From Novipirellula aureliae (GTDB taxonomy: Bacteria > Planctomycetota > Planctomycetia > Pirellulales > Pirellulaceae): 64,000 bases of DNA. The stretch spans positions 372,001 through 436,000 of the forward strand of contig NZ_SJPY01000005.1 in NCBI RefSeq assembly GCF_007860185.1, in the 5' to 3' direction. Position 1 is the first letter of the stretch, and each line of letters begins with the position of its first letter. A program made the position numbers and the translations under genes. Positions 1 through 64,000 of the stretch are shown here, in pieces. The notes below the pieces were generated by a model. It saw only the letters and a list, made by a program, of their open reading frames with translations, made no database searches and was not told the DNA's origin.

Positions 1-886
1 CGAGCATTTCTTGGTACGACTCCATCGTCATGATGAATTCATAGAACGCGACCGATGCCTCGCTTTGGTTGTAGGCTTCGGCGTAAATCTCAGTCGCCTT
101 CGCGTCGGCAACCCCATGAATCTCCTGCACCGTTTTGTAAGCTTCTGACTCGATCGCTAGCAAGTCGCGTTCACTCTTGCCCATGATCTTTGCCGCTTCG
201 CCAGCACCCTCGCTGCGAAAACGCTCGGCGATCTGTTGCCGTTCGCTGATCATACGTTCGAAAATACGCTTGCGGACACTTTCGTTGTAATTGATTCGCT
301 TGAACCGGACGTCAAGCAATTCGATCCCAAAATCGGTGAGCTTGCTGGCGGCCTTGCTGAAAATTTCTGCCTCGATCTTTGCTCGGCCCATCGTGATCGG
401 ATAGAGCATGCCAATGTTACCTGGCGCGTCGAGCAGGGTCGCATCGCGATCGGGCTCGCGGTCCTTCGTGGTGCGAATGACTTCGATCAGCTCGTGTTTC
501 GCGATCGCGTTGCGGGTCTCACTTCCAAGGATGTCGTCCAAACGAGACTGGGCGCTACGCTCGTCGCGAAGTCGCAGGAAGAATTGCTTGGCGTCGTTGA
601 TTCGCCAGCGTCCGAACGTATCAACGACGATGTAGGTTTTGTCCTTGGTCGGCATCTCGTTAGGTCGACCGTCCCAAGCCAGAACCCGCTTTTCGATGCG
701 GGTGACTTCTTGAATGAAGGGGATCTTGAAATGTAACCCTGCGTCGCGAATCGGTTCACCAACGGGTTTGCCGAATTGTGTGATGATAATCTGTTCGGTT
801 TCCGACACCGTGTACGCGCCGCTGAAACCGAAGAAGGTCGCCAATAGCAGGAGAATGATCGCAAGGGGGAGAGTAGCTCGTTTCAT
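1..886 (-). CDS. hflC: HflC, membrane protease modulator (partial, C-terminus off the left edge)
   Basis: The minus-strand reading from the ATG at 884-886 begins MKRATLPLAIILLLLATFF, a single N-terminal membrane anchor. An SPFH/Band-7 domain follows (ITQFGKPVGEPIRDAGLHFK) and then a charged coiled-coil tail rich in Glu/Ala. About 295 residues are visible and no stop is reached before the window edge. In known systems HflC pairs with HflK in a large ring that encloses and modulates the FtsH protease in the inner membrane. The start overlaps the hflK stop by four bases (ATGA), so the two are translationally coupled. The family call is strong; only the extreme C-terminus is unseen. Confidence 0.93.
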   Translation of the reverse strand, partial: MKRATLPLAIILLLLATFFGFSGAYTVSETEQIIITQFGKPVGEPIRDAGLHFKIPFIQEVTRIEKRVLAWDGRPNEMPTKDKTYIVVDTFGRWRINDAKQFFLRLRDERSAQSRLDDILGSETRNAIAKHELIEVIRTTKDREPDRDATLLDAPGNIGMLYPITMGRAKIEAEIFSKAASKLTDFGIELLDVRFKRINYNESVRKRIFERMISERQQIAERFRSEGAGEAAKIMGKSERDLLAIESEAYKTVQEIHGVADAKATEIYAEAYNQSEASVAFYEFIMTMESYQEML

Positions 887-1908
887 CGCTGACCCCGTTG
901 GTTTTCGGTTGATAGTTGTAGTAGCGGCAAAATCTGACTGGCATCTTCGTCGATGATGATCTTCTTACCTAGTTTTGGAACCACCTCGCGCATCGTTTCG
1001 ATGTAGATGCGTCGTTTGGTCACCTCTGGAGCTTTCAGGAACTCGGTCAACACCGCATTGAAGCGAGAGACATCGCCTTCGGCTTCGTTGACGCGTTGGA
1101 GCGCGTACCCCTCAGCGGCTTGAATCTTCTGTTCAGCTTCACCACTGGCGCGAGGAACCACTTTGTTGTATTCGCCGTTGGCGACATTGATCATTTTTTC
1201 CCGCTCTTGCTGGGCCTGGTTGACTTCGTTAAACGAAGGCTGAACCGGTAAAGGTGGATTGACATTCTTCAGCTGGACCTGATCGATGCTCAAACCAAGC
1301 TGGTATTTGTTTACCTGCTCCTGTAGTTGGGCCAGAGCATCCGCTTCGATCTCTTGCCGCCCCACGGTAATAACTTCATCGACGGTGCGATCACCAACGA
1401 CAGTACGCATGACCGATTCGGATATATCGCGTAACGTGTCGCCGGGGTCGCGTACCTCAAACAGAAACAATCTCGGTTCCCGAATCCGATACTGGATGAT
1501 CCATTCGACAGTCGCTGCATTGAGATCCCCCGTGACCATGCTGCGTTCTTCTACCTGCTCAGATGAAAACTGCATCGGATCGGAAGCATCCGCGGTGCCA
1601 AAACCGAATTCTTGTTTCAATTGACGCTTTACCGGGACGATCGATACCCGGTCAACGCCGAAAGGAAACTTGAAACGCAAACCGGGGTCGACCGTTTTGA
1701 CATACTTGCCAAACCGCAGCACGACCCCCTGCGATTCCGCTTGGACCGTGTAGATCGACGTGTAGGCAAAAATGACCAGCAAAATGGCGGGGACTACCCA
1801 GACGAGAAAAGGACGAAAATCTTCGAATCTTCCCCAATCGATGTTTCCCCAATCAATATTTCGGCGGTTGTCGCGTTCAAAACTCATCTGACGGATCGAT
1901 GGTGACAA
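883..1908 (-). CDS. hflK: HflK, membrane protease modulator
   Basis: A 341-residue SPFH protein. One transmembrane helix (about residues 33-55, FLVWVVPAILLVIFAYTSIY) precedes a Band-7 domain with the conserved ESQGVVLRFGKYVKTVDPGL and a C-terminal coiled coil. With HflC it forms the FtsH-associated complex facing the periplasm. A start at the internal Met of MSFERDNRR (1887) is equally plausible and gives a more usual HflK N-terminus; the first seven residues look unconserved. A repeated NIDWGNIDWGRF stretch sits before the membrane helix. It is first in the hflKC pair, and about 375 bp with no recognisable gene lies upstream. Confidence 0.93.
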   Translation of the reverse strand: MSPSIRQMSFERDNRRNIDWGNIDWGRFEDFRPFLVWVVPAILLVIFAYTSIYTVQAESQGVVLRFGKYVKTVDPGLRFKFPFGVDRVSIVPVKRQLKQEFGFGTADASDPMQFSSEQVEERSMVTGDLNAATVEWIIQYRIREPRLFLFEVRDPGDTLRDISESVMRTVVGDRTVDEVITVGRQEIEADALAQLQEQVNKYQLGLSIDQVQLKNVNPPLPVQPSFNEVNQAQQEREKMINVANGEYNKVVPRASGEAEQKIQAAEGYALQRVNEAEGDVSRFNAVLTEFLKAPEVTKRRIYIETMREVVPKLGKKIIIDEDASQILPLLQLSTENQRGQR

Positions 1909-2284
1909 AGGATTTGCCGGTGCATCGCTTCGAGATGCAGAAAGTCATCCAAGGACGACTTGCGACGCGTTGGAACGCCCGGCACGGTGTTGATAATACT
2001 CCCCCGACTTCAAACAAGTCGGACGACAGGCCTAAGTATAACCCAAGTTTCGGCGAGCACCTCCCCAATTTGCAACATTCGACTTCGCGTCGTGTCTACC
2101 AAATCACCGAAACCGGACAAAACCGAGCAACAAGAAGTATCCTTGCTCGGCGAATCTGCCCGAATGCCGGCCATTGTAGTTCACGCCCAATGAATTGTCC
2201 AAAAAGCTCCTCAGAGGAACAAAAAAACATACGCCGAAATGATGCACGACACGGTGCATATCAGGCATCTGGGTTCGCACTCCG
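1909..2284. other. Intergenic stretch upstream of hflK
   Basis: No protein, RNA or repeat could be recognised here. Short readings exist in several frames but none has family features. It should hold the hflKC promoter and the eroded upstream part of the beta-helix gene fragment that becomes readable from 2285. Confidence 0.4.
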
Positions 2285-2620
2285 GTGAGGGCCGTTGAAT
2301 TGAAGAATAACCTTTGTAATATGGTTTACGGAATCATGCGTGCGGATCAAGGTCCGCCTTATACCACCGATAAGAAATCGCTTGCTTTTAGTCATAATCG
2401 CGACGATGCCAAAGCCGATAAATTTGTCAGTGCAGAGAAAGGTGATTTTCGGCTGGTAAAGGGCTCTGCGGCAATCGATCAAGGTATAGCCCTGCCGGTA
2501 ATGAATGGCGACTATCAAGGCGACGCCCCCGACTTAGGCGCCTACGAGTATGGTGGAGAGGAATGGAAGGCCGGTTCCGATCTTTCCAAACCTGAATTTA
2601 TTGATGAGAAAACCCGTTGA
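2285..2620 (+). pseudogene. C-terminal remnant of a beta-helix (DUF1565-type) secreted protein
   Basis: Roughly 110 codons read as the end of a right-handed beta-helix protein. The stretch AAIDQGIALPVMNGDYQGDA, then PDLGAYEYGGEEWKAG and a final FIDEKTR, mirrors the last 60 residues of the gene at 2856-4967 (IDAGIAIPG, APDLGAYEFQGQDWMAG, FPDEKKR). The N-terminal signal and helix coils are missing. This is therefore a truncated paralogue, left by duplication or by a deletion that removed the 5' end. No ribosome site or plausible start precedes it. Confidence 0.75.
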
Positions 2621-2684
2621 TCCTTTGAATACAATGCCGGTGTATCAGCGTTTGTATCCGCGTTCTTTGGGGACAGCCTAGAGA

Positions 2685-2759
2685 AATCGAAACAGGCCCA
2701 ATCGAAACAGGCCCAATCGAAACAGGCCCAATCGAAATGGGTCCAATCGAAACAGGGCC
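2685..2759 (+). repeat. 15-bp tandem repeat, five units
   Basis: The unit AATCGAAACAGGCCC is repeated five times in perfect register. The first three copies are identical, and copies 4 and 5 carry a few substitutions (AATGGGTCC, AACAGGGCC). It lies between the broken and the intact beta-helix genes. No function can be read from it; slippage-type expansion is the simplest explanation. Confidence 0.9.
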
Positions 2760-2855
2760 GGTACATTTTACAGTAAACGCAACTGGCATACCGCTAATTA
2801 AATCAACTGGGATTGGGCGGTTCTTGCCGATCCTAGTAAAGGAAAAGTTTGACCC

Positions 2856-4967
2856 ATGACCAAGATTAGGCTCTGTCATAAAACTCGCTCTGGCTGCGAG
2901 CGACCCATCTCTCGCCTGGCTGCTTCTGGCTCCATCGACAATACAACCGATATCGCCTGCTTCGCCTTCGTTGCCAGTCCAAAAAAATACTTGCTCTCGG
3001 GCCGACGACGGAGTTTTCCGAAAGAGCCCAGTGGTGCACATACAGTTGCAGCGGTTATCGCGGTATTCATCTTGCTCTGGTGTCCCTCCATACTTGCGGC
3101 AAAGAACCTATACGTCGATGCCAACGGCGGTGATGATACCCAGCCTGGAACCCTGGATAAGCCATTCCAGACGCTTCAGCATGCGACCAGCAAAATGGTG
3201 TTCGGCGATGTTTGCATCATCAAGGCTGGTGTCTACCGTGAGACCCTTATTCCCAAAGCCGATGGGCTGACCTTCCGGAACTTTGAAGATGATTATGTCC
3301 TCCTCACTGGGTTGGATACGGTTAAGGGATGGACTCGGCATGAAGGGAAGATCTGGAAAGCGGGGTTTACTCGGGCTTCTCCTCCTGGCAGCTTTAAGGC
3401 CTCCATGGTCTTTGTTGATGGCCAGCGTATGAATTGGGCCCGCACTCCCAATGAAGATGGCGACATGCTCAACAACAAAGATACGCGTTTGGTGAAGGTC
3501 GGTGCTGATACCAGCAAGCGTTCTTCGATTTTGGGTACGGTTGTCTTTGAGGACTTGCCTTCGCCAGCAAAGGACGCCTGGAAGGGAGCCTATTTTGTGG
3601 GACTCGCCTCTTACAATGTAGCCGCTTGGTTCACGGCCAATAAGGGGCTCGTGCAGGAATCGGATGGCAATTCACTCGTCGTCAAGGATATCTCCTGGAA
3701 CTGGATGAATGGTGCCAGTAAGGGACGTTTTCTGGGGGATGGTTATGGCTATCTCATTGGACACCTGCTGGCCCTGGATGCTGAGACCGAGTGGCATCTT
3801 CAAGACGATACGCTCTACCTCTATCCTCCCGCAGGCACGGATATGGAAACGGCACGTATCGAAGCCCGGAGCCGCATCCTGGGACTGGACCTCTCCGGGC
3901 GGACGGGGATCACCATTGAGGGAATCAACTTCAAGGCCGCCGGGGTGAAGATGGAAGCTTCGGCCAACTGCGTACTAGACCGGTGTACCTTCCGCTATGC
4001 ATCCAGCTTTTCGGCCTTTCGTGAACATGCCTGGGGTGATTACAAAAACGGAGACGGTGGTATCTACATCTCCGGGCATCACAACACGGTTAAGAACTGC
4101 TACATCGGCAAGACCTGGGGCAATGGCATTGCTCTGTGGGGGCATCACAATACGCTGGAGAATTCCATCGTCGAGCATTGCAACTGGCAGGCAGAACGAT
4201 TGGCCAATATCTCCTGCCCCGGAGATGACAATGTCATTCAGGCCAACACCGTCCGGTTTGGTGCCCGCGAGGGAATGGATCTGGGCAATGGTCGATGGGT
4301 CGATAAGTACGCTCTGCGGGCCCTGGTTAAGTTCAACCATGTGCATGATCTGGGACTGCTATGCCCCGACGGAGGATTGTTCTATGTCAATCATCAGGGG
4401 GGAGGGAAGCCGCTTGCCAATACCGAAATCTGCTACAACATTTGGCATGATTATCCCAGCGCCGATAGCCCACGCCCCCATGGAGGCATCTATCTCGACA
4501 ATATGAGTAGTGGCTACAAGATTCATCACAATGTGATAAGGAATGTTATCTCAGGCGTGCATCTGAATGACATCTCGCGGGACAACAATACCCATGATGT
4601 CTATGTCTACCACAATACGATCATAAACTGTAAACACGCTGTCCGGATGAACCAAGGACAAAAGGGCAGCATCAATACCAAAAATGTCATTGTTCAGAAC
4701 AACCGAAGTAACGGCAGTGACTTCGAAGGCACTCAGGTTGACCACAACCAGTCGGATATGCACGATAGGGGATACGTGGATCCAAGAAATAAAGACTATC
4801 GTTTAAAATCGATATCAATGTCTATCGATGCAGGCATCGCAATTCCTGGAATAAACGACGATGCCGTGGGGGCTCCTGATTTAGGAGCCTATGAGTTCCA
4901 GGGTCAGGACTGGATGGCAGGGGCATCCATTGACGTTCCTGATTTCCCTGATGAAAAGAAACGCTAA
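2856..4967 (+). CDS. Secreted right-handed parallel beta-helix protein (polysaccharide lyase-like)
   Basis: The mature part begins KNLYVDANGGDDTQPGTLDK, the DUF1565-type opening of beta-helix proteins. Many short helix coils follow (NTVKNCYIGKTWGNGIALWG and similar His/Asn-rich turns) and the end is PDLGAYEFQGQDWMAG. A signal peptide (AVIAVFILLWCPSILAA) lies near residues 66-82. The first 60 or so codons are basic and non-conserved, so the true start is probably a TTG near 2991 or another alternative codon rather than 2856. Family members bind or cleave plant or algal polysaccharides, but no catalytic residues could be assigned. It precedes a GH36 gene on the same strand, which suggests a small saccharide-utilisation unit. 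Confidence 0.8.
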   Translation: MTKIRLCHKTRSGCERPISRLAASGSIDNTTDIACFAFVASPKKYLLSGRRRSFPKEPSGAHTVAAVIAVFILLWCPSILAAKNLYVDANGGDDTQPGTLDKPFQTLQHATSKMVFGDVCIIKAGVYRETLIPKADGLTFRNFEDDYVLLTGLDTVKGWTRHEGKIWKAGFTRASPPGSFKASMVFVDGQRMNWARTPNEDGDMLNNKDTRLVKVGADTSKRSSILGTVVFEDLPSPAKDAWKGAYFVGLASYNVAAWFTANKGLVQESDGNSLVVKDISWNWMNGASKGRFLGDGYGYLIGHLLALDAETEWHLQDDTLYLYPPAGTDMETARIEARSRILGLDLSGRTGITIEGINFKAAGVKMEASANCVLDRCTFRYASSFSAFREHAWGDYKNGDGGIYISGHHNTVKNCYIGKTWGNGIALWGHHNTLENSIVEHCNWQAERLANISCPGDDNVIQANTVRFGAREGMDLGNGRWVDKYALRALVKFNHVHDLGLLCPDGGLFYVNHQGGGKPLANTEICYNIWHDYPSADSPRPHGGIYLDNMSSGYKIHHNVIRNVISGVHLNDISRDNNTHDVYVYHNTIINCKHAVRMNQGQKGSINTKNVIVQNNRSNGSDFEGTQVDHNQSDMHDRGYVDPRNKDYRLKSISMSIDAGIAIPGINDDAVGAPDLGAYEFQGQDWMAGASIDVPDFPDEKKR

Positions 4968-5127
4968 TGATGGCAGTGTCATTCACAATTGGAAGAAAGC
5001 CCTCGAGAATGACGGAACACTCAATGCTAAAAAGGCCAACTGGAGTCAGGATGGTCCTATGCTGTCGATTCAACCGCCGGCGAAGCTACTAAACCAATAC
5101 GATACGGTTGTAAAAGTAAATTTTTGA
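4950..5127 (+). pseudogene. Short decayed coding fragment between the two carbohydrate genes
   Basis: A reading frame offset from the beta-helix gene runs NDGSVIHNWKKALENDGT ... GPMLSIQPPAKLLNQYDTVV and stops 14 bp before the GH36 start. The composition is protein-like rather than random, yet it has no start of its own and only about 55 codons. It may be the tail of a deleted secreted enzyme. The family was not recognised. Confidence 0.35.
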
Positions 5128-5140
5128 AGGATATCCCCAT

Positions 5141-7192
5141 ATGAAATGTTTCCAATGCTCGCTGATTTTTATGATCATTTTCCTGTGCTCGACCTTGCAG
5201 GCTGAGCCCCTTGTCATTGGTGATCGTTCCAAGGGATTGATCGTTGAGACCCTTGATTCCACCCTGCCGGATGAGTCGGGTATGGTGCTCATCCGTGAAA
5301 TGTTGTTACCGACATTCGAGCGAGGTGCCTACTATCGTCCGTACTCGGGTGGCGGCCCCAGAGGCAACCGCGTCGAAGCGGTTGCCTTTAAAACGATTGC
5401 TGAACTCGAGGCCTATCGCCCCTCCGCGACGCGGAAAGGACACACGAGTGTTCAGCAGGGACAGTTCATTCTTCTAGAGCTCAAGGGTGGTCGCTATCTG
5501 GCGATTTTGCCCATGACCTCTGAAAAGGTTTACGGCCAATTCTTTGTTGAAAAGGGCAAGCTCCTGCTCAAAACAGGGAACTTTGGAACCAATGCGGTGC
5601 AAGGTAAGATTCCTCTGCTGTGCTGGGCTTATGGCAATTCGCCTTACTCGGCAACGCAGGCGGTTTGGGAGCAGGTCTTTGAGTCCGGCTACGTTGCGGC
5701 CCAGCCGCGTGGGGACAAAGGCTTTCCCGAGGAGCCCTACGGATATCTTGGCTGGTGTTCCTGGGAACATTACAAAAGAAACATCTCAGAAGAGGTCATC
5801 ACGGAGGCGGTTCACACGCTGGAAAAAAGTGGCGCACCGATTCGTTGGGTCATGATCGACGATGGCTATTTGGATGTCCAGGGCGCAAAGCTACGCAGTT
5901 TTGGTGTGGATCAGAAGAAGTTCCCGAATGGCTGGAAGCCAATCATGGATTTGAAGAATCCAGAGAAGATCAAATGGATTGGCATCTGGCGAAACTTTGG
6001 CGGATATATGGGGGGAACCTCATCGGCGCACACGATGGATGATCTGAAGCCCTTCCTGGCCAATACCATGAGTAGGGGAACCGTCCTACCAGATGGACGC
6101 CCAGAGTCATCAAAGGCGTTTTATGAAAAGATGGTGTCCGATACCAAAGATAACGGTTTTGATTTCGTTAAGGTCGACTTCCATACCCGCACCTTTGACC
6201 ACTATATGGGGACAGCCGATCCGGTTGGCGTGATGCGATTGAATAATGAAGCGCTTGAGGAGGCCACCCACTCGATGGGCATTCCCTTGCTGAACTGTAT
6301 CGCCCAGCCCAATGTGAATTCTCTGCAAACCAAGTATAGCATGCTCACGCGATCCAGCCCGGATTACAACCAAATGGATAAGGCGAAGAACAAATGCAAT
6401 ACCTACCAGAGCTTTGCGAATCATCTCTGGATGGGGCAAACGGTCTGGGGTGATCTCGACATGTTCCACACCCACGACCAGCGGGATGTCAATTCGATGG
6501 CCATCGCCCGTGCGATCTCGGGCGGCCCCATTTACATTTCCGATGAGCCTTCGAAGGTCGTCCCGAAAGTGCTGCATCAACTAGCCTATCGAGACGGGAA
6601 ACTGCTACGGACCGCAGCCCCGGCGACACTTCTGCCAGAGAGCTTTTTCATCCATCCCTTCCGCAATGACGAAGTCTTCCGTGTCATTGCACCCATGGAA
6701 GATGGGGTGGCAGCGATCGCTTTGTTTAACTTTACGGAGAGTGGCAAAGCATTGAGCAGCGGATTTACGGCTAAAGACTACAGCCACGCTGGTGAGCTGC
6801 TGCAGCCCAACGAGGGCGCATGGCCCGTGCCAGACGAAGGTCTCTTGGTATATGATCGTGAGACAAAGACGGCTGTCGATTTAGCAAATGGCTTCTCTAC
6901 CGATGTGCCAAACTTCGATGCCAAACTCCTCCTGATCTATCCAAAGAACAAGGGCTGGGCTGTAATCGGTCGTAGCGATAAGTTCCTTCCTGCCGCTGCG
7001 ATCAAAATGAATTCGGTAACGTCCTCATCGGTAAGTTTCATGTTGAAGGAATCCGGCCCGCTCCTGATTTGGAGCGAAAAGGGTGCACCCCTATTAGAAG
7101 GTGCTTCCTTTCAATCGATCGGCAGCAATCTCTACCTTGCGGAACTGGCCGTCGAAGAGGGGGTTCGTGAAATCACTATTTCAAGGAAATAA
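5141..7192 (+). CDS. GH36 Sip1/raffinose-synthase-type alpha-galactosidase, secreted
   Basis: 683 residues with a signal peptide (MKCFQCSLIFMIIFLCSTLQA) and a GH36 TIM barrel of the Sip1/raffinose-synthase branch. YGYLGWCSWEHYKRN opens the barrel, WVMIDDGYLD is a characteristic early strand and DFVKVDFHT carries the expected catalytic nucleophile Asp. QTVWGDLDMFHTHD and GGPIYISDEPSK are further family blocks. The predicted activity is release or transfer of alpha-galactosyl groups. A ribosome site (AAGGA) lies 10 bp before the ATG, which fixes the start. The neighbouring beta-helix gene suggests joint use of an alpha-galactoside-containing polysaccharide; that pairing is inference. Confidence 0.88.
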   Translation: MKCFQCSLIFMIIFLCSTLQAEPLVIGDRSKGLIVETLDSTLPDESGMVLIREMLLPTFERGAYYRPYSGGGPRGNRVEAVAFKTIAELEAYRPSATRKGHTSVQQGQFILLELKGGRYLAILPMTSEKVYGQFFVEKGKLLLKTGNFGTNAVQGKIPLLCWAYGNSPYSATQAVWEQVFESGYVAAQPRGDKGFPEEPYGYLGWCSWEHYKRNISEEVITEAVHTLEKSGAPIRWVMIDDGYLDVQGAKLRSFGVDQKKFPNGWKPIMDLKNPEKIKWIGIWRNFGGYMGGTSSAHTMDDLKPFLANTMSRGTVLPDGRPESSKAFYEKMVSDTKDNGFDFVKVDFHTRTFDHYMGTADPVGVMRLNNEALEEATHSMGIPLLNCIAQPNVNSLQTKYSMLTRSSPDYNQMDKAKNKCNTYQSFANHLWMGQTVWGDLDMFHTHDQRDVNSMAIARAISGGPIYISDEPSKVVPKVLHQLAYRDGKLLRTAAPATLLPESFFIHPFRNDEVFRVIAPMEDGVAAIALFNFTESGKALSSGFTAKDYSHAGELLQPNEGAWPVPDEGLLVYDRETKTAVDLANGFSTDVPNFDAKLLLIYPKNKGWAVIGRSDKFLPAAAIKMNSVTSSSVSFMLKESGPLLIWSEKGAPLLEGASFQSIGSNLYLAELAVEEGVREITISRK

Positions 7193-7263
7193 CGACAGGC
7201 CTCTGTGCCAACATGAGTGAGACAACTTTGAGTTTTTCAAAGTTGAGGGCAGGGGGAATTTGA

Positions 7264-7600
7264 ATGACCGAAATTACTGGCAAAAAAGTGAGGGGAAAAT
7301 CCCGAGGTCGTTGCAAAAGCGGATCGGCGTCGTTTCACATCCGAGTACAAACATCGTATCGCACTGGAGGCTGAAACGTGTACCGAGCCTGGTGAGATTG
7401 GAGCCCTGCTGCGTCGTCAAGGCCTATATTCGGCCGTCATCCAGCGGTAGCGTCGTCAACTTCGGGAGCAACCGGTGTCATCTTCGTCCTCGTCGAAAAA
7501 GTCCAACAGCGGACCATCAGCCAAGCGTCACTGGGCGCTCGTCTCAAACACGAGAATGGCCGTCGGGCAAACAACGAACGTGCGCAACGCGGCATGAAAT
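7264..7600 (+). pseudogene. IS3-family transposase OrfA remnant
   Basis: From 7325 the frame reads RRFTSEYKHRIALEAETCTE and then PGEIGALLRRQGLYSAVIQR, the helix-turn-helix start of IS3-type OrfA. An in-frame TAG at 7448-7450 replaces the expected Trp, after which RRQLREQ continues. The preceding MTEITGKKVRGKSRGR (from 7264) is the usual N-terminus but in another frame. At least one frameshift and one stop therefore kill the gene. No OrfB (DDE domain) or clear terminal inverted repeats were found, so this is only a fragment of the element. Confidence 0.8.
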
Positions 7601-8026
7601 TAAGTTTGTTTCGGGACGTTTAGTAAATCCGCTGCGATCGGATTCGGCAACATCCGCTTGCCGAACCAAACCAACAGTTCGTCAGACAGATTGTCTCTTT
7701 TGCCAAGCACAAGCGAAACGAACTCAGCAAACTCCGATGGAAGCAAACGTTGTTTCTGTGACTCCATCGAGAGCAGTCATTCAGCAAGTTGCCAAAGCAA
7801 GATACCGGGAGACGCTGAGTCGCGAACTTCGTCACCGACGATACGAAGTATTTGCACAATTTCTTGCAGATAGAGACTTGTTGCCTCGGTTTGATGGTGT
7901 GGCTTCCAACCGTCCAACGAAGCGTTGCACCTTGGGCAGCGTCTTCATCCGCTTCCTCGTTTTTCAAGGCTCGTCGCCGAAATGATGCAATGGATTCCCA
8001 TAGCTTGCTGCTTTTCCATTCAAGCC

Positions 8027-8331
8027 ATGTCGAAAGATAGCGACGGAGATTGCGTCGCGTACGTCGCGGTTGTAGCCAATGCAGCGAAACGTTGTGCGAG
8101 GACAGCTCGAAATCTTGCAGCAGCTGCGACGAAACCCTTTGTGCCTACTGTCTGGGCGAGTGCTCGGCTTGTGGCGATTCCTATTGTGAACACTGCTTAA
8201 ACCAGGAGAACCTTTGCGATGATTGCGTTGAAAAACAAGAAACCGAACCGGTCGAGACGCCGTCAGAGGCGAGCACGCCCAAGGCTTCGGTTCACACCGT
8301 ATGCCTGGGCGAAACTGCTCTGCCTTCGTGA
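8027..8331 (+). pseudogene. Cys-rich zinc-binding protein remnant
   Basis: The frame from about 8050 is dense in CxxC pairs: CSQCSETLCED, CSSCDETLCAYC, CSACGDSYCEHC, CDDC. That fits a small structural zinc-binding protein. A possible original start (MSKDSDGD at 8027) is in another frame, so a frameshift separates start and body. The reading ends at 8331 in the middle of the next fragment. Similar Cys-rich genes accompany JAB/ThiF-type cassettes in planctomycete elements (recalled, not checked). Confidence 0.5.
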
Positions 8332-8370
8332 TGCCGGCCCAAGCGAAGTGGGTGGATTCGGTATCAGCGA
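8273..8370 (+). pseudogene. JAB/MPN (Mov34-type) isopeptidase N-terminal fragment
   Basis: In a frame shifted from the Cys-rich remnant the reading is [20 protein letters not shown] followed by SEVGGFGIS. This is the opening of the stand-alone JAB-domain proteins that travel with E1(ThiF)/E2-like genes in bacterial elements, and its Glu (SEVGG) is the conserved catalytic-region acid. The sequence leaves the family right after GFGIS. The metal-binding HxH...D part is absent, so the fragment cannot be active. Confidence 0.55.
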
Positions 8371-8682
8371 CGCCAAGAAGTCGAACGGGAACTTGCGGTT
8401 GAAACTACAAAAGCCAGCCCGCAGCCCTCTCGCGACCCTCCTCAGGCTTCCCAGCACACCAATGGGCAAGCACCCGCAGGCGGCAACGGCCAATCGCGTA
8501 TTCGCGAAGCGACCGAGGCCCAAATCCGAGCGATTCACGCGATCGCATCGAAAGCGAATGTCCATTTGGCAAGCCAGCTAGAAACCGACTTTGACGTTTC
8601 CACGCCGAAGCAGTTGACGCTGAGGCAAGCCAGCGACTTGATCGAAAAGCTCAAAAGCCGTCTTAACCAAACTGCGTCGTAG
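8332..8682 (+). pseudogene. C-terminal fragment of a phage/element DNA-binding-type protein
   Basis: A third overlapping frame reads [20 protein letters not shown], a Gln/Gly-rich linker, and then [20 protein letters not shown] ... TPKQLTLRQASDLIEKLKSR to a TAG at 8680. The last 60 residues match, from memory, a small helical module found at the C-terminus of single-strand annealing and related element proteins. It has no start and is joined directly to the JAB fragment, so this is a deletion scar rather than a working gene. Confidence 0.5.
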
Positions 8683-8753
8683 CCAGCTGAATCAAATTCG
8701 CTACTACCTCGCTCCTTTCTCTTCACGACTAAAAAACAGGGACAATACAACGA

Positions 8754-9053
8754 ATGCTCTCGCAGCTAGTCCTGATCGCGGTTTTGTCTTTCGCCCTTGC
8801 GTCAGCGATGCTCGTGGTACGCAACGACCGGAGGCAAATACGAACCATGCGGCGGATGATGCAAATGATGATCCGCCAACAACCAACCAAGGAGCAACCG
8901 GCCCATGAAACCACTCCTCGTCAACCTGATCGTCGGTGGTCTTTCGCTGACGATTCTCCCCGGCATGTCGACGCCAACGACGACACGAGTCACACCCGAG
9001 ACTTTCGAGGAACTCGTACGCCTGCAACAATCGGTGGGCGATCTGCAAGGTGA
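8754..9053 (+). CDS. Possible small membrane-anchored protein
   Basis: The first 50 codons give one membrane helix (MLSQLVLIAVLSFALASAML) and a basic Met/Arg/Gln-rich tail. Beyond about 8905 the frame overlaps the next gene and loses protein character, so the natural protein is probably about 50-60 residues with its stop displaced by a small indel. No family was recognised. It belongs with the neighbouring element debris. Confidence 0.3.
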   Translation: MLSQLVLIAVLSFALASAMLVVRNDRRQIRTMRRMMQMMIRQQPTKEQPAHETTPRQPDRRWSFADDSPRHVDANDDTSHTRDFRGTRTPATIGGRSAR

Positions 9054-9180
9054 ACTCAATCGCGGGCGAGACCAGCTCGAGGAAGACCGGCGGCAATGGG
9101 ACCAGCGTGAACGCCGAGCCCCAGTCATTGCAGCGGCCCCCAATGGGCTTGCCCCATTGGAGCCAACGATTGGCAGCTAA
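8905..9180 (+). CDS. Small membrane/coiled-coil protein of a decayed element
   Basis: A 91-residue reading with an N-terminal hydrophobic segment (PLLVNLIVGGLSLTILPG) and a charged helix (LQQSVGDLQGELNRGRDQLE) suited to a coiled coil. A fair ribosome site (AAGGAG) lies 11 bp before the ATG. Its last codons (PNGLAPLEP) run into a palindromic CCAATGGGCTTGCCCC element, so the native C-terminus may be lost. The function is unknown. Confidence 0.5.
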   Translation: MKPLLVNLIVGGLSLTILPGMSTPTTTRVTPETFEELVRLQQSVGDLQGELNRGRDQLEEDRRQWDQRERRAPVIAAAPNGLAPLEPTIGS

Positions 9181-9192
9181 AAACAGCACCGT

Positions 9193-9272
9193 TGTCAAGT
9201 AAGACCCCAATGGGCTTGTCCCGTTGGTGAATCAGATCTCGCTCACCCAACGGGGCAAGCCCGTTGGGGTCG
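9193..9272. repeat. Imperfect palindrome, CCCCAATGGGCTTG type
   Basis: GACCCCAATGGGCTTGTCCC at 9211 is answered by CGGGGCAAGCCCGTTGGGGTC ending at 9272, with AGATC in the loop. A half copy lies at 9122-9160. Such GC-rich hairpins are common between planctomycete genes and may act as transcript ends or REP-like elements. No gene lies within. Confidence 0.6.
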
Positions 9273-9431
9273 ATCATGTGAAAAACACTAGGATTTAGCT
9301 AACAATCGTTCGCTCCAACGACGCAAGGTCGTTGGGGGCGGATAGTTTGATGGTGGCGATTAGCGAGAAGTGTCCAAACATCTTCGCAAATCACCGGTCC
9401 AAAGGGTCGCCGGAGTTTTTTGACCGGACGG

Positions 9432-9543
9432 GATTATTGAAAAAGTTAAATTGAAAACTGAAAAATGCAAATTGCGGATGCTGTGAGACCCCGTAAAAGA
9501 TTGATTTTGCAATTTAAAATTTACAATTTAACTTTTTCAATCG
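9432..9543. repeat. MITE-like AT-rich inverted repeat
   Basis: TTGAAAAAGTTAAATTG near 9437 is matched in inverse by CAATTTAACTTTTTCAA at 9525-9541, and the inner parts (TGCAAATTGC / TTTTGCAATT) also pair. The whole is about 110 bp, far more A/T-rich than its surroundings and has no reading frame, as expected for a miniature transposable element. Confidence 0.5.
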
Positions 9544-9817
9544 GCTACTGCTGCAAATGGTTTCACTGTGTTGCCGTGTGCATCCCAGACTCTCTAAATG
9601 TCCCGGTCGCATTGATTTTCATCAGCCCAGCGTTTGGCCTTACTTCCGTCGTTTCCACCTGAATGGCCCACACAGAACTGGGCTTCATCGACATACTACG
9701 CACTGCTGGATTTGGCACTCAGCACTCGAAGGTGCTTGGAAGGTGCTGGTCAGTATTTGCAACTCCGCTAAACTGTCTGAGTTCTATTTGACGAGACCAG
9801 CCACGGAAGCCAACACG

Positions 9818-10432
9818 ATGCGTTTTGAATGCAACTCGACCTTTTATCCGAAACCGACCGACCTGACTCATTATTTCCGCAGCAGCGAGATTGACGTTTG
9901 GTGCCATACCGCCGGTGATGAGCCGACTGTCGCAGCTCGATTGGCTGTCGACTACTTCGACATCGCCCGTGCCGTTGGCGATGGTCAGAGCATCCTACAC
10001 GTTTGTGACGCCGTGTCAGCGACCTGGATGCAAATCTATGAAACCACCATCGAGCCGGACATCAACTTCCTTGGGATTCGCGAGGACTTCGGTTTCGACG
10101 ATCCCGTCAACGGCTTGGTCTTTATCCATGGGGCTGTGTTTCATCCAGACCTCAACTCATGGAGGACATTTATTCTCGATTCCGTCTGCCACATGTTTCC
10201 CGAGGACACTGCCACGGTGATGTCGAAGGACACGACGAATCTGGAGCCGAAAGAATTAGCGAGCCTTGGATTTCGCAAAGTCGCTGGGTCCGAACTCTTA
10301 TTCCGTCCAAACATGCTTCTAAACACCTATTCGGCATTAAACGACAATCGAGATCCGGAAGAGCTAATCGTAGCCGAGGATGCTCAAGAGTACGTCAACC
10401 AACAGTGGTCCGAGTTTGATGGCACGAGTTGA
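9818..10432 (+). CDS. Conserved protein of unknown function (possible acetyltransferase relative)
   Basis: 204 residues starting MRFECNSTFYPKPTDLTHYF; the ATG at 9818 is preceded by GGAAG. The segment PKELASLGFRKVAGSELLFR is reminiscent of the end of GNAT acetyltransferases, but the acetyl-CoA loop (Q/RxxGxG/A) was not found, so the fold is uncertain. It is acidic overall and probably cytosolic. In-frame codons upstream of 9818 are poorly protein-like. It stands alone, 570 bp before the intI 3' end, and resembles single-gene integron cassettes in size and isolation. That last point is inference. Confidence 0.6.
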   Translation: MRFECNSTFYPKPTDLTHYFRSSEIDVWCHTAGDEPTVAARLAVDYFDIARAVGDGQSILHVCDAVSATWMQIYETTIEPDINFLGIREDFGFDDPVNGLVFIHGAVFHPDLNSWRTFILDSVCHMFPEDTATVMSKDTTNLEPKELASLGFRKVAGSELLFRPNMLLNTYSALNDNRDPEELIVAEDAQEYVNQQWSEFDGTS

Positions 10433-11002
10433 TCGCACGAATTGATCGCACATTAGCGATTAATAATGATCGAAAGATCTCAATTGGCAACGACTTCAAC
10501 TGGACGGGGGGGTGAACCGTGGGACGTGGCTGCATGCTCTGTGGCCGCTGGCGGCCAAGTGAACAATTTGGTGGTCGCCGCGCTAAGTCGAGGATCGGTC
10601 GCAAGTGCAGACGAATGCCCAAGATCGACTAGCAGCGGTTGCTACGGTTCGGTGAGCTCCGCGGGTTCCTGGAGTAAATACATTGAATCCGTTTTTTCTC
10701 ATTTGGCAACGCAGCGCAAATGTTCTTAGTTGCATTCCTACCGCCCGCGTCATAACATGAACTTATCGGGAACACGATTCCACTCAACTCGCCGGAGCTG
10801 ACAGGCTGCTGCTGTCACCCAAGAGCACGAAGTGCAGGCAGACGTTGCCATTTTTACCTGTGGTAATCGACTTTTGATCGCTGCTGATTCAGCTTGGAAA
10901 GCTAAGTAATGGACAGGGCTGGTCACGGCCAATTCTGGCCGGTGCCGGGCGCCGACGTGAACGCGACTCGGCACTCTAGACTTCATTTCAGTCTTCTAAC
11001 GT
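10433..11002. other. Gene-free stretch between the unknown gene and intI
   Basis: Short readings occur in all frames but none shows a start, ribosome site and protein-like composition together. No convincing attC hairpin or RNA gene was seen. Confidence 0.35.
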
Positions 11003-12358
11003 TCAATCCTCTAGAGTATCCATCGGACTCTTAATGCTTTTGCCAAGCACTTGACTGGTATGCACGTAGCCCATCGTCGTTTCAACATCCTTGTGCCCCA
11101 TCAACTTTTGGATCGTCTGAATGTCCGTCCCCGATTCGACAAGGTGCGTCGCGAAACTGTGACGCAGTGAATGAGGCACACCGTTTTTTGGAATCTCCGA
11201 CAATCTTAGCGCCGTCTTAAAAGCATTGGCAAATTGTTGCTCCGCAATGTGATGTCGCCACAATTGACCACTCCGCTTATCACGAGATCGCTGATTTGAT
11301 GGAAACACCCACTTCCAAGCAAGCTCCTTGCAAGCATTGGGATACTTCTTCGCCAATGCATAAGGCAGATAAACCTGCTCAAAACCCTCGTCGACGTCAA
11401 TACGATGAAATCGGGCGGCGACCTCAATCTGGCGTTTTAAGCCATCCTTGGCACGTTCGGGCAGGAAGGTAATTCGATCCTTCGCTCCCTTGCCGTCTCG
11501 CACCACAATATGCCCCTCGTCGAAACAGACATCCTTAATCCGTAATCGCCGACACTCCTTGTGCCGCAACCCAGCACCGTAGATCAACAAAAACATCAGC
11601 CGGTGCATACCAACAAAATGAACCAGCAAGCGTTCGATCTCTCCGCGACTAAACCATACCGGGATCGACTCGCTCTGCCTCGCACGCACCGCGTTTAAGA
11701 AGCCAAGTTGCTTGCCAAGTATGCAGTGATAAAAGAATATGAGTCCCGACTGTGCCTGTGTCTGAGTGCTCGCCGAAACGTTCCCTTCGACCGCCAACGA
11801 AGTCAAGAAAGTTCCAATATCCTTCTCGTCAAATTGGTCCAACTTCGTCGAACCGACGTGGCCACTAAACCGCTTCACCCAACGAACGTAGGCCTTCTCA
11901 GTCGCCATCGCGTAATGCAGTACCCGCATTTCGCCGCGCATGGTCTGAATGAACGCCGGTTCGCCGCGATTGATATTACCCCGTAATTTCGCCAATTCCT
12001 CCGCCGTCGGAGGTGCTTCGAGGTCAATGTTCCGTTCTTGCCGTCCCAACTGAGCCAGTGTCATCACGATGGACGACAAATCCGGCTCGCTGCGATGCAA
12101 AACCAAATTACGATAGCATTCCACTGCACGCACCGCCTGATATCGCTGCCAAGCAGGAGCACCGTTGGCCAGCAAAGATCTCGAGAATTTTAGAACCGAA
12201 TCCTTGTTCACGGGCAAGTCATCCACCATGCCATTGCGAACGCCCATCGCATACCGCCTCAGCCAGCGTGGGAACCAAACCTGATCGTTCTCCCCCAGTC
12301 GGTCCCCCAAAACCTCGCGTTCAAACTGAGCTATACTCATGACGACACAATCCTTCAA
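11003..12358 (-). CDS. intI: Integron-type tyrosine integrase (IntI family)
   Basis: 451 residues. The C-terminal catalytic domain has the tyrosine-recombinase set: Arg in GAGLRHKECRRLRI, Lys in GKGAKD, HSLRHSFATHL, GHKDVETTMGYVHT with the nucleophile Tyr. Between boxes it carries the insertion specific to integron integrases (LPYALAKKYPNACKELAWKW, then VFPSNQRSRDKRSG and RHH), and it ends GKSIKSPMDTLED like IntI proteins (SPLD). An N-terminal extension of about 120 residues precedes the SAM-like core-binding domain. Known members capture and excise gene cassettes at attC and attI sites. Repeats next to its 5' end and attC-like hairpins further on support an integron. The Met of MSIAQFERE is an alternative start. 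Confidence 0.9.
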   Translation of the reverse strand: MKDCVVMSIAQFEREVLGDRLGENDQVWFPRWLRRYAMGVRNGMVDDLPVNKDSVLKFSRSLLANGAPAWQRYQAVRAVECYRNLVLHRSEPDLSSIVMTLAQLGRQERNIDLEAPPTAEELAKLRGNINRGEPAFIQTMRGEMRVLHYAMATEKAYVRWVKRFSGHVGSTKLDQFDEKDIGTFLTSLAVEGNVSASTQTQAQSGLIFFYHCILGKQLGFLNAVRARQSESIPVWFSRGEIERLLVHFVGMHRLMFLLIYGAGLRHKECRRLRIKDVCFDEGHIVVRDGKGAKDRITFLPERAKDGLKRQIEVAARFHRIDVDEGFEQVYLPYALAKKYPNACKELAWKWVFPSNQRSRDKRSGQLWRHHIAEQQFANAFKTALRLSEIPKNGVPHSLRHSFATHLVESGTDIQTIQKLMGHKDVETTMGYVHTSQVLGKSIKSPMDTLED

Positions 12359-12412
12359 AAAGCGAAAATAGTCACCAGCTGAACACCTGATTCCCCCTTT
12401 TTATCCAGTCAC

Positions 12413-12622
12413 GGGATATTAGTCAAACGACGTGACTGACAGGGGGATAATAGTCAAACAGCTTGACTGACAGGGGTATAAGAGCACGATTCCCCTATTA
12501 TCCCCCCGCACATCACGGGATATTAGCCAAACAACTTGACTGACAGGGGGATATTGGTAAAATAACTTGTCTAGTAGGGGGATAAGAGTATGATTTCCCC
12601 AATATCCCTTAACTATCAAGGG
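12413..12622. repeat. 105-bp tandem repeat made of paired 32-bp sub-repeats next to intI
   Basis: Two consecutive 105-bp units (starting 12413 and 12518). Each has two sub-repeats of the type GGATATTAGTCAAAC followed by TTGACTGACAGGGGG, then a spacer TAAGAGYAYGATTYCCC. A partial third unit starts near 12620. The sub-repeats start at 12413, 12445, 12518 and 12550. It begins about 55 bp upstream of the intI start, where an attI site or integrase-binding repeats would be expected. It is also iteron-like in design. Which role applies is not decided by the sequence. Confidence 0.85.
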
Positions 12623-12834
12623 ATAACTTAGTAGTTCTGCTGACACACGTTGCTCGCCGATACCACCGCAGCACGTGTCGCCTCTAAAACCGTATCGAAC
12701 GACTCGTGAGACTGTTTCGGCAGTACGCGGTTAGCTGTCCACGCCATACCGTGATACAACCCGGAGTTGAACTCGATCACTATAACACCTACCCGCATAG
12801 GTAACTGCACGATCTCTGAAAAAAAAGGACGACG

Positions 12835-13080
12835 ATGCTCAATACGCATTTTGATGTACCTTCTAAACCTGTTAAATGGGACGGACAACTCTACACAATT
12901 CTCGACTGGGGTATCTCCAACGACCAAGCCTATGTAACCGTGGAACCTAACAACGATGCTTTCATCAAAGCTGTGGCTCAACTAATACAAGACGAAAAAG
13001 GTGAAACACCCGGGACGTATCTGGATTTCCATAAGCCTTACACGTGGTTTGCCAACGACCCTAAACAAGGTGAGCCGTAA
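12835..13080 (+). CDS. Small hypothetical cassette-like protein
   Basis: 81 residues, MLNTHFDVPSKPVKWDGQLY ... KPYTWFANDP, acidic and soluble. AAAGGACG a few bases before the ATG is a good ribosome site and decides this frame over an overlapping minus-strand reading. It is the first gene beyond the intI-adjacent repeats, the position of the first cassette in an integron. No family was recognised. Confidence 0.6.
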   Translation: MLNTHFDVPSKPVKWDGQLYTILDWGISNDQAYVTVEPNNDAFIKAVAQLIQDEKGETPGTYLDFHKPYTWFANDPKQGEP

Positions 13081-13202
13081 AAAGCAGAACCAATCGATCA
13101 ACCGCAGTCGGCCACGGCCGTTTACTCTGTGGTCAGCGTTAATCTGGCCGACGCGGTTATCGTTAACGTTCGCCGACTGAATCCCGGCACCTGGCCACGT
13201 GT

Positions 13203-13421
13203 ATGAGCGAAGAATCCGCCGACGAGCAAACATCCGTGCAGAGACCGCAGTTTTCGCTCCGCACGCTGTTCAAGATCACGACATACTCCGCAGTCCTTAT
13301 CTACATCGTCTGGAACTCATGGGATCATTTGGGATTAACTTTGATCGTATTCATCCTAATGTCTCCATTCATCTTCTTTGCCGAGATCATTGACTTGGTG
13401 CTGGGCGTAAAGAAGCGATGA
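13203..13421 (+). CDS. Small two-helix membrane protein
   Basis: 72 residues. An acidic N-terminus leads to RPQFSLRTLFKITTYSAVLI, a phrase repeatedly seen at the start of planctomycete membrane proteins, and a second helix GLTLIVFILMSPFIFFAEII, ending in basic residues (VKKR). It is probably an inner-membrane protein of unknown role. It is solitary and flanked by hairpin-rich DNA, consistent with a cassette. Confidence 0.65.
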   Translation: MSEESADEQTSVQRPQFSLRTLFKITTYSAVLIYIVWNSWDHLGLTLIVFILMSPFIFFAEIIDLVLGVKKR

Positions 13422-13544
13422 CATGGTCGACGCTGCATTCGGATTCCTGTCGCGTTGTCACCCGCGGCATCCTATAATGAAATCACATGCGGCCTTGTTG
13501 CCGAACCGACTGCAACTCACGTCTTCTCCCGCGGCGACTGTCAT

Positions 13545-13580
13545 AAAGCGGCGAACCATGGGTTGCAACGGAGACATCTG
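13545..13580. other. Half of an attC-like element
   Basis: GCGGCGAACCATGGGTTGCAACGGAG resembles the left side of the hairpin at 45059-45140 (CGAACCATCGCATGCACACG). A matching right arm could not be found, so it may be a truncated cassette end. Confidence 0.3.
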
Positions 13581-13859
13581 AGGCACGTTGTCTAGGGCGG
13601 TTCTAGCGCGTGATGGATTTTTTTTGACATTTTATGCACCGATAAAGTGGTGGTTTCTAACAGGTTTTCAACAGCGTTTGATGGTGTCATTGAGATTGTA
13701 GTAGAATTCATGAGGCTTCTTTCGCATGTATTGTCGAACCACGATGTCCAAATTGTTGGTTACGACCATTAACACCAAGTGAGCGAATCCTCGTGATTCA
13801 GCTCGTTTATTACACCGAGAGAAGCCATTTTCATTTAAAAATCCAATCAGTCCACCTAA

Positions 13860-13935
13860 GAGTATGTGCACCGGAGTGGCGGTGGTTAGGTTTTTCGTTT
13901 GCTTGCAAGTCTTTCGCCGCCACCCGGTGATGTCT
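13860..13935. other. attC-like hairpin 1
   Basis: The left arm CACCGGAGTGGCGG (13869-13882) pairs with the right arm CCGCCACCCGGTG (13917-13929) apart from one extra-helical A. The arms are separated by a 34-nt unpaired AT-rich centre. Imperfect arms with an extra-helical base are the hallmark of integron attC sites, and the same arm design recurs at 45059-45140. Canonical RYYYAAC/GTTRRRY ends are not obvious by eye. Confidence 0.5.
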
Positions 13936-14280
13936 ACCGTTGAACTTAATCGAATCACTCTGGTTCAGGTCGTTGTCTCTATTGCTGGGGTGACTGCCCG
14001 CATCCCTGCGGGAAGAGGGTTGGCGTCCATGCCAACCAAGAACGGGATCGATGAGCTTCGCTCGCTGTTTTTTTGAAGGCATGCGATACACGCTGCGCTG
14101 GCTCGGTTCTCGTGATCGTCAGAACGAAATTGCTGGCTTGTTTTGCGAGCCAAAAGGGGTACAGCCACACTGTCAGAATCCTGACCACATGTTGCTCGGG
14201 AACTATTTTGTTCGTTTGACGGTTAAAACGATTAAATGACTTGCGCCGGTTACAGTTACGACCTTTACTTGAGTACTTAA

Positions 14281-14311
14281 CGCGATCAAAAACGTCTTTG
14301 ATCGCGGTTTT
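14281..14311. terminator. Rho-independent-type hairpin before the recombinase fragment
   Basis: CGCGATCAAA (14281-14290) pairs perfectly with TTTGATCGCG (14297-14306) around a 6-nt loop and is followed by GTTTTT. Outer bases (CTTGAGTACTTAA ... AATCACTCAAG) extend the symmetry. It could terminate upstream plus-strand transcription or be an inverted-repeat end of the inserted recombinase segment. Confidence 0.55.
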
Positions 14312-14341
14312 TAATCACTCAAGTTTGGATTGTTTACCACG

Positions 14342-15142
14342 ATGACCCCCTACCGAAAACGTCTTTGTCCGCTCACCAAGCGACTCGCAGAAGATATGAA
14401 GATTCGCAACATGGCGGATCGAACCATCGACGCTTACACCTACCACGCCGCCAAGTTCGCCGACTTTATTAAAAAACCGCTCGACCGGGTAACCCCGGAA
14501 GACGTTCGATCCTTCCAGCTTTACCTAATTGAAACCAGAAAGCTGGCCTATAGTAGCTTCAATCAAGCGGTTTGCGCGTTACGATTTCTCTACACCCATT
14601 CGATCCGTGTCCCTTGGCCGGTTACCATGGTGCCGTTTGGGAAACGACCTAAGACGCTACCGGTGGTCCTCGGCCGACAAGAAGTCGACGAGCTACTGCG
14701 ATGCACAAAGAATCTCAAACAACGAACCTTCATCACGACCCTCTATGCGACCGGGATGAGGTTCTCCGAAGCAGCCAACTTGAGGATCGAGGACATCGAT
14801 TCGAAGCGGATGCAGATCCACATTACCCACGGCAAGGGAGCCAAACAACGACAAGTTCCGCTCTCGCCAAGGTTGCTCAAAGAGTTGCGAGAGTACTGGA
14901 TACAGTACAAGCCGCCGTCGCTTCTATTTCCCGGCAAGAAACCGGGGTCGACCTTCACGCCGAAAATGGTCTACGCCGAGAGTGACTACAAGGAACTGTG
15001 TGAGTACTTAGACCGCGAGTATGGTATTGGCTATGAGGACTGGTATGCGGAAAGTGCGGTAGAAAGTGCAATGAAGAGTCCACCAGAGCCCCTGCTGAGC
15101 AGTTGTACTTTGCGGGACTGTGTCCGAGCACCGACTTTGTGA
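14342..15142 (+). pseudogene. Tyrosine recombinase, truncated before the catalytic C-terminus
   Basis: Residues from MTPYRKRLCPLTKRLAEDMK to about 14960 are a site-specific recombinase of the kind often paired with IS91-type transposases. They include a core-binding domain and the first catalytic block ATGMRFSEAANLRIEDID (Arg) with HGKGAKQRQVPL. After LLFPGKKPGST the frame drifts into unrelated sequence (VYAESDYKELCEYLDREYGI) and ends. The HxxR, H/W and nucleophile Tyr boxes are therefore missing and the enzyme cannot be active. Confidence 0.8.
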
Positions 15143-15194
15143 TAGACTCACTCTAAGCGGATTGCCGACGTAAGCGATCACGCGACAAAGTGCA

Positions 15195-15278
15195 ACGCAC
15201 ATTCTATCCGTGGACCAGGCGAAACAAGTCAACCATTGATCAAGACCTTTCCACGCCTGGTCCCCGGATAGAATGCAA
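15195..15278. other. attC-like / MITE-like long hairpin
   Basis: The left arm from 15197 (ATTCTATCCGTGGACCAGGCG) and the right arm 15254-15276 (CGCCTGGTCCCCGGATAGAAT) pair over about 21 bp with one mismatch and a 2-nt bulge around a 32-nt centre. It lies 40 bp before the next small gene, the place of an attC ending the preceding cassette. Alternatively it is a small non-autonomous element. Confidence 0.5.
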
Positions 15279-15318
15279 TTCGCTATCGACTGATGCATTT
15301 CTAACCGGCCTGTGATTC

Positions 15319-15831
15319 ATGACCAAACCCGCCGATCTATACCGAAACGCTTGCCGTAGATACCATCGTATAGTCGCTAATTTCCTTGCGGTTGAGGCTT
15401 GGCGGCGAGGGTACGATGGCGTCCGTATTCGTGATCACGAATTTAAGCGAATGTTTGACGTTGACGCCCTGAAAGACGTTCGCTTGAAATGGTTTCGGGA
15501 AGACGTTGCTGACTGGTTTCCGATTTGGAATAATGAGCGGTCCTACACTTATAATGGACTCACGATTCGACTAATGCGTAACGTCAAATCCCACGATGGT
15601 GAACCTTACGATCTTGATGCTCTTCCGGTGCTAAACGTGAACCGTGACTTGATCCCAAACTACAAAGAGTCGACCTTTATTGTCCGGTTACAACACTATG
15701 CGTGTGGACTCGATGACGAGGTGCTAACCGTTGTATCAGAGGCGACGAAGTCCGTGCCCGCATCAAAGAAGACAGCCAAGAAGTCTGTTACCAAGAAGTC
15801 AGCTGCCCTAAAGAGAAAGAAGAATCAATAA
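15319..15831 (+). CDS. Hypothetical cassette-like protein with Lys-rich tail
   Basis: 170 residues. A compact Arg/Trp/Tyr-rich body (MTKPADLYRNACRRYHRIVA ... VADWFPIWNNERSYTYNGLT) is followed by a low-complexity basic tail, KKTAKKSVTKKSAALKRKKN, of the kind found in DNA-associated proteins. No catalytic motif or family was recognised. It is flanked upstream by the long hairpin at 15195-15278 and downstream by about 130 bp without genes, which is again cassette-like. Confidence 0.6.
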   Translation: MTKPADLYRNACRRYHRIVANFLAVEAWRRGYDGVRIRDHEFKRMFDVDALKDVRLKWFREDVADWFPIWNNERSYTYNGLTIRLMRNVKSHDGEPYDLDALPVLNVNRDLIPNYKESTFIVRLQHYACGLDDEVLTVVSEATKSVPASKKTAKKSVTKKSAALKRKKNQ

Positions 15832-15964
15832 CAACCGGGCGAATAACCATGCCGACGAAGTAAAGTTGGCTAGTTAAGCCAAATGGGTCAAGACATATTG
15901 GCCCACTAATGCTAATGTCTGTAATTAAAATTTTTTCGTTTTTGATTGATGCTCTGAGTCTCAA

Positions 15965-16105
15965 GTGCAACACGGTAATTGCCCAAATTGCGGTGCGAGG
16001 TTTCGCTACGAAGAACGCCCTATTGCGCAGAAAGCATCTTGCAAGAAGTGCAGAGCATCTGTGCGACTACCGTCTGCAACGAAAGAGGCTCTAAGAATTA
16101 AATGA
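15965..16105 (+). CDS. Small zinc-ribbon protein (GTG start)
   Basis: 46 residues from a GTG at 15965. CPNCGARFRYEERP and, 16 residues on, CKKC form a complete four-Cys zinc ribbon similar to those at the N-terminus of planctomycete GYF/DUF4282 membrane proteins. The stop overlaps the next ATG (ATGA at 16102), so the two were translationally coupled or were once one protein. It is too short to assign more than metal binding. Confidence 0.45.
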   Translation: MQHGNCPNCGARFRYEERPIAQKASCKKCRASVRLPSATKEALRIK

Positions 16106-16756
16106 GTAATCCAAACTCAACGTGGTGAGACTCACGGGCCATTCGAATTGACACGCTTGCGGAGCTCGCAGGATCCGGACGCTTTGTCTCTACTGACCTA
16201 GTCTGGCATAGCATTGAGGGTCCAGTTGCTTCAAGGCAAGCGATTGCTGATCCGAAGCTATGCTCACTTTTTGTTGACACGGCCCTGGATGAACGTCTAT
16301 CGAAGCCAGCTGTCGGTCCGTCCAGAACGGATGCTAACACTCAACCGACGTCTTGGTCGATTCTCGGCCTAAAGCCGTCAACTTGGATCGCTATTGGAAT
16401 GGTCTTTACAACCCTGTTTTTTACCTGTCGCGATGTTCACCCTGTTTACGATGTCTATAACGGCATATGCAGCAAAAAATGCCGAAAGTGACTCTAAGTC
16501 AGAAGAGTTGTTTGCCGGTTTGTTTTGGCTGGTTACGTACTTTCACTTCGCTGACACCGTTTGGATTCCATCGTGGGGACGTGGACGCGATTTCGTTGAC
16601 CGAATTGGAATTGCAATCAAGGGTGTTGGTTTTGCGATGATCTCCGTGTGCACGATACTTTCTCCCTCGATTGGTTCGGTCGTGCTTGGGATCATGGGTT
16701 TGATTGTGCTCATGTTTGGACGCATACTTTGGGAATTGCTGCTCATTGACGGCTAA
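16102..16756 (+). pseudogene. GYF-type membrane protein broken by a stop and a frameshift
   Basis: MSNPNSTW is followed by TGA, then the same frame continues RIDTLAELAGSGRFVSTDLV, a GYF_2/DUF4339-like domain. After WIAIGMVFTTLFFT the coding frame shifts: another frame carries AGLFWLVTYFHFADTVWIPS and two further membrane helices (VLGIMGLIVLMFGRILWELL, DUF4282-like) to the stop at 16754-16756. One nonsense change (TGG to TGA is the simplest) and one indel explain the break. The membrane half alone (ATG near 16433) might still be translated. Confidence 0.6.
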
Positions 16757-17169
16757 TCCACACGGACATCTTCAACGCCGACAAGAAAGCCGCCATCTCG
16801 GACGCCTACCCCACCGACCGCCACGTCTACGACTATGTCATCACCGACAGCAAAACCGAGCGTAAGTTCGTCGAAACACTCGACAAGTCCACCGAAGTCT
16901 GTGTCTACGCAAAACTCCCCAAGGCTTTTTCGATCCCAACCCCCGTGGGCAACTACAACCCCGACTGGGCGATCGCCTTCAACCAAGGCACAGTCAAACA
17001 CGTCTTCTTCGTCGCCGAGACCAAAGGCAGCATGAGTTCGCTGGAACTCAAAAAGATCGAAGCCGCCAAAATCGACTGCGCCCGCAAGTTCTTCGCCAGA
17101 ATCACCAGTGACAACGTCAAATACGACGTCGTCGACAGCTACGAAAGGCTGATGGAGTTAGTGCAGTAG
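16756..17169 (+). pseudogene. Type III restriction enzyme (Res) C-terminal nuclease fragment
   Basis: The frame reads [20 protein letters not shown] ... [20 protein letters not shown], then [16 protein letters not shown] ... [19 protein letters not shown] to the stop. This is the end of type III Res subunits. PDWAI and ETKG form the PD-(D/E)xK nuclease core. The helicase part and any Mod subunit are absent, and the fragment begins exactly at the stop of the preceding gene, so a deletion joined the two. It has no start codon or ribosome site. Confidence 0.8.
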
Positions 17170-18363
17170 TTTTTGCGGGATTAGGTACCCAGACAGATGG
17201 GATTCCAACCTTACTTAGCCATTGGTAAACCCCGTTGCATCACCGTGATGCCGAAGCAATCTTGATTCGGCTGCCGAATCGTCGATTTACCGACCTAAAT
17301 TTGAAGTGAACCGTAATCAGCCCAAATATGTCCGCCGAACGCATCGACACTGGTGGAACCTAGTTCACAAGTTATTGCGCGCCGGTCGCCGACGGCTCCC
17401 AAACTCTGATCACTCGACCCACCGAAGCGATAACAACAAAACTATGCGTTTTTCCAATGTTTGAGAGCCTCTGCAAAGCTTTAGATGCATTCGGCGTAAG
17501 CGGAAATGGCGTCTAAAGACATTTTTAGTCGGTCGCCCCCAGTCACCCCCTTACCCGTATACAGTTAACCCAGCCAAGTCCTCCATTTTGGGCGAGTTTT
17601 CCGGTTCCAAGAATTTTGGCCCCCCATTCAGCTGGCGACGTTATCGGCTGTGACGCGCGCATTACCAAATCTAGAGCTGTCGCAGGTAAAAAGTCGCAGA
17701 TCAGGCAGTGTTTTTTTTGCAGCAAATATTTCGAAAAACCCGCTAATTCCGCCAAATCAGCAGTTCCACTCCAAAACAGGTGAAAGGAATGACACTATTT
17801 TATCCCGGTATTTCGGGTCATATATCGCACAGAAGGGAAAACGTGTGGAAAGTGTAAAGGTCCAAAAGAGCTCGCGTGCGAGGAGATGCAAAAATGTTTG
17901 GAAGGCACTCGCGACATCATCGTCGAAAGTAGCTAACGACACCGCATAATGAATTCAAATAAACGCACTCATTGATACGGCCGGTTGATGTGTAGACGCA
18001 CTGTACGCGAAACGAGCATTGCGAATCGTTGGGTAGGCAATTTTGTAGGGCATCGCAACAGCGAGAAATCGCCAATTTGCAGGGCATACTGCCGAATTGC
18101 ATGTCAAGGTGTTGCCTCATTTGCTGGCCCCAATGTAATACCTGTCACCTCTACCGGCAGGGCTGTTGCATATGATGCAGCAGTTCCTGCATCTGCCCTG
18201 TAGTCAGATGCTGCCGCATGCACTCGGCAAACATAGCTGCCGGTTGTGGGGTATATTCAGGGGTAAGTTCAGGCTGCTGCGCAGAAACACTGTGTTTTGC
18301 CGTGTCGGTCGAGTCCTGTCGGGGGAGCTGAATTTAAAAAAGCGAAAACGCTCGCGAACCGGT
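17170..18363. other. Gene-poor stretch
   Basis: About 1.2 kb with only short, non-protein-like readings on both strands. It separates the integron-like area from the prophage. Confidence 0.4.
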
Positions 18364-18405
18364 TAACGCCCGCTGCCCATTAGGGGCCAGCGGGCGTTTT
18401 TCGTT
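18364..18405 (+). terminator. Strong rho-independent-type terminator
   Basis: ACGCCCGCTG (18366-18375) pairs perfectly with CAGCGGGCGT (18388-18397) and is followed by TTTTCGTTTT on the plus strand. No intact plus-strand gene precedes it within 1 kb, so it probably outlived its gene. Confidence 0.7.
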
Positions 18406-18734
18406 TTCACCCCGTTTTTCGCCGTGTTTTGGTGATACGCCCAACCTGACCAAGAATCCACGTTTCGTGGCGAGAGTCCGGGACCCCGAAGCCAACCCCA
18501 CCTGTTGGGTTCGAACCCCGAACACAACCCCAGAAACTCTCTGGTTCTCTGTTTAACATGGCAACACTGGTTAACACGCCGGTTAACACACTGCGGTGGC
18601 GGTTTTCAACCAGTCGACAAGCGGCGTTCGTCACACCTGTCTCCCAGAATTCCGAGACTTTGTCACACATCGTCAGAATCGCTGCAAAACGTCGCGGCTT
18701 TGCTATTTAAGTGCCTGCTTCGTCGAGACGACGC
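18406..18734. other. Prophage-proximal spacer
   Basis: No gene was recognised. It contains GGGTTCGAACCCC at about 18508, which looks like a tRNA T-loop, but no cloverleaf could be built around it (see rejected items). Confidence 0.3.
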
Positions 18735-19847
18735 CTACGCTTCGGTTGTCTCGATGACTGCAAGTAGATGCTTCGCCCTCGACGTAGCCACGTAGAAATC
18801 ACTTGCAGAAGGTGGCGAGGGGCGAGACGTAAGTAAGACGATTGCATCGGCTTCTAGACCTTTGAATGCGGCGAAGGTGGAGAACAAAACTCCGTTTCCC
18901 TTCTTCCACTCGTTCAAGTCGCTCGTGATTGGCATCCCTGCGACGCGAGAAACTCCATTGAAGCAGGATCGCTCCAGCTTGCGATGCGACAGGATCGCAA
19001 GCCGGTTTGGGCTAATTCGATAATCTGTTTTCCATGACTTGATCAACGATTCGCATTGCTCACGCTGTTGCGGGCTATCAGCGACTTCAATTTCGATAGG
19101 TTTTAGTCCAGCAGGAACTCGTGGGCTTGATTGCACGTCTGCATTCATCATTTTCACTGAATAGTCGTGTATCTCACGCGTGTTTCGACAATTGATCTTC
19201 AGATTGAAGACTGCGTCCGTCTGCGGAATGGTGTTCTCATCAGTGAAAATATTCTGATTGGGGTCGTAGAAAATTGCTAAACGACCATTTGTCTCGCGAT
19301 TGAGCGATTCGATTACGAGCCACCAATCGCTTCGAAAGTCTTGGGCTTCGTCAACCACGATCGCTTCAAATCGGAGGCTTGGAACCTCGTCAAGTAGAAC
19401 ATCAAACATCTTGTTCGGAACGACATTGGCCCAGAAGTCGGCCTTCTGCTGCGGATCTTGGGGCGGCGAGAATGGAATCCTTGCCCGGCGATAGAACTCG
19501 CGACACAAACCGTGGAATGTATTGACTTGTAGATGCTTCCGAGTGGTGGAACTAAGTTCCTCGTCCATGCGCTCATTCAGCCACTGGCCCAATTGTCGAT
19601 TAAAACAAAGAAACAGCGTGTCGATACCTTCTCTCGCGTATTCAACGGCGCGCCAAAGTCCGAGCATCGTCTTTCCGGTGCCTGCACCGCCGCGAACTGC
19701 AAGTCGACGATTGTCACTCAACCCATCAAGTACAACTTGTTGCTGTGTGGTCAGCGTGACTAACTGTTCTTCGTCCCTTTCGAGTTCACGCCATCTTGCT
19801 GGGATGAGTCCAAATACGGGACGCAACCGTTCACGACACAGCTTCAT
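18735..19847 (-). pseudogene. UvrD/Rep-type helicase, N-terminally truncated
   Basis: Walker A (RGGAGTGKTMLGLWRA), Walker B (AIVVDEAQDF) and the later FKGLEADAIVLL and YVATSRAKHLLAVIE blocks define a superfamily 1 helicase. The related full-length proteins usually carry a NERD nuclease domain first, and none is present here. The coding sense starts abruptly near 19860 inside the end of the phage gp10-like gene. The Met at 19847 is only a candidate start. The remaining 370 residues keep all nucleotide-binding motifs, so residual ATPase activity is possible. It is probably the relic of a defence or repair helicase joined to the phage by deletion. Confidence 0.7.
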
Positions 19848-20358
19848 TGCATCCCCATCGACGGATGAACGGGCGTGCGGGGTAGCGACGCGGATTGTTG
19901 GCACCGCGGCGTTCGTTCTCTTGTTCGATCAGGCGTGTGGCTCGGTTGGCTTGGGCGACGGTGAGCAGTCTTATACGGGCAAATTTGCCGGGTTGTTTCG
20001 CACGGATCGGCCCAAACTCGCCAACACGGAACCGATGTCGTTTCAGTTTGCGTCGCTTGGTAACAACGCCACCGAACTCGTGCAGGTTCCACAGTCGGCC
20101 AGCAATCTCGTTGACTGGGCCAATGACTGCTTCACCGCGATCGCGGTTGACTTCGTAGCGAAGCACACGACGCAGCATTCCGGTCGGCGAACTGGGCGGC
20201 GATCCTGGGTTGGATGGTTTCTTGCGTTTGCGGATGGATCGTTTAGCGGTCATCCGGATGGTGCCGGCAGCATGATTCATGCTTTTGAAAGTCGCTTGGC
20301 TGACCTTCTTTTTCAGTTGGCCCGGCGTGAATCGCACGCGAGCCCGAAATTGCATCAT
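19831..20358 (-). CDS. Phage HK97 gp10-like neck/tail-completion protein, C-terminus replaced
   Basis: 175 residues beginning MMQFRARVRFTPGQLKKKVS with the basic centre and the FGGVVTKRRKLKRHRF segment seen in gp10-type head-tail joining proteins. The usual ending after YPARPF is replaced by IRRWGCNEAVS, where the reading enters the helicase fragment. It overlaps the preceding gene by four bases. Function in known phages: it sits at the neck between head and tail. The loss of downstream tail genes makes the prophage defective. Confidence 0.65.
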   Translation of the reverse strand: MMQFRARVRFTPGQLKKKVSQATFKSMNHAAGTIRMTAKRSIRKRKKPSNPGSPPSSPTGMLRRVLRYEVNRDRGEAVIGPVNEIAGRLWNLHEFGGVVTKRRKLKRHRFRVGEFGPIRAKQPGKFARIRLLTVAQANRATRLIEQENERRGANNPRRYPARPFIRRWGCNEAVS

Positions 20359-20798
20359 TTCGCCAGCTCAAACGTCAACGAAAGTAGGCTCGTGAATTGA
20401 TTGAACTGCGTCCAATGCTCGGAGGAGTACAGGACTGAGTTTTCAACCTTGATACAGCGAGCTGCAACGAACGAATTGAGTCGCTTGAGCCGGAAGTAGT
20501 CAGCCAGTTCTTCGACAAAGAGCACCAACGGGTCGATCTCTTTTGCATCGCCCTTGCTGAACTTCTTTTGGACTGCGACGTCTATCGTGGCGTGGTACTT
20601 GTTCGTTACTCGATCGAGAGGCAGGTATTCCACCTCGCGCGGCACAACCGTGACTCGCAGTTCCTTCATATCTTCGAGATCGAAGTTGGGGACGTACAGT
20701 CGCTGTGCGGAGAGGTTCGTCTTGCTAAACTCGCCGGCGTTGATCTCCGCGACGACGCATTCGGCAATTTGAATGACGGTTGCAGGTGTTGCTGTCAT
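20355..20798 (-). CDS. Phage tail-completion/neck protein
   Basis: 147 residues, MTATPATVIQIAECVVAEIN ... YLPLDRVTNKYHATIDVAVQ ... SLLSLTFELAK, the size and alpha/beta pattern of tail terminator (gpU-like) proteins. Four-base overlaps with both neighbours show an operon read from high to low coordinates. The assignment rests on position between two neck proteins and on overall pattern, not on a catalytic motif. Confidence 0.55.
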   Translation of the reverse strand: MTATPATVIQIAECVVAEINAGEFSKTNLSAQRLYVPNFDLEDMKELRVTVVPREVEYLPLDRVTNKYHATIDVAVQKKFSKGDAKEIDPLVLFVEELADYFRLKRLNSFVAARCIKVENSVLYSSEHWTQFNQFTSLLSLTFELAK

Positions 20799-21175
20799 GT
20801 GATCGTGTCAACCAGTTTGGTGTGAATGCGGAGTTTGACGCGGAAGGGATCGCTGTATCGCCACGGTGGCTCGTTGCCGATCGACATCAGCTCAAAAATG
20901 AACGTTGTATCACCGTCGACTTCGACAATGCAGTCACCACGCCGGGGAAGCGATCCAATAATCGACAACAACAAGGTGTCGGTGTCGATCAGAAAGTCAC
21001 GTACTTGGGCACGGGTGATAACGCCGTCGCCGTCGTCCTGTTCGTACTCGCTCTTTGCAATCGTGGCCGAGAGTTCGACACCGAGTTCATCGCGGCGATA
21101 GACCACGCTGCGAGAAGCGTGCTTGGTCAGTTTGTCGGCCAACCAAGACTGCCCGTGATGCAGCATGTCGGTCAC
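20795..21175 (-). CDS. Phage head-completion/connector-like protein
   Basis: 126 residues (MTDMLHHGQSWLADKLTKHA ... VVYRRDELGVELSATIAKSE). In this place phages carry a head-closure protein. It overlaps the previous and next coding regions by four bases. No diagnostic motif; the call is from synteny. Confidence 0.5.
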   Translation of the reverse strand: MTDMLHHGQSWLADKLTKHASRSVVYRRDELGVELSATIAKSEYEQDDGDGVITRAQVRDFLIDTDTLLLSIIGSLPRRGDCIVEVDGDTTFIFELMSIGNEPPWRYSDPFRVKLRIHTKLVDTIT

Positions 21176-21462
21176 GATTTGCGAGCCGCGGGTTTCGCTG
21201 GAGCTTTCAATAGCGTCGATGCCTTGTCGCTCAAATCATCCAGCCACGCCTCATTCGATCGCCGTTGATACTCGCTGGCGATCGCTTCTGACTCTTCCTG
21301 CAATTGCTGCTCACGCAGATTGACTGGATTGGCCGGCGAATGAAACGGATTGATAACGCTGGCTGATTGATTGCTGTCTTTGTCGCGTTTCTTCGTTGGC
21401 AACAAGGCGACGGCGATCAACACCAGCACCACCACGGTCGCGATTCCGGTTAGTAACGTCAT
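21172..21462 (-). CDS. Small membrane protein of the phage operon
   Basis: 96 residues. An N-terminal membrane helix (LLTGIATVVVLVLIAVALLP) is followed by a polar, helical tail (LREQQLQEESEAIASEYQRR) ending basic. It is translationally coupled with the next gene (ATGA). Role unknown; membrane genes at this site are unusual between capsid and neck genes. Confidence 0.55.
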   Translation of the reverse strand: MTLLTGIATVVVLVLIAVALLPTKKRDKDSNQSASVINPFHSPANPVNLREQQLQEESEAIASEYQRRSNEAWLDDLSDKASTLLKAPAKPAARKS

Positions 21463-21466
21463 TTGT

Positions 21467-22429
21467 TCACATACCTCGCTTGATGAGAATGAATCCGAGT
21501 AGAAAGACGGCCAGCACGATCATCGCGATGGTTGCCAGTTCGCCTGCCGATGCCCAAAGCAAGGCATTGCGAGTTTCGTTCGCCCTGTCGAACAATAGGT
21601 CACGGACGCCGTCACGATCTCGGTCGCGATCGAACGGACGCCAACTATCCGATGGTTCAACCGGACAGTAACCGTCGGGACAATCCTCGGAGTTGAGTTG
21701 CAATTTGGGCGAGATCGCGTCGTCCCACGAATAGCCTCGCGTTTTCAACGCACCGGTCTTTTGGGCCTGCCGAGTCTGTTGATACAGTTGGTAACCCTGG
21801 CGAAGGTCGGCGTAGAGTTCGGCTGCCGTTGCCGGCAACATGGTTCGGCCCGCGGCATGAACGTGTCCGCCAGTGTTGTCTTGAAACAGCACGACGGGGA
21901 ACTGTTCAACGGGGACGATGCTCGCGAAACGGGTTCGGTAGAGTGCGTTTCCCGACGTGTAGACTTGGAAGTCGCACGCGTTTCGTAGCTTGTAAAGCTT
22001 CGGGTCGTGATTGAACCAGTCGAGTAGTTGCTTGCTCTTCGCATCACTGCCGATGAACAAAGCGATTTGATACTTCTTCGTCGTTGGCTGAGGCTGGGGG
22101 GCCGCGGTCGGTAACGCAGGCCGAGGTGCGATCGTCGGCGTATAGATCGTCGTCGGTTCGCATGTTGGGCAAATCGAAACAGACTGCTGTTTGATTTCAC
22201 CTTGCGCACTCAGGTTCACTGAGTGTGGCTCATCGAACTTTTCGATTCTGCCAACGCGTGGAGCGGGCGAAACCGCATTGGGTACATTCCATGCGTTATC
22301 CTCTGGCTGGACGGTCGAACATGGTCGCAGTGCCGTGAACACTCCACCTAGCAATAGTGCGTGGATGATCGCCAAGGCGACGAGGCCCATGCTCAATCGA
22401 ATCCGGATTCCATCGTTCACAAACATCAA
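21467..22429 (-). CDS. Bitopic membrane protein with thioredoxin-like central region, phage operon
   Basis: 320 residues with a helix near each end (MGLVALAIIHALLLGGVF; ATIAMIVLAVFLLGFILI) and a Pro/Thr-rich linker with a CPTC pair. The middle (KYQIALFIGSDAKSKQLLDW ... PVEQFPVVLFQDNTGG) reads like a redox-inactive thioredoxin-type fold. A basic/acidic run (FDRDRDRDGVRDLLFDRANE) precedes the last helix. The internal starts MMFVNDG or MGLVALA are possible. Its place between the capsid/peptidase area and neck genes suggests an element-specific envelope function. Not otherwise recognised. Confidence 0.5.
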   Translation of the reverse strand: MMFVNDGIRIRLSMGLVALAIIHALLLGGVFTALRPCSTVQPEDNAWNVPNAVSPAPRVGRIEKFDEPHSVNLSAQGEIKQQSVSICPTCEPTTIYTPTIAPRPALPTAAPQPQPTTKKYQIALFIGSDAKSKQLLDWFNHDPKLYKLRNACDFQVYTSGNALYRTRFASIVPVEQFPVVLFQDNTGGHVHAAGRTMLPATAAELYADLRQGYQLYQQTRQAQKTGALKTRGYSWDDAISPKLQLNSEDCPDGYCPVEPSDSWRPFDRDRDRDGVRDLLFDRANETRNALLWASAGELATIAMIVLAVFLLGFILIKRGM

Positions 22430-22950
22430 AACACCTCATAACTTCGATAGGGCAAGGAGCTGGTCGGGTCGTCGAGGACCGTGAGTGCGAATCCGCCGTA
22501 GCCAGCCCAGAGGCGAACGAATTGTTCGCGCGGTGTGAGTTCAAAGCGGCCGGGATAGTTGTTGTCGAGAATCGCTGCGTATTGCCGACCGTCGCGATTG
22601 ACCCAGCCGACGAAGGTGCAGCAGTGGGCCGGTTTCCACCACAGGATTGCACCGCGCCGAGTGGCCGTCGCCCAATCAAGGAACCGCGGGTCGGCCTTGA
22701 TCGTGTAGCTGTAGTCGATGTCGGCGGCATCGAGTCGGCTTCGCAATCGCGAGTCCCATTCGCCATCGCTGTAGGTCGCTCGCCAACGCTCGCCGAGTTC
22801 GTACTCGTTGAGCCACCGCAAGTGATTGACGAGCGACGCGTGGACGCAGCTGCCTTGGTTGAGCTTGCCGGTCCAGTTGCGTTGATGCAGCTTATTGGGC
22901 AAGTTCGCAGCAGGTTGCTCCGGTAGCGAACAGATACCAAGCCTTGCCAC
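22426..22950 (-). CDS. Papain-like (C39-type) cysteine peptidase-like protein, N-terminus lost
   Basis: The protein-like part runs from about residue 11: LNQGSCVHASLVNHLRW with a candidate catalytic Cys, AHCCTFVGWVNRDG with the candidate His, and AAILDNNYPGRFE with an Asp/Asn. This is the order of a bacteriocin-processing-like peptidase fold. Its first ten codons lie in the capsid gene in another frame, so the original N-terminus (probably a signal or anchor) is gone. The ATG at 22950 may still be used by re-initiation after the capsid stop. The peptidase role is inferred from motif order. Confidence 0.55.
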   Translation of the reverse strand: MARLGICSLPEQPAANLPNKLHQRNWTGKLNQGSCVHASLVNHLRWLNEYELGERWRATYSDGEWDSRLRSRLDAADIDYSYTIKADPRFLDWATATRRGAILWWKPAHCCTFVGWVNRDGRQYAAILDNNYPGRFELTPREQFVRLWAGYGGFALTVLDDPTSSLPYRSYEVF

Positions 22951-24802
22951 TCGCGCCGGTGTAGTACGAATCCGACAAGTGTGGCGTGCTGATGACGCGG
23001 TACTTGTTGCGGTGCGGGTTGTCGACTGGAATCTTGGTCGGTGAACCCTGGGCGTCCATCATCAACTGGGCCGATCCCATTAACAGTTCCGCTTCGGTTT
23101 CCAGCTCGACAGGAACCACCAAGTACTCGGGCCGAATGTTGATCGGCTTTTGATCTTTGGCTTTCGACCCTGGACCCGCCTTCTGCTTGCGGAACGTCGT
23201 CTTGGCAACGGTCAGGCTGTCGGCACCGAACTTGGTGTCAGTTCCAGTGAGCAAGTTGCCGTTGCCGGCCGCGAAGAACCCAGAATTCTTCAAGAGCAGC
23301 GTGAAGAACAGATCGTCGATCGACTCGGCACCCGAGCGACCCATTTGACGCGGGATATCCATGAAGGCCGACAAATCATCATTGATGATATCATGCCGAG
23401 TGAGCATCAAGATTTGACCGTAGGTGTCGGCCTTGTTGCTGTACTTCTGCTCCGACAACTTTCCGTGCTTCAGTTCACCGTCTGGAGCGACCTGTTCGAA
23501 ACCGCCCGTTCCGAGCAAACGGTAACGCGAGACTTCCTTGAAGTCCGACACCGTTCCCACGCTACACAGATCAAACGCAGCGATTGGTGTGTTGGTGTAA
23601 GCCGCCAACAGCGTCTTGTTCATCACGTTTTCAAGGATGCTCGGCAGACTCATCGTCGAGAAGCCAGCGCGGATCGTGGCAGTCCCGTCACCGAAGACGC
23701 GAGGAACGTCGATCCCTTCCATACGAGCGCACTCGGCGACCAGTTCCTTTAAGCCGATGTGACGCATCGGATCAGCCTGGTTCAAAGTGCGTTCACCATA
23801 ACTGGCCAGTAGCGTCTTCTCGTCGATACCGACCGAAAGACACGCCGCGGCTTCGAGGATTTCACGGGTAAAACTCGGCTTCGATGCAGATTGCTCGGGC
23901 ACCTTCGGTCGTTCACTTCTCAGCACAGCAAGCTCCGTTTTGGTGACGCTCCATCCATGTTCGATCGCATCGGCCTCGATGTCGGAGTACTTGCCGGCAC
24001 ATATCTTGCGAATGCCGGCGATCCGGCGTGACTCCGTTGCCGCTTCGGCCCGCATTTGATCGACCGCGGACGAGTCTTGGTTCGTTTTTGGCTTCGTGCT
24101 CATATTCAAACTAGCATTAACGGGTTCGAGATCGTCCATGTTTTCCGTGGTTTCATCAGGATCATCGGTATGTTGACCTGCGGCGACGCGAGCTTCTGTG
24201 TCATCGTCGGCACCCAGTGCGACGAAGCTCACCTCGCCAAGCGTCGACTTGCGAGCGACGTAGACTGGGCCGCTGAATTCTCGTCCGTTCGCTTTCGCAG
24301 TCTTGCCTTCAGGGATGAAGACAACCTTGTCGGCACTCGCCCCGAGCGACGCTTGCCATGGGAATCCGTTTTCGCTGGTAGCGATCACTTCCTGCGCGGT
24401 CGCTCCGACGCCCGAGATCGTGCCAGCGACTTCGAGCGACTTGTCGGTGATCGCGATGTCGTCGGTGTGTCCGACGATGCTTCCACGATCGTGGTCTTTC
24501 AGGATTGGTCGCGACTTGCGAGTCACCCGCATACCGGCCAAGTCGACGACGACTGGGTAGGGCCAACCTCCCAGTCGCATCGCACCGCCGGTGTAAGCCG
24601 TCATTGAAAACTTGCGCAGCGAAGGCTTGCCTTCTTCCGGCGTTTCGGCCGCGGCGAGAGTAATCGTCGCCGCATCATCACAAACGATTCGCAGTGAACT
24701 GGGGACATTGTTAGTCTTGAGTCCGGAGTCTTGAGTCTGGAGGGAATCCTCTTCGCTACAGACTACAGACTGATAGCTACGGACTGGCGTTGTCTTCGGC
24801 AT
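22892..24802 (-). CDS. Prohead protease-major capsid fusion protein, C-terminally truncated
   Basis: The N-terminal part is a prohead serine-protease domain (PILKDHDRGSIVGHTDDIAI with the catalytic-type His; NGFPWQASLGASADKVVFIP with Ser). A long linker leads to an HK97-like capsid domain (RMEGIDVPRVFGDGTATIRA ... LTRHDIINDDLSAFMDIPRQ ... KYRVISTPHLSDSYYTG). Such fusions are known in Mu-like and transfer-agent-like phages. The start at 24802 (MPKTTPVRS) has GGAAG before it and overlaps the portal gene. After KAWYLFA the frame runs into TGATCCELAQ and stops, so the last strands of the capsid are missing, which would prevent assembly. Confidence 0.8.
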   Translation of the reverse strand: MPKTTPVRSYQSVVCSEEDSLQTQDSGLKTNNVPSSLRIVCDDAATITLAAAETPEEGKPSLRKFSMTAYTGGAMRLGGWPYPVVVDLAGMRVTRKSRPILKDHDRGSIVGHTDDIAITDKSLEVAGTISGVGATAQEVIATSENGFPWQASLGASADKVVFIPEGKTAKANGREFSGPVYVARKSTLGEVSFVALGADDDTEARVAAGQHTDDPDETTENMDDLEPVNASLNMSTKPKTNQDSSAVDQMRAEAATESRRIAGIRKICAGKYSDIEADAIEHGWSVTKTELAVLRSERPKVPEQSASKPSFTREILEAAACLSVGIDEKTLLASYGERTLNQADPMRHIGLKELVAECARMEGIDVPRVFGDGTATIRAGFSTMSLPSILENVMNKTLLAAYTNTPIAAFDLCSVGTVSDFKEVSRYRLLGTGGFEQVAPDGELKHGKLSEQKYSNKADTYGQILMLTRHDIINDDLSAFMDIPRQMGRSGAESIDDLFFTLLLKNSGFFAAGNGNLLTGTDTKFGADSLTVAKTTFRKQKAGPGSKAKDQKPINIRPEYLVVPVELETEAELLMGSAQLMMDAQGSPTKIPVDNPHRNKYRVISTPHLSDSYYTGASGKAWYLFATGATCCELAQ

Positions 24803-26264
24803 TGTCTTCCGTGACCTTGGTTGAGGGTTGGGGTTGTGTTTCATCGCTGGCCGATAGACCAAGCTCACGCATCAGCGATACTTCTTTGGCACGCTGTTTG
24901 AGTTCCGTCTCCCAATCACGCCCCTGCCGCGCAAATTCGATGGCCAGAGTAGTCGTATGATTTGAGAGACGGATCTTTTGGGCGTTGGCTTCTTTGGCGG
25001 GATCCACATGCTCGTGACCATCCCAAAACCATTGATGCTCGAACGTCGAGTCGAGCGTGCGAAGCGAATTGGGCAGATAGCCCTCGATGAGGATGGCTTC
25101 GCGAAGCCAAGCATTCAACAAGCGATCCAGAACGACGCGAGCGAGTTGGGTTTGCTCAACACGGATCGATTTGAAGTAGGTTTGGTGATCGAGCCGCCCA
25201 CTGGCGTAGTTGTAACCGCTAGAATTCCCAGCAGCGACATTGAATGGCATATTCAAACAACGAGCGATCTCGTTGAGGATCTCTTTCTTGAACTCTGCGT
25301 ATGTGGTCGAAGGTTGCTCCGACCTCATTTGAGCCATCTTCCATCCGCCGGGCATCGTGAGCAGCATTCGCTTCTCGAGTTCGATTGGCTCGAATGGTTC
25401 GGCAGCGTCGGCTTCACCATTGGCCGGCGCGTCGGTGTAGAGAATCCCGGCGAAATCGGCGGCCGTTTCGGCAGCCGCAAGTACCGCGAGCGTGAACCGG
25501 CGAAGTTGTGCGAATAATGGCAGTGCCGGCGTGATGTCGGGAATACCACGAATCTGTCCCGGCCGATCACAACGGAAATAGTGCAGCACCGCGGCGGCAG
25601 GCACCGTGTCATATCTTTCGTCGCTCGTGAACGTTACATCGCCAGGATGCTCGCGAAGCACGTCGTAGCTGATCGCGTTTCCGTCGGCATCAAACTGAAT
25701 GCCGTCGATGTATCGTGAGCGGTCCGCGACCAGCGTCGGCGAGGCGACTTGGTCTGCCTCAATTAGTCGCATGTCGAGTTTTACCGTCGTGTCGACACGT
25801 TCGTTGCTGGTCAGCAATCCAAACGATTCGCCATCGGAAACACGAGCCAGCCGCATCGTTCGCAGCTTTTCGGCCAAACCAACCGCTTCGGCCCAAGCGA
25901 AAAACTCTGCTTCAACAAAACGATTCGCGGCATCATCCGGCGTCCGCATTTGCAAACGCGGTCCAGTGCCAACGACATCATTCGCCAGCGTCAATGTTAT
26001 CCCGCGAGCGTAGCTGTTATTCGCGACCTCGTATCGCGAACGATTGCGAAGCGTTCGCCTCACGTCAGGACTATTCGCCGCGGCGGCCGACAGACCATCA
26101 GCACGGGACCAATGTTTCATGTTGTCGAGCGTCGTATTCGCAGCGTCGTACTTGGCACGAAGCCGCGAAAAAAAGGGCTGCCGGGGCGAGCGTCCAGAGG
26201 TGGCAGAAGGAGACACATTCCCGCCACGCAATTGCTCGATTATCCCTGACAGACGTTTCAGCAT
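24777..26264 (-). CDS. Phage portal protein, lambda type
   Basis: 495 residues from MLKRLSGIIEQLRGG. The lambda-family portal pattern is clear: YEVANNSYARGITLTLANDV, VGTGPRLQM, FRCDRPGQIRGIPDITPALP, TYAEFKKEILNEIARCLNMP and VAAGNSSGYNYASGRLDHQT. The portal forms the dodecameric DNA entry ring of the head. AGCAAGG precedes the ATG at 26264; in-frame codons further upstream are unconserved. It follows the head-joining gene and overlaps the capsid gene, an intact head-module order. Confidence 0.88.
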   Translation of the reverse strand: MLKRLSGIIEQLRGGNVSPSATSGRSPRQPFFSRLRAKYDAANTTLDNMKHWSRADGLSAAAANSPDVRRTLRNRSRYEVANNSYARGITLTLANDVVGTGPRLQMRTPDDAANRFVEAEFFAWAEAVGLAEKLRTMRLARVSDGESFGLLTSNERVDTTVKLDMRLIEADQVASPTLVADRSRYIDGIQFDADGNAISYDVLREHPGDVTFTSDERYDTVPAAAVLHYFRCDRPGQIRGIPDITPALPLFAQLRRFTLAVLAAAETAADFAGILYTDAPANGEADAAEPFEPIELEKRMLLTMPGGWKMAQMRSEQPSTTYAEFKKEILNEIARCLNMPFNVAAGNSSGYNYASGRLDHQTYFKSIRVEQTQLARVVLDRLLNAWLREAILIEGYLPNSLRTLDSTFEHQWFWDGHEHVDPAKEANAQKIRLSNHTTTLAIEFARQGRDWETELKQRAKEVSLMRELGLSASDETQPQPSTKVTEDNAEDNASP

Positions 26265-26325
26265 CCTTGCTTGTTCCTGTTGCCGTCCCCGGCAGCCCTT
26301 TTGGTCGTGTTGTGTGACAGAGAAA

Positions 26326-26523
26326 TCAGCCAGCCGATGGCGGCACGATCTTGTTAAACCGCAAACCGCGATTCGGCTTACGAACGGCATCTTTACTAGC
26401 GAGATGTTTGTCGGCCGCGATCTGTTCGGTCAACTTGTGCTGTTCGACCGACCCCGCATCGCCCGAAGCCTTCGCAGGCCCGGTGGCGTTTTCGTGAATC
26501 TCGTCTTCGAGGTTGTTTGGCAA
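26326..26523 (-). CDS. gpW-like head-to-tail joining protein (TTG start)
   Basis: About 65 residues read MPNNLEDEIHENATGPAKAS, then VEQHKLTEQIAADKHLASKD and RGLRFNKIVPPSAG. This short charged protein normally lies between terminase and portal in such phages. A TTG at 26521-26523 fits the conserved N-terminus, but no good ribosome site remains upstream, probably because the region was replaced when the HD-HSP90 gene was inserted. A longer reading to 26622 has a non-conserved N-terminus. Confidence 0.55.
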   Translation of the reverse strand: MPNNLEDEIHENATGPAKASGDAGSVEQHKLTEQIAADKHLASKDAVRKPNRGLRFNKIVPPSAG

Positions 26524-26927
26524 AGGCTCGCAACTGCGTTGGTGTAAGTGAGTAGGCTCTCTACCCCTTGAACTACTCTCACCCGAGGCATTCTGGCGGA
26601 ACGCCAGGGAAAAAAGATGCAATTTCGCTTGCGCAGCTTCATTTAGTTGCAGTTCCCGAAGCTATGGCGAAGTTGATACGGCCGGCAGGGTGGCGGTCCG
26701 GCCTCAATCCACGAACTCCCGTTCCCAAGAGTGCTAAAACTCATCGGCACGCTAGCTTTTGGCACCAATATCTCGTTCCAAGAGCCGGTAGGCCCTCTTG
26801 TAATACGATGCGGGGACTTCTAGCCCAGCGGATACTGCATCAAAGCGAGGTATGTTGGGACGGAGTCACGGGACCGTCCAACGCTCCGAACGATGAAGCC
26901 GGAGCATGCCGGAGAAAAGAGAAATCG

Positions 26928-26948
26928 GCTCCGGCGTCGGCCACCGGA
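26928..26948 (+). repeat. Left copy of a perfect 21-bp inverted repeat around the HD-HSP90 gene
   Basis: GCTCCGGCGTCGGCCACCGG plus A here is the exact reverse complement of 30499-30519. The two copies enclose 27116-30298, the only large foreign-looking insert in the head module. The match does not extend inward or outward by eye. Confidence 0.85.
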
Positions 26949-27115
26949 ACGCTGAAACCGACCTGCAACTCCGCAAAAAAAAGTCCGCGTACCTTTTCCT
27001 CACCCGTACCTTTTTCCCGCCCTAAGCGGATAACCTCCGCTGTGCTATGCTTGCGGGAGAAAACACCGGCATACAAATTGTACTCGACCGACAGCACGCT
27101 TTCAGGAACGCATAG

Positions 27116-30100
27116 ATGCACGACCTCCCTACATGCAAGCTTACCTCGAGGCTTGAAGCGACAAGCAAGGACTCAACACTACCTAGCACTCTTGATTCGA
27201 TCGTTCGCAATTTCGCATCACATGTCGCTCCACTACTAGCACAAACTAATCAGCTATTCGACGAGTTTACGCCACATGACGAGTCCAATCACATCCAATC
27301 ACTATTTCGCATAGTAGATGAGTTGCTCGACAGCAAGGTCGAACAGCTGAACGGTGTGGAAGCATGCATATTGGCATGCTCTATTTACGGCCATGACTGG
27401 GGTATGGCAGTGAGTAACGATGAGAAATCTGCCATCGTGACCGGCAAACCACCGCAGCACACTGCATTTGCACTTCTTCCAAAGGAACACCACCTATGGT
27501 CCCAATTTGCGAACGAAGCAGGCATCGAGACAAATCAATTTGGGTTTGTGAGGGAGGAGGCAATGGTAGAAAAGGAATTGTGGCGAAACTATGTGCGTCT
27601 GACTCACGCCGAACGGAGCAGGCAACGGATTGAAGCGTATTTCAAGGAAGACACTCGGCATCTCGGTATCGCAGTCGGTGAAGTTTCAGCCGCTCACGGC
27701 ATGGAAATCTCGGATATTCGATGCATGGGCGAGAAGAGGCCGGTGGCTGGAAAACAAGTCAACTTGAAGGCTCTTGCCATTTACATGCGGCTCATTGACC
27801 TCCTGGACATCGGAAGCAATCGAACCCCATATTCTTTGTGGAAATTCGTGAATCCGAAAAACATGTACTCCGCTACCGAATGGAAGAAACATCACATCCT
27901 TGATGCGGTGTCGATCGACTCATGCGAAGAAGCCAACATCCCCAGGCAGATATGCGTACACGGCAAGACATCTGATCACAGACTCTTCTCTGCACTGCTT
28001 GATCTCAAACGCTATTGTCACGCTCAAATTGAAGAAAACATCCAGGCATTGCGTGCATGTTTGAACTATGGACTGGGAAACATCGAACTGGACTGGCAGG
28101 TGCAACCGGTAGGTTTTGTCCCAATAGATATCCGTTTCAAATTCGATCGGACAGCCATGATCAAATTGATTGGTGGGGAAATCTACGATAGCGACCCTTA
28201 CGTGTTTTTACGAGAGTTGCTTCAAAATGCAATCGATGCCACTCGCTTAAGGGCAGATCTTTACAAGGCCGACAATGACGCTTCGCCAGGAAGACAGTCG
28301 ATACGGTTTGTCGTTACGCACGATAACGCCGGAAATCCAACTATATCGATAACGGACGACGGTGTGGGGATGGATCAATATATCGTCACTGAGTATTTGG
28401 CATGCATCGGAAAAAGCTACTACATAAGCAAAGATTTCGAGAGGCTTAAAAGCGAAATTAAACCCATCTCACGATTTGGCGTTGGGTTGCTGAGTTGCTT
28501 TGAGGTAGCGGATTTAGTTACAATACAAACAAGAAAAGATCCCAGGTGGGGATCTTCCGAAGGGCTTCTGGTTGAAATCTCGGAGCCTACACAGCAATTT
28601 CGTGTCAGCAACTTAGGCGAAAACACGGGCCCAATTGGCACGTCGGTAGAGGTAGTACTGTCAGAACAAAAGCTAACTAATAGTTGGCTTGCAAATTGCG
28701 GGGGCTTCAATGCGACAAGTTACCTTAAGTCGTTAGCGGGGTTCTGCCCCACGCCCATCCTCATCGATGAAGGGGGCATGCATACTTTGATTGTCTCTGC
28801 CGATTCGACCGCTGAAGAGTGCAAGAACCTCAGCCTTCAATACCCCGCGTATGAGCTCTACAAACACTCCAATTATCCGCTTCCCGAAATCTACATTGAT
28901 GCGATTGCTCAAGGGCATTCAGGAGTTTTGTATACCGAACGGCAACTAACATTCTGCCGCACGATTGATGGCATTGAATTCAGTGGCACGATCAGATTCC
29001 TTGAACCATCCGACGATCTGTTAGAATCATACGTTATTGAAGGGGTCGGCCAATGGGGCACCAATGCTTCTGTCAAAAACCTAACAAACACAGTCCATGT
29101 TCGCTGGCCGTCGCCGCCCCCAAGCCCTAGCAATCCAACTAGTGACGACTGTGTCCCTCCTAGCATACGGTCCAAAGATAACGTAGATGTCTTTGTTCAG
29201 GGAATCAAGGTGCCTGAGTGCAATTTTGAAATGCAATGTTTTGCTGGTGGCAGTCCAAGACCTCACTTCGCGGTAAACCTCAATCCTGTCGCCACGGAAT
29301 TGAAGGTAACATTGTCACGAAGGGCGATCCGCAATTCAATTGATCCGGTACGTAAAATTGTCTTTGATACAATCAACGATTATGTGCGAAAGACGTTTGG
29401 CAATGACTTCGAAAAAGGTAATTTAGCTGAACGTTGTCGTGTCGTCGCTCGAGTCAAACGCTATTGGCCATGTGAGATCGGCAATGTATTTCCAATGGTT
29501 AGTTTTCCTATCGGCGTATTTCATGGCAATGGCGAACTATTTCTCAAAACTGTTGGAGAGCTTCCAAACGAAATCGAGACTGTCTCCAACGCATTCATGA
29601 CTGACCGTCGCCATTCTAAGCAATGGCCAGACATTGAGAAATGGCTCAAAGGTGTTCGCTGTGACTCAGAACGTGTCCTAGGCCATGGTCGTGAAGTTGT
29701 AGTGGACAGCCTTGGATTCTGTTATCGTGATAATGTTGCAGCAGAATGGCTTTCACTCAGCGCAGTGTTTCGCAACATAATCTCGAGAGTTTTTGAAGTA
29801 ACTGGATTCCATGGACACTTGATAGACGGCGACTATCACCTGTTCACGCTCCGTCGAAAAAGAGAAGTTTTTGCTGAACGCGAGACGTTTCATTTAGGAT
29901 ATTCAAAATTTAAAGCTTTTCCGATTTCGGGGGAAATGAGTGATTGTGTTTGCGTCCTGTCCATCGAGAGCAGGTTTAGCAGATCGTCGATATTGTGTAC
30001 ACACTTCAACTCGCTTCACCCGGCTGCACCTGCCATACAGCGAGCGTTTTGTCGATACGAATCGGATCGTTCGCGACTGAACAAAGCGGAACAAAAGCGT

Positions 30101-30298
30101 CTAGAGATCTTCTATGAAGAGCTTAGTTTGTGGAGGACGTCCTATCAGAATTATCGTGGTGGTCGGTTCGAAAATATTCTTCCAGAATGGCTCAAGACCT
30201 TCTGCTTGCTGTGTGTCGAATGTAGCCTATGTGAGTTTACTGAATCTGAAATGGAGGCCCTCTCCGGGCCGATGCGTGTGGAAATTTGCTATCGCTGA
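27116..30298 (+). CDS. HD-domain plus HSP90-like (GHKL) ATPase, putative anti-phage defence protein
   Basis: 1060 residues. The N-terminal ~300 form an HD-type domain (HDESNH at 54-59, YGHDWGM at 91-97, THAERSRQR near 163, YMRLIDLLDIGSNR near 223), the arrangement described as HD-CE in conflict systems. Next is an HSP90-type ATPase: ELLQNAIDAT (367-376), ITDDGVGMD (412-420) and RFGVGLLSCFEVAD (453-466). The C-terminal ~500 residues are unrecognised. HD plus HSP90-like fusions are associated with bacterial immunity in the literature. The gene runs opposite to the phage operon, looks more A/T-rich and is flanked by a perfect inverted repeat, so it appears to be cargo. The mode of action is unknown. 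Confidence 0.75.
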   Translation: MHDLPTCKLTSRLEATSKDSTLPSTLDSIVRNFASHVAPLLAQTNQLFDEFTPHDESNHIQSLFRIVDELLDSKVEQLNGVEACILACSIYGHDWGMAVSNDEKSAIVTGKPPQHTAFALLPKEHHLWSQFANEAGIETNQFGFVREEAMVEKELWRNYVRLTHAERSRQRIEAYFKEDTRHLGIAVGEVSAAHGMEISDIRCMGEKRPVAGKQVNLKALAIYMRLIDLLDIGSNRTPYSLWKFVNPKNMYSATEWKKHHILDAVSIDSCEEANIPRQICVHGKTSDHRLFSALLDLKRYCHAQIEENIQALRACLNYGLGNIELDWQVQPVGFVPIDIRFKFDRTAMIKLIGGEIYDSDPYVFLRELLQNAIDATRLRADLYKADNDASPGRQSIRFVVTHDNAGNPTISITDDGVGMDQYIVTEYLACIGKSYYISKDFERLKSEIKPISRFGVGLLSCFEVADLVTIQTRKDPRWGSSEGLLVEISEPTQQFRVSNLGENTGPIGTSVEVVLSEQKLTNSWLANCGGFNATSYLKSLAGFCPTPILIDEGGMHTLIVSADSTAEECKNLSLQYPAYELYKHSNYPLPEIYIDAIAQGHSGVLYTERQLTFCRTIDGIEFSGTIRFLEPSDDLLESYVIEGVGQWGTNASVKNLTNTVHVRWPSPPPSPSNPTSDDCVPPSIRSKDNVDVFVQGIKVPECNFEMQCFAGGSPRPHFAVNLNPVATELKVTLSRRAIRNSIDPVRKIVFDTINDYVRKTFGNDFEKGNLAERCRVVARVKRYWPCEIGNVFPMVSFPIGVFHGNGELFLKTVGELPNEIETVSNAFMTDRRHSKQWPDIEKWLKGVRCDSERVLGHGREVVVDSLGFCYRDNVAAEWLSLSAVFRNIISRVFEVTGFHGHLIDGDYHLFTLRRKREVFAERETFHLGYSKFKAFPISGEMSDCVCVLSIESRFSRSSILCTHFNSLHPAAPAIQRAFCRYESDRSRLNKAEQKRLEIFYEELSLWRTSYQNYRGGRFENILPEWLKTFCLLCVECSLCEFTESEMEALSGPMRVEICYR

Positions 30299-30498
30299 CA
30301 AGACTACTCGCTTAACACATATTCGACCAATTACACCATCACTTTGTCGGCGAAGAAAAAAAGGTTCCAAGTAAGAATAAGTACCAAGACTCAAAGCAGG
30401 CAATCGCTTGCGGTCCCGTACGTTACAACTCACTATTAGCCGACAAAACTGGACGAGTTCCTCAGGCCGGCGCAAGTCTTTCCAAGCGGCGTAGACTC

Positions 30499-30519
30499 TC
30501 CGGTGGCCGACGCCGGAGC
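30499..30519 (-). repeat. Right copy of the 21-bp inverted repeat
   Basis: TCCGGTGGCCGACGCCGGAG plus C, the exact inverse of 26928-26948, lying between the HD-HSP90 stop and the terminase stop. It marks the right border of the inserted segment. Confidence 0.85.
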
Positions 30520-30556
30520 ACGCTCTAGCCACCAAGTAACTTTGCAAACCTTGCGA

Positions 30557-32818
30557 TTATCCCTTCTTTCGGCGTTGAAGCTCTTTGAAACTAACTCGTT
30601 CGCGACGGCTAGCCACATGATTATCCGTCCCAAACAGCAACGCACCCTGCATCGAAGCTCCAACGGCACATCCGACAAGACAATCGAGCCAGTGATTGTC
30701 GGGTTGCTCTGGCCTCGCCTTCCATTCGTCCACAGTTCGTCCGCGCCCCTCTGTCTTGACGAAGTATTCGGCGGTGACTTGCTCGGCGAACAGGCGGTGT
30801 TGCTCGGCGCGGTCGCCGAAGATGGAAAGGCAACCGCGATCGCCCATCGCGACGGCGAGTCGGGCGTGCGTGAACGACTTCCACCAATTCGTGTCGTAAA
30901 TGACGTGGCGGATCGCTCGCTTGCCGTGGACCGAGGGGACTCGCCAGTTGAGGCCAACTCGATCGCCAGGCCGACGTTTGTATTCGCTGAAAGGACTAGA
31001 GGATGCGCCAACAAAACGACCGTGTGAAGGAAGAAGGATCGATGCGTGGGGACTTTGTCGGCAGAACTGGTAGACGACGTTGGTGGAGTGGCCCCAGTTG
31101 GCGTCGATGAGGCAGCGTTCGATCTTCATAGCCGCGCCGTCGTCGCGTTGCCATTCTCGGCCGAGCAAGTCGGTGGTCAGCTTTTCCATGCCGGCATAGA
31201 GCGAGCCTTCGAGGCCGGTGCCTTCGGTCGCGAGCGTGTGCCTGGCGTCGCGGAGCGTGAAGTAGGGACGCTTCTGATCGGGGAATGATCCGTAATCGAC
31301 GACGTAGCCGGTGAAATCGTCCTCCCAGGCGGCGACAACGTAGAACAGTAGTTTGCCCTGGACGTCGATGAAAGCAGTGAGATGGTTGCCGGAAATCGGG
31401 ACGCAACACCGACTCATTCCGTTGATCTTATTGGCGACTTGCTCGGCGGTGAGTTGGTCGGCATCTACGGTTTCTACCGGCAATGGTTCATTCTGGTACT
31501 CGGCGAAAAAGGCCGCTTCGTCTTGCAGCTTCAAATTCATTGCGTGTTGGATCGCCGACAGCTCGTCGTGATTGAAGCGTTGTTTCCATGAAACCTCAGC
31601 ACCTTCGTCCATTGCCCGGCGGTTCTGGCGATAAAACTCCGTACCCGCAGCGCCACCGTCGCCAGCACGCAAACCTTCGGCACGAATCTCGGCGTAGCGT
31701 TCCCACAGCGTTTCGTTGGTTGGGAACGAGTTGACCATTCGTGTCCTCGCACCGTTCCACTCGGGATGCTTGTCGCGGTCCAGAATGCTGTCAGCCATGT
31801 CGCCGGGGCGGATCACTGTGCATGGCATGATGCCGGAGATCTTTTTGCCAGGTCCGGCGAGTCCAAGCACCGCGCCAGCGAGGATCGCTTCACGGTTCGC
31901 GCATTGCGAAAGTGATCTCGCGGACTCGTCCGTCTGAGGGTCATCTAAGACAACCAACGAAGGTCTTACTGTCTTGCCATCAGGGCGTTTAAACTTCATG
32001 CCGCGGATGCGTCCGGTCAATCCGGCGACCTTGATAATTGCGCCGCTCGCCTTGCTGTCAGCGATCGTCGGTAGAACGACCTCTTTCGCGGTCCAGCCGA
32101 TTTGGGTTCGTTTGCCTTGATAGAGTTGTCCGTTGGCCCGGTTGGAGATGCCGTCCAACGCTTGGATTGGGAAACAGACCTCTGGGTAGTCGGCCAGTAG
32201 CAGTTCGTTGGCGTCCAGTTCGGTTTTGATTGAATCGAGCATGTCGCAAGCGTGACCTTCGTCGCTACCGATCAGGCAGACGAAATCACGATAGCCATTG
32301 AGCACTGCCCAGATGCAGGCAACCTCCGCAAGCGAACTCTTGCCACTACCGCGTGCCATCGCTAGCGAAAATAGTCCGCCGCGAACGACGGCTTCTTCAA
32401 TGCGCTCGATCACCTTCAAGTGGTCCGGCGACCAAGGCAGGTGAAACGTCAGCGAAAAATACGCCTCGCAGAAAAAGCGAAAGCTATTGGCTGCCATCGT
32501 TTTACGCTGCGGATCCTCAACGACTGGCAAGCCACCGATGTCGCGACCTGCCAGAGCGATCGCAGCGTTTCGTGCTCGAGCCTTGTCTTTAACCTTGCCG
32601 TAGGGATCTGCATCGGCAGGCGGGTTTGGTGTGTGGCGTTTCTCGATTAGCCAAGCAGTGAACTGCAACAAGTTCACGTGCGTTCCGTCACCGATGCGAA
32701 GGCCTGCTTCGGTTCGGTAGCGATAGAGCTGCCGTTCGTTGATCACCGTTGCCAGCGAAGTGCTATTGAGCGTTCGACAGCACTCGCTCGGCTTCATTCT
32801 AAGAATATCAATCGCCAC
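30557..32818 (-). CDS. Phage terminase large subunit
   Basis: About 753 residues from a GTG at 32818, chosen because GGAGA precedes it and it overlaps the upstream gene by 11 bp. The ATPase part has Walker A (AMARGSGKSSLAEVA) and Walker B (PSLVVLDDPQTDE). The C-terminal RNase H-like nuclease shows AFIDVQGKLLFYVVA and CLIDANWGHSTNVV with the expected acids. The terminase cuts and packages phage DNA into the prohead. Its N-terminal 60 residues (GDGTHVNLLQFTAWLIEKRH) resemble the small gene just upstream, so a small-terminase-like module seems built in. The 3' end is separated from the next head gene by the HD-HSP90 insert. Confidence 0.88.
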   Translation of the reverse strand: MAIDILRMKPSECCRTLNSTSLATVINERQLYRYRTEAGLRIGDGTHVNLLQFTAWLIEKRHTPNPPADADPYGKVKDKARARNAAIALAGRDIGGLPVVEDPQRKTMAANSFRFFCEAYFSLTFHLPWSPDHLKVIERIEEAVVRGGLFSLAMARGSGKSSLAEVACIWAVLNGYRDFVCLIGSDEGHACDMLDSIKTELDANELLLADYPEVCFPIQALDGISNRANGQLYQGKRTQIGWTAKEVVLPTIADSKASGAIIKVAGLTGRIRGMKFKRPDGKTVRPSLVVLDDPQTDESARSLSQCANREAILAGAVLGLAGPGKKISGIMPCTVIRPGDMADSILDRDKHPEWNGARTRMVNSFPTNETLWERYAEIRAEGLRAGDGGAAGTEFYRQNRRAMDEGAEVSWKQRFNHDELSAIQHAMNLKLQDEAAFFAEYQNEPLPVETVDADQLTAEQVANKINGMSRCCVPISGNHLTAFIDVQGKLLFYVVAAWEDDFTGYVVDYGSFPDQKRPYFTLRDARHTLATEGTGLEGSLYAGMEKLTTDLLGREWQRDDGAAMKIERCLIDANWGHSTNVVYQFCRQSPHASILLPSHGRFVGASSSPFSEYKRRPGDRVGLNWRVPSVHGKRAIRHVIYDTNWWKSFTHARLAVAMGDRGCLSIFGDRAEQHRLFAEQVTAEYFVKTEGRGRTVDEWKARPEQPDNHWLDCLVGCAVGASMQGALLFGTDNHVASRRERVSFKELQRRKKG

Positions 32819-33014
32819 GGTGTTTCTCCTGCAATAGCCAAGCGGTGTAGTCAACGACGTTGACCGTTCCGTCGGCGTTGGTTGGTGCGCCGGATTCAAT
32901 GTCGGCAGTGATTTTCTCAAGCGGCACGCGTTGTCTGTAGGCACTGCTTAACAATTTGGCGAGCTGTTCCACCGGTAGCCGTTTGACATTGATGGGTTTC
33001 GGTTTGTCTTCCAT
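32808..33014 (-). CDS. Small phage protein upstream of terminase (small-terminase candidate)
   Basis: 68 residues, VKRLPVEQLAKLLSSAYRQR ... ADGTVNVVDYTAWLLQEKHR. The DGTxNxxxYTAWL motif recurs in the terminase N-terminus, so the two share a short DNA-recognition-like domain. It overlaps the terminase start. It may be the small terminase subunit or an accessory to it; the evidence is position and the shared motif. Confidence 0.55.
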   Translation of the reverse strand: MEDKPKPINVKRLPVEQLAKLLSSAYRQRVPLEKITADIESGAPTNADGTVNVVDYTAWLLQEKHRGD

Positions 33015-33179
33015 AACGAGCCTCTAGGGGAATTTGGCAACAGGCCGCACAGGTCGGCGACTGTCGCGAATGAATGCATGTTTTCCATGGTCGGCCGCAT
33101 GTTTTGGAAGGCCATGTTGGGCCAAAACTGGGGGCGTGTGGGCGAACAAAAGAACCTAAAGATTACTGAAACATTACTG

Positions 33180-33232
33180 CCAGAATTGAGTTGAGGTGTC
33201 CCGAAAGCCATGGCTTCATGTGTATTAACACG
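33180..33232 (+). promoter_or_regulatory. Repeated upstream element, copy 1
   Basis: TTGAGTTGAGGTGTCCCGAA is followed by CATGGCTTCATGTGT (33209-33223) and ACACGAACG. It is the most divergent of five copies placed 40-60 bp before the starts of plus-strand small genes, and here it precedes the amidoligase gene. It probably holds the promoter or an operator. Confidence 0.6.
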
Positions 33233-33263
33233 AACGAATTACACACCCTTCGGAGACACAAAC

Positions 33264-34124
33264 ATGCACGCCAACAACATCGCCTTCGGTATCGAATTCG
33301 AAACGACCTTGCCCTCGAACGACACAACGCCGATCGGCGGATACCACAACGGAACGCAGGTCCCTTGGCTGCCGACGGGATGGAAAGCCGAACGCGACAG
33401 CAGCATTCGAACGCTCGCCCCCAACCGCAAAGGATGCGAATTCGTATCGCCGAAACTTCGCGGCTACCAAGGGCTCCGCCAAGTAGAAGACGCCCTCGAC
33501 AAAATCAACGAACACGGCGCACGGGTAAACTACTCTTGCGGCGTACACGTCACGATCGAATTCAACGGCGACGCCGCGGCCCTTTCCCGCCTGATCAGCT
33601 TGGTCGGAAACCACGAACGAGCCATCTACGCATCGACGGGAACGAAACGACGCGAACGAACCAACTGGGCCAAAACGGTCAAAGCCTACGGCAACAAAGA
33701 CGAAGCCAAACGACGCTGCGAATCGGACCGCTACCACCTTTTGAACCTGACACACTTGGCTCGCGGCCGAAACCGAATCGAATTCCGGGCCTTCGCCGGT
33801 ACGACCAACAAGGCCAAGGCTCTCGGCTACATTCAAATGTGCATCGGCTTGGTAGAGCTCGCCTTGAATACAAAACGCTGCAGCGGATGGGACTACGCGA
33901 AAAAACCTGGAACCAAGAGCTGCTGGGATCGCCCCGGCGCGGGCGAAGGCGAAACGGAACTGAACCGGCTCTTCTACCGGCTCGGCTGGACCAAGGGTTG
34001 GTACAAGGGCGAACTGCGAAACAAACGGTTCGGCGAACTTTCGGCCGCCGACCAAACCTGCGACTGGAAGGCAACCAAAAGGAAACTTTTGGAAATGGCC
34101 CGTAAGTATGACCGGGCGGCTTAA
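33264..34124 (+). CDS. Amidoligase-family (ATP-grasp-like COOH-NH2 ligase) protein
   Basis: 286 residues from MHANNIAFGIEFETTLPS. The start is set by GGAGACACAAAC before 33264; an earlier in-frame ATG at 33210 belongs to the upstream element. FGIEFE, then KAERDSSIR, GCEFVSPKLRG, HVTIEFNGD and RIEFRAFAG follow the amidoligase pattern (Glu and Arg residues binding ATP-Mg and acid substrate). Family members join amines to carboxylates and occur in phages and mobile elements; the substrate here is unknown. It opens the plus-strand block and is divergent from the terminase operon. Confidence 0.8.
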   Translation: MHANNIAFGIEFETTLPSNDTTPIGGYHNGTQVPWLPTGWKAERDSSIRTLAPNRKGCEFVSPKLRGYQGLRQVEDALDKINEHGARVNYSCGVHVTIEFNGDAAALSRLISLVGNHERAIYASTGTKRRERTNWAKTVKAYGNKDEAKRRCESDRYHLLNLTHLARGRNRIEFRAFAGTTNKAKALGYIQMCIGLVELALNTKRCSGWDYAKKPGTKSCWDRPGAGEGETELNRLFYRLGWTKGWYKGELRNKRFGELSAADQTCDWKATKRKLLEMARKYDRAA

Positions 34125-34299
34125 CGGCCGGCTCCCCGCCCGATTGACGCCGCGAACTAGATCGCGGCGTCTCTTCGTTTCTAGTGGGAACTTTGGGCAA
34201 CGTGGGGGCGAAACGGCATAGGTAAGTAATAGAAGGCCACTGTTATCGCTTGCTACACACGGTGCGTTCGTGGGCCACGTCGGCGAGATCCAGAAACAA

Positions 34300-34372
34300 T
34301 GAAAAAGACTGCAGATTCCTCTCGAAACTAGCTTGAGATAATCCGACATCCATGGCTCATGTGTGGACATAC
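34300..34372 (+). promoter_or_regulatory. Repeated upstream element, copy 2
   Basis: GAAAAAGACTGCAGATTCCT, then CTTGAGATAATCC and CATGGCTCATGTGT at 34351-34364, then ACGAAACG. The upstream GAAAAAGACTGC block is shared with copy 4. It precedes the gene at 34410. Confidence 0.65.
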
Positions 34373-34409
34373 GAAACGCATTTACTTTCACCCAAACGGA
34401 GAACCAAAC

Positions 34410-34685
34410 ATGACGCTTGAAACCCTGATCAACCTGTTGACCGAATACGCAGAAGAACACGGCGGCGACGCCGAGATACGGTTGATGACGCAGGAGAACT
34501 GGCCGTTCGAGAACCACATCGCTGGTGTTACCAGCGGCATCGAAATGAACCAGGCCAGCGAAGACGACCCCAGCGAGTACTTCGACGACCAAGACGTTGC
34601 CGAGGACAACACGATCTACATCGTGGAAGGGGGCCAGATCTGCTACGGCAGCAAACGGGCTTGGGAGACATGCCGCGATTGCTAA
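34410..34685 (+). CDS. Small acidic phage protein
   Basis: 91 residues (MTLETLINLLTEYAEEHGGD ... YIVEGGQICYGSKRAWETCR). CGGAGAACCAAAC before the ATG at 34410 is the ribosome site. It is rich in Glu/Asp, with Cys near the end. Acidic small phage proteins may act as inhibitors or DNA mimics, but nothing proves that here. Not recognised. Confidence 0.6.
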   Translation: MTLETLINLLTEYAEEHGGDAEIRLMTQENWPFENHIAGVTSGIEMNQASEDDPSEYFDDQDVAEDNTIYIVEGGQICYGSKRAWETCRDC

Positions 34686-34714
34686 TCGCGGCCAGCGAAA
34701 GTGAGTTTGGGAAA

Positions 34715-34785
34715 CCATTAGAAACTTTCCCGAACTCCGCTTGCTTGTTCTGAAACCGCATGGCTCATGTATGTCAACACAAACG
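34715..34785 (+). promoter_or_regulatory. Repeated upstream element, copy 3
   Basis: GAACTCCGCTTGCTTGTTCT and GAAACCG lead to CATGGCTCATGTAT (34759-34772) and ACACAAACG. It precedes the gene at 34818. Confidence 0.65.
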
Positions 34786-34817
34786 CATTTCCTCTTTCCA
34801 ACAACGGAGACCCAACT

Positions 34818-35027
34818 ATGGCAAAGAACACCGCTCGAGTCGAAGACGCTTACACCACCGCGCATGTCCGGGCATTGACCTTGCTCGAAGACCTTCACCA
34901 ACTCGTCGAAGACATGCCGGCCCCCGATGCCGACCATCCCATCAATTGGGAACACGTCGGATCGCTGCAGCACCTTTGCGAACGGCTCAAGGAATTGAAG
35001 GATTTCGTTGCTCCAGCCGGCGAATAG
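34818..35027 (+). CDS. Small helical phage protein, paralogue A
   Basis: 69 residues: AYTTAHVRALTLLEDLHQLV, INWEHVGSLQHLCERLKELK. Two or three amphipathic helices. The second half matches the gene at 36691 (LRWTHVRALNLVNAQLSEVA), so the two are paralogues within the same block. ACGGAGACCC precedes the ATG. Function unknown. Confidence 0.6.
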   Translation: MAKNTARVEDAYTTAHVRALTLLEDLHQLVEDMPAPDADHPINWEHVGSLQHLCERLKELKDFVAPAGE

Positions 35028-35189
35028 ATTCCCACCCGCAACCTTTCGGCCGCGCTCGCCAACGCGGCCGTTTCTCGTTGAATCGCCGCCGATGTTAGCC
35101 CGAGTTACGCGAGGTTGCCAACAAACGGCAAACCATGCCGACATCTTTTTCCGGCCCACAAACGCGAACGTCGGCGGCGTTTGGAAACA

Positions 35190-35268
35190 TCGAAAAAGAC
35201 TGCGAATTATTCCCAGGCTTCGCTTGCTGTGTTGCGAAATGCATGGCTCATGTGTTTTAACGCCAAAC
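35190..35268 (+). promoter_or_regulatory. Repeated upstream element, copy 4
   Basis: GAAAAAGACTGCGAATTATT, CGCTTGCTGTGTTGCGAAAT and CATGGCTCATGTGT (35242-35255), then ACGCCAAACG. It is the most complete copy and precedes the gene at 35310. Confidence 0.65.
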
Positions 35269-35309
35269 GGCAAAACGAGTTCAAACCCTTTTATACGAGA
35301 GACAAAACC

Positions 35310-35561
35310 ATGTCCATGAACGAAGCCCAAAAGACCAAAGTCGCCGCCCTTCGCACCGAGATTCGAAAGCTCGACCCGGAGACCTACCAAGAGATTCGCC
35401 AGTCGTACTACAAGATTGCCGACGAGCTTCGCCCCTTGGTCGACGCCCTCGAAAAGGCCGACGCGGACCTGGGACCGAACGGCCCGCTTTTGGAAGAGCA
35501 CTACATCTTTTGCGAGATGCTCGACCGGCTCAACAAGAGCCTCTTGGGCGCGGTTGTGTAA
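35310..35561 (+). CDS. Small helical phage protein
   Basis: 83 residues, MSMNEAQKTKVAALRTEIRK ... EEHYIFCEMLDRLNKSLLGA, almost entirely predicted helix with a charged first half. GAGAGACAAAACC precedes the ATG at 35310, which is preferred to in-frame codons upstream. No family recognised; its own copy of the upstream element suggests independent expression. Confidence 0.6.
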   Translation: MSMNEAQKTKVAALRTEIRKLDPETYQEIRQSYYKIADELRPLVDALEKADADLGPNGPLLEEHYIFCEMLDRLNKSLLGAVV

Positions 35562-35711
35562 CCCGCACGCAGCGAGGCAAACGCCGCGGACGGAACCGCG
35601 GCACGACTCGCAAGAACGAAAGCCGAAACGCAAACGGGCGTTGTCGCGGGTGGTTCCCGCGGCCTGACGATGGCAGCCATCCACGAACGAAACCCAAACG
35701 GAGAACGAACG

Positions 35712-36206
35712 ATGAAGAAGGCAGACGTAAAGATTGGCGGCGAATACTTCGCAACGGTCACCAACAAAAAGGTGACGGTGCGTATTGAAGCAGAAAACCA
35801 TAATGGAGGCTGGGACGCCACGAATCTTTCGACGGGAAAGAAGGTGCGAATCAAAACGGCCGGTCGGTTGCACGGTTTGGCGCGAGCCACTGTGACGCCG
35901 GCAACCGAAACGCCCGCAAGCGAAACGCGGGCACGAAAACGCGTCGAGAAGAAAACGAACGATAACGCCGGTGGCGAAAAGAAGCTCTCTTGCGTCAAAG
36001 CCGCGTTGAAGGTTCTGACCGACAGCGGCGAACCGATGAACTCGCAAGAGATGATTACCGCGATGGTCGACGCCGGACTGTGGGAAAGCCCTGGCGGTAA
36101 GACTCCGCACGCCACGCTGTACTCGGCGATCCTCCGCGACATGAAACGCGGCGATGAAAGCCGCTTCGTTAAAACGGAACGAGGCCGGTTCACGGCGAGA
36201 GCATAG
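35712..36206 (+). CDS. HARE-HTH domain protein
   Basis: 165 residues. The N-terminal ~60 (KKADVKIGGEYFATVTNKKV) form a small beta domain, then a Thr/Lys-rich linker. A C-terminal HARE-HTH winged helix follows (SCVKAALKVLTDSGEPMNSQ, EMITAMVDAGLWESPGG, HATLYSAILRDMK, FVKTERGRFTARA). HARE-HTH domains link DNA-modification enzymes, RNA polymerase and chromatin factors, so a DNA-binding or regulatory role is likely. GGAGAACGAACG precedes the ATG at 35712. Unlike its neighbours it lacks the CATGGCTCATG element and sits 9 bp before the next gene. Confidence 0.8.
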   Translation: MKKADVKIGGEYFATVTNKKVTVRIEAENHNGGWDATNLSTGKKVRIKTAGRLHGLARATVTPATETPASETRARKRVEKKTNDNAGGEKKLSCVKAALKVLTDSGEPMNSQEMITAMVDAGLWESPGGKTPHATLYSAILRDMKRGDESRFVKTERGRFTARA

Positions 36207-36215
36207 GACGAAGCC

Positions 36216-36449
36216 ATGAAGTTTATTTGCGACGTCCGCCAGGTCAACGACTTGGCCGAAGGAGAAACCGCAGCGCCCGAACCCGACATGGGTTACGAAC
36301 TGCGGTCGATTGCCGGCTACAACTTTGAAGCCGGTTTGGTGGAATACTTGGTCCGCCACGGAGACGTGATCTTTGCGAGGACAATAGCCGGCGAAGAGTT
36401 CGCGATCACGGGCAGGAACGCCCATGTTTTGGTGCCGCTCGGCTTCTAG
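36216..36449 (+). CDS. Small acidic phage protein
   Basis: 77 residues, MKFICDVRQVNDLAEGETAA ... EYLVRHGDVIFARTIAGEEF. It follows the HARE-HTH gene by 9 bp and is probably co-transcribed with it. A small beta-rich protein by pattern; not recognised. Confidence 0.55.
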   Translation: MKFICDVRQVNDLAEGETAAPEPDMGYELRSIAGYNFEAGLVEYLVRHGDVIFARTIAGEEFAITGRNAHVLVPLGF

Positions 36450-36591
36450 TCCGAACATCGCCGACAACGCCCGACGTTCAAAACGTGCGGGCGTTTCGTC
36501 GTGACTGGCGTAACAACGCGGCGCACCCGAGCGACGCCACACGCGGCAACGTCGCGGGCAATCGTATTCCGACGACAAACATGTTGAAGTT

Positions 36592-36656
36592 TTGGAATGT
36601 TTCGAAGACTTCGCTTGATGTGTTGGCAAATCCATGGCTCATGTGTGGTTGTACGA
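36592..36656 (+). promoter_or_regulatory. Repeated upstream element, copy 5
   Basis: GAAGACTTCGCTTGATGTGT, TGGCAAATC and CATGGCTCATGTGT (36633-36646), then ACGAACG. It precedes the gene at 36691. Here the ATG inside the element is in frame with that gene. Confidence 0.65.
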
Positions 36657-36690
36657 ACGACTTTTCAAACAACACGAACGGAGAAACGAA

Positions 36691-36924
36691 ATGACGAAAG
36701 TGCAAACCTTGAATGCGCGGCCAATCGAACCGGCTGCGGCTTACGAAAACGCTCATCAGATTTCACGCGACCTGCTGCAACACATCGAGTTGCAACTCGA
36801 CCGAATGATTCGGCCGGACAACAAGGCCTTGCGATGGACGCACGTGCGAGCGTTGAACTTGGTCAACGCTCAACTTTCGGAAGTGGCCGCTTTGGTCGAC
36901 GAAACCAACAACGCTCGTAACTAG
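36691..36924 (+). CDS. Small helical phage protein, paralogue B
   Basis: 77 residues (MTKVQTLNARPIEPAAAYEN ... LQHIELQLDRMIRPDNKALR), similar in its second half to the gene at 34818. ACGGAGAAACGAA precedes the ATG at 36691. An upstream in-frame ATG at 36634 lies in the repeated element and would add 19 residues. It begins a three-gene run with short gaps. Function unknown. Confidence 0.6.
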   Translation: MTKVQTLNARPIEPAAAYENAHQISRDLLQHIELQLDRMIRPDNKALRWTHVRALNLVNAQLSEVAALVDETNNARN

Positions 36925-36935
36925 GAACCGAAACG

Positions 36936-37157
36936 ATGCAAAACAATCTCAAGGCGGGTGACCGCGTACGCTTAATTTCGATGACCGATGATTTCGACCC
37001 GATTCCCGCCGGAACGCCCGGAACGGTCGTCGGTGTCTATCCTCACGGCGACTGGACGCAGGTCGATGTCGATTGGGACACAGACCGGTCACTGATGCTT
37101 TCCATTCCACCGGACCAAGTGGCAATCGTTGCCACCGAGGCCGACAAAACGAACTAA
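36936..37157 (+). CDS. DUF4314-like phage protein
   Basis: 73 residues: GDRVRLISMTDDFDPIPAGT, PGTVVGVYPHG, QVDVDWDTDRSLML. This is the compact SH3-like barrel of DUF4314 proteins, common in phages and plasmids and of unknown role. It lies 11 bp after the previous gene and 12 bp before the next, so it is part of one transcript. Confidence 0.7.
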   Translation: MQNNLKAGDRVRLISMTDDFDPIPAGTPGTVVGVYPHGDWTQVDVDWDTDRSLMLSIPPDQVAIVATEADKTN

Positions 37158-37169
37158 GGAGCAACATCC

Positions 37170-37490
37170 ATGTCCACACGTGCGACCATTGCTGTCCGCC
37201 GCGCTGACGGATTCTACGACGCGGTTTACCTTCACTACGACGGATATCCTGACCACACTGGAGCAATACTGATGCAACACTTTGCAAACCAAACCGAGGC
37301 CCAGACACTCGTCCGCGGCGGCGATCTTCGTTGCCTACAACGAGAGACCGGCGAACCGGAGTACTTTGCTGACGGTAATCCGACCGCGATGATGCCAACC
37401 ATCGCGGCACTGATCGAATTCGCAAGGAACTGTGGTGCCAAGTACGTTTATGTCTTTGAAGACGGAACTTGGTCCTGCAAGGAATTCTAG
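37170..37490 (+). CDS. Phage protein of the STRATIAV type
   Basis: 106 residues beginning MSTRATIAVRRADGFYDAVY with LHYDGYPDHTGAILMQHF. This opening recurs in many phage and mobile-element proteins of unknown function. AGGAGCAACATCC precedes the ATG. It is the last gene of the plus-strand block; its stop is 10 bp from the stop of the convergent methyltransferase gene. Confidence 0.65.
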   Translation: MSTRATIAVRRADGFYDAVYLHYDGYPDHTGAILMQHFANQTEAQTLVRGGDLRCLQRETGEPEYFADGNPTAMMPTIAALIEFARNCGAKYVYVFEDGTWSCKEF

Positions 37491-37499
37491 TAGGCGACC

Positions 37500-38810
37500 T
37501 CAGCGCATATTCTCCTCACGCTTGCCGACGGGGATCGGTGATTCGCCGGTCCGTTCCAATATCGCTGGTTTGCCGGTGAATCGTTGGTAGCGGTCGACGA
37601 TCACGTCACAGTACGGCGGATCGAGTTCCATCAAGAACGCCTTGCGTCCGGTTTGCTCCGCGCCGATCAATGTTGATCCGCTGCCGCCGAACAAGTCAAG
37701 CACATTGTCGCCCCTGCGAGACGAATACTGCATTGCCTTCACAGCGAGTTCCGCCGGTTTGCCGGTCAGGTGTTCCAATTGTTGTGGCGGAATCTTTTTG
37801 ATGTGCCAAAGATCGGTCGCGTTGTTTGGGCCGAAGTACTTGTGGCCCGCCCCTTCACGCCATCCGTAGAATGCCCATTCGTGGGCACCCATGAAATCCT
37901 TTCTCGTCATGACCGGGTGCATCTTGTCCCAGATGATGGCTTGCGAAAAATACAAGCCGTTTGATGACAACACGGGTGGATAGTTTGCGATGTTCGAAAA
38001 GCCTCCCCAGATATAGAAGCATCGGCCGGGTTCCAAAACGCGAGCGATGTTGCCGAACCAGGCTTTCAACAGCCGATCGAACTCCTCGTCCGAAACAAAG
38101 TCGTTGGCCAGTGGTCGGTCCTTGGCACGCATCTTCTTGGGACCGTCTTTGGTCTTGCCCTTGCCAGCTTCGAAGGAACTGTTGCCGGCCGCGATTGCGT
38201 TCTTGCTACGAGGTTCAACCTTCACGTTGTACGGCGGGTCTGTATTGCACAATTGAATCGTCGCGCCATTCAAAAGCCGGTCCAGGTCTTCGACGCTGGT
38301 CGAGTCACCACACATCAAACGGTGATCGCCGAGGATCCAAATGTCGTCACGTTGAGTGATAGCGTCGTCGGGCGGCTCAGGGACATCATCGGGATCGGTC
38401 AATCCTTGGCCGACACCGGGATCAAGCAGCATCGACAGTTCGTCGGCATCGAAACCGAGCAGTTCACAATTGAAACCTGCGTCTTGCAACGCTCCCATTT
38501 CGAGTGGAAGTAGATCAAAATCCCATTCGGCGTTCTCGCCAGTACGATTGTCGGCGATCCGGTAGGCGCGGACCGCGTCGGGTTCCATGTCCCGTGCGAC
38601 GTGAACCGGGACATCGGTCAACCCGATTTTCTTGGCGGCTTTGAACCGGGTGTGACCAACGATGATGACGCCGTCGGTGTCAACGACGATCGGCTGGCGG
38701 AAACCGAACTCATTGATGCTCTGAACGACCGCGTCAACGGCATCGTCATTCAAACGCGGATTATTCTCGTAAGGCTTGATTCGATCAAGCGACCACATTT
38801 CGACCTGCAT
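37500..38810 (-). CDS. ParB-domain DNA methyltransferase (DPPY type)
   Basis: 436 residues. An N-terminal ParB/Srx-like domain (IKPYENNPRLNDDAVDAVVQ, IIVGHTRFKAAKKIGL) is followed by an amino-methyltransferase with NTDPPYNVK (catalytic motif IV) and, late, VLDLFGGSGSTLIGAEQTGR (SAM-binding motif I). This order is the beta class, methylating adenine N6 or cytosine N4. The same fusion is frequent in phages, where it modifies phage DNA against restriction; no partner nuclease is seen. It follows the small gene at 38921 by about 110 bp and converges with the plus-strand block. Confidence 0.88.
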   Translation of the reverse strand: MQVEMWSLDRIKPYENNPRLNDDAVDAVVQSINEFGFRQPIVVDTDGVIIVGHTRFKAAKKIGLTDVPVHVARDMEPDAVRAYRIADNRTGENAEWDFDLLPLEMGALQDAGFNCELLGFDADELSMLLDPGVGQGLTDPDDVPEPPDDAITQRDDIWILGDHRLMCGDSTSVEDLDRLLNGATIQLCNTDPPYNVKVEPRSKNAIAAGNSSFEAGKGKTKDGPKKMRAKDRPLANDFVSDEEFDRLLKAWFGNIARVLEPGRCFYIWGGFSNIANYPPVLSSNGLYFSQAIIWDKMHPVMTRKDFMGAHEWAFYGWREGAGHKYFGPNNATDLWHIKKIPPQQLEHLTGKPAELAVKAMQYSSRRGDNVLDLFGGSGSTLIGAEQTGRKAFLMELDPPYCDVIVDRYQRFTGKPAILERTGESPIPVGKREENMR

Positions 38811-38920
38811 AGCAGTGTCCTTTTCCAGAGGTGAAGAAACGGAAAAGGGGTCGTTTGGTGGTTGGCTAAATGGGTGGTTGGTTAGGTCATTTTTTGAAAC
38901 ACCGATTACAGATCGGCGAC

Positions 38921-39157
38921 TTACTTTTCGTTTGCCGGCGGTTGCTCTTCGCGGACATCACCGAACTCGAGCGAGAATGGATCGAGCTCAACGACTTTGC
39001 CGTCTCGCCACACGACGATTGGCGTGTTGTGTTGGCGGGCGCGAAGCAGCACATCGTTGGTCGACGGCTCCATCGCCGCATTTGCTTTTACATAATCTCT
39101 GGCGTGTCGTAGTGAATCACAAAAGTCGTTCCGAAACAACTCGACAACACCAGCCAT
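38921..39157 (-). CDS. Small phage protein coupled to the HEAT-DMP19 gene
   Basis: 78 residues, MAGVVELFRNDFCDSLRHAR ... TPIVVWRDGKVVELDPFSLE. The start codon shares a base with the preceding stop (TAATG), so the two are translated together. The C-terminal half resembles short proteins described only as phage hypothetical. A helper or antidote to the upstream gene is conceivable, but that is speculation. Confidence 0.55.
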   Translation of the reverse strand: MAGVVELFRNDFCDSLRHARDYVKANAAMEPSTNDVLLRARQHNTPIVVWRDGKVVELDPFSLEFGDVREEQPPANEK

Positions 39158-40611
39158 TACTGCACAAAACTCTCAGCGTTCTGAATCACAAATCGTCGCA
39201 ACAGAACTTCAACACTCTCAATGGCTGCATAGTATTTCGAGTCGAATTTGTCGAAAGCCTCCTCGTTGTTTGCGTAGACGGAAGCAAGTTGTTCATGTCG
39301 CTCGTCTCGGTTGCGGAATGGCTTCTCTTCCCCGAATAAGCTCAATACGCCATTGAAAATTGCTAGCCGCTCGGTAAATCCCATAGCCTTCAACCCGTCT
39401 TGCGCAACCGCCCAGTTGCTGCCCGCGGAGTTGAAAAAGTACTGAGAATGTCCTCCGTTATTAACCTCTGCATCCAGCCAAAACACTGCGAGGTACATTT
39501 GCTGGTCTTTGTTGAGAGACTCCCAGCCGCCAGATTTCTCTTTTTCCCAGATCCGTTCTTCAAAGTTTTGCAGGCCATGGCTGGCGATCAACCCGCGAGC
39601 CGCGCCCTCGGACACCTTGTCGTCGGGGTGATTGCTAAATTCCTCGAGGAGAGCGGCATCCTCGGCCATTTTGTGTACACCGAGCAATGCGAGCGACTCA
39701 CCCAGAGCGTAGTTGTTGGGATACTTCATCTCTCGGCCGGCGTAGGTCTGGATCAACGACTTGACCCTATCTCGCCCAATTTCCAGATCGAACTGATTGA
39801 TCACTCGCAGGATTTCGTGGAGATACCTTCGATTGTCATTCAAAATTTCGTCCGAAAGAAGGAACGACGCAGCACGGGCTGAGTCAAGTTGCGTCAGGAT
39901 GCGAGCGGCATCTTCGACGTTTTGATCTCGTCGAACCAGAGACTCAAGGAATGGCAGAGCACCTGTGGAGACAGTCGGTGAAAGCTCATTCGCTTCGATC
40001 GCTCTTTTCATCCCCATCAAGGCATAAGAGCGGACATATTCGTCCTTGTCTTCAATCGCTCGTTCGACGGCGGGCAACGATTCCGGCAAGCCTGTTTCGG
40101 CGATTGCCAAAACACAGTTCTTACGAATTTCGTCGGACTCGTGAGAAAGAAATGGCCGAAGCAACGGGATAGCCTGCACAGGCATGTTGCCGTCGAATAA
40201 CTCACAGATGCGCATGACGGGAGCCTCCTCCAGAAGATCTCCCTGCTGCAGCTTTGCCAGCTGCCCTTGCTTCGACTCGTCAGCCAAAATTGACATCAGC
40301 GCGTCATTTGTCCGAGGCGATAGAGATCTGAGGACTCGGCCGAGTTCCCAAAGTTCTCGTGGTGACTCAGGGGCGAAAACATATCTCTCCACATTGCTGC
40401 GAATTTCCTCGACGCTCCATGAGTTTGCCAGCTCTGCGGTTGCGTCGGTCTCTTCATGCCCGGCGATCATATCATTCCAGAGCTCCGGGTTCTTCACAAA
40501 CTCCCTGAACCCCGGTGACTTTTCCGTTTGGCCGGCGCGAGTCCTGGCGAAATGTCGAATTGCGAGACCAAAAGCAAAAAGAATGATGACGACAATTAAA
40601 AACTTGGCCAC
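39157..40611 (-). CDS. Membrane-anchored HEAT-repeat protein with DMP19-like (DUF4375) domain
   Basis: 484 residues: an N-terminal membrane helix (FLIVVIILFAFGLAIRHFA), a central series of HEAT-like helices (AIPLLRPFLSHESDEIRKNC, AVERAIEDKDEYVRSYALMG) to about residue 330, and a C-terminal DUF4375/DMP19-like domain (FWLDAEVNNGGHSQYFFNSA, AMGFTERLAIFNGVLSLFGE). DMP19 is a known DNA-mimic protein that disables a transcription factor. Here the domain is tied to the membrane, which is not the usual form. The gene interrupts the replication module of the prophage between prim-pol and methyltransferase genes, so it may be cargo. Confidence 0.7.
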   Translation of the reverse strand: MAKFLIVVIILFAFGLAIRHFARTRAGQTEKSPGFREFVKNPELWNDMIAGHEETDATAELANSWSVEEIRSNVERYVFAPESPRELWELGRVLRSLSPRTNDALMSILADESKQGQLAKLQQGDLLEEAPVMRICELFDGNMPVQAIPLLRPFLSHESDEIRKNCVLAIAETGLPESLPAVERAIEDKDEYVRSYALMGMKRAIEANELSPTVSTGALPFLESLVRRDQNVEDAARILTQLDSARAASFLLSDEILNDNRRYLHEILRVINQFDLEIGRDRVKSLIQTYAGREMKYPNNYALGESLALLGVHKMAEDAALLEEFSNHPDDKVSEGAARGLIASHGLQNFEERIWEKEKSGGWESLNKDQQMYLAVFWLDAEVNNGGHSQYFFNSAGSNWAVAQDGLKAMGFTERLAIFNGVLSLFGEEKPFRNRDERHEQLASVYANNEEAFDKFDSKYYAAIESVEVLLRRFVIQNAESFVQ

Positions 40612-40870
40612 GTTTTGTTTCCCTCTTTACGGATCTGATCATCTGCGTTGCGAACACTTACGTCGGACGTAATTGAAGTCCGACGCGAAGGTAAGATCAG
40701 CGGCATTCTACCAATAATTCTCGTTCGGACAATCAAAACTAACTGTGCCTAATAAGGCTGCTGTTCCGGTAGCCCCCACAAGAAGTGTTTGGCCGCGGAG
40801 GACCCACTCATTTTCTTCGCTCCAACGCGCGCCCCGATTTACTCGCCGCCACCGTGCCAACGACGCGCCG

Positions 40871-41000
40871 CCCCGGGCGTATATATATACGCCCGGGGGC
40901 GGCACGTCAGAACGCGCTGACGGCGACGCGTCGCCCACTGGGGGCGGCACGTTAAAACGCGCCGCCGGGGCGCGCGTTAAAACCCGGGGCGGCACGTTAA
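40871..41000. other. 45-bp iterons and 28-bp perfect palindrome (origin or operator candidate)
   Basis: CCCCGGGCGTATATATATAC and on to CGCCCGGGG (40871-40898) is a perfect 28-bp palindrome with a TA-alternating centre. GGGGCGGCACGT occurs at 40896, 40941 and 40986, exactly 45 bp apart, each followed by TTAA/TCAG-AACGCG-like sequence. The last copy covers the prim-pol stop codon. Regular GC-rich iterons with a meltable centre beside a primase gene fit a replication origin or a strong operator. Confidence 0.65.
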
Positions 41001-42928
41001 GCATCGTTTGTATTTCCGTTTTGGGAGACCAGTTTGTATCCGGTAAACTTGCTTCGACCCTTTTGACACTGGCACGTTTCTACTACTCCTTCATCGATCA
41101 GAATCTCCAATGCTTCCTTGGCTGTACGGTCTCGCATACAGACGTTTGCACTAATTCCACGAAGGGATTCCCCCATTGGGAAAGTGCTGAGTGACTCAAC
41201 AATCTGTTGTTTCCTGCGATCAAATTTTGACTGTTTCCGTCGTTCTTGTTTTTCTTCCGATACCAAGTCACCGGCCTGCTCACGGAGTTCGTACGCATCA
41301 CTCGCCTCCAGCACGCTCACGTCCCAACGACGTCCGCCGGGGTCGTCACGCGTTCCCTCTTGTACATCAACGCCCCACAAACCGCTGTGGCCGGCCGAGC
41401 CACCCACACTCATCCATAGTTCGTGATGGCCGCCACGTCCGGGATCGTATTTGACGCGTCTGTTAAGCAAGATCCATTGACGGACGAACTCTTGAAAGCC
41501 AGCCCACGCGATGTTTTCCAGTTCCGCTGGTTCGTATGGGTCGGCAATGCTCTTCTTGAGGTGGTGACACAGGATCGGCGTGCAGCCGGTCTCTTGCGCC
41601 AATTCGCCGATAGATTTGAGCAGACCGCCCACGATGAACAGGTTGCCGGCGTCGTTGCCCAGTCCGAGCATCATCAAATAGGTCGGATCGAGGATCAACA
41701 CGTCAAGTGCGTGGTCCTCAATCACGCGTTTCATTGCGTCGATGTGTTCTTGGTTGGTCAGTTGCGGAACGTCAAAACACCATACAGCTCCGTCGCAATC
41801 TGCCAAACGGAGCTGCTTGGCACGCGCGACTCGGCGTGCGGTTTCCTGAATCGTTGCCGCACCGGACTCGCCTGACATCACGCCGACGCGTCGGGCTAGA
41901 TTGACATCGAATTTACCAAGAAACGGTGTCGCTTCGGCGAGCGATAACGCTAGGTCGACGCTGATATTGGTTTTGAGCGTTTTCTTTGGGCCGGCGATCA
42001 TCGACGGTTGTCCTCGGACGAGGATTCCGTTGATGAGGTATTCCATATCGTACTGCGACGCGTCGAGATCGCGACTGGAGACGATGTTGAACAGTTTCTC
42101 TTCGGCAGCCCGGCGATCTTGCTCGAAGTGATTCTCGATCGTAGCGACATTGATTTGATCAGGCTCGTACCGAGCAACGCTGGCCGCGATCCGATCGACC
42201 TCATCGCGATCCATTGGCGGAACGCAGCGAACTCGATTCGTTTCCTGAATGGCGGCAGCGATTTCGTCGACCGACATTCCGGCTCGCCGCATCGTGCCGC
42301 CCAGTCGGGCTAGTGTGCCGTTGCGTTGGCCGGCGGGGATTCGGTTGCCGCCGACCTCGGTCGTGGTGACACGATCGGATGAGTTGCCGTCGGATAGACG
42401 ATTGAGATCATCGACCAACCACTGCGGCGGCAACGGCAGATCTTCCGGACCGACGTCGAGTTCCATTGTCGGTGCCCAGCGGTACCGCCCACCGCCTTTG
42501 AGGACCGACGGCGGAACAACGACGTAACCGCCATCGACTTTAATGTCGACGAACTTGGCAAGCTCGCTGTTCCAGTTCTTCCACGCGACGCCTTCGGGAC
42601 GGCGAAAGAAGTATTGCCGGCCGCCTCGTGCGGTTAACGACAACGGTGCAACGGCGAGGTCCATCGACCGCTCGGGATCTTCGAGCAACCAATGGCTACC
42701 GACGTCAACGTCAAGCACGAAGATGCCATTGGTCGAAACGCCGATGTTGGCCGAAGGCGATTTTCGCCACCAATCCTCGATGGTATCCAGGTCGTTCGTC
42801 GCGTCGTTGCATCCATGCGGCGTGATCGGTTGCTTGGTGCCTGACGCGCAAGGAAATACCGCGTAGCCGAGATCGGCCAGCGTGAGCGCGGCGTCGTGAA
42901 GTTTGGAGAGAGTTGCTTGGAAAGTCAA
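40997..42928 (-). CDS. Primase-polymerase plus RepA-type helicase ATPase
   Basis: 643 residues. The N-terminal prim-pol domain (LADLGYAVFPCASGTKQPIT, IGVSTNGIFVLDVDVGSHWL with the metal acids DVD) leads to a primase C-terminal helical part (NGTLARLGGTMRRAGMSVDE). A RecA-like ATPase follows (Walker A MIAGPKKTLKTNISVDLALS, Walker B LDVLILDPTYLMML), then a winged-helix end (ISANVCMRDRTAKEALEILI). Such proteins prime and unwind phage or plasmid DNA. The start overlaps the preceding helicase stop by four bases, giving a two-gene replication operon. A mutated Walker A (GPKKTLKT) is normal for this family. Confidence 0.85.
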   Translation of the reverse strand: MTFQATLSKLHDAALTLADLGYAVFPCASGTKQPITPHGCNDATNDLDTIEDWWRKSPSANIGVSTNGIFVLDVDVGSHWLLEDPERSMDLAVAPLSLTARGGRQYFFRRPEGVAWKNWNSELAKFVDIKVDGGYVVVPPSVLKGGGRYRWAPTMELDVGPEDLPLPPQWLVDDLNRLSDGNSSDRVTTTEVGGNRIPAGQRNGTLARLGGTMRRAGMSVDEIAAAIQETNRVRCVPPMDRDEVDRIAASVARYEPDQINVATIENHFEQDRRAAEEKLFNIVSSRDLDASQYDMEYLINGILVRGQPSMIAGPKKTLKTNISVDLALSLAEATPFLGKFDVNLARRVGVMSGESGAATIQETARRVARAKQLRLADCDGAVWCFDVPQLTNQEHIDAMKRVIEDHALDVLILDPTYLMMLGLGNDAGNLFIVGGLLKSIGELAQETGCTPILCHHLKKSIADPYEPAELENIAWAGFQEFVRQWILLNRRVKYDPGRGGHHELWMSVGGSAGHSGLWGVDVQEGTRDDPGGRRWDVSVLEASDAYELREQAGDLVSEEKQERRKQSKFDRRKQQIVESLSTFPMGESLRGISANVCMRDRTAKEALEILIDEGVVETCQCQKGRSKFTGYKLVSQNGNTNDA

Positions 42929-44676
42929 AACGGAACCTCGTCATCGTAGTCATCCATGCCGGCGAGACACGCATCCGGTTTGTCGGTTAGCCTGGCGTCG
43001 ATGATCCGATCGAATTTTTCGCCAGCGATACTTCGAATCGTGATCTCTTCAGGAAATGCGAGTGCGCCGCGGGTTGCCAACGAAACCGCTTCGGCCGAGC
43101 TGTCGGGCACCGGTTCATTGGATCGCTCTCGCCACCACCAAACCGCTTTGGTGCGAGCGAACCCAGTGTGCTCAAAACAGACGTACTCGCGGTGATGAAA
43201 GTTGATTCCGATGACATACTCAACGCACATCGACTTCGGATCGTCCTCTTCGGCGTCGCGTTTGGTGTGAACGCTGTAGAGTACGTCTTGGACCTCGTGC
43301 GTTTGCTCGGTGATGTCCTCCGACAACACCGCTGCCGAGGCAGGCCGATTGGCGTGACTGATCACACGGGGTTCCGCAATAACCGGGAATTCATGGTTGC
43401 AGGATGGACATTCCCGTTTGGCGACCGCGACGATGGCGCCACATTGCGGACACTCTTTGGCTTTGGGCCGATCATCTCGCTGCGGCGTCGGTGGTGCGAT
43501 ACAGTCCACCGGACCATGACGCATCACGTTGCCGGCAAAGTCCAAAATCAAGCAATCTTCTTTGCCGGGATACAATCGAAAGCCGCGGCCTATCATTTGG
43601 TAGTAAAGTCCAGGCGACATCGTGGGACGCAGAAGCGCAACACAGTCGATTGTGGGGGCATCAAAGCCTGTGGTCAGAACACCGACGTTGACGAGGTACT
43701 TGCATCGCTGGTTGCGAAAGTCGTCAAGCGTTTGATCTCGTTTGTCTTGTCTGGTTTCGCCAGTCACAACTTCGCACTCTTTACCTCGCTGCTTCAAAGC
43801 GAGAGCGATCGAATGAGCATGGTCGACGCCCGCAGCAAAGATCAAACATGAGTTTCGATCGATGGTTGCCGCGATGATCTCGTCACACGCGGATTCCACC
43901 ATCGGTTCAGTGTTCATTAACGCTTCGGTCTCGCCAGCAACAAATTCACCACCGCGAACCTTCAATGAAGAGGTGTCAGCTTTCTGTTTGGCTGCCTTAG
44001 CGGTTGGACGGCAGAGGTAACCATCGCGAATAAGGTCCATCACGCCGACTTCATAAGCGATCTCGTGCAACGGACCGCTTGCGTCACAGATCGAACCGCT
44101 GTCCAGTCGATACGGCGTCGCGGTGAACCCGACAACACGCAAGTTCGGATTGATTCGCTTGGTATCGGCCAGAAACCGTCGATACATGCCGGTGCCTTCT
44201 TTGGGCACCAGATGACATTCGTCGACCAGGACCAAATCAAAGTGCCCCAGTTCTTCGGCTCGATGATGCACGGACTGGATGCCGGCAATGACGACATCGC
44301 CATTGGTTTGGCGTTTGCCGAGGCCGGCCGAAAAGACACCAAAGTGGACGCTCGGGCAAACCGCGGTCAACTTCTCAGCAGCTTGTTGCAAAAGTTCCTT
44401 GACGTGAGCCAGGATCAAGACGCGGCCTTGCCAGAGATTGACCGCGTCGTCACAGATCGTCGCGATCGTAGGCGTTTTGCCGCCAGCGGTCGGAATGACA
44501 ACGACCGCAAACTGTTGCAGATACTTTTCGATCCAGATTTTCCGGTGGTCGAAGTTTTTGCCGGACACTTGGTCATTTCCCATCAGGAAACAGCGTCGGC
44601 AGGTCCGATTGTACAGATGGGCGATAACGACCTCTTGCGGATCAAACACCTCGCTACGTGCCAACCGAACCATCAC
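42925..44676 (-). CDS. RadD-like DEAD/DEAH helicase with a transposase-derived N-terminus
   Basis: The body is a superfamily 2 helicase: VVVIPTAGGKTPTIATICDD (Walker A), LVLVDECHLV, VVGFTATPYRLD, VNVGVLTTGFDAPTIDC, YYQMIGRGFRLYPGKEDC, then a zinc ribbon CPQCGAIVAVAKRECPSC. The first 55 residues (MMVRLARSEVFDPQEVVIAH, RRCFLMGNDQVSGKNFDHRK) are instead the start of a planctomycete Y1-type transposase. The switch occurs at LQQFA/VVVIP in frame. The native Q-motif and first helix of the helicase are therefore missing. The protein could still be made from the transposase start, with uncertain activity. Confidence 0.75.
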   Translation of the reverse strand: MMVRLARSEVFDPQEVVIAHLYNRTCRRCFLMGNDQVSGKNFDHRKIWIEKYLQQFAVVVIPTAGGKTPTIATICDDAVNLWQGRVLILAHVKELLQQAAEKLTAVCPSVHFGVFSAGLGKRQTNGDVVIAGIQSVHHRAEELGHFDLVLVDECHLVPKEGTGMYRRFLADTKRINPNLRVVGFTATPYRLDSGSICDASGPLHEIAYEVGVMDLIRDGYLCRPTAKAAKQKADTSSLKVRGGEFVAGETEALMNTEPMVESACDEIIAATIDRNSCLIFAAGVDHAHSIALALKQRGKECEVVTGETRQDKRDQTLDDFRNQRCKYLVNVGVLTTGFDAPTIDCVALLRPTMSPGLYYQMIGRGFRLYPGKEDCLILDFAGNVMRHGPVDCIAPPTPQRDDRPKAKECPQCGAIVAVAKRECPSCNHEFPVIAEPRVISHANRPASAAVLSEDITEQTHEVQDVLYSVHTKRDAEEDDPKSMCVEYVIGINFHHREYVCFEHTGFARTKAVWWWRERSNEPVPDSSAEAVSLATRGALAFPEEITIRSIAGEKFDRIIDARLTDKPDACLAGMDDYDDEVPF

Positions 44677-44743
44677 ACACCTCCCGAGAGAAAAGCATCA
44701 GCAGAATCACCAGGAATCGTATACCTCGGTTAGGGAAAAGGCA

Positions 44744-44901
44744 AATCCACCAAAATCATGCTCTGTCCCTGGGTGTTACCTGGGTGTTATGAATCCACCA
44801 AAATCATGCTCTGTCCCTGGGTGTTTTGTGAATCCACCAAAATCATGCTCTGTCCCTGGGTGTTTTGCTGTCCCTGGGTGTTTTGCCTGGGTGTTTTGTT
44901 G
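44744..44901 (+). repeat. Irregular tandem repeat upstream of the helicase
   Basis: AATCCACCAAAATCATGCTC followed by TGTCCCTGGGTGTT occurs at 44744, 44792 and 44831. Shorter repeats of CCTGGGTGTTTT fill the gaps and the right end. The periods (48 and 39 bp) differ through partial internal duplication. It lies in the space that should hold the helicase promoter. Confidence 0.85.
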
Positions 44902-44903
44902 GC

Positions 44904-45060
44904 CCTGGCGGTCGGCCAGGACACGAAAATCCTCAATCCAGACAAACCTCATACTAGCTTCACGCTCGATCGTCGGGAGATAAGGCCCGATGACCTATCG
45001 CAGCTTTTAGCCCACGAAAACACACTCGACCAACAGCGCAATCGCCACGCCAACAAATGA
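44904..45060 (+). pseudogene. C-terminal fragment of an unknown cassette gene
   Basis: The frame reads GQDTKILNPDKPHTSFTLDR, REIRPDDLSQLLAHENTLDQ, QRNRHANK to a TGA that touches the attC-like hairpin. Its composition is protein-like, and it has no start because it emerges from the tandem repeat. Ending directly on an attC-like site is what an integron cassette gene does. Confidence 0.4.
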
Positions 45061-45140
45061 CGAACCATCGCATGCACACGAAGCGGCGGAGGTCCGTTTT
45101 CACAAATGGTTGCCGTGCCCCCGCCGCCCGGTGATGCGTG
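45059..45140. other. attC-like hairpin 2
   Basis: CGCATGCACACGAAGCGGCGG (45069-45089) pairs with CCGCCGCCCGGTGATGCG (45121-45138), leaving an extra-helical G after CGCAT and small bulges, around a 31-nt unpaired centre. The arms (CAC-CGG-GCGG core) match the hairpin at 13860-13935. The stop of a coding fragment precedes it and a new gene starts 55 bp later, as between two integron cassettes. Confidence 0.55.
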
Positions 45141-45194
45141 CCGTTTCCCAACCGAAATCCGCTTACCTCGTTTCTGCCAATTAGGTTGCTCTCG

Positions 45195-45641
45195 ATGACA
45201 AGACCCAACGTTGTATTCGCCTTCGATACGATCGAAATGGCGTTCGAATACGCAAACTTCGACGATCGCTCCAACGATGCGTATCTTGATCGTCATACGG
45301 GAAACTCGCTCTACTTCTCGATGCTGGGTGATTCCGACGACGAACCCGACGATTTCGACGACACGGCTCGCTATGTTGCCATACCCGACACACGCGATTT
45401 TGGTCTTGGCTCGCAGCTCGCCATTCAATTCGCATCCGAAACTGCACCATCGTTGCTCGATGATGTTCGCGACGCTTTTCGTGGACGCGGTGGTTTTCGC
45501 CGCTTCAAGGATTTGCTCGATCGGAATGACCTGCTCGAGTCTTGGCACCAATACGAGGCTGAGCATGAACGAACTGCGATCCTGCAATGGTGCGCCGATA
45601 ACGACATTCGCTATACAAGGGACGATTCGGACGGCGGATAA
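45195..45641 (+). CDS. UPF0158-family protein
   Basis: 148 residues from MTRPNVVFAFDTIEMAFEYA. The family pattern is clear: AYLDRHTGNSLYFS, ARYVAIPDTRDFGLGSQLAI, RGRGGFRRFKDLLDRNDLLE, SWHQYEAEHERTAILQWCAD. UPF0158 proteins are small, soluble and uncharacterised. The ATG at 45195 fits the conserved start; codons upstream belong to the hairpin. It is likely a cassette gene, given the attC-like site just before it. Confidence 0.75.
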   Translation: MTRPNVVFAFDTIEMAFEYANFDDRSNDAYLDRHTGNSLYFSMLGDSDDEPDDFDDTARYVAIPDTRDFGLGSQLAIQFASETAPSLLDDVRDAFRGRGGFRRFKDLLDRNDLLESWHQYEAEHERTAILQWCADNDIRYTRDDSDGG

Positions 45642-46118
45642 CCAAACGTTCCTGAACGAATTGAGCGATTCGGAGAAAGTTATGATGTTTCTCTGCTTCT
45701 TAAGTTTCGATCCGCCGGCGACATTCGCCGCAACAGCTCCAGTTGAATCGCCTCGGCTTCGACGGAGGTATCGGTCGTGTAGGGTTGCATGGGCGTCATT
45801 TGTCATTACCCGGCTTTTCTCTGTTTCTCTGCGGAGAAATTTCCGCAAATGGCTGGCTGGCCACCCCCTCAATTGAAAATGGCTCAAAACCCCAGCGATT
45901 TGCCACGTTAATCCTTTTCGAATCCGATTCGACCCCAGGGAGTCGGACATTCGTTAACCCGGAGCGACAGAGAAACGAAGAAGTCAAGAAATCGGGCCAA
46001 ATCACCCCGATCCCATAACCTGGAGGTCGTCGGGTTATCTCGGCTTGCCAAGAAACGAAGAACGGATTGATCCGAGACACCACGACGAAACACCGCGATT
46101 TACTGGGTAAAAAAGCAA
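45642..46118. other. Gene-free stretch after the UPF0158 gene
   Basis: Readings on both strands are short and not protein-like. No clear attC hairpin was found to close the UPF0158 cassette. Confidence 0.35.
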
Positions 46119-46149
46119 AAAGGCCGGCATGCTGAGCATGCCGACCTTT
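46119..46149. terminator. Bidirectional terminator hairpin
   Basis: AAAGGCCGGCATGCT (46119-46133) pairs with AGCATGCCGACCTTT (46135-46149) with one G:T-type mismatch. An A-run on the left gives a long U-run for minus-strand transcripts. It probably ends the transcript of the gene at 46393-47262, about 240 bp upstream on that strand. Confidence 0.65.
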
Positions 46150-46392
46150 AATTTACTTCCGGGTCCGAGACGTGTTTGAACGTCCAGAGAAGTTGCGTGG
46201 GCCAGACGGTTCGCAGATCTGGCGGGATGTCTCGGCATTCGGGTTATGGGAAGAACGTCGGTTAGCGAATAACCCAGCGGGAAGTTGCATGTTTGGGCTC
46301 TGGGTTATGTCGCGTCGTACCACTGGTGAATGTCATTCAGGCTATCGTCGAAGTCGCCTGGTTGGCGGTAAGCGGTGAAGACGAACGATTGG

Positions 46393-47262
46393 TCACGGGT
46401 CATCGCGGTAGCCTGCTTCGAAGTAGATTCGGGCCGCTTCTTGATAGGGCGGTTGCCATCCAAGTTCCTCTAGCAAATCTCGCCTCTTCTTCAGGTACCA
46501 TTTTGCTTGAATTACCCCCTGATGCGATTCAAGCAATTCCAAGGCCCGACCTCTTTTACTTGATCGCCGCAAAATCCGATCCTCCAAAAGAATGAACTCC
46601 GGACGAACGCCTTTTGTCTGATCCAGCAACCTCTGGTAAGCCTCCAAGAGTCGTTTCTGATACTGAACTGGTTCTGAAATCGGCCATCGCTCTCTCACGC
46701 TCGGTAGTTCTCGATAAGCCAACGCTCGGCCGAGTCGGTATCGAGTGAAGGCAAGCACCCATGCTGTTGGTGCGGGCAATTGCTGGGATTCAACAGGAAG
46801 CTTGTTGGACAGCCACTCTTCCAGTTGGCTTGCTGACGCGATGATCCTGCGGAGGTTTTCCTTCCGAGAATCGTCTGTATCAATCGCCAACAATTCTGTC
46901 TGGGACGAGATCATCCGCTGCCAAACCTGCGGTTCGATTCCTGGTGGCCCTTCTAACTCGCCCAGCGACGGTTCCTCGACCAAGGCTGGTTCGGCGGGTG
47001 CTTGTGTCGGCGCCGATAGCATCTGTCCAGGTTCCCATTGCTGAAGCCAAGACCGTCTCGCAACGTATTCGAGCCGATCCTCGCTTGATTGAGCATCTTG
47101 AATTTTCGTGGCAATTTCCTTCAACTTTTGGTTCCGCCAGCTTTCCGCATCGATTTCATTCGGATCCGCTTTTGCCGAACTGATCGCCAACGCTGATAAG
47201 AGCAGCGTCGAGAGCCACGGCCACCCAGACCGTCTGCCAATGGTTGTTTGAAAAGTTTGCAT
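46393..47262 (-). CDS. Secreted protein of unknown function
   Basis: 289 residues from MQTFQTTIGRRSGWPWLSTL with a signal peptide (LSTLLLSALAISSAKA). The mature part is Gln/Glu-rich and helical (QKLKEIATKIQDAQSSEDRL, QVWQRMISSQTELLAIDTDD), with a Pro-rich spacer near residue 85. The 76 codons before 47262 in the same frame are not protein-like. Helical periplasmic proteins of this kind are common in planctomycetes; no enzyme motif was seen. Confidence 0.6.
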   Translation of the reverse strand: MQTFQTTIGRRSGWPWLSTLLLSALAISSAKADPNEIDAESWRNQKLKEIATKIQDAQSSEDRLEYVARRSWLQQWEPGQMLSAPTQAPAEPALVEEPSLGELEGPPGIEPQVWQRMISSQTELLAIDTDDSRKENLRRIIASASQLEEWLSNKLPVESQQLPAPTAWVLAFTRYRLGRALAYRELPSVRERWPISEPVQYQKRLLEAYQRLLDQTKGVRPEFILLEDRILRRSSKRGRALELLESHQGVIQAKWYLKKRRDLLEELGWQPPYQEAARIYFEAGYRDDP

Positions 47263-47519
47263 TTGGTGACTGATTTTTGAAAAAGGAGCTGTGAATGAGT
47301 GGGACGGTTCGCCGCCGTCATCGCCAACAATCATCGAGACGTTCGATACGCTGACCCCAACCGCGACGTAAACATTGTCACCTTGCGGATTGGGCTGCGA
47401 CGCCCGGCAATTGATTATTAGAAATGGACATGGTATTCGTCTATTTCCAGATGATCCCTGCCGACCACAAGGCTCCGAACACGATACCATCTATAAACCA
47501 AAAACCCTATTGCATCGAG

Positions 47520-47765
47520 CAGCAAACGCGACAGAATACGCTCGGGAAGAACGACGGGATTCTGCAAGGCTGGGTCGATGAAAAACTTGTCTTCGAGAAG
47601 AACGATGTGCGGATGCGCGACGCGGATACTCTTAAGATCGAAACCGCCTGGCTGAACCTCTACTACGGCGGCACCTGGACTGCTAAGTTCGACTACCACG
47701 TCTATATGACCGGCCTAGCAATTCGTCGATTTGGTAGAATGCCTGCTGCAACACGATCATTGTGA
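47520..47765 (+). pseudogene. Polysaccharide lyase family 14-like C-terminal fragment
   Basis: The frame reads KNDGILQGWVDEKLVFEKND, VRMRDADTLKIETAWLNLYY, GGTWTAKFDYHVYMTGLAI. This is the closing beta-sandwich segment of PL14-type alginate/glucuronan lyases. The catalytic N-terminal region is absent and the last codons (RRFGRMPAATRSL) leave the family. It is a relic of a secreted lyase. Confidence 0.6.
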
Positions 47766-47904
47766 GAAACCGCTGAACCACAACTTACAATTTAGTGTCA
47801 AATCGCTGCTTGCACTGGTCGGGCATGGAGCCGGATCACCGCATTTTTGACTATGTCAAACAACTCAAATTGGCCCAAGCAACCGTGGCTAACGGATCAG
47901 AATC

Positions 47905-48837
47905 TTGAACGAAAACCTAATCTACTCCGTTGGCACTCAGGTCGTGGCCCAAAAAGACGTGATGGCTGTGAATGATCGTATTGCACATCCGGCAGGTGCG
48001 GTTGGAGTCATTGTTCGCTCGCCTGTTGATCGCACGCACGCCTATCGCGTGAAGTTCAGCGATGGGTTCGAGGCTCCGATTCATCACGACCAACTCGTTC
48101 GTCTGTCAGAATTCAAAGCCAGCCAAATTCGCGATCGTAGTGCACCGCTGGCCAGCGATGGGCTGTTCGAACGAGTCATCTATCGCTGCGTGATCGGCTC
48201 GCGGGCATACGGTCTCGACGATGAAGCCTCCGACACAGACCGCCGCGGCGTCTATCTGCCGCCGGCTGATTTGCATTGGTCGTTGTACGGCGTTCCCGAG
48301 CAACTCGAGAACGATGAAACGCAGGAGGTGTACTGGGAGCTGCAGAAGTTCATCGTGTTGGCGCTCAAGGCGAACCCGAACGTCTTGGAATGTCTCTATT
48401 CACCCATCGTCGAAAACGTTACGCCGCTCGGCGAAGAACTGCTGGCGATGCGAGAAGCGTTCCTGTCGAAGCTCGTTTTCCAAACGTTCTCAGGCTACGT
48501 CGCGTCACAATTCAAGAAGATGCAAACCGACATTCGCAATCAAGGCCGCGTGAAGTGGAAGCACGTCATGCATTTGATCCGACTGTTGCTGTCAGGCACA
48601 TATGTTCTTCGCGAAGGCGTGATGATCGTCGATGTCGGCGAGCATCGCGAGAGCCTACTCACGATCAAACGCGGCGAGATGTCGTTCGACGAAGCAGACC
48701 GATGGCGAAAACGCCTGCAGTCCGAATTTGAATCCGCGTTCAAAACCACCACGCTCCCCGACCGCCCCGACTACGAACGCGCCAATGCGTTTCTGATCCG
48801 AGCACGCCAGCGAGCTATCGACACCAATCTCCCGTAA
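47905..48837 (+). CDS. YcgL-type nucleotidyltransferase, first of a pair (TTG start)
   Basis: 310 residues. An N-terminal barrel (VGTQVVAQKDVMAVNDRIAH ... YRVKFSDGFEAPIHHDQLVR) precedes a DNA-polymerase-beta-like domain with CVIGSRAYGLDDEASDTDRR, the GSxxxG...DxD active-site layout. The rest is helical (WKHVMHLIRLLLSGTYVL). Related proteins are predicted to transfer nucleotides to unknown partners. The TTG at 47905 keeps the conserved N-terminal barrel and is preferred over an ATG at 47962. Its partner gene at 49675 is now separated from it by a RAYT insertion. Confidence 0.75.
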   Translation: MNENLIYSVGTQVVAQKDVMAVNDRIAHPAGAVGVIVRSPVDRTHAYRVKFSDGFEAPIHHDQLVRLSEFKASQIRDRSAPLASDGLFERVIYRCVIGSRAYGLDDEASDTDRRGVYLPPADLHWSLYGVPEQLENDETQEVYWELQKFIVLALKANPNVLECLYSPIVENVTPLGEELLAMREAFLSKLVFQTFSGYVASQFKKMQTDIRNQGRVKWKHVMHLIRLLLSGTYVLREGVMIVDVGEHRESLLTIKRGEMSFDEADRWRKRLQSEFESAFKTTTLPDRPDYERANAFLIRARQRAIDTNLP

Positions 48838-49000
48838 TACCCGTAGTGGATTTTGTTAAAGATCCCACCGTTATAATACCCGTAGTGGATCTTGTTAAAG
48901 ATCCCACCGTTATACCGTAATACCCGTAGTGGATCTTGTTAAAGATCCCACCGTTATACCAATTTCTCCAACCCTCAGGATCTTTAACAAGATCCACTAC
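48835..49000. repeat. REP cluster 1 (three direct copies and one inverted)
   Basis: GTAGTGGATYTTGTTAAAGA-TCC at 48843-48865, 48882-48904 and 48926-48948, and its inverse at 48978-49000. Spacers are CCACCGTTATA-like. Outer copies in inverse orientation form a hairpin, the REPIN layout. The RAYT gene ends inside the inverted copy. Confidence 0.9.
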
Positions 49001-49571
49001 CCATCTCAAACCGCAGCAAACCTTCCTTTATAAGATAGGACACCGTTCGATCAAACTCGTCCCAAAAGCTCGCGTCAAACGGTCGAAGCCGCGGATACCC
49101 AGGAACCACTACTCCGGTAAACGGGTAGCTTGCGTATTCATCGACTGGAACCAACCCCGCTCGCTCAGGATTGCGAGCGATGTAGTCACAAACCTCGCGA
49201 AACGAATTATCGATCCGTTCAGATTCCGCCAGGACGTGATCGTACGCTTGATCCTGCAAATCAAACTTGATCCGTTTCAATGACTGATTCACCGACTTAC
49301 GAAAATGCTTCATCGCCAACAACTGTTCCGAGCCATCGAATAATCCCGCCCAAAGCATGTGAAAGTGATCCGGCATCAAACAGAACATCGGACAAGCGAA
49401 CCCATACCTGAAGCAAGCGTGTGCCAACAATTCACGAAAGCGATAATAAAAAGGAACCGTCAACCAACCTGTTCTTCGTCCGCGAATGGTTAGCGACCAA
49501 TGGACCATCGCCTGTCCACGGTAACGTTCCAGAGGCAGTCGCTTCAAATGATCACGCTTCGACATCCTCAA
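48984..49571 (-). CDS. REP-associated tyrosine transposase (RAYT, Y1/HUH type)
   Basis: 195 residues. The HUH pair is in FCLMPDHFHMLWAG, and a late helix REVCDYIARNPERAGLVPVD holds the candidate catalytic Tyr. RAYTs are single-strand transposases that mobilise REP/REPIN hairpins. Here the same hairpin flanks the gene on both sides. The last codons (GSGSC and the TAA stop) are supplied by the REP itself. The start may be MRMSKRD (49571) or MSKRD (49565). It is inserted between two nucleotidyltransferase genes and opposes them. Confidence 0.9.
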   Translation of the reverse strand: MRMSKRDHLKRLPLERYRGQAMVHWSLTIRGRRTGWLTVPFYYRFRELLAHACFRYGFACPMFCLMPDHFHMLWAGLFDGSEQLLAMKHFRKSVNQSLKRIKFDLQDQAYDHVLAESERIDNSFREVCDYIARNPERAGLVPVDEYASYPFTGVVVPGYPRLRPFDASFWDEFDRTVSYLIKEGLLRFEMGSGSC

Positions 49572-49595
49572 TCCCCCGTAATACCCGTATTACCC

Positions 49596-49670
49596 GTAGT
49601 GGATCTTGTTAAAGATCCCACCGTTATACCAATTTTCCCCACGCCCAGGATCTTTAACAAGATCCACTAC
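49596..49670. repeat. REP cluster 2 (one direct, one inverted copy)
   Basis: GTAGTGGATCTTGTTAAAGA-TCC at 49596-49618 and its inverse at 49648-49670, a complete REPIN of 75 bp right beside the RAYT start and 5 bp before the next gene. Confidence 0.9.
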
Positions 49671-49674
49671 ACTT

Positions 49675-50445
49675 ATGATCGACTACGACAAAATGATGCA
49701 GCACGTCAGTGTGCATCCTCACCCGCTGTTGTTCGCCACGATCAGCGGTGCGCATCTGTACGGCTTCCCATCGCCCGATTCCGACTTCGATCTTCGCGGC
49801 GTTCATCTGCTGCCTATTGAAACGGTGTTGGGACTGGATGATGGCGACCAAACCGTCGAAAAGGAAGGCATCTACGATGGGTTAGAAATCGACTTGGTCA
49901 CACACGACGCATCAAAATTCTTCGCTCTAATGCTCCGCCGAAACGGCTACGTGCTCGAACAGATCTTTTCGCCTCTGGTCGTCTTTGAGGCCGACGAGTT
50001 CGCGGAATTGAAGTCGATCGCCGCCGACTGCATCACCAAGCATCACGCCCATCACTACCTCGGCTTCGCCGCAACCCAGTGGAAGCTGTTCGGCAAAGAA
50101 TCACCGCCAAGGGTCAAACCGCTGCTGTACGTTTACCGCGTCCTGCTGACGGGCATCCATCTGATGCGCACCGGCGAAGTCGAAGCCAACCTTGTCAAGC
50201 GTAACGAAACCGCCAAGCTGCCATTCCTCGGAGACCTGATTGCCCAAAAGCAATCCGGCCCCGAGAAGGGAACGCTCAGTGCGGCTGATCTGGACTTTCA
50301 CACGACGCAGTACGAACGACTGACCGCTGAATTGGAAGCCGCGTATGAAGTATCCAATCTACGCGACCTGCCTACGGCAAGGCCGGCTCTGAACGATTTG
50401 CTCGTTCGCCTGCGTCTTGGAAACTTTAGCCCAACCTCTTCGTAG
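49675..50445 (+). CDS. YcgL-type nucleotidyltransferase, second of a pair
   Basis: 256 residues from MIDYDKMMQHVSVHPHPLLF. TISGAHLYGFPSPDSDFDLR is the GSxxxG...DxD nucleotidyltransferase core; SGAH replaces the usual GSR/GSH, so one loop Gly-Ser is swapped. YLGFAATQWKLFGKESPPRV and LLYVYRVLLTGIHLMRTGEV are shared with the 47905 protein family. The two genes are usually adjacent, and a RAYT/REPIN unit now lies between them. The last codons enter REP cluster 3. The start at 49675 begins immediately after REP cluster 2, so translation signals are partly REP-derived. Confidence 0.75.
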   Translation: MIDYDKMMQHVSVHPHPLLFATISGAHLYGFPSPDSDFDLRGVHLLPIETVLGLDDGDQTVEKEGIYDGLEIDLVTHDASKFFALMLRRNGYVLEQIFSPLVVFEADEFAELKSIAADCITKHHAHHYLGFAATQWKLFGKESPPRVKPLLYVYRVLLTGIHLMRTGEVEANLVKRNETAKLPFLGDLIAQKQSGPEKGTLSAADLDFHTTQYERLTAELEAAYEVSNLRDLPTARPALNDLLVRLRLGNFSPTSS

Positions 50446-50571
50446 TGGATCTTGTTAAAGATCCCGTTCCCCTCTTCGTAGTGGATCTTGTTAAAGATCC
50501 CGTTCCCCTCTTCGTAGTGGATCTTGTTAAAGATCCCGTTCCCCCACCGGATCTTTAACAAGATCCACTAC
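50442..50571. repeat. REP cluster 3 (three direct copies and one inverted)
   Basis: Copies at 50442-50464, 50478-50500 and 50514-50536 with CGTTCCCCTCTTC spacers (36-bp period), and the inverse at 50549-50571. It overlaps the end of the second nucleotidyltransferase gene. Confidence 0.9.
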
Positions 50572-50661
50572 CTATTAATCCGCGACCACTTTCGCAGCAA
50601 GTTTCGCAAATTCGAAAGCTAGATTTTCAAACTTCACCCTTCACTCTTCAAACTTCCTTCC

Positions 50662-50781
50662 ATGACCTGGCGAGACTGGTACGACGCACTCGATAAACCG
50701 ACTTGGACACCCCTCACCCCTAAAACTTCATCCCTCCTTGCCAGACATCTATCCTTCCATAGTGAACGATTCGATTTCTGA
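50662..50781 (+). pseudogene. TspO/MBR-type protein, N-terminal fragment
   Basis: MTWRDWYDALDKPTWTPLTP is the typical opening of tryptophan-rich TspO-like membrane proteins (WYxxLxKPxWTP). After 20 residues the frame leaves the family and stops at 50781. The five membrane helices are absent, so this is a truncated relic. Confidence 0.55.
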
Positions 50782-50814
50782 ATCGTCACTACATAATTTT
50801 CGTCAGGTGATTAG

Positions 50815-51444
50815 ATGATGCGAAAACGAATGGTGTATTTCACGAGTATCGCGGTATTGGTTTTAATGGGAGTGTTCGCGTGGAACAGAACCACGCGAGC
50901 CGCCTATGAATCAGCCGAATACAAGGTCATCGAATCCGACGACAACTTTGAAGTCCGGGAATACCCCGACCTGATGCTGGTCGCCACGTCCACCAAGATC
51001 GACGCCCAGGGTCGCGACGGCAGTTTCATGAAACTGTTCCGCTACATATCGGGCGCGAACGAATCTGAACAGAAGATCTCCATGACAACGCCGGTCTTCA
51101 TGGAAAGCAAACCGCTCATGGAGAACGACAAAACCGATTCGGAAGTCCAAATGGGATTCGTGATGCCGAAGGAGGTCGCCGTCGAAGGCGTGCCATCGCC
51201 CACGGGCCCCGACGTCGACGTTCACAAGCGAGCTGGCGGCCGTTTCGCGGTCGTCCGTTTCTCTGGCCGACTCAACGCCAAGCTCGCCAAAGAGAACGAA
51301 GCCAAACTTCGCGCCTGGATGGATTCGAAAGGCCTCGTTCCCGACGACTCACCCGAATCTAACGGAGTTGAATCCGCGTCCTACGACCCACCTTGGACGC
51401 CCGGCCCAATGCGTCGCAACGAAATCCTCATCCGGTTGAAGTAG
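50815..51444 (+). CDS. SOUL-family heme-binding protein, membrane-anchored
   Basis: 209 residues. An N-terminal helix (MVYFTSIAVLVLMGVFAWN) is followed by a SOUL/HBP domain: YKVIESDDNFEVREYPDLML, SFMKLFRYISGANESEQKIS, MTTPVFMESKPL, FVMPKEVAVEGVPSPTGPDV, GRFAVVRFSGRLNAKLAKEN. Known members bind heme or other tetrapyrroles, and a role in heme handling is likely. Both MMRKRM and the second Met are possible starts. It is a single-gene transcript. Confidence 0.88.
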   Translation: MMRKRMVYFTSIAVLVLMGVFAWNRTTRAAYESAEYKVIESDDNFEVREYPDLMLVATSTKIDAQGRDGSFMKLFRYISGANESEQKISMTTPVFMESKPLMENDKTDSEVQMGFVMPKEVAVEGVPSPTGPDVDVHKRAGGRFAVVRFSGRLNAKLAKENEAKLRAWMDSKGLVPDDSPESNGVESASYDPPWTPGPMRRNEILIRLK

Positions 51445-51832
51445 TTCATGAGTAAACGGCACCACCTATTTCCTTTCCAACCGAGTACTTGGATGATCGA
51501 CTTGGCAACTTAACCTTCACGCTTTCTTCCTAGAAATCTGAAAGCCATTTCGTTCAAGTATTTGAAAGCACTTCGTCCCCTTTCCAGCTCGAAAACCCGG
51601 CTCAGGAAGAAATCCGGTAAGTATCCGTGCGGCCAAAGCGACAATTGCGGGCGGCGGATAGCTCTTACCCTCGTGCGGAACATCGTAAGCGTGTGAGGGC
51701 TTAGACGCTTTCGCATCCCGATGGTTCGCCAAAAATCTCATCTTCTGCAAAAAACATTTTCGGCCGACGATACGTCACACGAACATGAAACACCGCTCAA
51801 GCTCGAAGGTACTCATAGGACGCGAAAAAACA
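51445..51832. other. Gene-free stretch
   Basis: No protein, repeat or RNA recognised. It separates the plus-strand SOUL gene from the minus-strand DinB-like gene. Confidence 0.35.
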
Positions 51833-52291
51833 TCAGTCGCGGAGTGTTAGAAAACGCAAGTGGTGAGCGGCATGTGCAGTATGGATTTGCTCAATCCGCT
51901 CACGCGGCAATCGCCCAAACGCTGGATGCGGAGCATAGTCACCAACGTGGGCGTAGAACTGAGCCACGCTTGCAGCAAAAGCCTCAACTTCTCGCGCGTC
52001 ATCCAGATCGGCCGGCGGAACAAACATCGACGCTGTACGAATTCCACGAGGTGAATCGCCGCTAAGAATTTTCGGCAAGAGCATCCGCCGCATCACAGGA
52101 CGCAAAAACGCGAAGAGCGACATCCACTTCGGATAACCATCGACGCTCGGATCTTGCACGAGTGTCAGGTGACGGCAGATTTGCCCCAGGGACCAGTTGC
52201 CACTGCGGTTGTATCCGCTCTTCAGTAGCGACCGCGTCTCTTCAGCCGCCGCGTTCAGATCGTCGAAGTGTAGTTCACGCAGTTGTTCCAT
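51833..52291 (-). CDS. DUF1569/DinB-like protein
   Basis: 152 residues, RSGNWSLGQICRHLTLVQDP (His in the first metal-site helix), AFAASVAQFYAHVGDYAPHP and IHTAHAAHHLRFLTL (His-rich last helix). The four-helix DinB-like bundle with three His fits DUF1569. Members are predicted metal-dependent thiol S-transferases. The start is 9 bp from the stop of the HD gene, and both lie on the same strand. Confidence 0.75.
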   Translation of the reverse strand: MEQLRELHFDDLNAAAEETRSLLKSGYNRSGNWSLGQICRHLTLVQDPSVDGYPKWMSLFAFLRPVMRRMLLPKILSGDSPRGIRTASMFVPPADLDDAREVEAFAASVAQFYAHVGDYAPHPAFGRLPRERIEQIHTAHAAHHLRFLTLRD

Positions 52292-52300
52292 GCGGTCAGT

Positions 52301-52897
52301 TTAACGCGACACGCCGCTCTCTCGCAAGAACTGGTCCAAGAACGTTCGCATGAACGACTCTCGTTCTTCCGCCATCCGCCGAGCCGCATCGGTGTTCAGC
52401 AAATCCTTCAACTTGAACAGCTTTTCGTGGAAGTGCCCAACACCCGTCTTCGCATCGCCGGCATCAGGAAGATAGAACGGCTGGCCAAATGCCGCGCCGT
52501 ACTCGATCGTCCGCACGATCCCGATCGCACCAAGTGCGTCCAGCCGATCCGCGTCTTGCACAATCTTGCCTTCTAGCGATAGCGGCTTGGCCGATTCCCC
52601 TTTGCGAAACGAAATGTTGTCGACGATGTGAGCGACATGTTCGATCAAATCATCGTCCGCACCCAGGCCGCTCAGAATCTCGCGAGCAAACTCGGCACTC
52701 CGTTCAACGCCGTCATGGAACTTTGCATCGCCGACGTCATGCAGCAAAGCCGCCAACTCGACAATGCCCAAGTCACCACCAGCATCAGCCTGAATCTCCC
52801 GAGCCGACACCAGCACCCGAAGCACATGATCCATGCCATGACCGGCGGCCTGTCCGTCCATGCGTTCCCGCACGATTGTTTCGACTTGGTCGATCAT
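52301..52897 (-). CDS. HD-domain phosphohydrolase
   Basis: 198 residues with the HD signature: GHGMDHVLRVLVSAREI (first His), ELAALLHDVGDAKFHDG (HD) and GKIVQDADRLDALGAIGIV (late Asp). This is the YedJ/PF01966-type fold, a metal-dependent phosphohydrolase on nucleotides or related phosphates; the substrate is not evident. It is probably co-transcribed with the DinB-like gene 9 bp downstream. Confidence 0.85.
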   Translation of the reverse strand: MIDQVETIVRERMDGQAAGHGMDHVLRVLVSAREIQADAGGDLGIVELAALLHDVGDAKFHDGVERSAEFAREILSGLGADDDLIEHVAHIVDNISFRKGESAKPLSLEGKIVQDADRLDALGAIGIVRTIEYGAAFGQPFYLPDAGDAKTGVGHFHEKLFKLKDLLNTDAARRMAEERESFMRTFLDQFLRESGVSR

Positions 52898-52914
52898 TGA
52901 ATTTCGTTGTGCTT

Positions 52915-52970
52915 GTAGTGGATCTTGTTAAAGATCCTGGACTGGAAGGATCTTTAACAAGATCCACTAC
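52915..52970. repeat. REP cluster 4 (one direct, one inverted copy)
   Basis: GTAGTGGATCTTGTTAAAGA-TCC at 52915-52937 and its inverse at 52948-52970, a REPIN with a 10-nt loop. It sits just upstream of the toxin-antitoxin promoter and 3.3 kb from the RAYT gene. Confidence 0.9.
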
Positions 52971-52975
52971 TTCAG

Positions 52976-53004
52976 TTGACTCCTGGATACCGCGTGCATA
53001 CAAT
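52976..53004 (+). promoter_or_regulatory. Sigma-70-type promoter of the toxin-antitoxin pair
   Basis: TTGACT (52976-52981) and TACAAT (52999-53004) are separated by exactly 17 bp. Each box differs from consensus by one base. It lies 37 bp before the antitoxin start; the intervening ACTCACGCCAGTAGACTCAG could hold the autorepression operator. Confidence 0.75.
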
Positions 53005-53040
53005 GTACTCACGCCAGTAGACTCAGCATAGAGGCTCAAA

Positions 53041-53322
53041 ATGTCAAGCGTCAGTGATAGTAAATCCACACGATTGAATATCCGTGTCAGTGAGCATGAG
53101 AAGGACGTGATTTCTCGAGCTGCGATTGCCACCGGAGCGACCGTGAGCGGCTTTGTGCTAGAGAGAGCTTACGCGGAAGCTCAGGCGATTCTTGCTGACC
53201 AAAGCCAGTTTCATTTGGACGAGAAGCAATGGAAGAGGTTCTGCAAGGCGCTCGATGCCCCGCCCAAAAAGATTCCTGCAATGAGGAAACTGCTTTTGGA
53301 GTCGGGCGTTTTCGATGACTGA
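53041..53322 (+). CDS. DUF1778 (TacA-like) antitoxin
   Basis: 93 residues. A ribbon-helix-helix start (TRLNIRVSEHEKDVISRAAI, TGATVSGFVLERAYAEAQAI) is followed by a flexible C-terminal arm (FHLDEKQWKRFCKALDAPPK). DUF1778 proteins bind DNA and neutralise GNAT toxins through this arm. The stop overlaps the toxin start by eight bases, the usual coupling. Expression is likely autoregulated from the promoter at 52976-53004. Confidence 0.9.
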   Translation: MSSVSDSKSTRLNIRVSEHEKDVISRAAIATGATVSGFVLERAYAEAQAILADQSQFHLDEKQWKRFCKALDAPPKKIPAMRKLLLESGVFDD

Positions 53323-53821
53323 ACCGCAACTCGAAGCACCGGTTCCGCTACTGAAATCACACCGGCTCGACGGCTTTGATTGTGGCGATGCTTCATTGAA
53401 TGAGTACTTAGTGCGGTTCGCGCGAACGAACCATCAATCAGGATCTGCCCGCACTTACGTTGCCTGTCGAGGAAAAAAGGTCGTCAGCTTCTACTCACTC
53501 GCCTTCGGCAGTATCGAAGTCAGAACTGCCACTTCGCGAGTCGCCAAGGGACTGCCGCAGCACCCGATTTCGATCATGCTGCTCGCGCGACTTGCCGTTG
53601 ATGTAACCGAACAAGGAAACGGAATCGGCAAAGGGCTACTCAAGGACGCAGTACTAAGAACGTTGCAAGCGTCGGAGATTGGCGGACTGCGAGCGATGCT
53701 AGTTCACGCCAAGGATAAGCAAGCCCAGGCCTTCTACAGGAAGTTCGGATTTGAATCGTCTCCCACGAACGACCTTCATCTAATGATGTTGCTCAAGGAT
53801 ATCCGCAACTCCATTTCTTAG
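53315..53821 (+). CDS. GNAT-family acetyltransferase toxin (TacT/AtaT-like)
   Basis: 168 residues. FDCGDASLNEYLVRFARTNH opens the toxin family, VVSFYSLAFGSIEV follows, LLARLAVDVTEQGNGIGKGL holds the acetyl-CoA loop (QGNGIG), and HAKDKQAQAFYRKFGFESSP is the last motif with the conserved Tyr. Such toxins acetylate charged tRNA and stop translation. The gene overlaps the DUF1778 antitoxin and forms a standard type II module. Its genomic site among REPINs suggests horizontal arrival. Confidence 0.9.
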   Translation: MTEPQLEAPVPLLKSHRLDGFDCGDASLNEYLVRFARTNHQSGSARTYVACRGKKVVSFYSLAFGSIEVRTATSRVAKGLPQHPISIMLLARLAVDVTEQGNGIGKGLLKDAVLRTLQASEIGGLRAMLVHAKDKQAQAFYRKFGFESSPTNDLHLMMLLKDIRNSIS

Positions 53822-53843
53822 CGTCGGTCAAACGGCGATCTGT

Positions 53844-54587
53844 TCACCCCTCACCCTTCAAACTTCTATCCATCCATTTCGTTCGTTCTTCCCTCGACAG
53901 CTTTTCAATTGAGTAACGCAGCATCGTTCGCGGCATTGTCTTGGCATGTTTCTTCAAGAACTTTTCTAATCGCGATTGATCGCGTTTGCCCATTTCGCGA
54001 AGCATCCATCCGATCGCCTTGTTCATCAGGTCGTGCCCATCGCTCATCAGACGCTCGGCAAGCTCGATGATCTCCTCAAACTCGTCGTTCTTGATGAGCG
54101 AGAAAGTAGCTAACACCGCCACGCGCCGCTCCCACAACACATCGCTCGCCGCCAACCGATCGAGAACGCCTCGTTCATCGTAGTTTTCAACCAGCCAAGC
54201 TCCGAGAATTTTCGGAGCCGTCGTATCAACAATGTCCCAATTGTTCACCGCGTCCAGGTTAGCCAAGTAGAAGTCCACGATTTCTCGACATTCAAAATCG
54301 CGATGAGGATTTTTCGGCTTCGCCGCCAGCTCATACTGACCAACCAGAATCAACATTCCCGTCAGCCGGCACTCATGCCAAGGCGAAGCAAACAGTTTTA
54401 CAAGATCGTCACGTGACAAATCACGAAACTGCCGAGCCACCTTCCGCTGATCCGGAACCACGCAACCGAGAAACCGATCGCCTTCGCCGTACCCACCGGG
54501 CACAGCCTGAAAGAACCCAGGCAGAAACGCAGCCTTATCTTCGCGAGCCACCTCACGAAGCGCCGAAAGAACCTGCTTCGCCGTCAC
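53844..54587 (-). CDS. DNA alkylation repair protein (AlkD-like)
   Basis: 247 residues of HEAT-like helices: QAVPGGYGEGDRFLGCVVPD, LSRDDLVKLFASPWHECRLT, DFYLANLDAVNNWDIVDTTA, EIIELAERLMSDGHDLMNKA, IGWMLREMGKRDQSRLEKFL. NNWDxVD and KAIGWxLRExG are AlkD-family signatures; the Asp and Trp/Arg around the groove help release alkylated bases. It is a single gene converging with the toxin-antitoxin pair. Confidence 0.88.
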   Translation of the reverse strand: MTAKQVLSALREVAREDKAAFLPGFFQAVPGGYGEGDRFLGCVVPDQRKVARQFRDLSRDDLVKLFASPWHECRLTGMLILVGQYELAAKPKNPHRDFECREIVDFYLANLDAVNNWDIVDTTAPKILGAWLVENYDERGVLDRLAASDVLWERRVAVLATFSLIKNDEFEEIIELAERLMSDGHDLMNKAIGWMLREMGKRDQSRLEKFLKKHAKTMPRTMLRYSIEKLSREERTKWMDRSLKGEG

Positions 54588-54802
54588 GCTATGATCTCCG
54601 CTGTCTTAGAGTGAGTGTTGAAGTCGACATGAGGTCTGAGTTATACTGGTCGTGGACTATCCTCGAAAGGCACGAACGACTGCATAGTCCTAGTTCCCTT
54701 GGTGGTTTGATCGGCAGCGTCACTGGCAGAATCGCCACCAATCGGCAGCGGCGAGTTACCAAAAGCCGTGCCGGGACGACCTGGTTATTCAGAGAGCTTT
54801 AT

Positions 54803-55228
54803 GTGAGACAAATTTCCGCGACAGCATTTTTGCTTGTGACTTTTTTTCTAGGTTGCAACTCACCCACAGTGGGCTCTTCTTCAAATTCGATCGCACAGGC
54901 AAAGCAGCGAGGAATATTCGTCACAGAGTATTCCATTCCCGCCGCTTGTGACCTAGGCCCGCACCAACCGATCGAGGCGTGGGTTGAAGATAAGAATGTA
55001 TTGGTCATCAGACTACGCGGCCCACATCACTTGACCGGAGATCCAATTGTTCTACAAAGTTCCACCGAAGTGCTCCCTTTCTCGACATGGTCAAAGCGGG
55101 ACGGTCCTCCCTATATGCTGTGGGCCGTTCTGGGGCCGCCGCCGGACGTCTTACTACTTAACCGCGGATCCGAAAGTGTCGAGCTCAGTCGCAGGCAGAA
55201 TCACGAGGGACCTCATCCAACTCGATAA
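54803..55228 (+). CDS. Predicted lipoprotein of unknown function
   Basis: About 141 residues from a GTG at 54803. RQISATAFLLVTFFLGCNSP is a lipoprotein signal with the lipobox Cys. The mature part (YSIPAACDLGPHQPIEAWVE, VLVIRLRGPHHLTGDPIVLQ) is compact and beta-rich. In-frame sequence upstream of the GTG is not protein-like. The C-terminus (RRQNHEGPHPTR) may be frameshifted. Not recognised. Confidence 0.5.
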   Translation: MRQISATAFLLVTFFLGCNSPTVGSSSNSIAQAKQRGIFVTEYSIPAACDLGPHQPIEAWVEDKNVLVIRLRGPHHLTGDPIVLQSSTEVLPFSTWSKRDGPPYMLWAVLGPPPDVLLLNRGSESVELSRRQNHEGPHPTR

Positions 55229-55364
55229 GGCAGTTTGCGATCAGATTCCTTGCTATTCGTGAAGATGACACCAGTACCGCTGAGGCTTTGACTTTCTGAA
55301 TTCACGAACTACCAAAACAGTGCCGCCAAATCCATAATAATTCGCTCTTTGATCCTTCATCTTT

Positions 55365-55820
55365 ATGACCAGCAATCCATACGCACCACCAACAACGGTG
55401 AATTCGAAAGATCAGACACACGTGGCAGCTTCGCGACTTCGCCGCGGACCTGCACTCTACATTGCCGGATTTGGGCTTGTCGGTGGCTTCGGTTCGGTAC
55501 CTTTTCTTGCACTTCAGAATCCGATTGGATTTGCCGTTGTTCTGTTAGGATGTATTCTTGGCGGTTTGGTCTACCGTTTTCGCTCACGTAACTGGCCGCA
55601 TGACCCAACAATACCTCATCGCCAGCTTCTTTTCTCTGCGTTTGCCGTCCTCTTGCCTCCTGGCGTTTTGTTTCTATTCGCTGGTCCGTATGGGCAAGGA
55701 CCAGCGATTGTAATGATCGGATTGATTGTTGGTGTGTCGGTTGCTTTTGGCATCTTCACCAGCGGCACCCGACGTCTAAACGCACTACCGATAGAGTCAG
55801 ACCCATCGGAGTTGAGCTAA
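55365..55820 (+). CDS. Planctomycete membrane protein with NPYAPP start
   Basis: 151 residues. MTSNPYAPPTTVNSKDQ is the proline-rich opening of many planctomycete membrane proteins. Four hydrophobic segments follow (ALYIAGFGLVGGFGSVPFLA, IGFAVVLLGCILGGLVYRF, LLFSAFAVLLPPGVLFLFAG, AIVMIGLIVGVSVAFGIFTS). An inner-membrane protein of unknown role. Confidence 0.65.
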   Translation: MTSNPYAPPTTVNSKDQTHVAASRLRRGPALYIAGFGLVGGFGSVPFLALQNPIGFAVVLLGCILGGLVYRFRSRNWPHDPTIPHRQLLFSAFAVLLPPGVLFLFAGPYGQGPAIVMIGLIVGVSVAFGIFTSGTRRLNALPIESDPSELS

Positions 55821-55883
55821 GAGCCGCATTGCTGTGTCACTTCTAGACCGTCTCAGTATCCGGACTCTCGTTTGTGCATCGCC

Positions 55884-55970
55884 TTAGTGGTCGTAGATGC
55901 TACGAACGAGCGCGGCACAACACTGCGGTCGATGAATCGTCTTGATGCAGAAGGTAGCTTGATCATGCAC
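55884..55970 (-). pseudogene. Glycosyltransferase family 2 paralogue, first 28 codons only
   Basis: From a GTG at 55970 the frame reads MHDQATFCIKTIHRPQCCAA, LVRSIYDH and then TAA. It repeats the start of the upstream gene (ITFCIKTIHRPWSCHRLVQS). Its start overlaps that gene's stop by eight bases, as in a coupled operon. The rest of the enzyme has been deleted. Confidence 0.65.
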
Positions 55971-56712
55971 GGACGATTTGACCTCCTGGATATCGCAATA
56001 ATCGGAAACCGTGTTTGCGAAGTCCCATCGCACGGAACTTCGATCTTCCACGCAGGTCGCGGTAGCCAGTGCCGGCAACACGTGCGTGGACGACAGAACA
56101 ATCGGTGGCGACCGCGATTTGCAGTTCGGCAAGGTGGCTCGCTCGGTAGAAAAACTCCCAATGCTCGTAGGTTTTTAGGGCTTCGTCCCAACGGAGCGTC
56201 CCGATCGTTTCCTTGCGAGCCAGAAACGCGTTGCTGACCATGTCGCACCAGGCGACGGTGCCGACACGTCTCTTCTCACCACGATGCATCCAGATGCGTT
56301 TGCCGTTCATCAATGGTGATAACATCATAGGTCGACCGCCGCCTCCTTGACGCACTGCCAAGATGTCGAGTTCGTGTTCGGCGAAGTACTCGCAAACGCG
56401 GTCGATGTGAAAGTCCGCGGTGATAACGTGATCATCGTCGAGCAGAAAGATATACTCGGTCTGCGCCGCGTCGATCGCTGTGTTACGCCCGACTCCAACA
56501 CCCACATCGCGCCGGTCGAGATTAATGACCGTGCAGTGCTTAGCGGTTTCGGGATACTTCTCGCTGAAACGAAGCTCGGGCCGACCGTCATCGACGACGA
56601 CGATGGTGGGCTCGGCGATGTGTTCGCGCAGCGACTGGACCAACCGGTGGCAGGACCACGGACGGTGTATCGTTTTTATGCAGAATGTGATGTCAGACGT
56701 TCGGATTGCCAA
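55963..56712 (-). CDS. Glycosyltransferase family 2 protein
   Basis: 249 residues: ITFCIKTIHRPWSCHRLVQS, EPTIVVVDDGRP (nucleotide-sugar loop), DVGVGVGRNTAIDAAQTEYI, FLLDDDHVITADFHIDRVCE (DxD metal site) and WCDMVSNAFLARKETIGTLR. A GT-A fold enzyme transferring an activated sugar, probably to surface polysaccharide. A truncated paralogue follows immediately and another sugar-related gene lies 260 bp upstream. Acceptor and sugar are unknown. Confidence 0.8.
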   Translation of the reverse strand: MAIRTSDITFCIKTIHRPWSCHRLVQSLREHIAEPTIVVVDDGRPELRFSEKYPETAKHCTVINLDRRDVGVGVGRNTAIDAAQTEYIFLLDDDHVITADFHIDRVCEYFAEHELDILAVRQGGGGRPMMLSPLMNGKRIWMHRGEKRRVGTVAWCDMVSNAFLARKETIGTLRWDEALKTYEHWEFFYRASHLAELQIAVATDCSVVHARVAGTGYRDLRGRSKFRAMGLRKHGFRLLRYPGGQIVRA

Positions 56713-56877
56713 AGAGGTTCCCTCCTTTTTTGAACGACATGGTTTCTTACCAGCGACTCATTGCCCGATGGGTCATTGAATGGAGATGCAGCGATTGATC
56801 TGACGACGCCGCGATTGCTACTGTTGTGAAGCAGCGGAGTTAAGAAGAGGTTCGCTTTTCTAGACCATTTTGATTTT

Positions 56878-56946
56878 TGACGTGGCTGGGGCTTCCAGCC
56901 CCAGTTGAGAAGAACGCTGCGGCTGGAAGCCACAGCCACTAAATAA
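56878..56946. repeat. GC-rich palindromic repeat
   Basis: GTGGCTGGGGCTTCCAGCCC and, after a spacer, GCGGCTGGAAGCCACAGCCAC form two nested imperfect palindromes. The GGCTTCCAGCC core recurs in the repeats near arsS. It is a planctomycete intergenic repeat between two sugar-transferase-like genes. Confidence 0.6.
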
Positions 56947-56973
56947 GCAGCCTACGGCTTTTTGCAAAATGCT

Positions 56974-57720
56974 CTAATTCAAGTGTTCAGCGGGATTCTT
57001 CCGCATGAGGTTGGCGACTGTCGTAATGTTCGATCGACTGGCATAGAGTCGTCGGGCTCCTGCCAAAATACGAACAACAGTCCACGCCTCCAGGCCCTTT
57101 CGGAATCCTGGGCTAGAGTCTTGGTGGAGCGGTGACTCGGTCGCGGAGTACCGCAACTCTGGAAAGATGATCACGTCCGGCTTCCGTTTTTTTACATAGT
57201 CGACAAAGGACTGCTGATCCGTCTGTGCGACCAGCGGGCCGTTGGTCGCATCAAGGATTGAGTCATATCGCTCAAAGGGGACCAGACGTCGCTCTTTCTT
57301 TTTGTCCGTGCCGCGAAAATAGATGCAGTCGTACTCAACACCCTGTCCGATTCGGTAGTTCATTCGTTGAGTAGCAAAGTGATCGACCGTCTCTCGCGGC
57401 TGCACGAATGACTGAAAGGTGGACCGCGCTTCATAGTAGGTCAGGCATGGTACCTTCTGCCTTTTTCCAAAATCAACGGTTAGTTCAGGGCACTCGACTG
57501 CTTCGGCAACAGAATGTTGCTGGTGAAAGAACGTGTCCCAGACGTTCTCACCCTCGTAAGTGCGGTACAGTTGCATCGACTTTCGGTGGCGATAGTTCAC
57601 CACAGGAATCAAATCTGCCTCAAAAATCGCAGCAACGGTATCAATCGTCGTGAGAAGATAGGATCCGAATCCCGCGTTCGGCCAGCGGCGGACTACTCGG
57701 ACAAAGGAACTCATTGGCAT
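56974..57720 (-). CDS. Putative fucosyltransferase-like (GT23/NodZ-type fold) protein
   Basis: 248 residues. WPNAGFGSYLLTTIDTVAAI, DLIPVVNYRHRKSMQLYRTY, EGENVWDTFFHQQHSVAEAV, CIYFRGTDKKKERRLVPFER and KPDVIIFPELRYSATESPLH are blocks resembling proteins annotated as NodZ/O-fucosyltransferase-like, with RGTDK as a candidate donor-binding loop. The resemblance is recalled and not computed. Context next to a GT2 enzyme supports a glycan role. Confidence 0.45.
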   Translation of the reverse strand: MPMSSFVRVVRRWPNAGFGSYLLTTIDTVAAIFEADLIPVVNYRHRKSMQLYRTYEGENVWDTFFHQQHSVAEAVECPELTVDFGKRQKVPCLTYYEARSTFQSFVQPRETVDHFATQRMNYRIGQGVEYDCIYFRGTDKKKERRLVPFERYDSILDATNGPLVAQTDQQSFVDYVKKRKPDVIIFPELRYSATESPLHQDSSPGFRKGLEAWTVVRILAGARRLYASRSNITTVANLMRKNPAEHLN

Positions 57721-58009
57721 GCTCGCAGTTTGAACTAAGTTGTTCTAGAAGGCAGATATTGAATCTTGGTTTTTGCCGTCGAAGTGTTCGAGTCCTCGTT
57801 GCTCACCCATCGTCGCAATTACCGACTGAATTCGTATGCACGGTATTTTGCGACGAATCAATTGATATCCCCGGCAACACCTACAAACAATCAACTCCCG
57901 CCCAAGACGCCCTTTCTCGGCGTTTGGACAAAGGACGGGAAATCGCGGGCCAATACGATGGCTCAGCGAGCCCCAGCCGATGGATTGACGCGATTCGTTG
58001 GGTGAGGCC

Positions 58010-58144
58010 ATGATCGTGATTCAGGTTGATCGCAAGACCAACACACTGCGAGTTGTCGACGCAGACCCATCGCTGCACTGGATGCATGCGTTCTGGTTTG
58101 CTTGGTACGCGATGCATCCCAGCACGGACGTGTTTGAAAACTAA
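58010..58144 (+). pseudogene. DUF3179 protein, C-terminal fragment
   Basis: The frame reads IVIQVDRKTNTLRVVDADPS, LHWMHAFWFAWYAMHPSTDV, FEN and stops at 58144. FWFAWxAxHPxT is the ending of secreted DUF3179 proteins. The main domain is missing; the sequence immediately upstream is only weakly similar. Confidence 0.5.
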
Positions 58145-58156
58145 TAGCCGACGACG

Positions 58157-58828
58157 TTACTTGACTTCGTACTTACTCGGGTTCTGATTGAACATCTGTT
58201 GCTGTTCTTGGCCAGGGAACAGGTATCGCATGCCTTTGTAGAGGCTGGTGAACTCGGCCCGTCCGTCAACATCTTGGTTCATTTCGATACGACACACCGA
58301 GCATTTGCCTCCGAGTGCGATATCGGCGTGGGCGTACTTTTCCTTGTTCGCTTGAAACATGCCTTTCGCTTTCTCGTTGGAGAAAAGGTACAGGTGGTCT
58401 TCATGCAATGCAGCGAATTGGAGGCTGCCTGGGACACGTTTTCCCATTTCTACGAGTGCAACGACACAGTCGCCGCCGAGAACTGGCGTGTACTTGGCCG
58501 GGGCATTGACGAACATTCGTTTCTGTTCTTCACCTGGAAACAGATAGGTCTTGCCATCGTGCTGTGCCGCAAACCGTGCGTCCCCCTTCACCCACTTTTT
58601 CATTTCGATGATGCACACTGGACAATAACCTTGCAGTCCGACCGAGTTGGCGTTCGTCTTCGTACTGCTACCAGACGGAGCGGTTGAAGGGCTAGCTGAC
58701 GGTTGAGTTCGCGTACCTGACTGAGCATGAGCGTCAATCGCGAGGAGCGAGCTGAACGCCAGTGCGGTCAAGGCGATCACGAATGGGCGAGTGATCGACC
58801 GGCGAGTTTTTGGTTGGATGCGGTTCAT
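58157..58828 (-). CDS. Secreted protein with three YHS-type domains
   Basis: 223 residues from MNRIQPKTRRSITRPFVIAL with a signal peptide (ALTALAFSSLLAIDAHA). Three tandem copies of about 45 residues follow: YCPVCIIEMKKWVKGDARFA ... YLFPGEEQKRMF, then GDCVVALVEMGKRVPGSLQF, then KCSVCRIEMNQDVDGRAEFT. These are YHS-type modules associated with metal binding; the middle copy has lost its CxxC (DCVVAL). The codons upstream of 58828 belong to an eroded glycosyltransferase in the same frame. The link to the arsenic genes is positional. Confidence 0.75.
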   Translation of the reverse strand: MNRIQPKTRRSITRPFVIALTALAFSSLLAIDAHAQSGTRTQPSASPSTAPSGSSTKTNANSVGLQGYCPVCIIEMKKWVKGDARFAAQHDGKTYLFPGEEQKRMFVNAPAKYTPVLGGDCVVALVEMGKRVPGSLQFAALHEDHLYLFSNEKAKGMFQANKEKYAHADIALGGKCSVCRIEMNQDVDGRAEFTSLYKGMRYLFPGQEQQQMFNQNPSKYEVK

Positions 58829-58929
58829 CTTGTTTCTCTTTGAAGAATCGAGTGACGAGGTAGTTTTCTTACAGCACAAGAAAGACGAAACCAATGAGGT
58901 TTCCTTACAACAGAAAGTTTTGTCTTGAA

Positions 58930-59092
58930 AACTTTTCTCGTCTGTGAGGCCGTCCGCGACGATCACTTCAACATCGGAGCATCCGCCGATTCGCTCCAGC
59001 GTTGGTTCGATCCATCGCTCCTCATTGAGTGTCGGTATTACGATTGACAACACGCCTTGGCGTTGTGAGTGCCTGCTGCAATTGTGCCGCAC
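58930..59092 (-). pseudogene. Arsenosugar-type glycosyltransferase (TIGR04283-like), N-terminal fragment
   Basis: GVLSIVIPTLNEERWIEPTL, then ERIGGCSDVEVIVADG, is the start of the GT2 enzymes often encoded with arsM/arsS. It breaks off at VADG before the GGSTDG loop and runs into the YHS gene leader. No catalytic DxD remains. Confidence 0.65.
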
Positions 59093-59240
59093 GCTCGGGT
59101 CCGAGCGCCGGGATCATTCGAGTTTTCGTCAACCCTGGTTCGGGAAACCGCGAGAATATAATGACACGATACGGCTGCGAAACAGCGAGTCTCTCTATAG
59201 GCTGTCGAATAAGTTGACTTCCGAATTGGGCTATATTCAT
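59080..59240 (-). pseudogene. Arsenosugar-type DUF2064 glycosyltransferase (TIGR04282-like), N-terminal fragment
   Basis: YRVIIFSRFPEPGLTKTRMI, PALGPERAAQLQQALT is the opening of DUF2064/TIGR04282 proteins. After QALT it is joined to the other glycosyltransferase fragment. A deletion has removed the rest of one gene and most of the next. Confidence 0.65.
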
Positions 59241-60343
59241 ACGAGCAACTGGAAAACAATCCAAGCGATTGTTGCGGCCACAGGTAGCGTCGTGATCCAG
59301 GCAAGCAGAATCTGACCGATCGACTTCCAGTGTGCTTGACCTGTCACGGTTCCGATTCCAAACAGTGCACCGCAGGAAACATGGGTGGTCGATACGGGCA
59401 ACCCCCAGCGGCTTGCGAACACGACCAAGACCGACGTGACGAGATTTGCGGTGAACCCCTGGCCTGCGTTCATTTCGGTGATCCCATGACTCAGTTTCTC
59501 GGCGATCTTCTTCGCACCGAACCAGCCACCGATCGCGATCGCCAAGCCGCAGAAGACTGTCGCGGTGAGTGAATTCAGGGCTGGAACAATCAATAGCAGC
59601 GCGGCGATCTTTGGCGTGTCATTCAAGCCACGCGCGAAACTCACCATTCCGGCGGAAAGAAAATGCATGGTGTCGAGCGACTGACGAGCGTCGACACCCA
59701 CAAGATTACCGGCATAATGATCTCGGCAGCTTACGCTGGTCCCTAGCGTAATCGAAAGCTCGTCTGCACGAGCCATTGCCATTACTCCCGCCCCGATCGG
59801 CACGACCTCAACGACTTCACGACCGCTGCAAAGGCATGTTTCTTTGGTGATCCCCATCGCGATCCGAGTTCGACGAAAAGTCAAATAGAGAGCCGCTGTT
59901 GCAGCGATCGCGATCAGGGGACTCAGCAGCAGCGGTGCCATCAGTTTTGACGAAAGTACGTGCCAATCAACGCTGTAGGTTGAAGCACCAGCCGCTCCGA
60001 CCATCGAGCCTACGAGCGCGTGGGTTGTAGAAATCGGAAACCCAAAGCGGCTAGCGAGCATGACCGTCGCCCCCGCAGCCAACGCGACTGCAACGCCGAA
60101 TTCACTCTGAGCAACAAGTGCATCCGGCACGATCCCCTTGCCGGAGAATCGAGCCAGCAATTCGCGAGCGAGCCAAACCGCCGTCAATGAACCGGCCGCT
60201 GTCGTAGCCGTCGCCCACACGAGCGCTCGGCGGTACGTCGTCGTGTCACTGCCATACAAAGTCGCGACGCCCTTGAAGTTGTCGTTCGCACCGTTGGCGT
60301 ACGCTAACAAGATGCCGGCAACGAGGGCAAGAAAGACGATCAT
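59237..60343 (-). CDS. PiT-family inorganic phosphate transporter
   Basis: 368 residues with about ten membrane helices and the duplicated PiT signature: LAYANGANDNFKGVATLYGS at the N-terminus, FARGLNDTPKIAALLLIVPA in the second half, and FPISTTHALVGSMVGAAGA and LPVSTTHVSCGALFGIGTV in matching places. It moves phosphate, and arsenate by mimicry, with protons or sodium. It sits inside the arsenosugar operon, downstream of arsS, where such transporters are found in other bacteria. Confidence 0.9.
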   Translation of the reverse strand: MIVFLALVAGILLAYANGANDNFKGVATLYGSDTTTYRRALVWATATTAAGSLTAVWLARELLARFSGKGIVPDALVAQSEFGVAVALAAGATVMLASRFGFPISTTHALVGSMVGAAGASTYSVDWHVLSSKLMAPLLLSPLIAIAATAALYLTFRRTRIAMGITKETCLCSGREVVEVVPIGAGVMAMARADELSITLGTSVSCRDHYAGNLVGVDARQSLDTMHFLSAGMVSFARGLNDTPKIAALLLIVPALNSLTATVFCGLAIAIGGWFGAKKIAEKLSHGITEMNAGQGFTANLVTSVLVVFASRWGLPVSTTHVSCGALFGIGTVTGQAHWKSIGQILLAWITTLPVAATIAWIVFQLLV

Positions 60344-60360
60344 ACAAAAACTCCGAAAAC

Positions 60361-60425
60361 GTAGCCTAGGCTTCTAGCCTGGGACGAGTGAAAAATGTGC
60401 CACCAGGCTGGAAGCCTAGGCTACG
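60361..60425. repeat. Palindromic repeat flanking arsS, downstream copy
   Basis: GTAGCCTAGGCTTCTAGCCT at 60361 is answered by AGGCTGGAAGCCTAGGCTAC ending at 60424. It overlaps the arsS stop codon. The same element, slightly altered, lies upstream of arsS. Confidence 0.75.
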
Positions 60426-61462
60426 ACCGCTCCCTGACATCCAGACCCGCATCCGGCCGTGCAGCCGAAGCAATGTCGGCCGGTTTGGATCACTCGGTCG
60501 CTAAGTCTGGCGGGATCGAAGTCAGAAATGTGTTGCGAAACGTTCGCAGGCAATCCCATGTGCAACATCTGATTGAAATCGCAATCGAACAATTTTCCTT
60601 GCCAATCGACCGAGACCATTGTGCGACACATGACACCCTCGACAGTAACCGGGTTGAAGCTGTCGATCAGTTTCTGCATGTATTCGTCGAGCTGATCGTT
60701 ACGAAGCAGATCATCGAGGAACCGGCTGATGGGCAGATTGGTGATCGTGTGCAGTTCCGAAAAGACAATGTCGTATCGCGATTTCAGCTCGTCACGAAAC
60801 GTCGATTCGAGTTTGTCTTGCGAAGGTGGCAACGAGATTCCAGTCGGGTTGTAAACGAGAGTCAACTTTCGCCCTGAACCCGGATGCCCGTAGCCAAGTG
60901 CATTGAGCCGCTGCAGCGCATTGATCGAGCGTTTGAAAACTCCATCGCCACGTTGGCTATCACAGTTTTCTTCCAAATAGCAGGGCAACGAAGCAACCAC
61001 TTCGACGTCATGCCTGGCAAGGAATTCGGGAAGATCCTTGAAGCCATTGGCCATCAGGATCGTCAGATTGCAACGGTCGATCACGCGGCGTCCAAGCTTG
61101 TGAGCTTGCTCGACAAGCCAACGGAAATTGGGATTCATCTCCGGTGCACCACCGGTAATGTCCAGCGTCGGAATGTCGTTGTTTCCCAGCACTTCAATGA
61201 TGGCTTCGGTGGTTTCGCGCGTCATGCTCTCACGGCGATCCGGACCCGCATCCACGTGGCAATGCGTGCAGGTTTGATTGCACAGTTTGCCAACATTGAT
61301 CTGCAAGACCTCGATGCCGGTGGCGCGAAGCGGCGACAATCCGCTCGTTCGTAATTGCTGATCGAAGTACGGCTGTCGAGGCGTCGTCTCGCCTTCGAGT
61401 ATTTCTCGCTGCATGGCTGCATTGGCGAGTTCGCTTTTTTGTCGTAGAAGAGATAATTGCAT
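60416..61462 (-). CDS. arsS: Arsenosugar biosynthesis radical SAM protein ArsS
   Basis: 348 residues. VGKLCNQTCTHCHVDAGPDR holds the CxxxCxxC iron-sulfur site, LDITGGAPEMNPNFRWLVEQ follows, VEGVMCRTMVSVDWQGKLFD and HCFGCTAGCGSGCQGAVVA give the Cys-rich C-terminus for auxiliary clusters. ArsS acts after ArsM and is thought to add the deoxyadenosyl moiety to methylated arsenic. Its last codons are formed by a palindromic repeat. It is co-oriented with arsM upstream and the PiT gene downstream. Confidence 0.9.
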   Translation of the reverse strand: MQLSLLRQKSELANAAMQREILEGETTPRQPYFDQQLRTSGLSPLRATGIEVLQINVGKLCNQTCTHCHVDAGPDRRESMTRETTEAIIEVLGNNDIPTLDITGGAPEMNPNFRWLVEQAHKLGRRVIDRCNLTILMANGFKDLPEFLARHDVEVVASLPCYLEENCDSQRGDGVFKRSINALQRLNALGYGHPGSGRKLTLVYNPTGISLPPSQDKLESTFRDELKSRYDIVFSELHTITNLPISRFLDDLLRNDQLDEYMQKLIDSFNPVTVEGVMCRTMVSVDWQGKLFDCDFNQMLHMGLPANVSQHISDFDPARLSDRVIQTGRHCFGCTAGCGSGCQGAVVA

Positions 61463-61475
61463 GTTGGTTCCATTG

Positions 61476-61546
61476 CGTAGCCTAGGCTTCCAGCCTGGGA
61501 CGATTGATTATGTTTAGAATACCCAGGCTGGAAACCTAGGCTACGT
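61476..61546. repeat. Palindromic repeat flanking arsS, upstream copy
   Basis: GCGTAGCCTAGGCTTCCAGC at 61476 pairs with CAGGCTGGAAACCTAGGCTA ending near 61546. It separates arsM and arsS and matches the downstream copy, so arsS is bracketed by the same element. Confidence 0.75.
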
Positions 61547-61549
61547 TCG

Positions 61550-62725
61550 CTAGCAGCACGGGCCATCGTCGCTACAACCATCGACGGCGTCCGTCGTCGC
61601 GTGGTATTCGAGACCCTTCGTCTCTCTTGGATGTCGTCGCGCATTACGCCTACAATCGAATGGCTTCGCGTCTTCCAGTGGAACCATCTCGCGTGGCTCG
61701 ATTGCGTCGAACATCTCTGCGTAAGGCTCTTGCTGAAGCAGTTGGAACGTCTTGTCACAAACGGCCATCCGCTCGCCCCGAGAATAGGTGTGACCGTCGT
61801 CATCCTGAACTTTCTTGAATGGGCCGCGATACGACACCGCTTGCCCGCGTTCCAAGCAAGGACCTTGCTTTCCTTTGTGCGCAACGACCGTCACGCTGCG
61901 GAATTCGATTCCCTCGACAGTCCGCCATGGCTCAGCTTGTCGTTTGACAATCTCGATTCCGTGAAAGCCTGCGTCCTCGAACGCTTTCAAAAACTCATCT
62001 TCGCGAAACGCGCCGGTGATACATCCAGACCAAAGCTCCGGGTCTTGTTGCAATCGCTCCGGAACACTCTCGTCACTCACAATATCGCTGATCGCCGCGC
62101 GGCCTCCGCGACGCAAGACGCGAAAGATTTCAGCGAACAATTGTCGGCGGTCCTGCTGCCGCACCAGATTCAGAACGCAATTCGACAAAACGCAGTCGAC
62201 TGAATCGTCAGAGACAAGTGGTTGCTCGCGACGTAAACGTTCCTCGGTGTGGCGAAGAGCCAGATAGCCAGCCGGATCGTTCACAGGGTGTTCTGACAAT
62301 TCTCCAGCAAGTTGATCCAGATCGAGAGCCAAATCCTGAATCAGGCCATACCGAAAGTCTACGTTTGCGTAGCCGAGTTGCTTGGCCACTGCCGGCGCGT
62401 GCTTGCGAGCGAGTCCCAGCATTTCACGGTTGCAATCGACACCGATTACACGCCCTTCGGGACCAACAACTTGGGCAGCGATGTAACACAATTTGCCACC
62501 TCCGCTACCCAAATCCAGCACTGTTTCGCCTGAGCGAACGAAGGGCGTGGGATCGCCGCATCCATAATCTCGTTCGATGATTTCTTCGGGGATCACCTTC
62601 AGCAAGTCGGTCGAATATTCGACCGGGCAGCAAAGCGCAGGTTCGACGGCTTGAGCGGCAGCGGCGTACCGCTGGTAGACCGACGACTCGGCGACTTGTT
62701 GATCGCTGGACAAGGCTAGTTTCAT
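61550..62725 (-). CDS. arsM: Arsenite methyltransferase ArsM, arsenosugar type
   Basis: 391 residues. VLDLGSGGGKLCYIAAQVVG is SAM motif I, VIGVDCNREMLGLARKHAPA follows, SVDCVLSNCVLNLVRQQDRR has one of the As(III)-binding Cys, and ELWSGCITGAFREDEFLKAF has another. The C-terminal ~130 residues are the extra domain of arsenosugar-type enzymes, ending DGCSDDGPCC. It methylates arsenite stepwise. It heads the minus-strand operon arsM-arsS-PiT. An upstream small membrane gene is 156 bp away on the same strand. Confidence 0.9.
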   Translation of the reverse strand: MKLALSSDQQVAESSVYQRYAAAAQAVEPALCCPVEYSTDLLKVIPEEIIERDYGCGDPTPFVRSGETVLDLGSGGGKLCYIAAQVVGPEGRVIGVDCNREMLGLARKHAPAVAKQLGYANVDFRYGLIQDLALDLDQLAGELSEHPVNDPAGYLALRHTEERLRREQPLVSDDSVDCVLSNCVLNLVRQQDRRQLFAEIFRVLRRGGRAAISDIVSDESVPERLQQDPELWSGCITGAFREDEFLKAFEDAGFHGIEIVKRQAEPWRTVEGIEFRSVTVVAHKGKQGPCLERGQAVSYRGPFKKVQDDDGHTYSRGERMAVCDKTFQLLQQEPYAEMFDAIEPREMVPLEDAKPFDCRRNARRHPRETKGLEYHATTDAVDGCSDDGPCC

Positions 62726-62881
62726 AGGACCGACTTCCTTTCGGATGCGAGTTGTGTTTGCCGCACTGAGAAACGCGAGGCAGTTCGCAAGGGAAGACGG
62801 TTGACCTACAAGAAACTTACAGAAATCAAGAAAAGTTTTTCGTAGTCACTTTGCGTCGCCACAACACCAGACAATGCGATT

Positions 62882-63175
62882 CTAGCGGTTCGCAGAACGG
62901 GCTAATGGTGCACCAGTCATTGGCGGATACGATCGCTGCGGGAGCATGGGCTTGTCTGCGCCTTGAAAACCGACCACCCGACCAAACACCCAACCGACCG
63001 GCTCGTGATGTTTGTAGATCAGGTCGACGTCCGCGTCCGTTGAAAAGGGCTCCGCCGTGACAGCCGGTACTTGGGGCAAAAGCAGCGACCACACGACGAA
63101 ACCACATGCGAATGCGGCTGCACAGACAGGTACACCTATCAGCCAGCCACATCGACGACTCTTCAATCGTTTCAT
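62882..63175 (-). CDS. Small membrane protein at the head of the arsenic operon
   Basis: 97 residues from MKRLKSRRCGWLIGVPVCAA, with one membrane helix (WLIGVPVCAAAFACGFVVWS) and a periplasmic tail (STDADVDLIYKHHEPVGWVF). AAGGG lies 5 bp before the ATG at 63175, which decides the start over codons to 63313. No family recognised; possibly co-regulated with arsM. Confidence 0.55.
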   Translation of the reverse strand: MKRLKSRRCGWLIGVPVCAAAFACGFVVWSLLLPQVPAVTAEPFSTDADVDLIYKHHEPVGWVFGRVVGFQGADKPMLPQRSYPPMTGAPLARSANR

Positions 63176-63452
63176 TTTATCCCTTCGTGGCAAGACCCTG
63201 AGTTGGTTGCGTTCGCACCGGACGAATTCATGGCGGACACGGTTCCGGATCAGTTGTAGTTCAATCGGCGAAATGTCTGTTAGCAATGGAGCAACTTGTC
63301 GTTTCACCGGCAATTGTATTGAGACTCACAGACACGTCCGTCTGCAAATGCGACTCTTGGGCGGAAAATGCATTCCGATGGCCATTGAATAGCGAATGGC
63401 GTAGCGGAAGCCATTCTTTTCAGTTGCCTCAATGAACGAACGGAGACTCCCA
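63176..63452. promoter_or_regulatory. Divergent promoter region
   Basis: 277 bp between the minus-strand arsenic genes and the plus-strand DUF547 gene. No clear -35/-10 pair or ArsR-type inverted repeat could be assigned by eye. Confidence 0.35.
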
Positions 63453-64000
63453 ATGAGAAAACCCTTTGCCTCTTACACCATGATCGCGTTGGCCGCTGGT
63501 GCCCTTACGCTGCTGTCGACTCACCCGTGTTTGGCCGGGCCAAAGGTTACCGTTGGCGCCAGTGTGCCTGCGAATCAGCAAGTTTCGATGGACCAGATCG
63601 ACCCATGCAATTGGGATGCCTTGCTAAACCGGTACGTTGATGAGAACGGAAACGTCAATTACGCGGCGTGGAAACAGTCCGCTGCGGACTTACAGGCACT
63701 TGAAGCGTTTTTGGGACACCTTTCGTCAGCAAACCCGAACGCACAGGCGAGCCAGTCGGCCAAACTCGCTTTTTGGATCAACGCCTATAACGCAGTGACG
63801 GTACATGGAATTCTCCGTGAGTATCCCACGACCAGCATTCGCAATCACACCGCGAAACTGATTGGCTACAACATTTGGGACGACCTGCTGTTAACGGTTG
63901 GCGGAAAGCCGTACTCTCTGAACCAGATGGAACATGAAGTGTTGCGAAAGATGGGCGAGCCACGAATTCACTTCGCCATCGTTTGTGCCTCACGTAGTTG
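63453..64000 (+). CDS. DUF547 protein, secreted (partial, C-terminus off the right edge)
   Basis: From ATG 63453 with CGGAGACTCC before it. The signal peptide is MIALAAGALTLLSTHPCLA. The DUF547 domain follows: WDALLNRYVDENGNVNYAAW, KLAFWINAYNAVTVHGILRE, YNIWDDLLLTVGGKPYSLNQ and MEHEVLRKMGEPRIHFAIVC. FWINAYNAVT and the HxAxVCAS region hold the conserved putative catalytic residues of this papain-like family. About 182 codons are visible with no stop before the edge. It is often found near planctomycete arsenosugar genes (recalled). Confidence 0.85.
   Translation, partial: MRKPFASYTMIALAAGALTLLSTHPCLAGPKVTVGASVPANQQVSMDQIDPCNWDALLNRYVDENGNVNYAAWKQSAADLQALEAFLGHLSSANPNAQASQSAKLAFWINAYNAVTVHGILREYPTTSIRNHTAKLIGYNIWDDLLLTVGGKPYSLNQMEHEVLRKMGEPRIHFAIVCASRS

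Follow-up and report, generated by a model that had tools for sequence, protein, structure and literature searches.

A gene framed by inverted repeats in a prophage head module

In the window, which here means the whole 64-kb stretch of DNA analysed, a gene for a 1060-aa protein (27116..30298, plus strand; ORF list, Pfam) lies antisense to a phage operon. The landing site of this gene is bordered upstream by the terminase large subunit gene (30557..32944, minus strand; Pfam GpA_nuclease, 4.4e-26) and downstream by a 98-aa ORF (26326..26622, minus strand), labelled gpW-position ORF by its place only. A lambda-family portal protein is encoded at 24777..26390 (minus strand; Phage_portal_2, 1.3e-57). 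Left arm A, GCTCCGGCGTCGGCCACCGGA (26928..26948, plus strand), is the exact inverse of right arm A (30499..30519, minus strand), which lies 37 nt past the terminase stop. Both the gene arrangement and the perfect 21-bp inverted pair described in the first-pass annotation were thus confirmed. At up to 3 mismatches to the 21-mer the window holds two sites in 64 kb and 100 shuffles gave none; a chance pair was set aside. The host genome (7.27 Mb) contains three sites at this threshold, the third (2 mismatches) being 315 bases off an end of contig C23, and an additional imperfect site (L332) is interrupted by an IS-like element. The G+C content of the cassette is 48.1%, compared to 56.7% and 56.4% in its flanks. 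Near the cassette no Rfam match exceeded the threshold (single match, E 0.29), and a longer hairpin pattern had zero matches in the window.

The cargo protein contains an HD-CE domain (residues 48-309, 27257..28042, plus strand; PF24391, 4.6e-41), scoring 141.7 bits against a curated cut-off of 27, and a GHKL/HSP90-type ATPase domain (residues 365-475, 28208..28540, plus strand; PF13589 HATPase_c_3, 5.6e-06) with 26.9 bits against a cut-off of 25. In addition, a three-sequence profile matched the N domain of Endoplasmin (Hsp90) with 5.2e-16 over profile positions 345-564. Across the window protein and two full-length relatives, the key residues of the GHKL boxes, E367/N371/D374, D414/G416/G418, and G455/G457, are identical in all three sequences, and H54, H59, H93, D94, H164, H194, D228, and D231 are unchanged in the two relatives. 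Judged by sequence, the N, G1 and G2 boxes of the Bergerat fold are present, as in HSP90-like/GHKL proteins, and the earlier assignment of an HD domain plus all three HSP90-type ATPase boxes holds. The structure predicted from the three-sequence input had a mean pLDDT of 37. Compared with PADLOC-DB 2.0.0, the protein gave no match at 1e-8 and no full-length model match; the best partial matches were RT_UG24 (5.8e-08) and REase_II (2e-05). A role of the gene in protecting bacteria from viruses is probable. The encoded protein most likely acts in immunity: its HSP90-type ATPase would sense infection or a client in an altered state, and its HD domain, which has a phosphohydrolase or nuclease fold, would be the effector.

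Facing copies, cassette ends and cargo exchange

The 21-mer is the core of an imperfect palindrome of ca. 23 nt. Within the host's family the 21-mer was counted 69 times, in 28 of 149 genomes, while a slightly longer 23-mer pattern was found in 0 of 290 sampled genomes from other families of the phylum. As far as sampled, the cassette family is restricted to the host's bacterial family. In searches of an open-licence library, no paper on this repeat was found. Among 33 neighbour pairs, 25 are convergent, 2 divergent and 6 tandem (P=1.4e-9 for the facing bias against an expected 1/4), the facing pairs coming from 14 sources, i.e. 13 genomes and one viral contig. The repeat frames other cargo in related genomes too. 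The possibility raised at first pass, that the 21-mer is a common dispersed repeat unrelated to the insert, applies in its first part, as the repeat is dispersed, but not in its second, because it is rare per genome and its facing copies surround different cargo.

A second palindrome, hairpin B, GCTCCGAACGATGAAGCCGGAGC (26883..26905, plus strand; 2 mismatches to the B consensus), lies just outside the left arm; of 96 arm copies, 16 have B on their outer side at a distance of up to 150 nt and 3 have it on their inner side. Within the arms, the left (26949..27064, plus strand) and right (30345..30498, minus strand) subterminal regions resemble, in register, the ends of other cassettes. The left end reached local scores of 52 and 45 with the L190 and L153 ends (best of 19 shuffles 33, reverse-complement control 22), the right end 70, 54, and 47 with the L166, L175, and L194 ends (30 and 25, respectively). 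BLAST between the inner ends of different loci returned 42 same-strand and 0 opposite-strand matches, of which 27 of the 42 were within 5 nt of register. Cassettes with unrelated cargo thus have similar inner ends in register, both window ends included. Motif S is present as a left copy AAGTCCGCGTACCTTTTCCTC (26981..27001, plus strand) and a right copy GAGTCTTGGTACTTATTCTTA (30372..30392, minus strand), with 2 and 4 mismatches to GAGTCCNSGNACCTTTTCTTC, both window ends being among those from which the motif was derived. It occurs in a single orientation in 16/16 matches at 3 mismatches and in 23/23 at 5, 10 of these 23 stemming from arms outside the derivation set. Under cross-validation, a profile built from all inner ends did not hold up (8 bits or more in 1 of 276 held-out scores), hence the inner ends represent subfamilies at best; an iterated profile that includes its own training ends was for this reason left out of the evidence.

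At 1e-8, 11 of 20 cassettes scanned matched PADLOC models, the window's own not among them. The contrast between inside proteins (16/30) and the nearest outside proteins (1/10) is modest (P about 0.018). Scanned as whole sets, the inside ORFs matched 195 PADLOC families and the outside ORFs 142; defence genes (DISARM, BrxHI-like) also occur among the latter, and some cassettes carry non-immune cargo (RND pump, EF-hand, DUF3179). At one orthologous site, two genomes of the same genus carry unrelated cargo, NsnA-like in one and IetA/IetS in the other, and homology breaks off no more than 3 nt from the arm on either side, which indicates a precise cassette exchange at this site. In a third genome (G006) the repeat is absent there, as is a clean empty site. 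L196/L199 is a one-sided case of homology stopping at the arm; homology ends between loci fell on arms in both in 21 of 468 cases. No consistent target duplication was observed in 25 pairs (mean shared length 2.04 nt vs 1.47, P about 0.02, longest 4).

These observations bear on an unlikely but still appreciable alternative, in which the palindromes are outward transcription terminators, or insulators, that close horizontally acquired units and travel with the cargo instead of being recombination sites. Runs of at least 6 T in 12 nt follow 22 of 96 arm copies in the outward reading and 1 of 96 in the inward reading, the left arm of the window was flagged as terminator-like on the minus strand, and the C/T variation within the palindrome preserves G-U or A-U pairing on the outward strand. 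The terminator scan, though, showed no excess over shuffles (3 vs 4.0), and the right arm of the window has no T-run. Terminators would also predict many tandem neighbours, where 6 tandem pairs stand against 25 facing ones, and leave both the stop of homology at the two arms and the conserved inner ends with motif S unexplained.

Candidate mobilising enzymes and the terminase-gpW junction

Among the 25 of 102 Pfam families listed for the 75 ORFs inside cassettes, neither a transposase nor a recognisable shared recombinase was present. RAYT-like proteins are encoded in 91 of 148 genomes of the family, and one such protein, named by eye, adjoins arm 1637 in L153. This proximity, together with the frequent opposite orientation of paired REPs, would suit a model in which REP elements, mobilised by a RAYT/Y1 transposase, account for the palindromes, and the facing pairs represent REPINs that were stretched and frame genes by chance. 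We consider this improbable, as an arm was found in just 1 of 30 RAYT loci, the query itself (short loci, 106 kb in total), and a RAYT/Y1 transposase was rejected as the mobiliser. Moreover, copy number is low (3 in the host genome), the partners lie kilobases apart, and no flank is conserved next to the palindrome in 78 non-redundant copies, i.e. there is no GTAG/CGTC tag, whereas the host has a different, GTAG-tagged palindrome cluster within the window. A home-made RAYT profile from a crudely chosen set matched 59 residues of the window ORF 42925-44676 and was not used. A conserved 202-aa protein adjoining single arms (L163) was judged by eye to be no transposase, and the termini of an IS4-like element, GAATGGCAC, are unlike arm A.

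Relatives of the prophage were collected by their terminase (n=80), and 73 have a recognisable ORF at the gpW position. The junction between the two genes is no longer than 500 nt in 57 of the 73 and holds cargo in the other 16, the window's own contig included. None of the other 15 cargo-bearing relatives has the HD-CE/HSP90 gene there, so that it is no conserved core gene of the phage lineage, the second possibility raised at first pass; related prophages lacking it have either the short junction or other cargo, including AbiEi/AbiEii, STAND-type, PD-Lambda-2-like, or TacA-like.

Alternatively, plain homologous or illegitimate recombination at a hotspot for cargo might have brought the gene into the phage, with an accidental repeat pair. 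In 8 of 10 cargo-bearing chromosomal junctions (among L264-L279) no arm copy was detected at up to 4 mismatches, and in L027 the terminase 3' end occurs twice, as does a gpW-position ORF; both points favour such a route. It is nevertheless the most doubtful of the alternatives weighed here, as the single insert is framed by two of the three sites in the genome, both of its inner ends are related to other cassettes, and five prophages or remnants (the window, L027, L195, L197, and L272) have arms within 100 nt of the terminase stop. Integron attC sites, judged on the facing rather than direct orientation of neighbours, and a classical transposon were set aside.

A non-autonomous cassette and its relation to known systems

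The locus is likely to be a mobile immune cassette that is non-autonomous and, in the manner of dif modules, relies on an enzyme supplied in trans to act at its palindromic sites. The initial proposal that a defence gene moved as one cassette into phage head genes is supported as far as movement is concerned by the pairing of the repeat, the similarity of the ends, the exchange at one site and the variable phage junction, while its antiviral role, like the trans-acting enzyme and the division into sensor and effector, is what we infer. The segment 26928-30519 would be one member of a family in which each cassette has facing palindromes of ca. 23 nt at its ends, subterminal sequence inside, and a single unit of cargo, in many cases an antiphage system, but no recombinase that could be recognised. 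An enzyme encoded elsewhere, either a site-specific recombinase or a transposase, may use the palindromes to insert, remove or exchange cassettes, leaving no target duplication. By occupying the variable terminase-gpW junction, the cassette would be carried by the phage as a moron.

Bacteria of the host's family may thus swap immune genes as ready-made units in repeat-framed cassettes. More tentatively, and with the balance slightly against it, the palindrome and the putative trans-acting enzyme could form a dedicated exchange system for immunity cassettes, by which chromosomes and prophages would trade single immune units. If true, this would assign exact borders to mobile immune units among bacteria whose defences have been little studied, and anything between two facing copies, such as the HD-CE/HSP90 protein, would be a candidate system that can be found by position alone. 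It would also give phages a route to gain a host-type immune gene as a moron, and the identity of the cassette-moving enzyme would now be directly testable.

Mobile insertion cassettes such as MIC231 carry passengers between terminal inverted repeats without a transposase, are thought to be moved in trans, and have ends that match a resident IS. The cassettes described here likewise hold cargo between inverted ends, with no transposase among the Pfam families listed, but the one resident IS examined, the IS4-like element, does not end in arm A, and the 25 pairs had no consistent target duplication. In PMC13141974, Acinetobacter dif (pdif) modules of plasmids and chromosomes are described as cargo between inversely oriented short sites, without a recombinase and exchanged between replicons, and PMC10132070 describes an IS family that targets their sites. 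Our cassettes share the inverse orientation, the absence of a common recombinase (among the 25 of 102 Pfam families listed) and an IS4-like element that targets the site. They differ in their hosts and in the often antiphage cargo, and their site, a G+C-rich palindrome of ca. 23 nt, has by eye little resemblance to the 28-bp XerC/XerD consensus. REP/REPIN elements are also short intergenic palindromes in which pairs of opposite orientation are common (PMC3733652); the family described here differs from REP/REPIN and RAYT by the missing terminal tag, the few copies, the kilobase spacing with genes in between, and the lack of RAYT linkage in 29 of 30 loci. Alternative antiphage systems at a fixed phage junction are known from hotspots of P2/P4 type prophages and satellites (PMC9122126), whereas here another phage lineage and the terminase-gpW junction are concerned and some of the cargo has its own palindromic borders. 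With regard to the cargo protein, the closest parallel drawn is VcSduA, a GHKL-type Shedu and tested antiphage protein whose GHKL ATPase domain is thought, according to PMC12137116, to control its nuclease. Both proteins have a GHKL ATPase domain; instead of the PD-(D/E)xK nuclease of VcSduA, the cargo protein has an N-terminal HD-CE domain preceding the ATPase.

The window cassette and its arms

The cassette at 26928-30519 is a member of a family of arm-bordered cassettes, so that the mobile unit proposed in the first-pass annotation not only holds but widens. As described there, its arms at 26928-26948 and 30499-30519 form an exact 21-bp inverted pair, which is not expected by chance (0 of 100 shuffles, up to 3 mismatches). 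The gene between them (27116-30298, plus strand) encodes a 1060-residue protein in which the HD and HSP90-like domains were recovered as HD-CE and GHKL/HSP90-type ATPase matches, and it indeed runs against the phage operon of terminase, small gpW-position ORF and portal. The G+C content of the insert is 48.1%, compared to ~56.5% in its surroundings. Two loci of an uncultured Aquimarina hold full-length relatives of the protein (34% identity), and Shewanella has a partial relative (49%); a plasmid search returned one partial match, and a phage search matches in the ATPase region only.

Gene content, such as PF07638 sigma factors in relatives, would fit a host among planctomycetes of the Pirellulaceae kind. 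With as many as 3 mismatches tolerated, the host genome contains three arm sites. Tolerating no more than 2, 69 sites occur in 28 of 149 same-family genomes (3 for a reversed control pattern), and flanks were retrieved for all of them. In a draw of 294 genomes across the phylum the 23-base form was found in the host alone at this threshold, being absent from the three other family members drawn and from the 290 genomes sampled outside the family. Conservation across 78 non-redundant copies extends over ~24 nt in the form of an imperfect palindrome, its inner part being conserved partly by construction because copies were selected by matching it, and no conserved flank at fixed spacing was found beside it. 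Hairpin B, a second palindrome present at the window left arm (26883-26905), is found on the outer side of the arm, no more than 150 nt away, in 16 of 96 copies, and on the inner side in 3.

The window has other repeats: a 15-base tandem repeat (2685-2759), a 96-base repeat pair (12409-12608) and, clustered at 48836-52970, palindromes with a GTAG tag (GTAGTGGATCTTGTTAAAGATCC) that occur in both orientations, resemble classical REP/REPIN units and differ from the arm palindrome.

Facing pairs, inner ends and exchange

Among copies at up to 3 mismatches with neighbours 200-10,000 bases apart, 25 pairs are facing (convergent), 2 point apart and 6 are in tandem, an excess of facing pairs over the random one in four with P = 1.4e-9; two further apart-pointing pairs are spaced by less than 200 bases. 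The facing pairs come from 13 genomes and one viral contig and span 0.4-9.3 kb (median 5.5 kb, only pairs fitting the fetched flanks being detectable). Their contents differ, which answers the earlier question whether the repeat flanks other cargo in related genomes.

Comparison between loci of the 300 nt inside each arm gave 42 same-strand and no opposite-strand matches, including a few orthologous or same-genome pairs, and 27 of the 42 begin at the same arm distance within 5 nt. The window left end is most similar to ends in L190, L153, L155 and L184, the right end to L166, L175 and L194, both well over shuffled and reverse-complement controls. Motif S, a subterminal motif read from these alignments, has 22 matches in 1.117 Mb when no more than 3 mismatches are allowed. 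Of these, 16 lie within 220 nt inside an arm, a zone holding 2.2% of bases, and all 16 point inward (7 are from arms outside the derivation set). At 5 mismatches, 23 of 81 lie in this zone, all inward (10 from outside the derivation set), and 4 outside. As one profile built from all ends together did not withstand cross-validation, the ends appear to form subfamilies.

Exchange of content is seen between L162 and L183, from two genomes of one genus. Identity of the outer flanks (84% and 89%) ends within 3 nt of the inner edge of each arm, and the cargo between is NsnA-like in one and IetA/IetS in the other; in the third genome of the genus in the set, this place lacks arms and shows no clean empty site. 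In another genus (L196 and L199), a 1,543 bp outer flank at 93% identity ends at the arm in both genomes. Overall, 21 of 468 ends of between-locus homology fall on arms in both partners, arm surroundings making up 0.4% of bases. The 25 pairs show no consistent target duplication. Within single genomes, outer flanks of 450-560 bp are repeated among L164, L165 and L166, and between L153 and L154; each stops at the arm and the insides differ.

The palindrome is itself split by a ~1.5 kb element with a transposase judged IS4-like by eye, at L157:2165-3790, L272:7080-8700 and L180:5040-6720, each with an exact 11-bp duplication of the palindrome centre, and imperfectly at a further host-genome site, L332.

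Cargo and the prophage junction

No gene common to facing segments of different genomes, which would suggest a shared enzyme, was found in a comparison of their contents or among the 25 of 102 Pfam families listed for 75 inside ORFs. With PADLOC at 1e-8, 16 of 30 large proteins from 19 segments match antiphage-system models, the kinase and methylase models being generous. Matches fall in 11 of the 19 segments, or 11 of 20 counting the window's own protein, which fails this cut-off. They include ThsA-like SIR2, Dsr1-like, Avs2 with a viperin-like protein, Avs4-like, Pycsar cyclase, IetA/IetS, NsnA, class I pAgo, GajB-like helicase, type IIG restriction and PD-T4-6-type kinases. One of the ten nearest outside proteins matches; outside ORFs as a set also contain defence families. 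Non-immune inside cargo includes an RND pump, EF-hand and DUF3179. Pfam also gave an HD-CE match in one inside ORF (5.6e-30), for which a local profile indicates L153:1939-3486; both ends of this L153 cassette resemble those of the window. A 902-aa protein, NACHT NTPase-like by eye, lies inside a single arm at L198:470-3178.

The window cassette lies between terminase (30557-32944, minus strand) and a 98-aa gpW-position ORF (26326-26622, minus strand). A search by terminase similarity retrieved 80 contigs, of which 73 have this ORF, and in 57 of the 73 the junction is short, with at most 500 nt before the ORF. The other 16, the window's own contig included, carry cargo, as do 10 of 18 chromosomal junctions, a set overlapping these contigs. 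Among the junction cargo identified in relatives are AbiEi/AbiEii, a phosphorylase-STAND protein, a kinase-WD40 protein accompanied by a sigma factor, a TacA-like pair and a PD-Lambda-2-like protein, besides metabolic genes, for example a transporter set and one for a thiamine-binding protein. In five prophages or remnants (window, L027, L195, L197, L272), at most 100 nt separate an arm from the terminase stop. Given this mix of cargo and these arms, the palindromic cassette is one route by which cargo enters the junction, though not the only one.

In the viral relative L027 a cassette occupies the same junction (5714-8870), the terminase 3' end is duplicated after the right arm and there are two gpW-position ORFs. 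A terminase C-terminal remnant (93% identical) lies close to the end of another host contig, C10 (L262:8038-8568), with no arm at up to 5 mismatches. In the window, terminase adjoins a 1136-aa ORF (33225-36635) with no Pfam match at 0.001, and the prophage region also encodes a ParB-N and N6_N4_Mtase protein (37500-38810) and a HEAT-repeat and DMP19 protein (39157-40611).

Comparison with known systems

In the best model, a trans-acting site-specific recombinase or transposase would work on the facing palindromes. The action of XerCD on dif modules, as excerpted from PMC13141974, offers a model for this, and we do not claim that the cassettes belong to these modules. Insertion sequences are known to target pdif sites (abstract of PMC10132070), as the IS4-like element does the arm palindrome here. 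In the 1060-residue protein, an HSP90-type ATPase acting as sensor is most likely coupled to an HD domain as effector; the nearest worked example we have seen for such putative coupling is VcSduA, a tested GHKL-nuclease defence protein, as described in an excerpt of PMC12137116.
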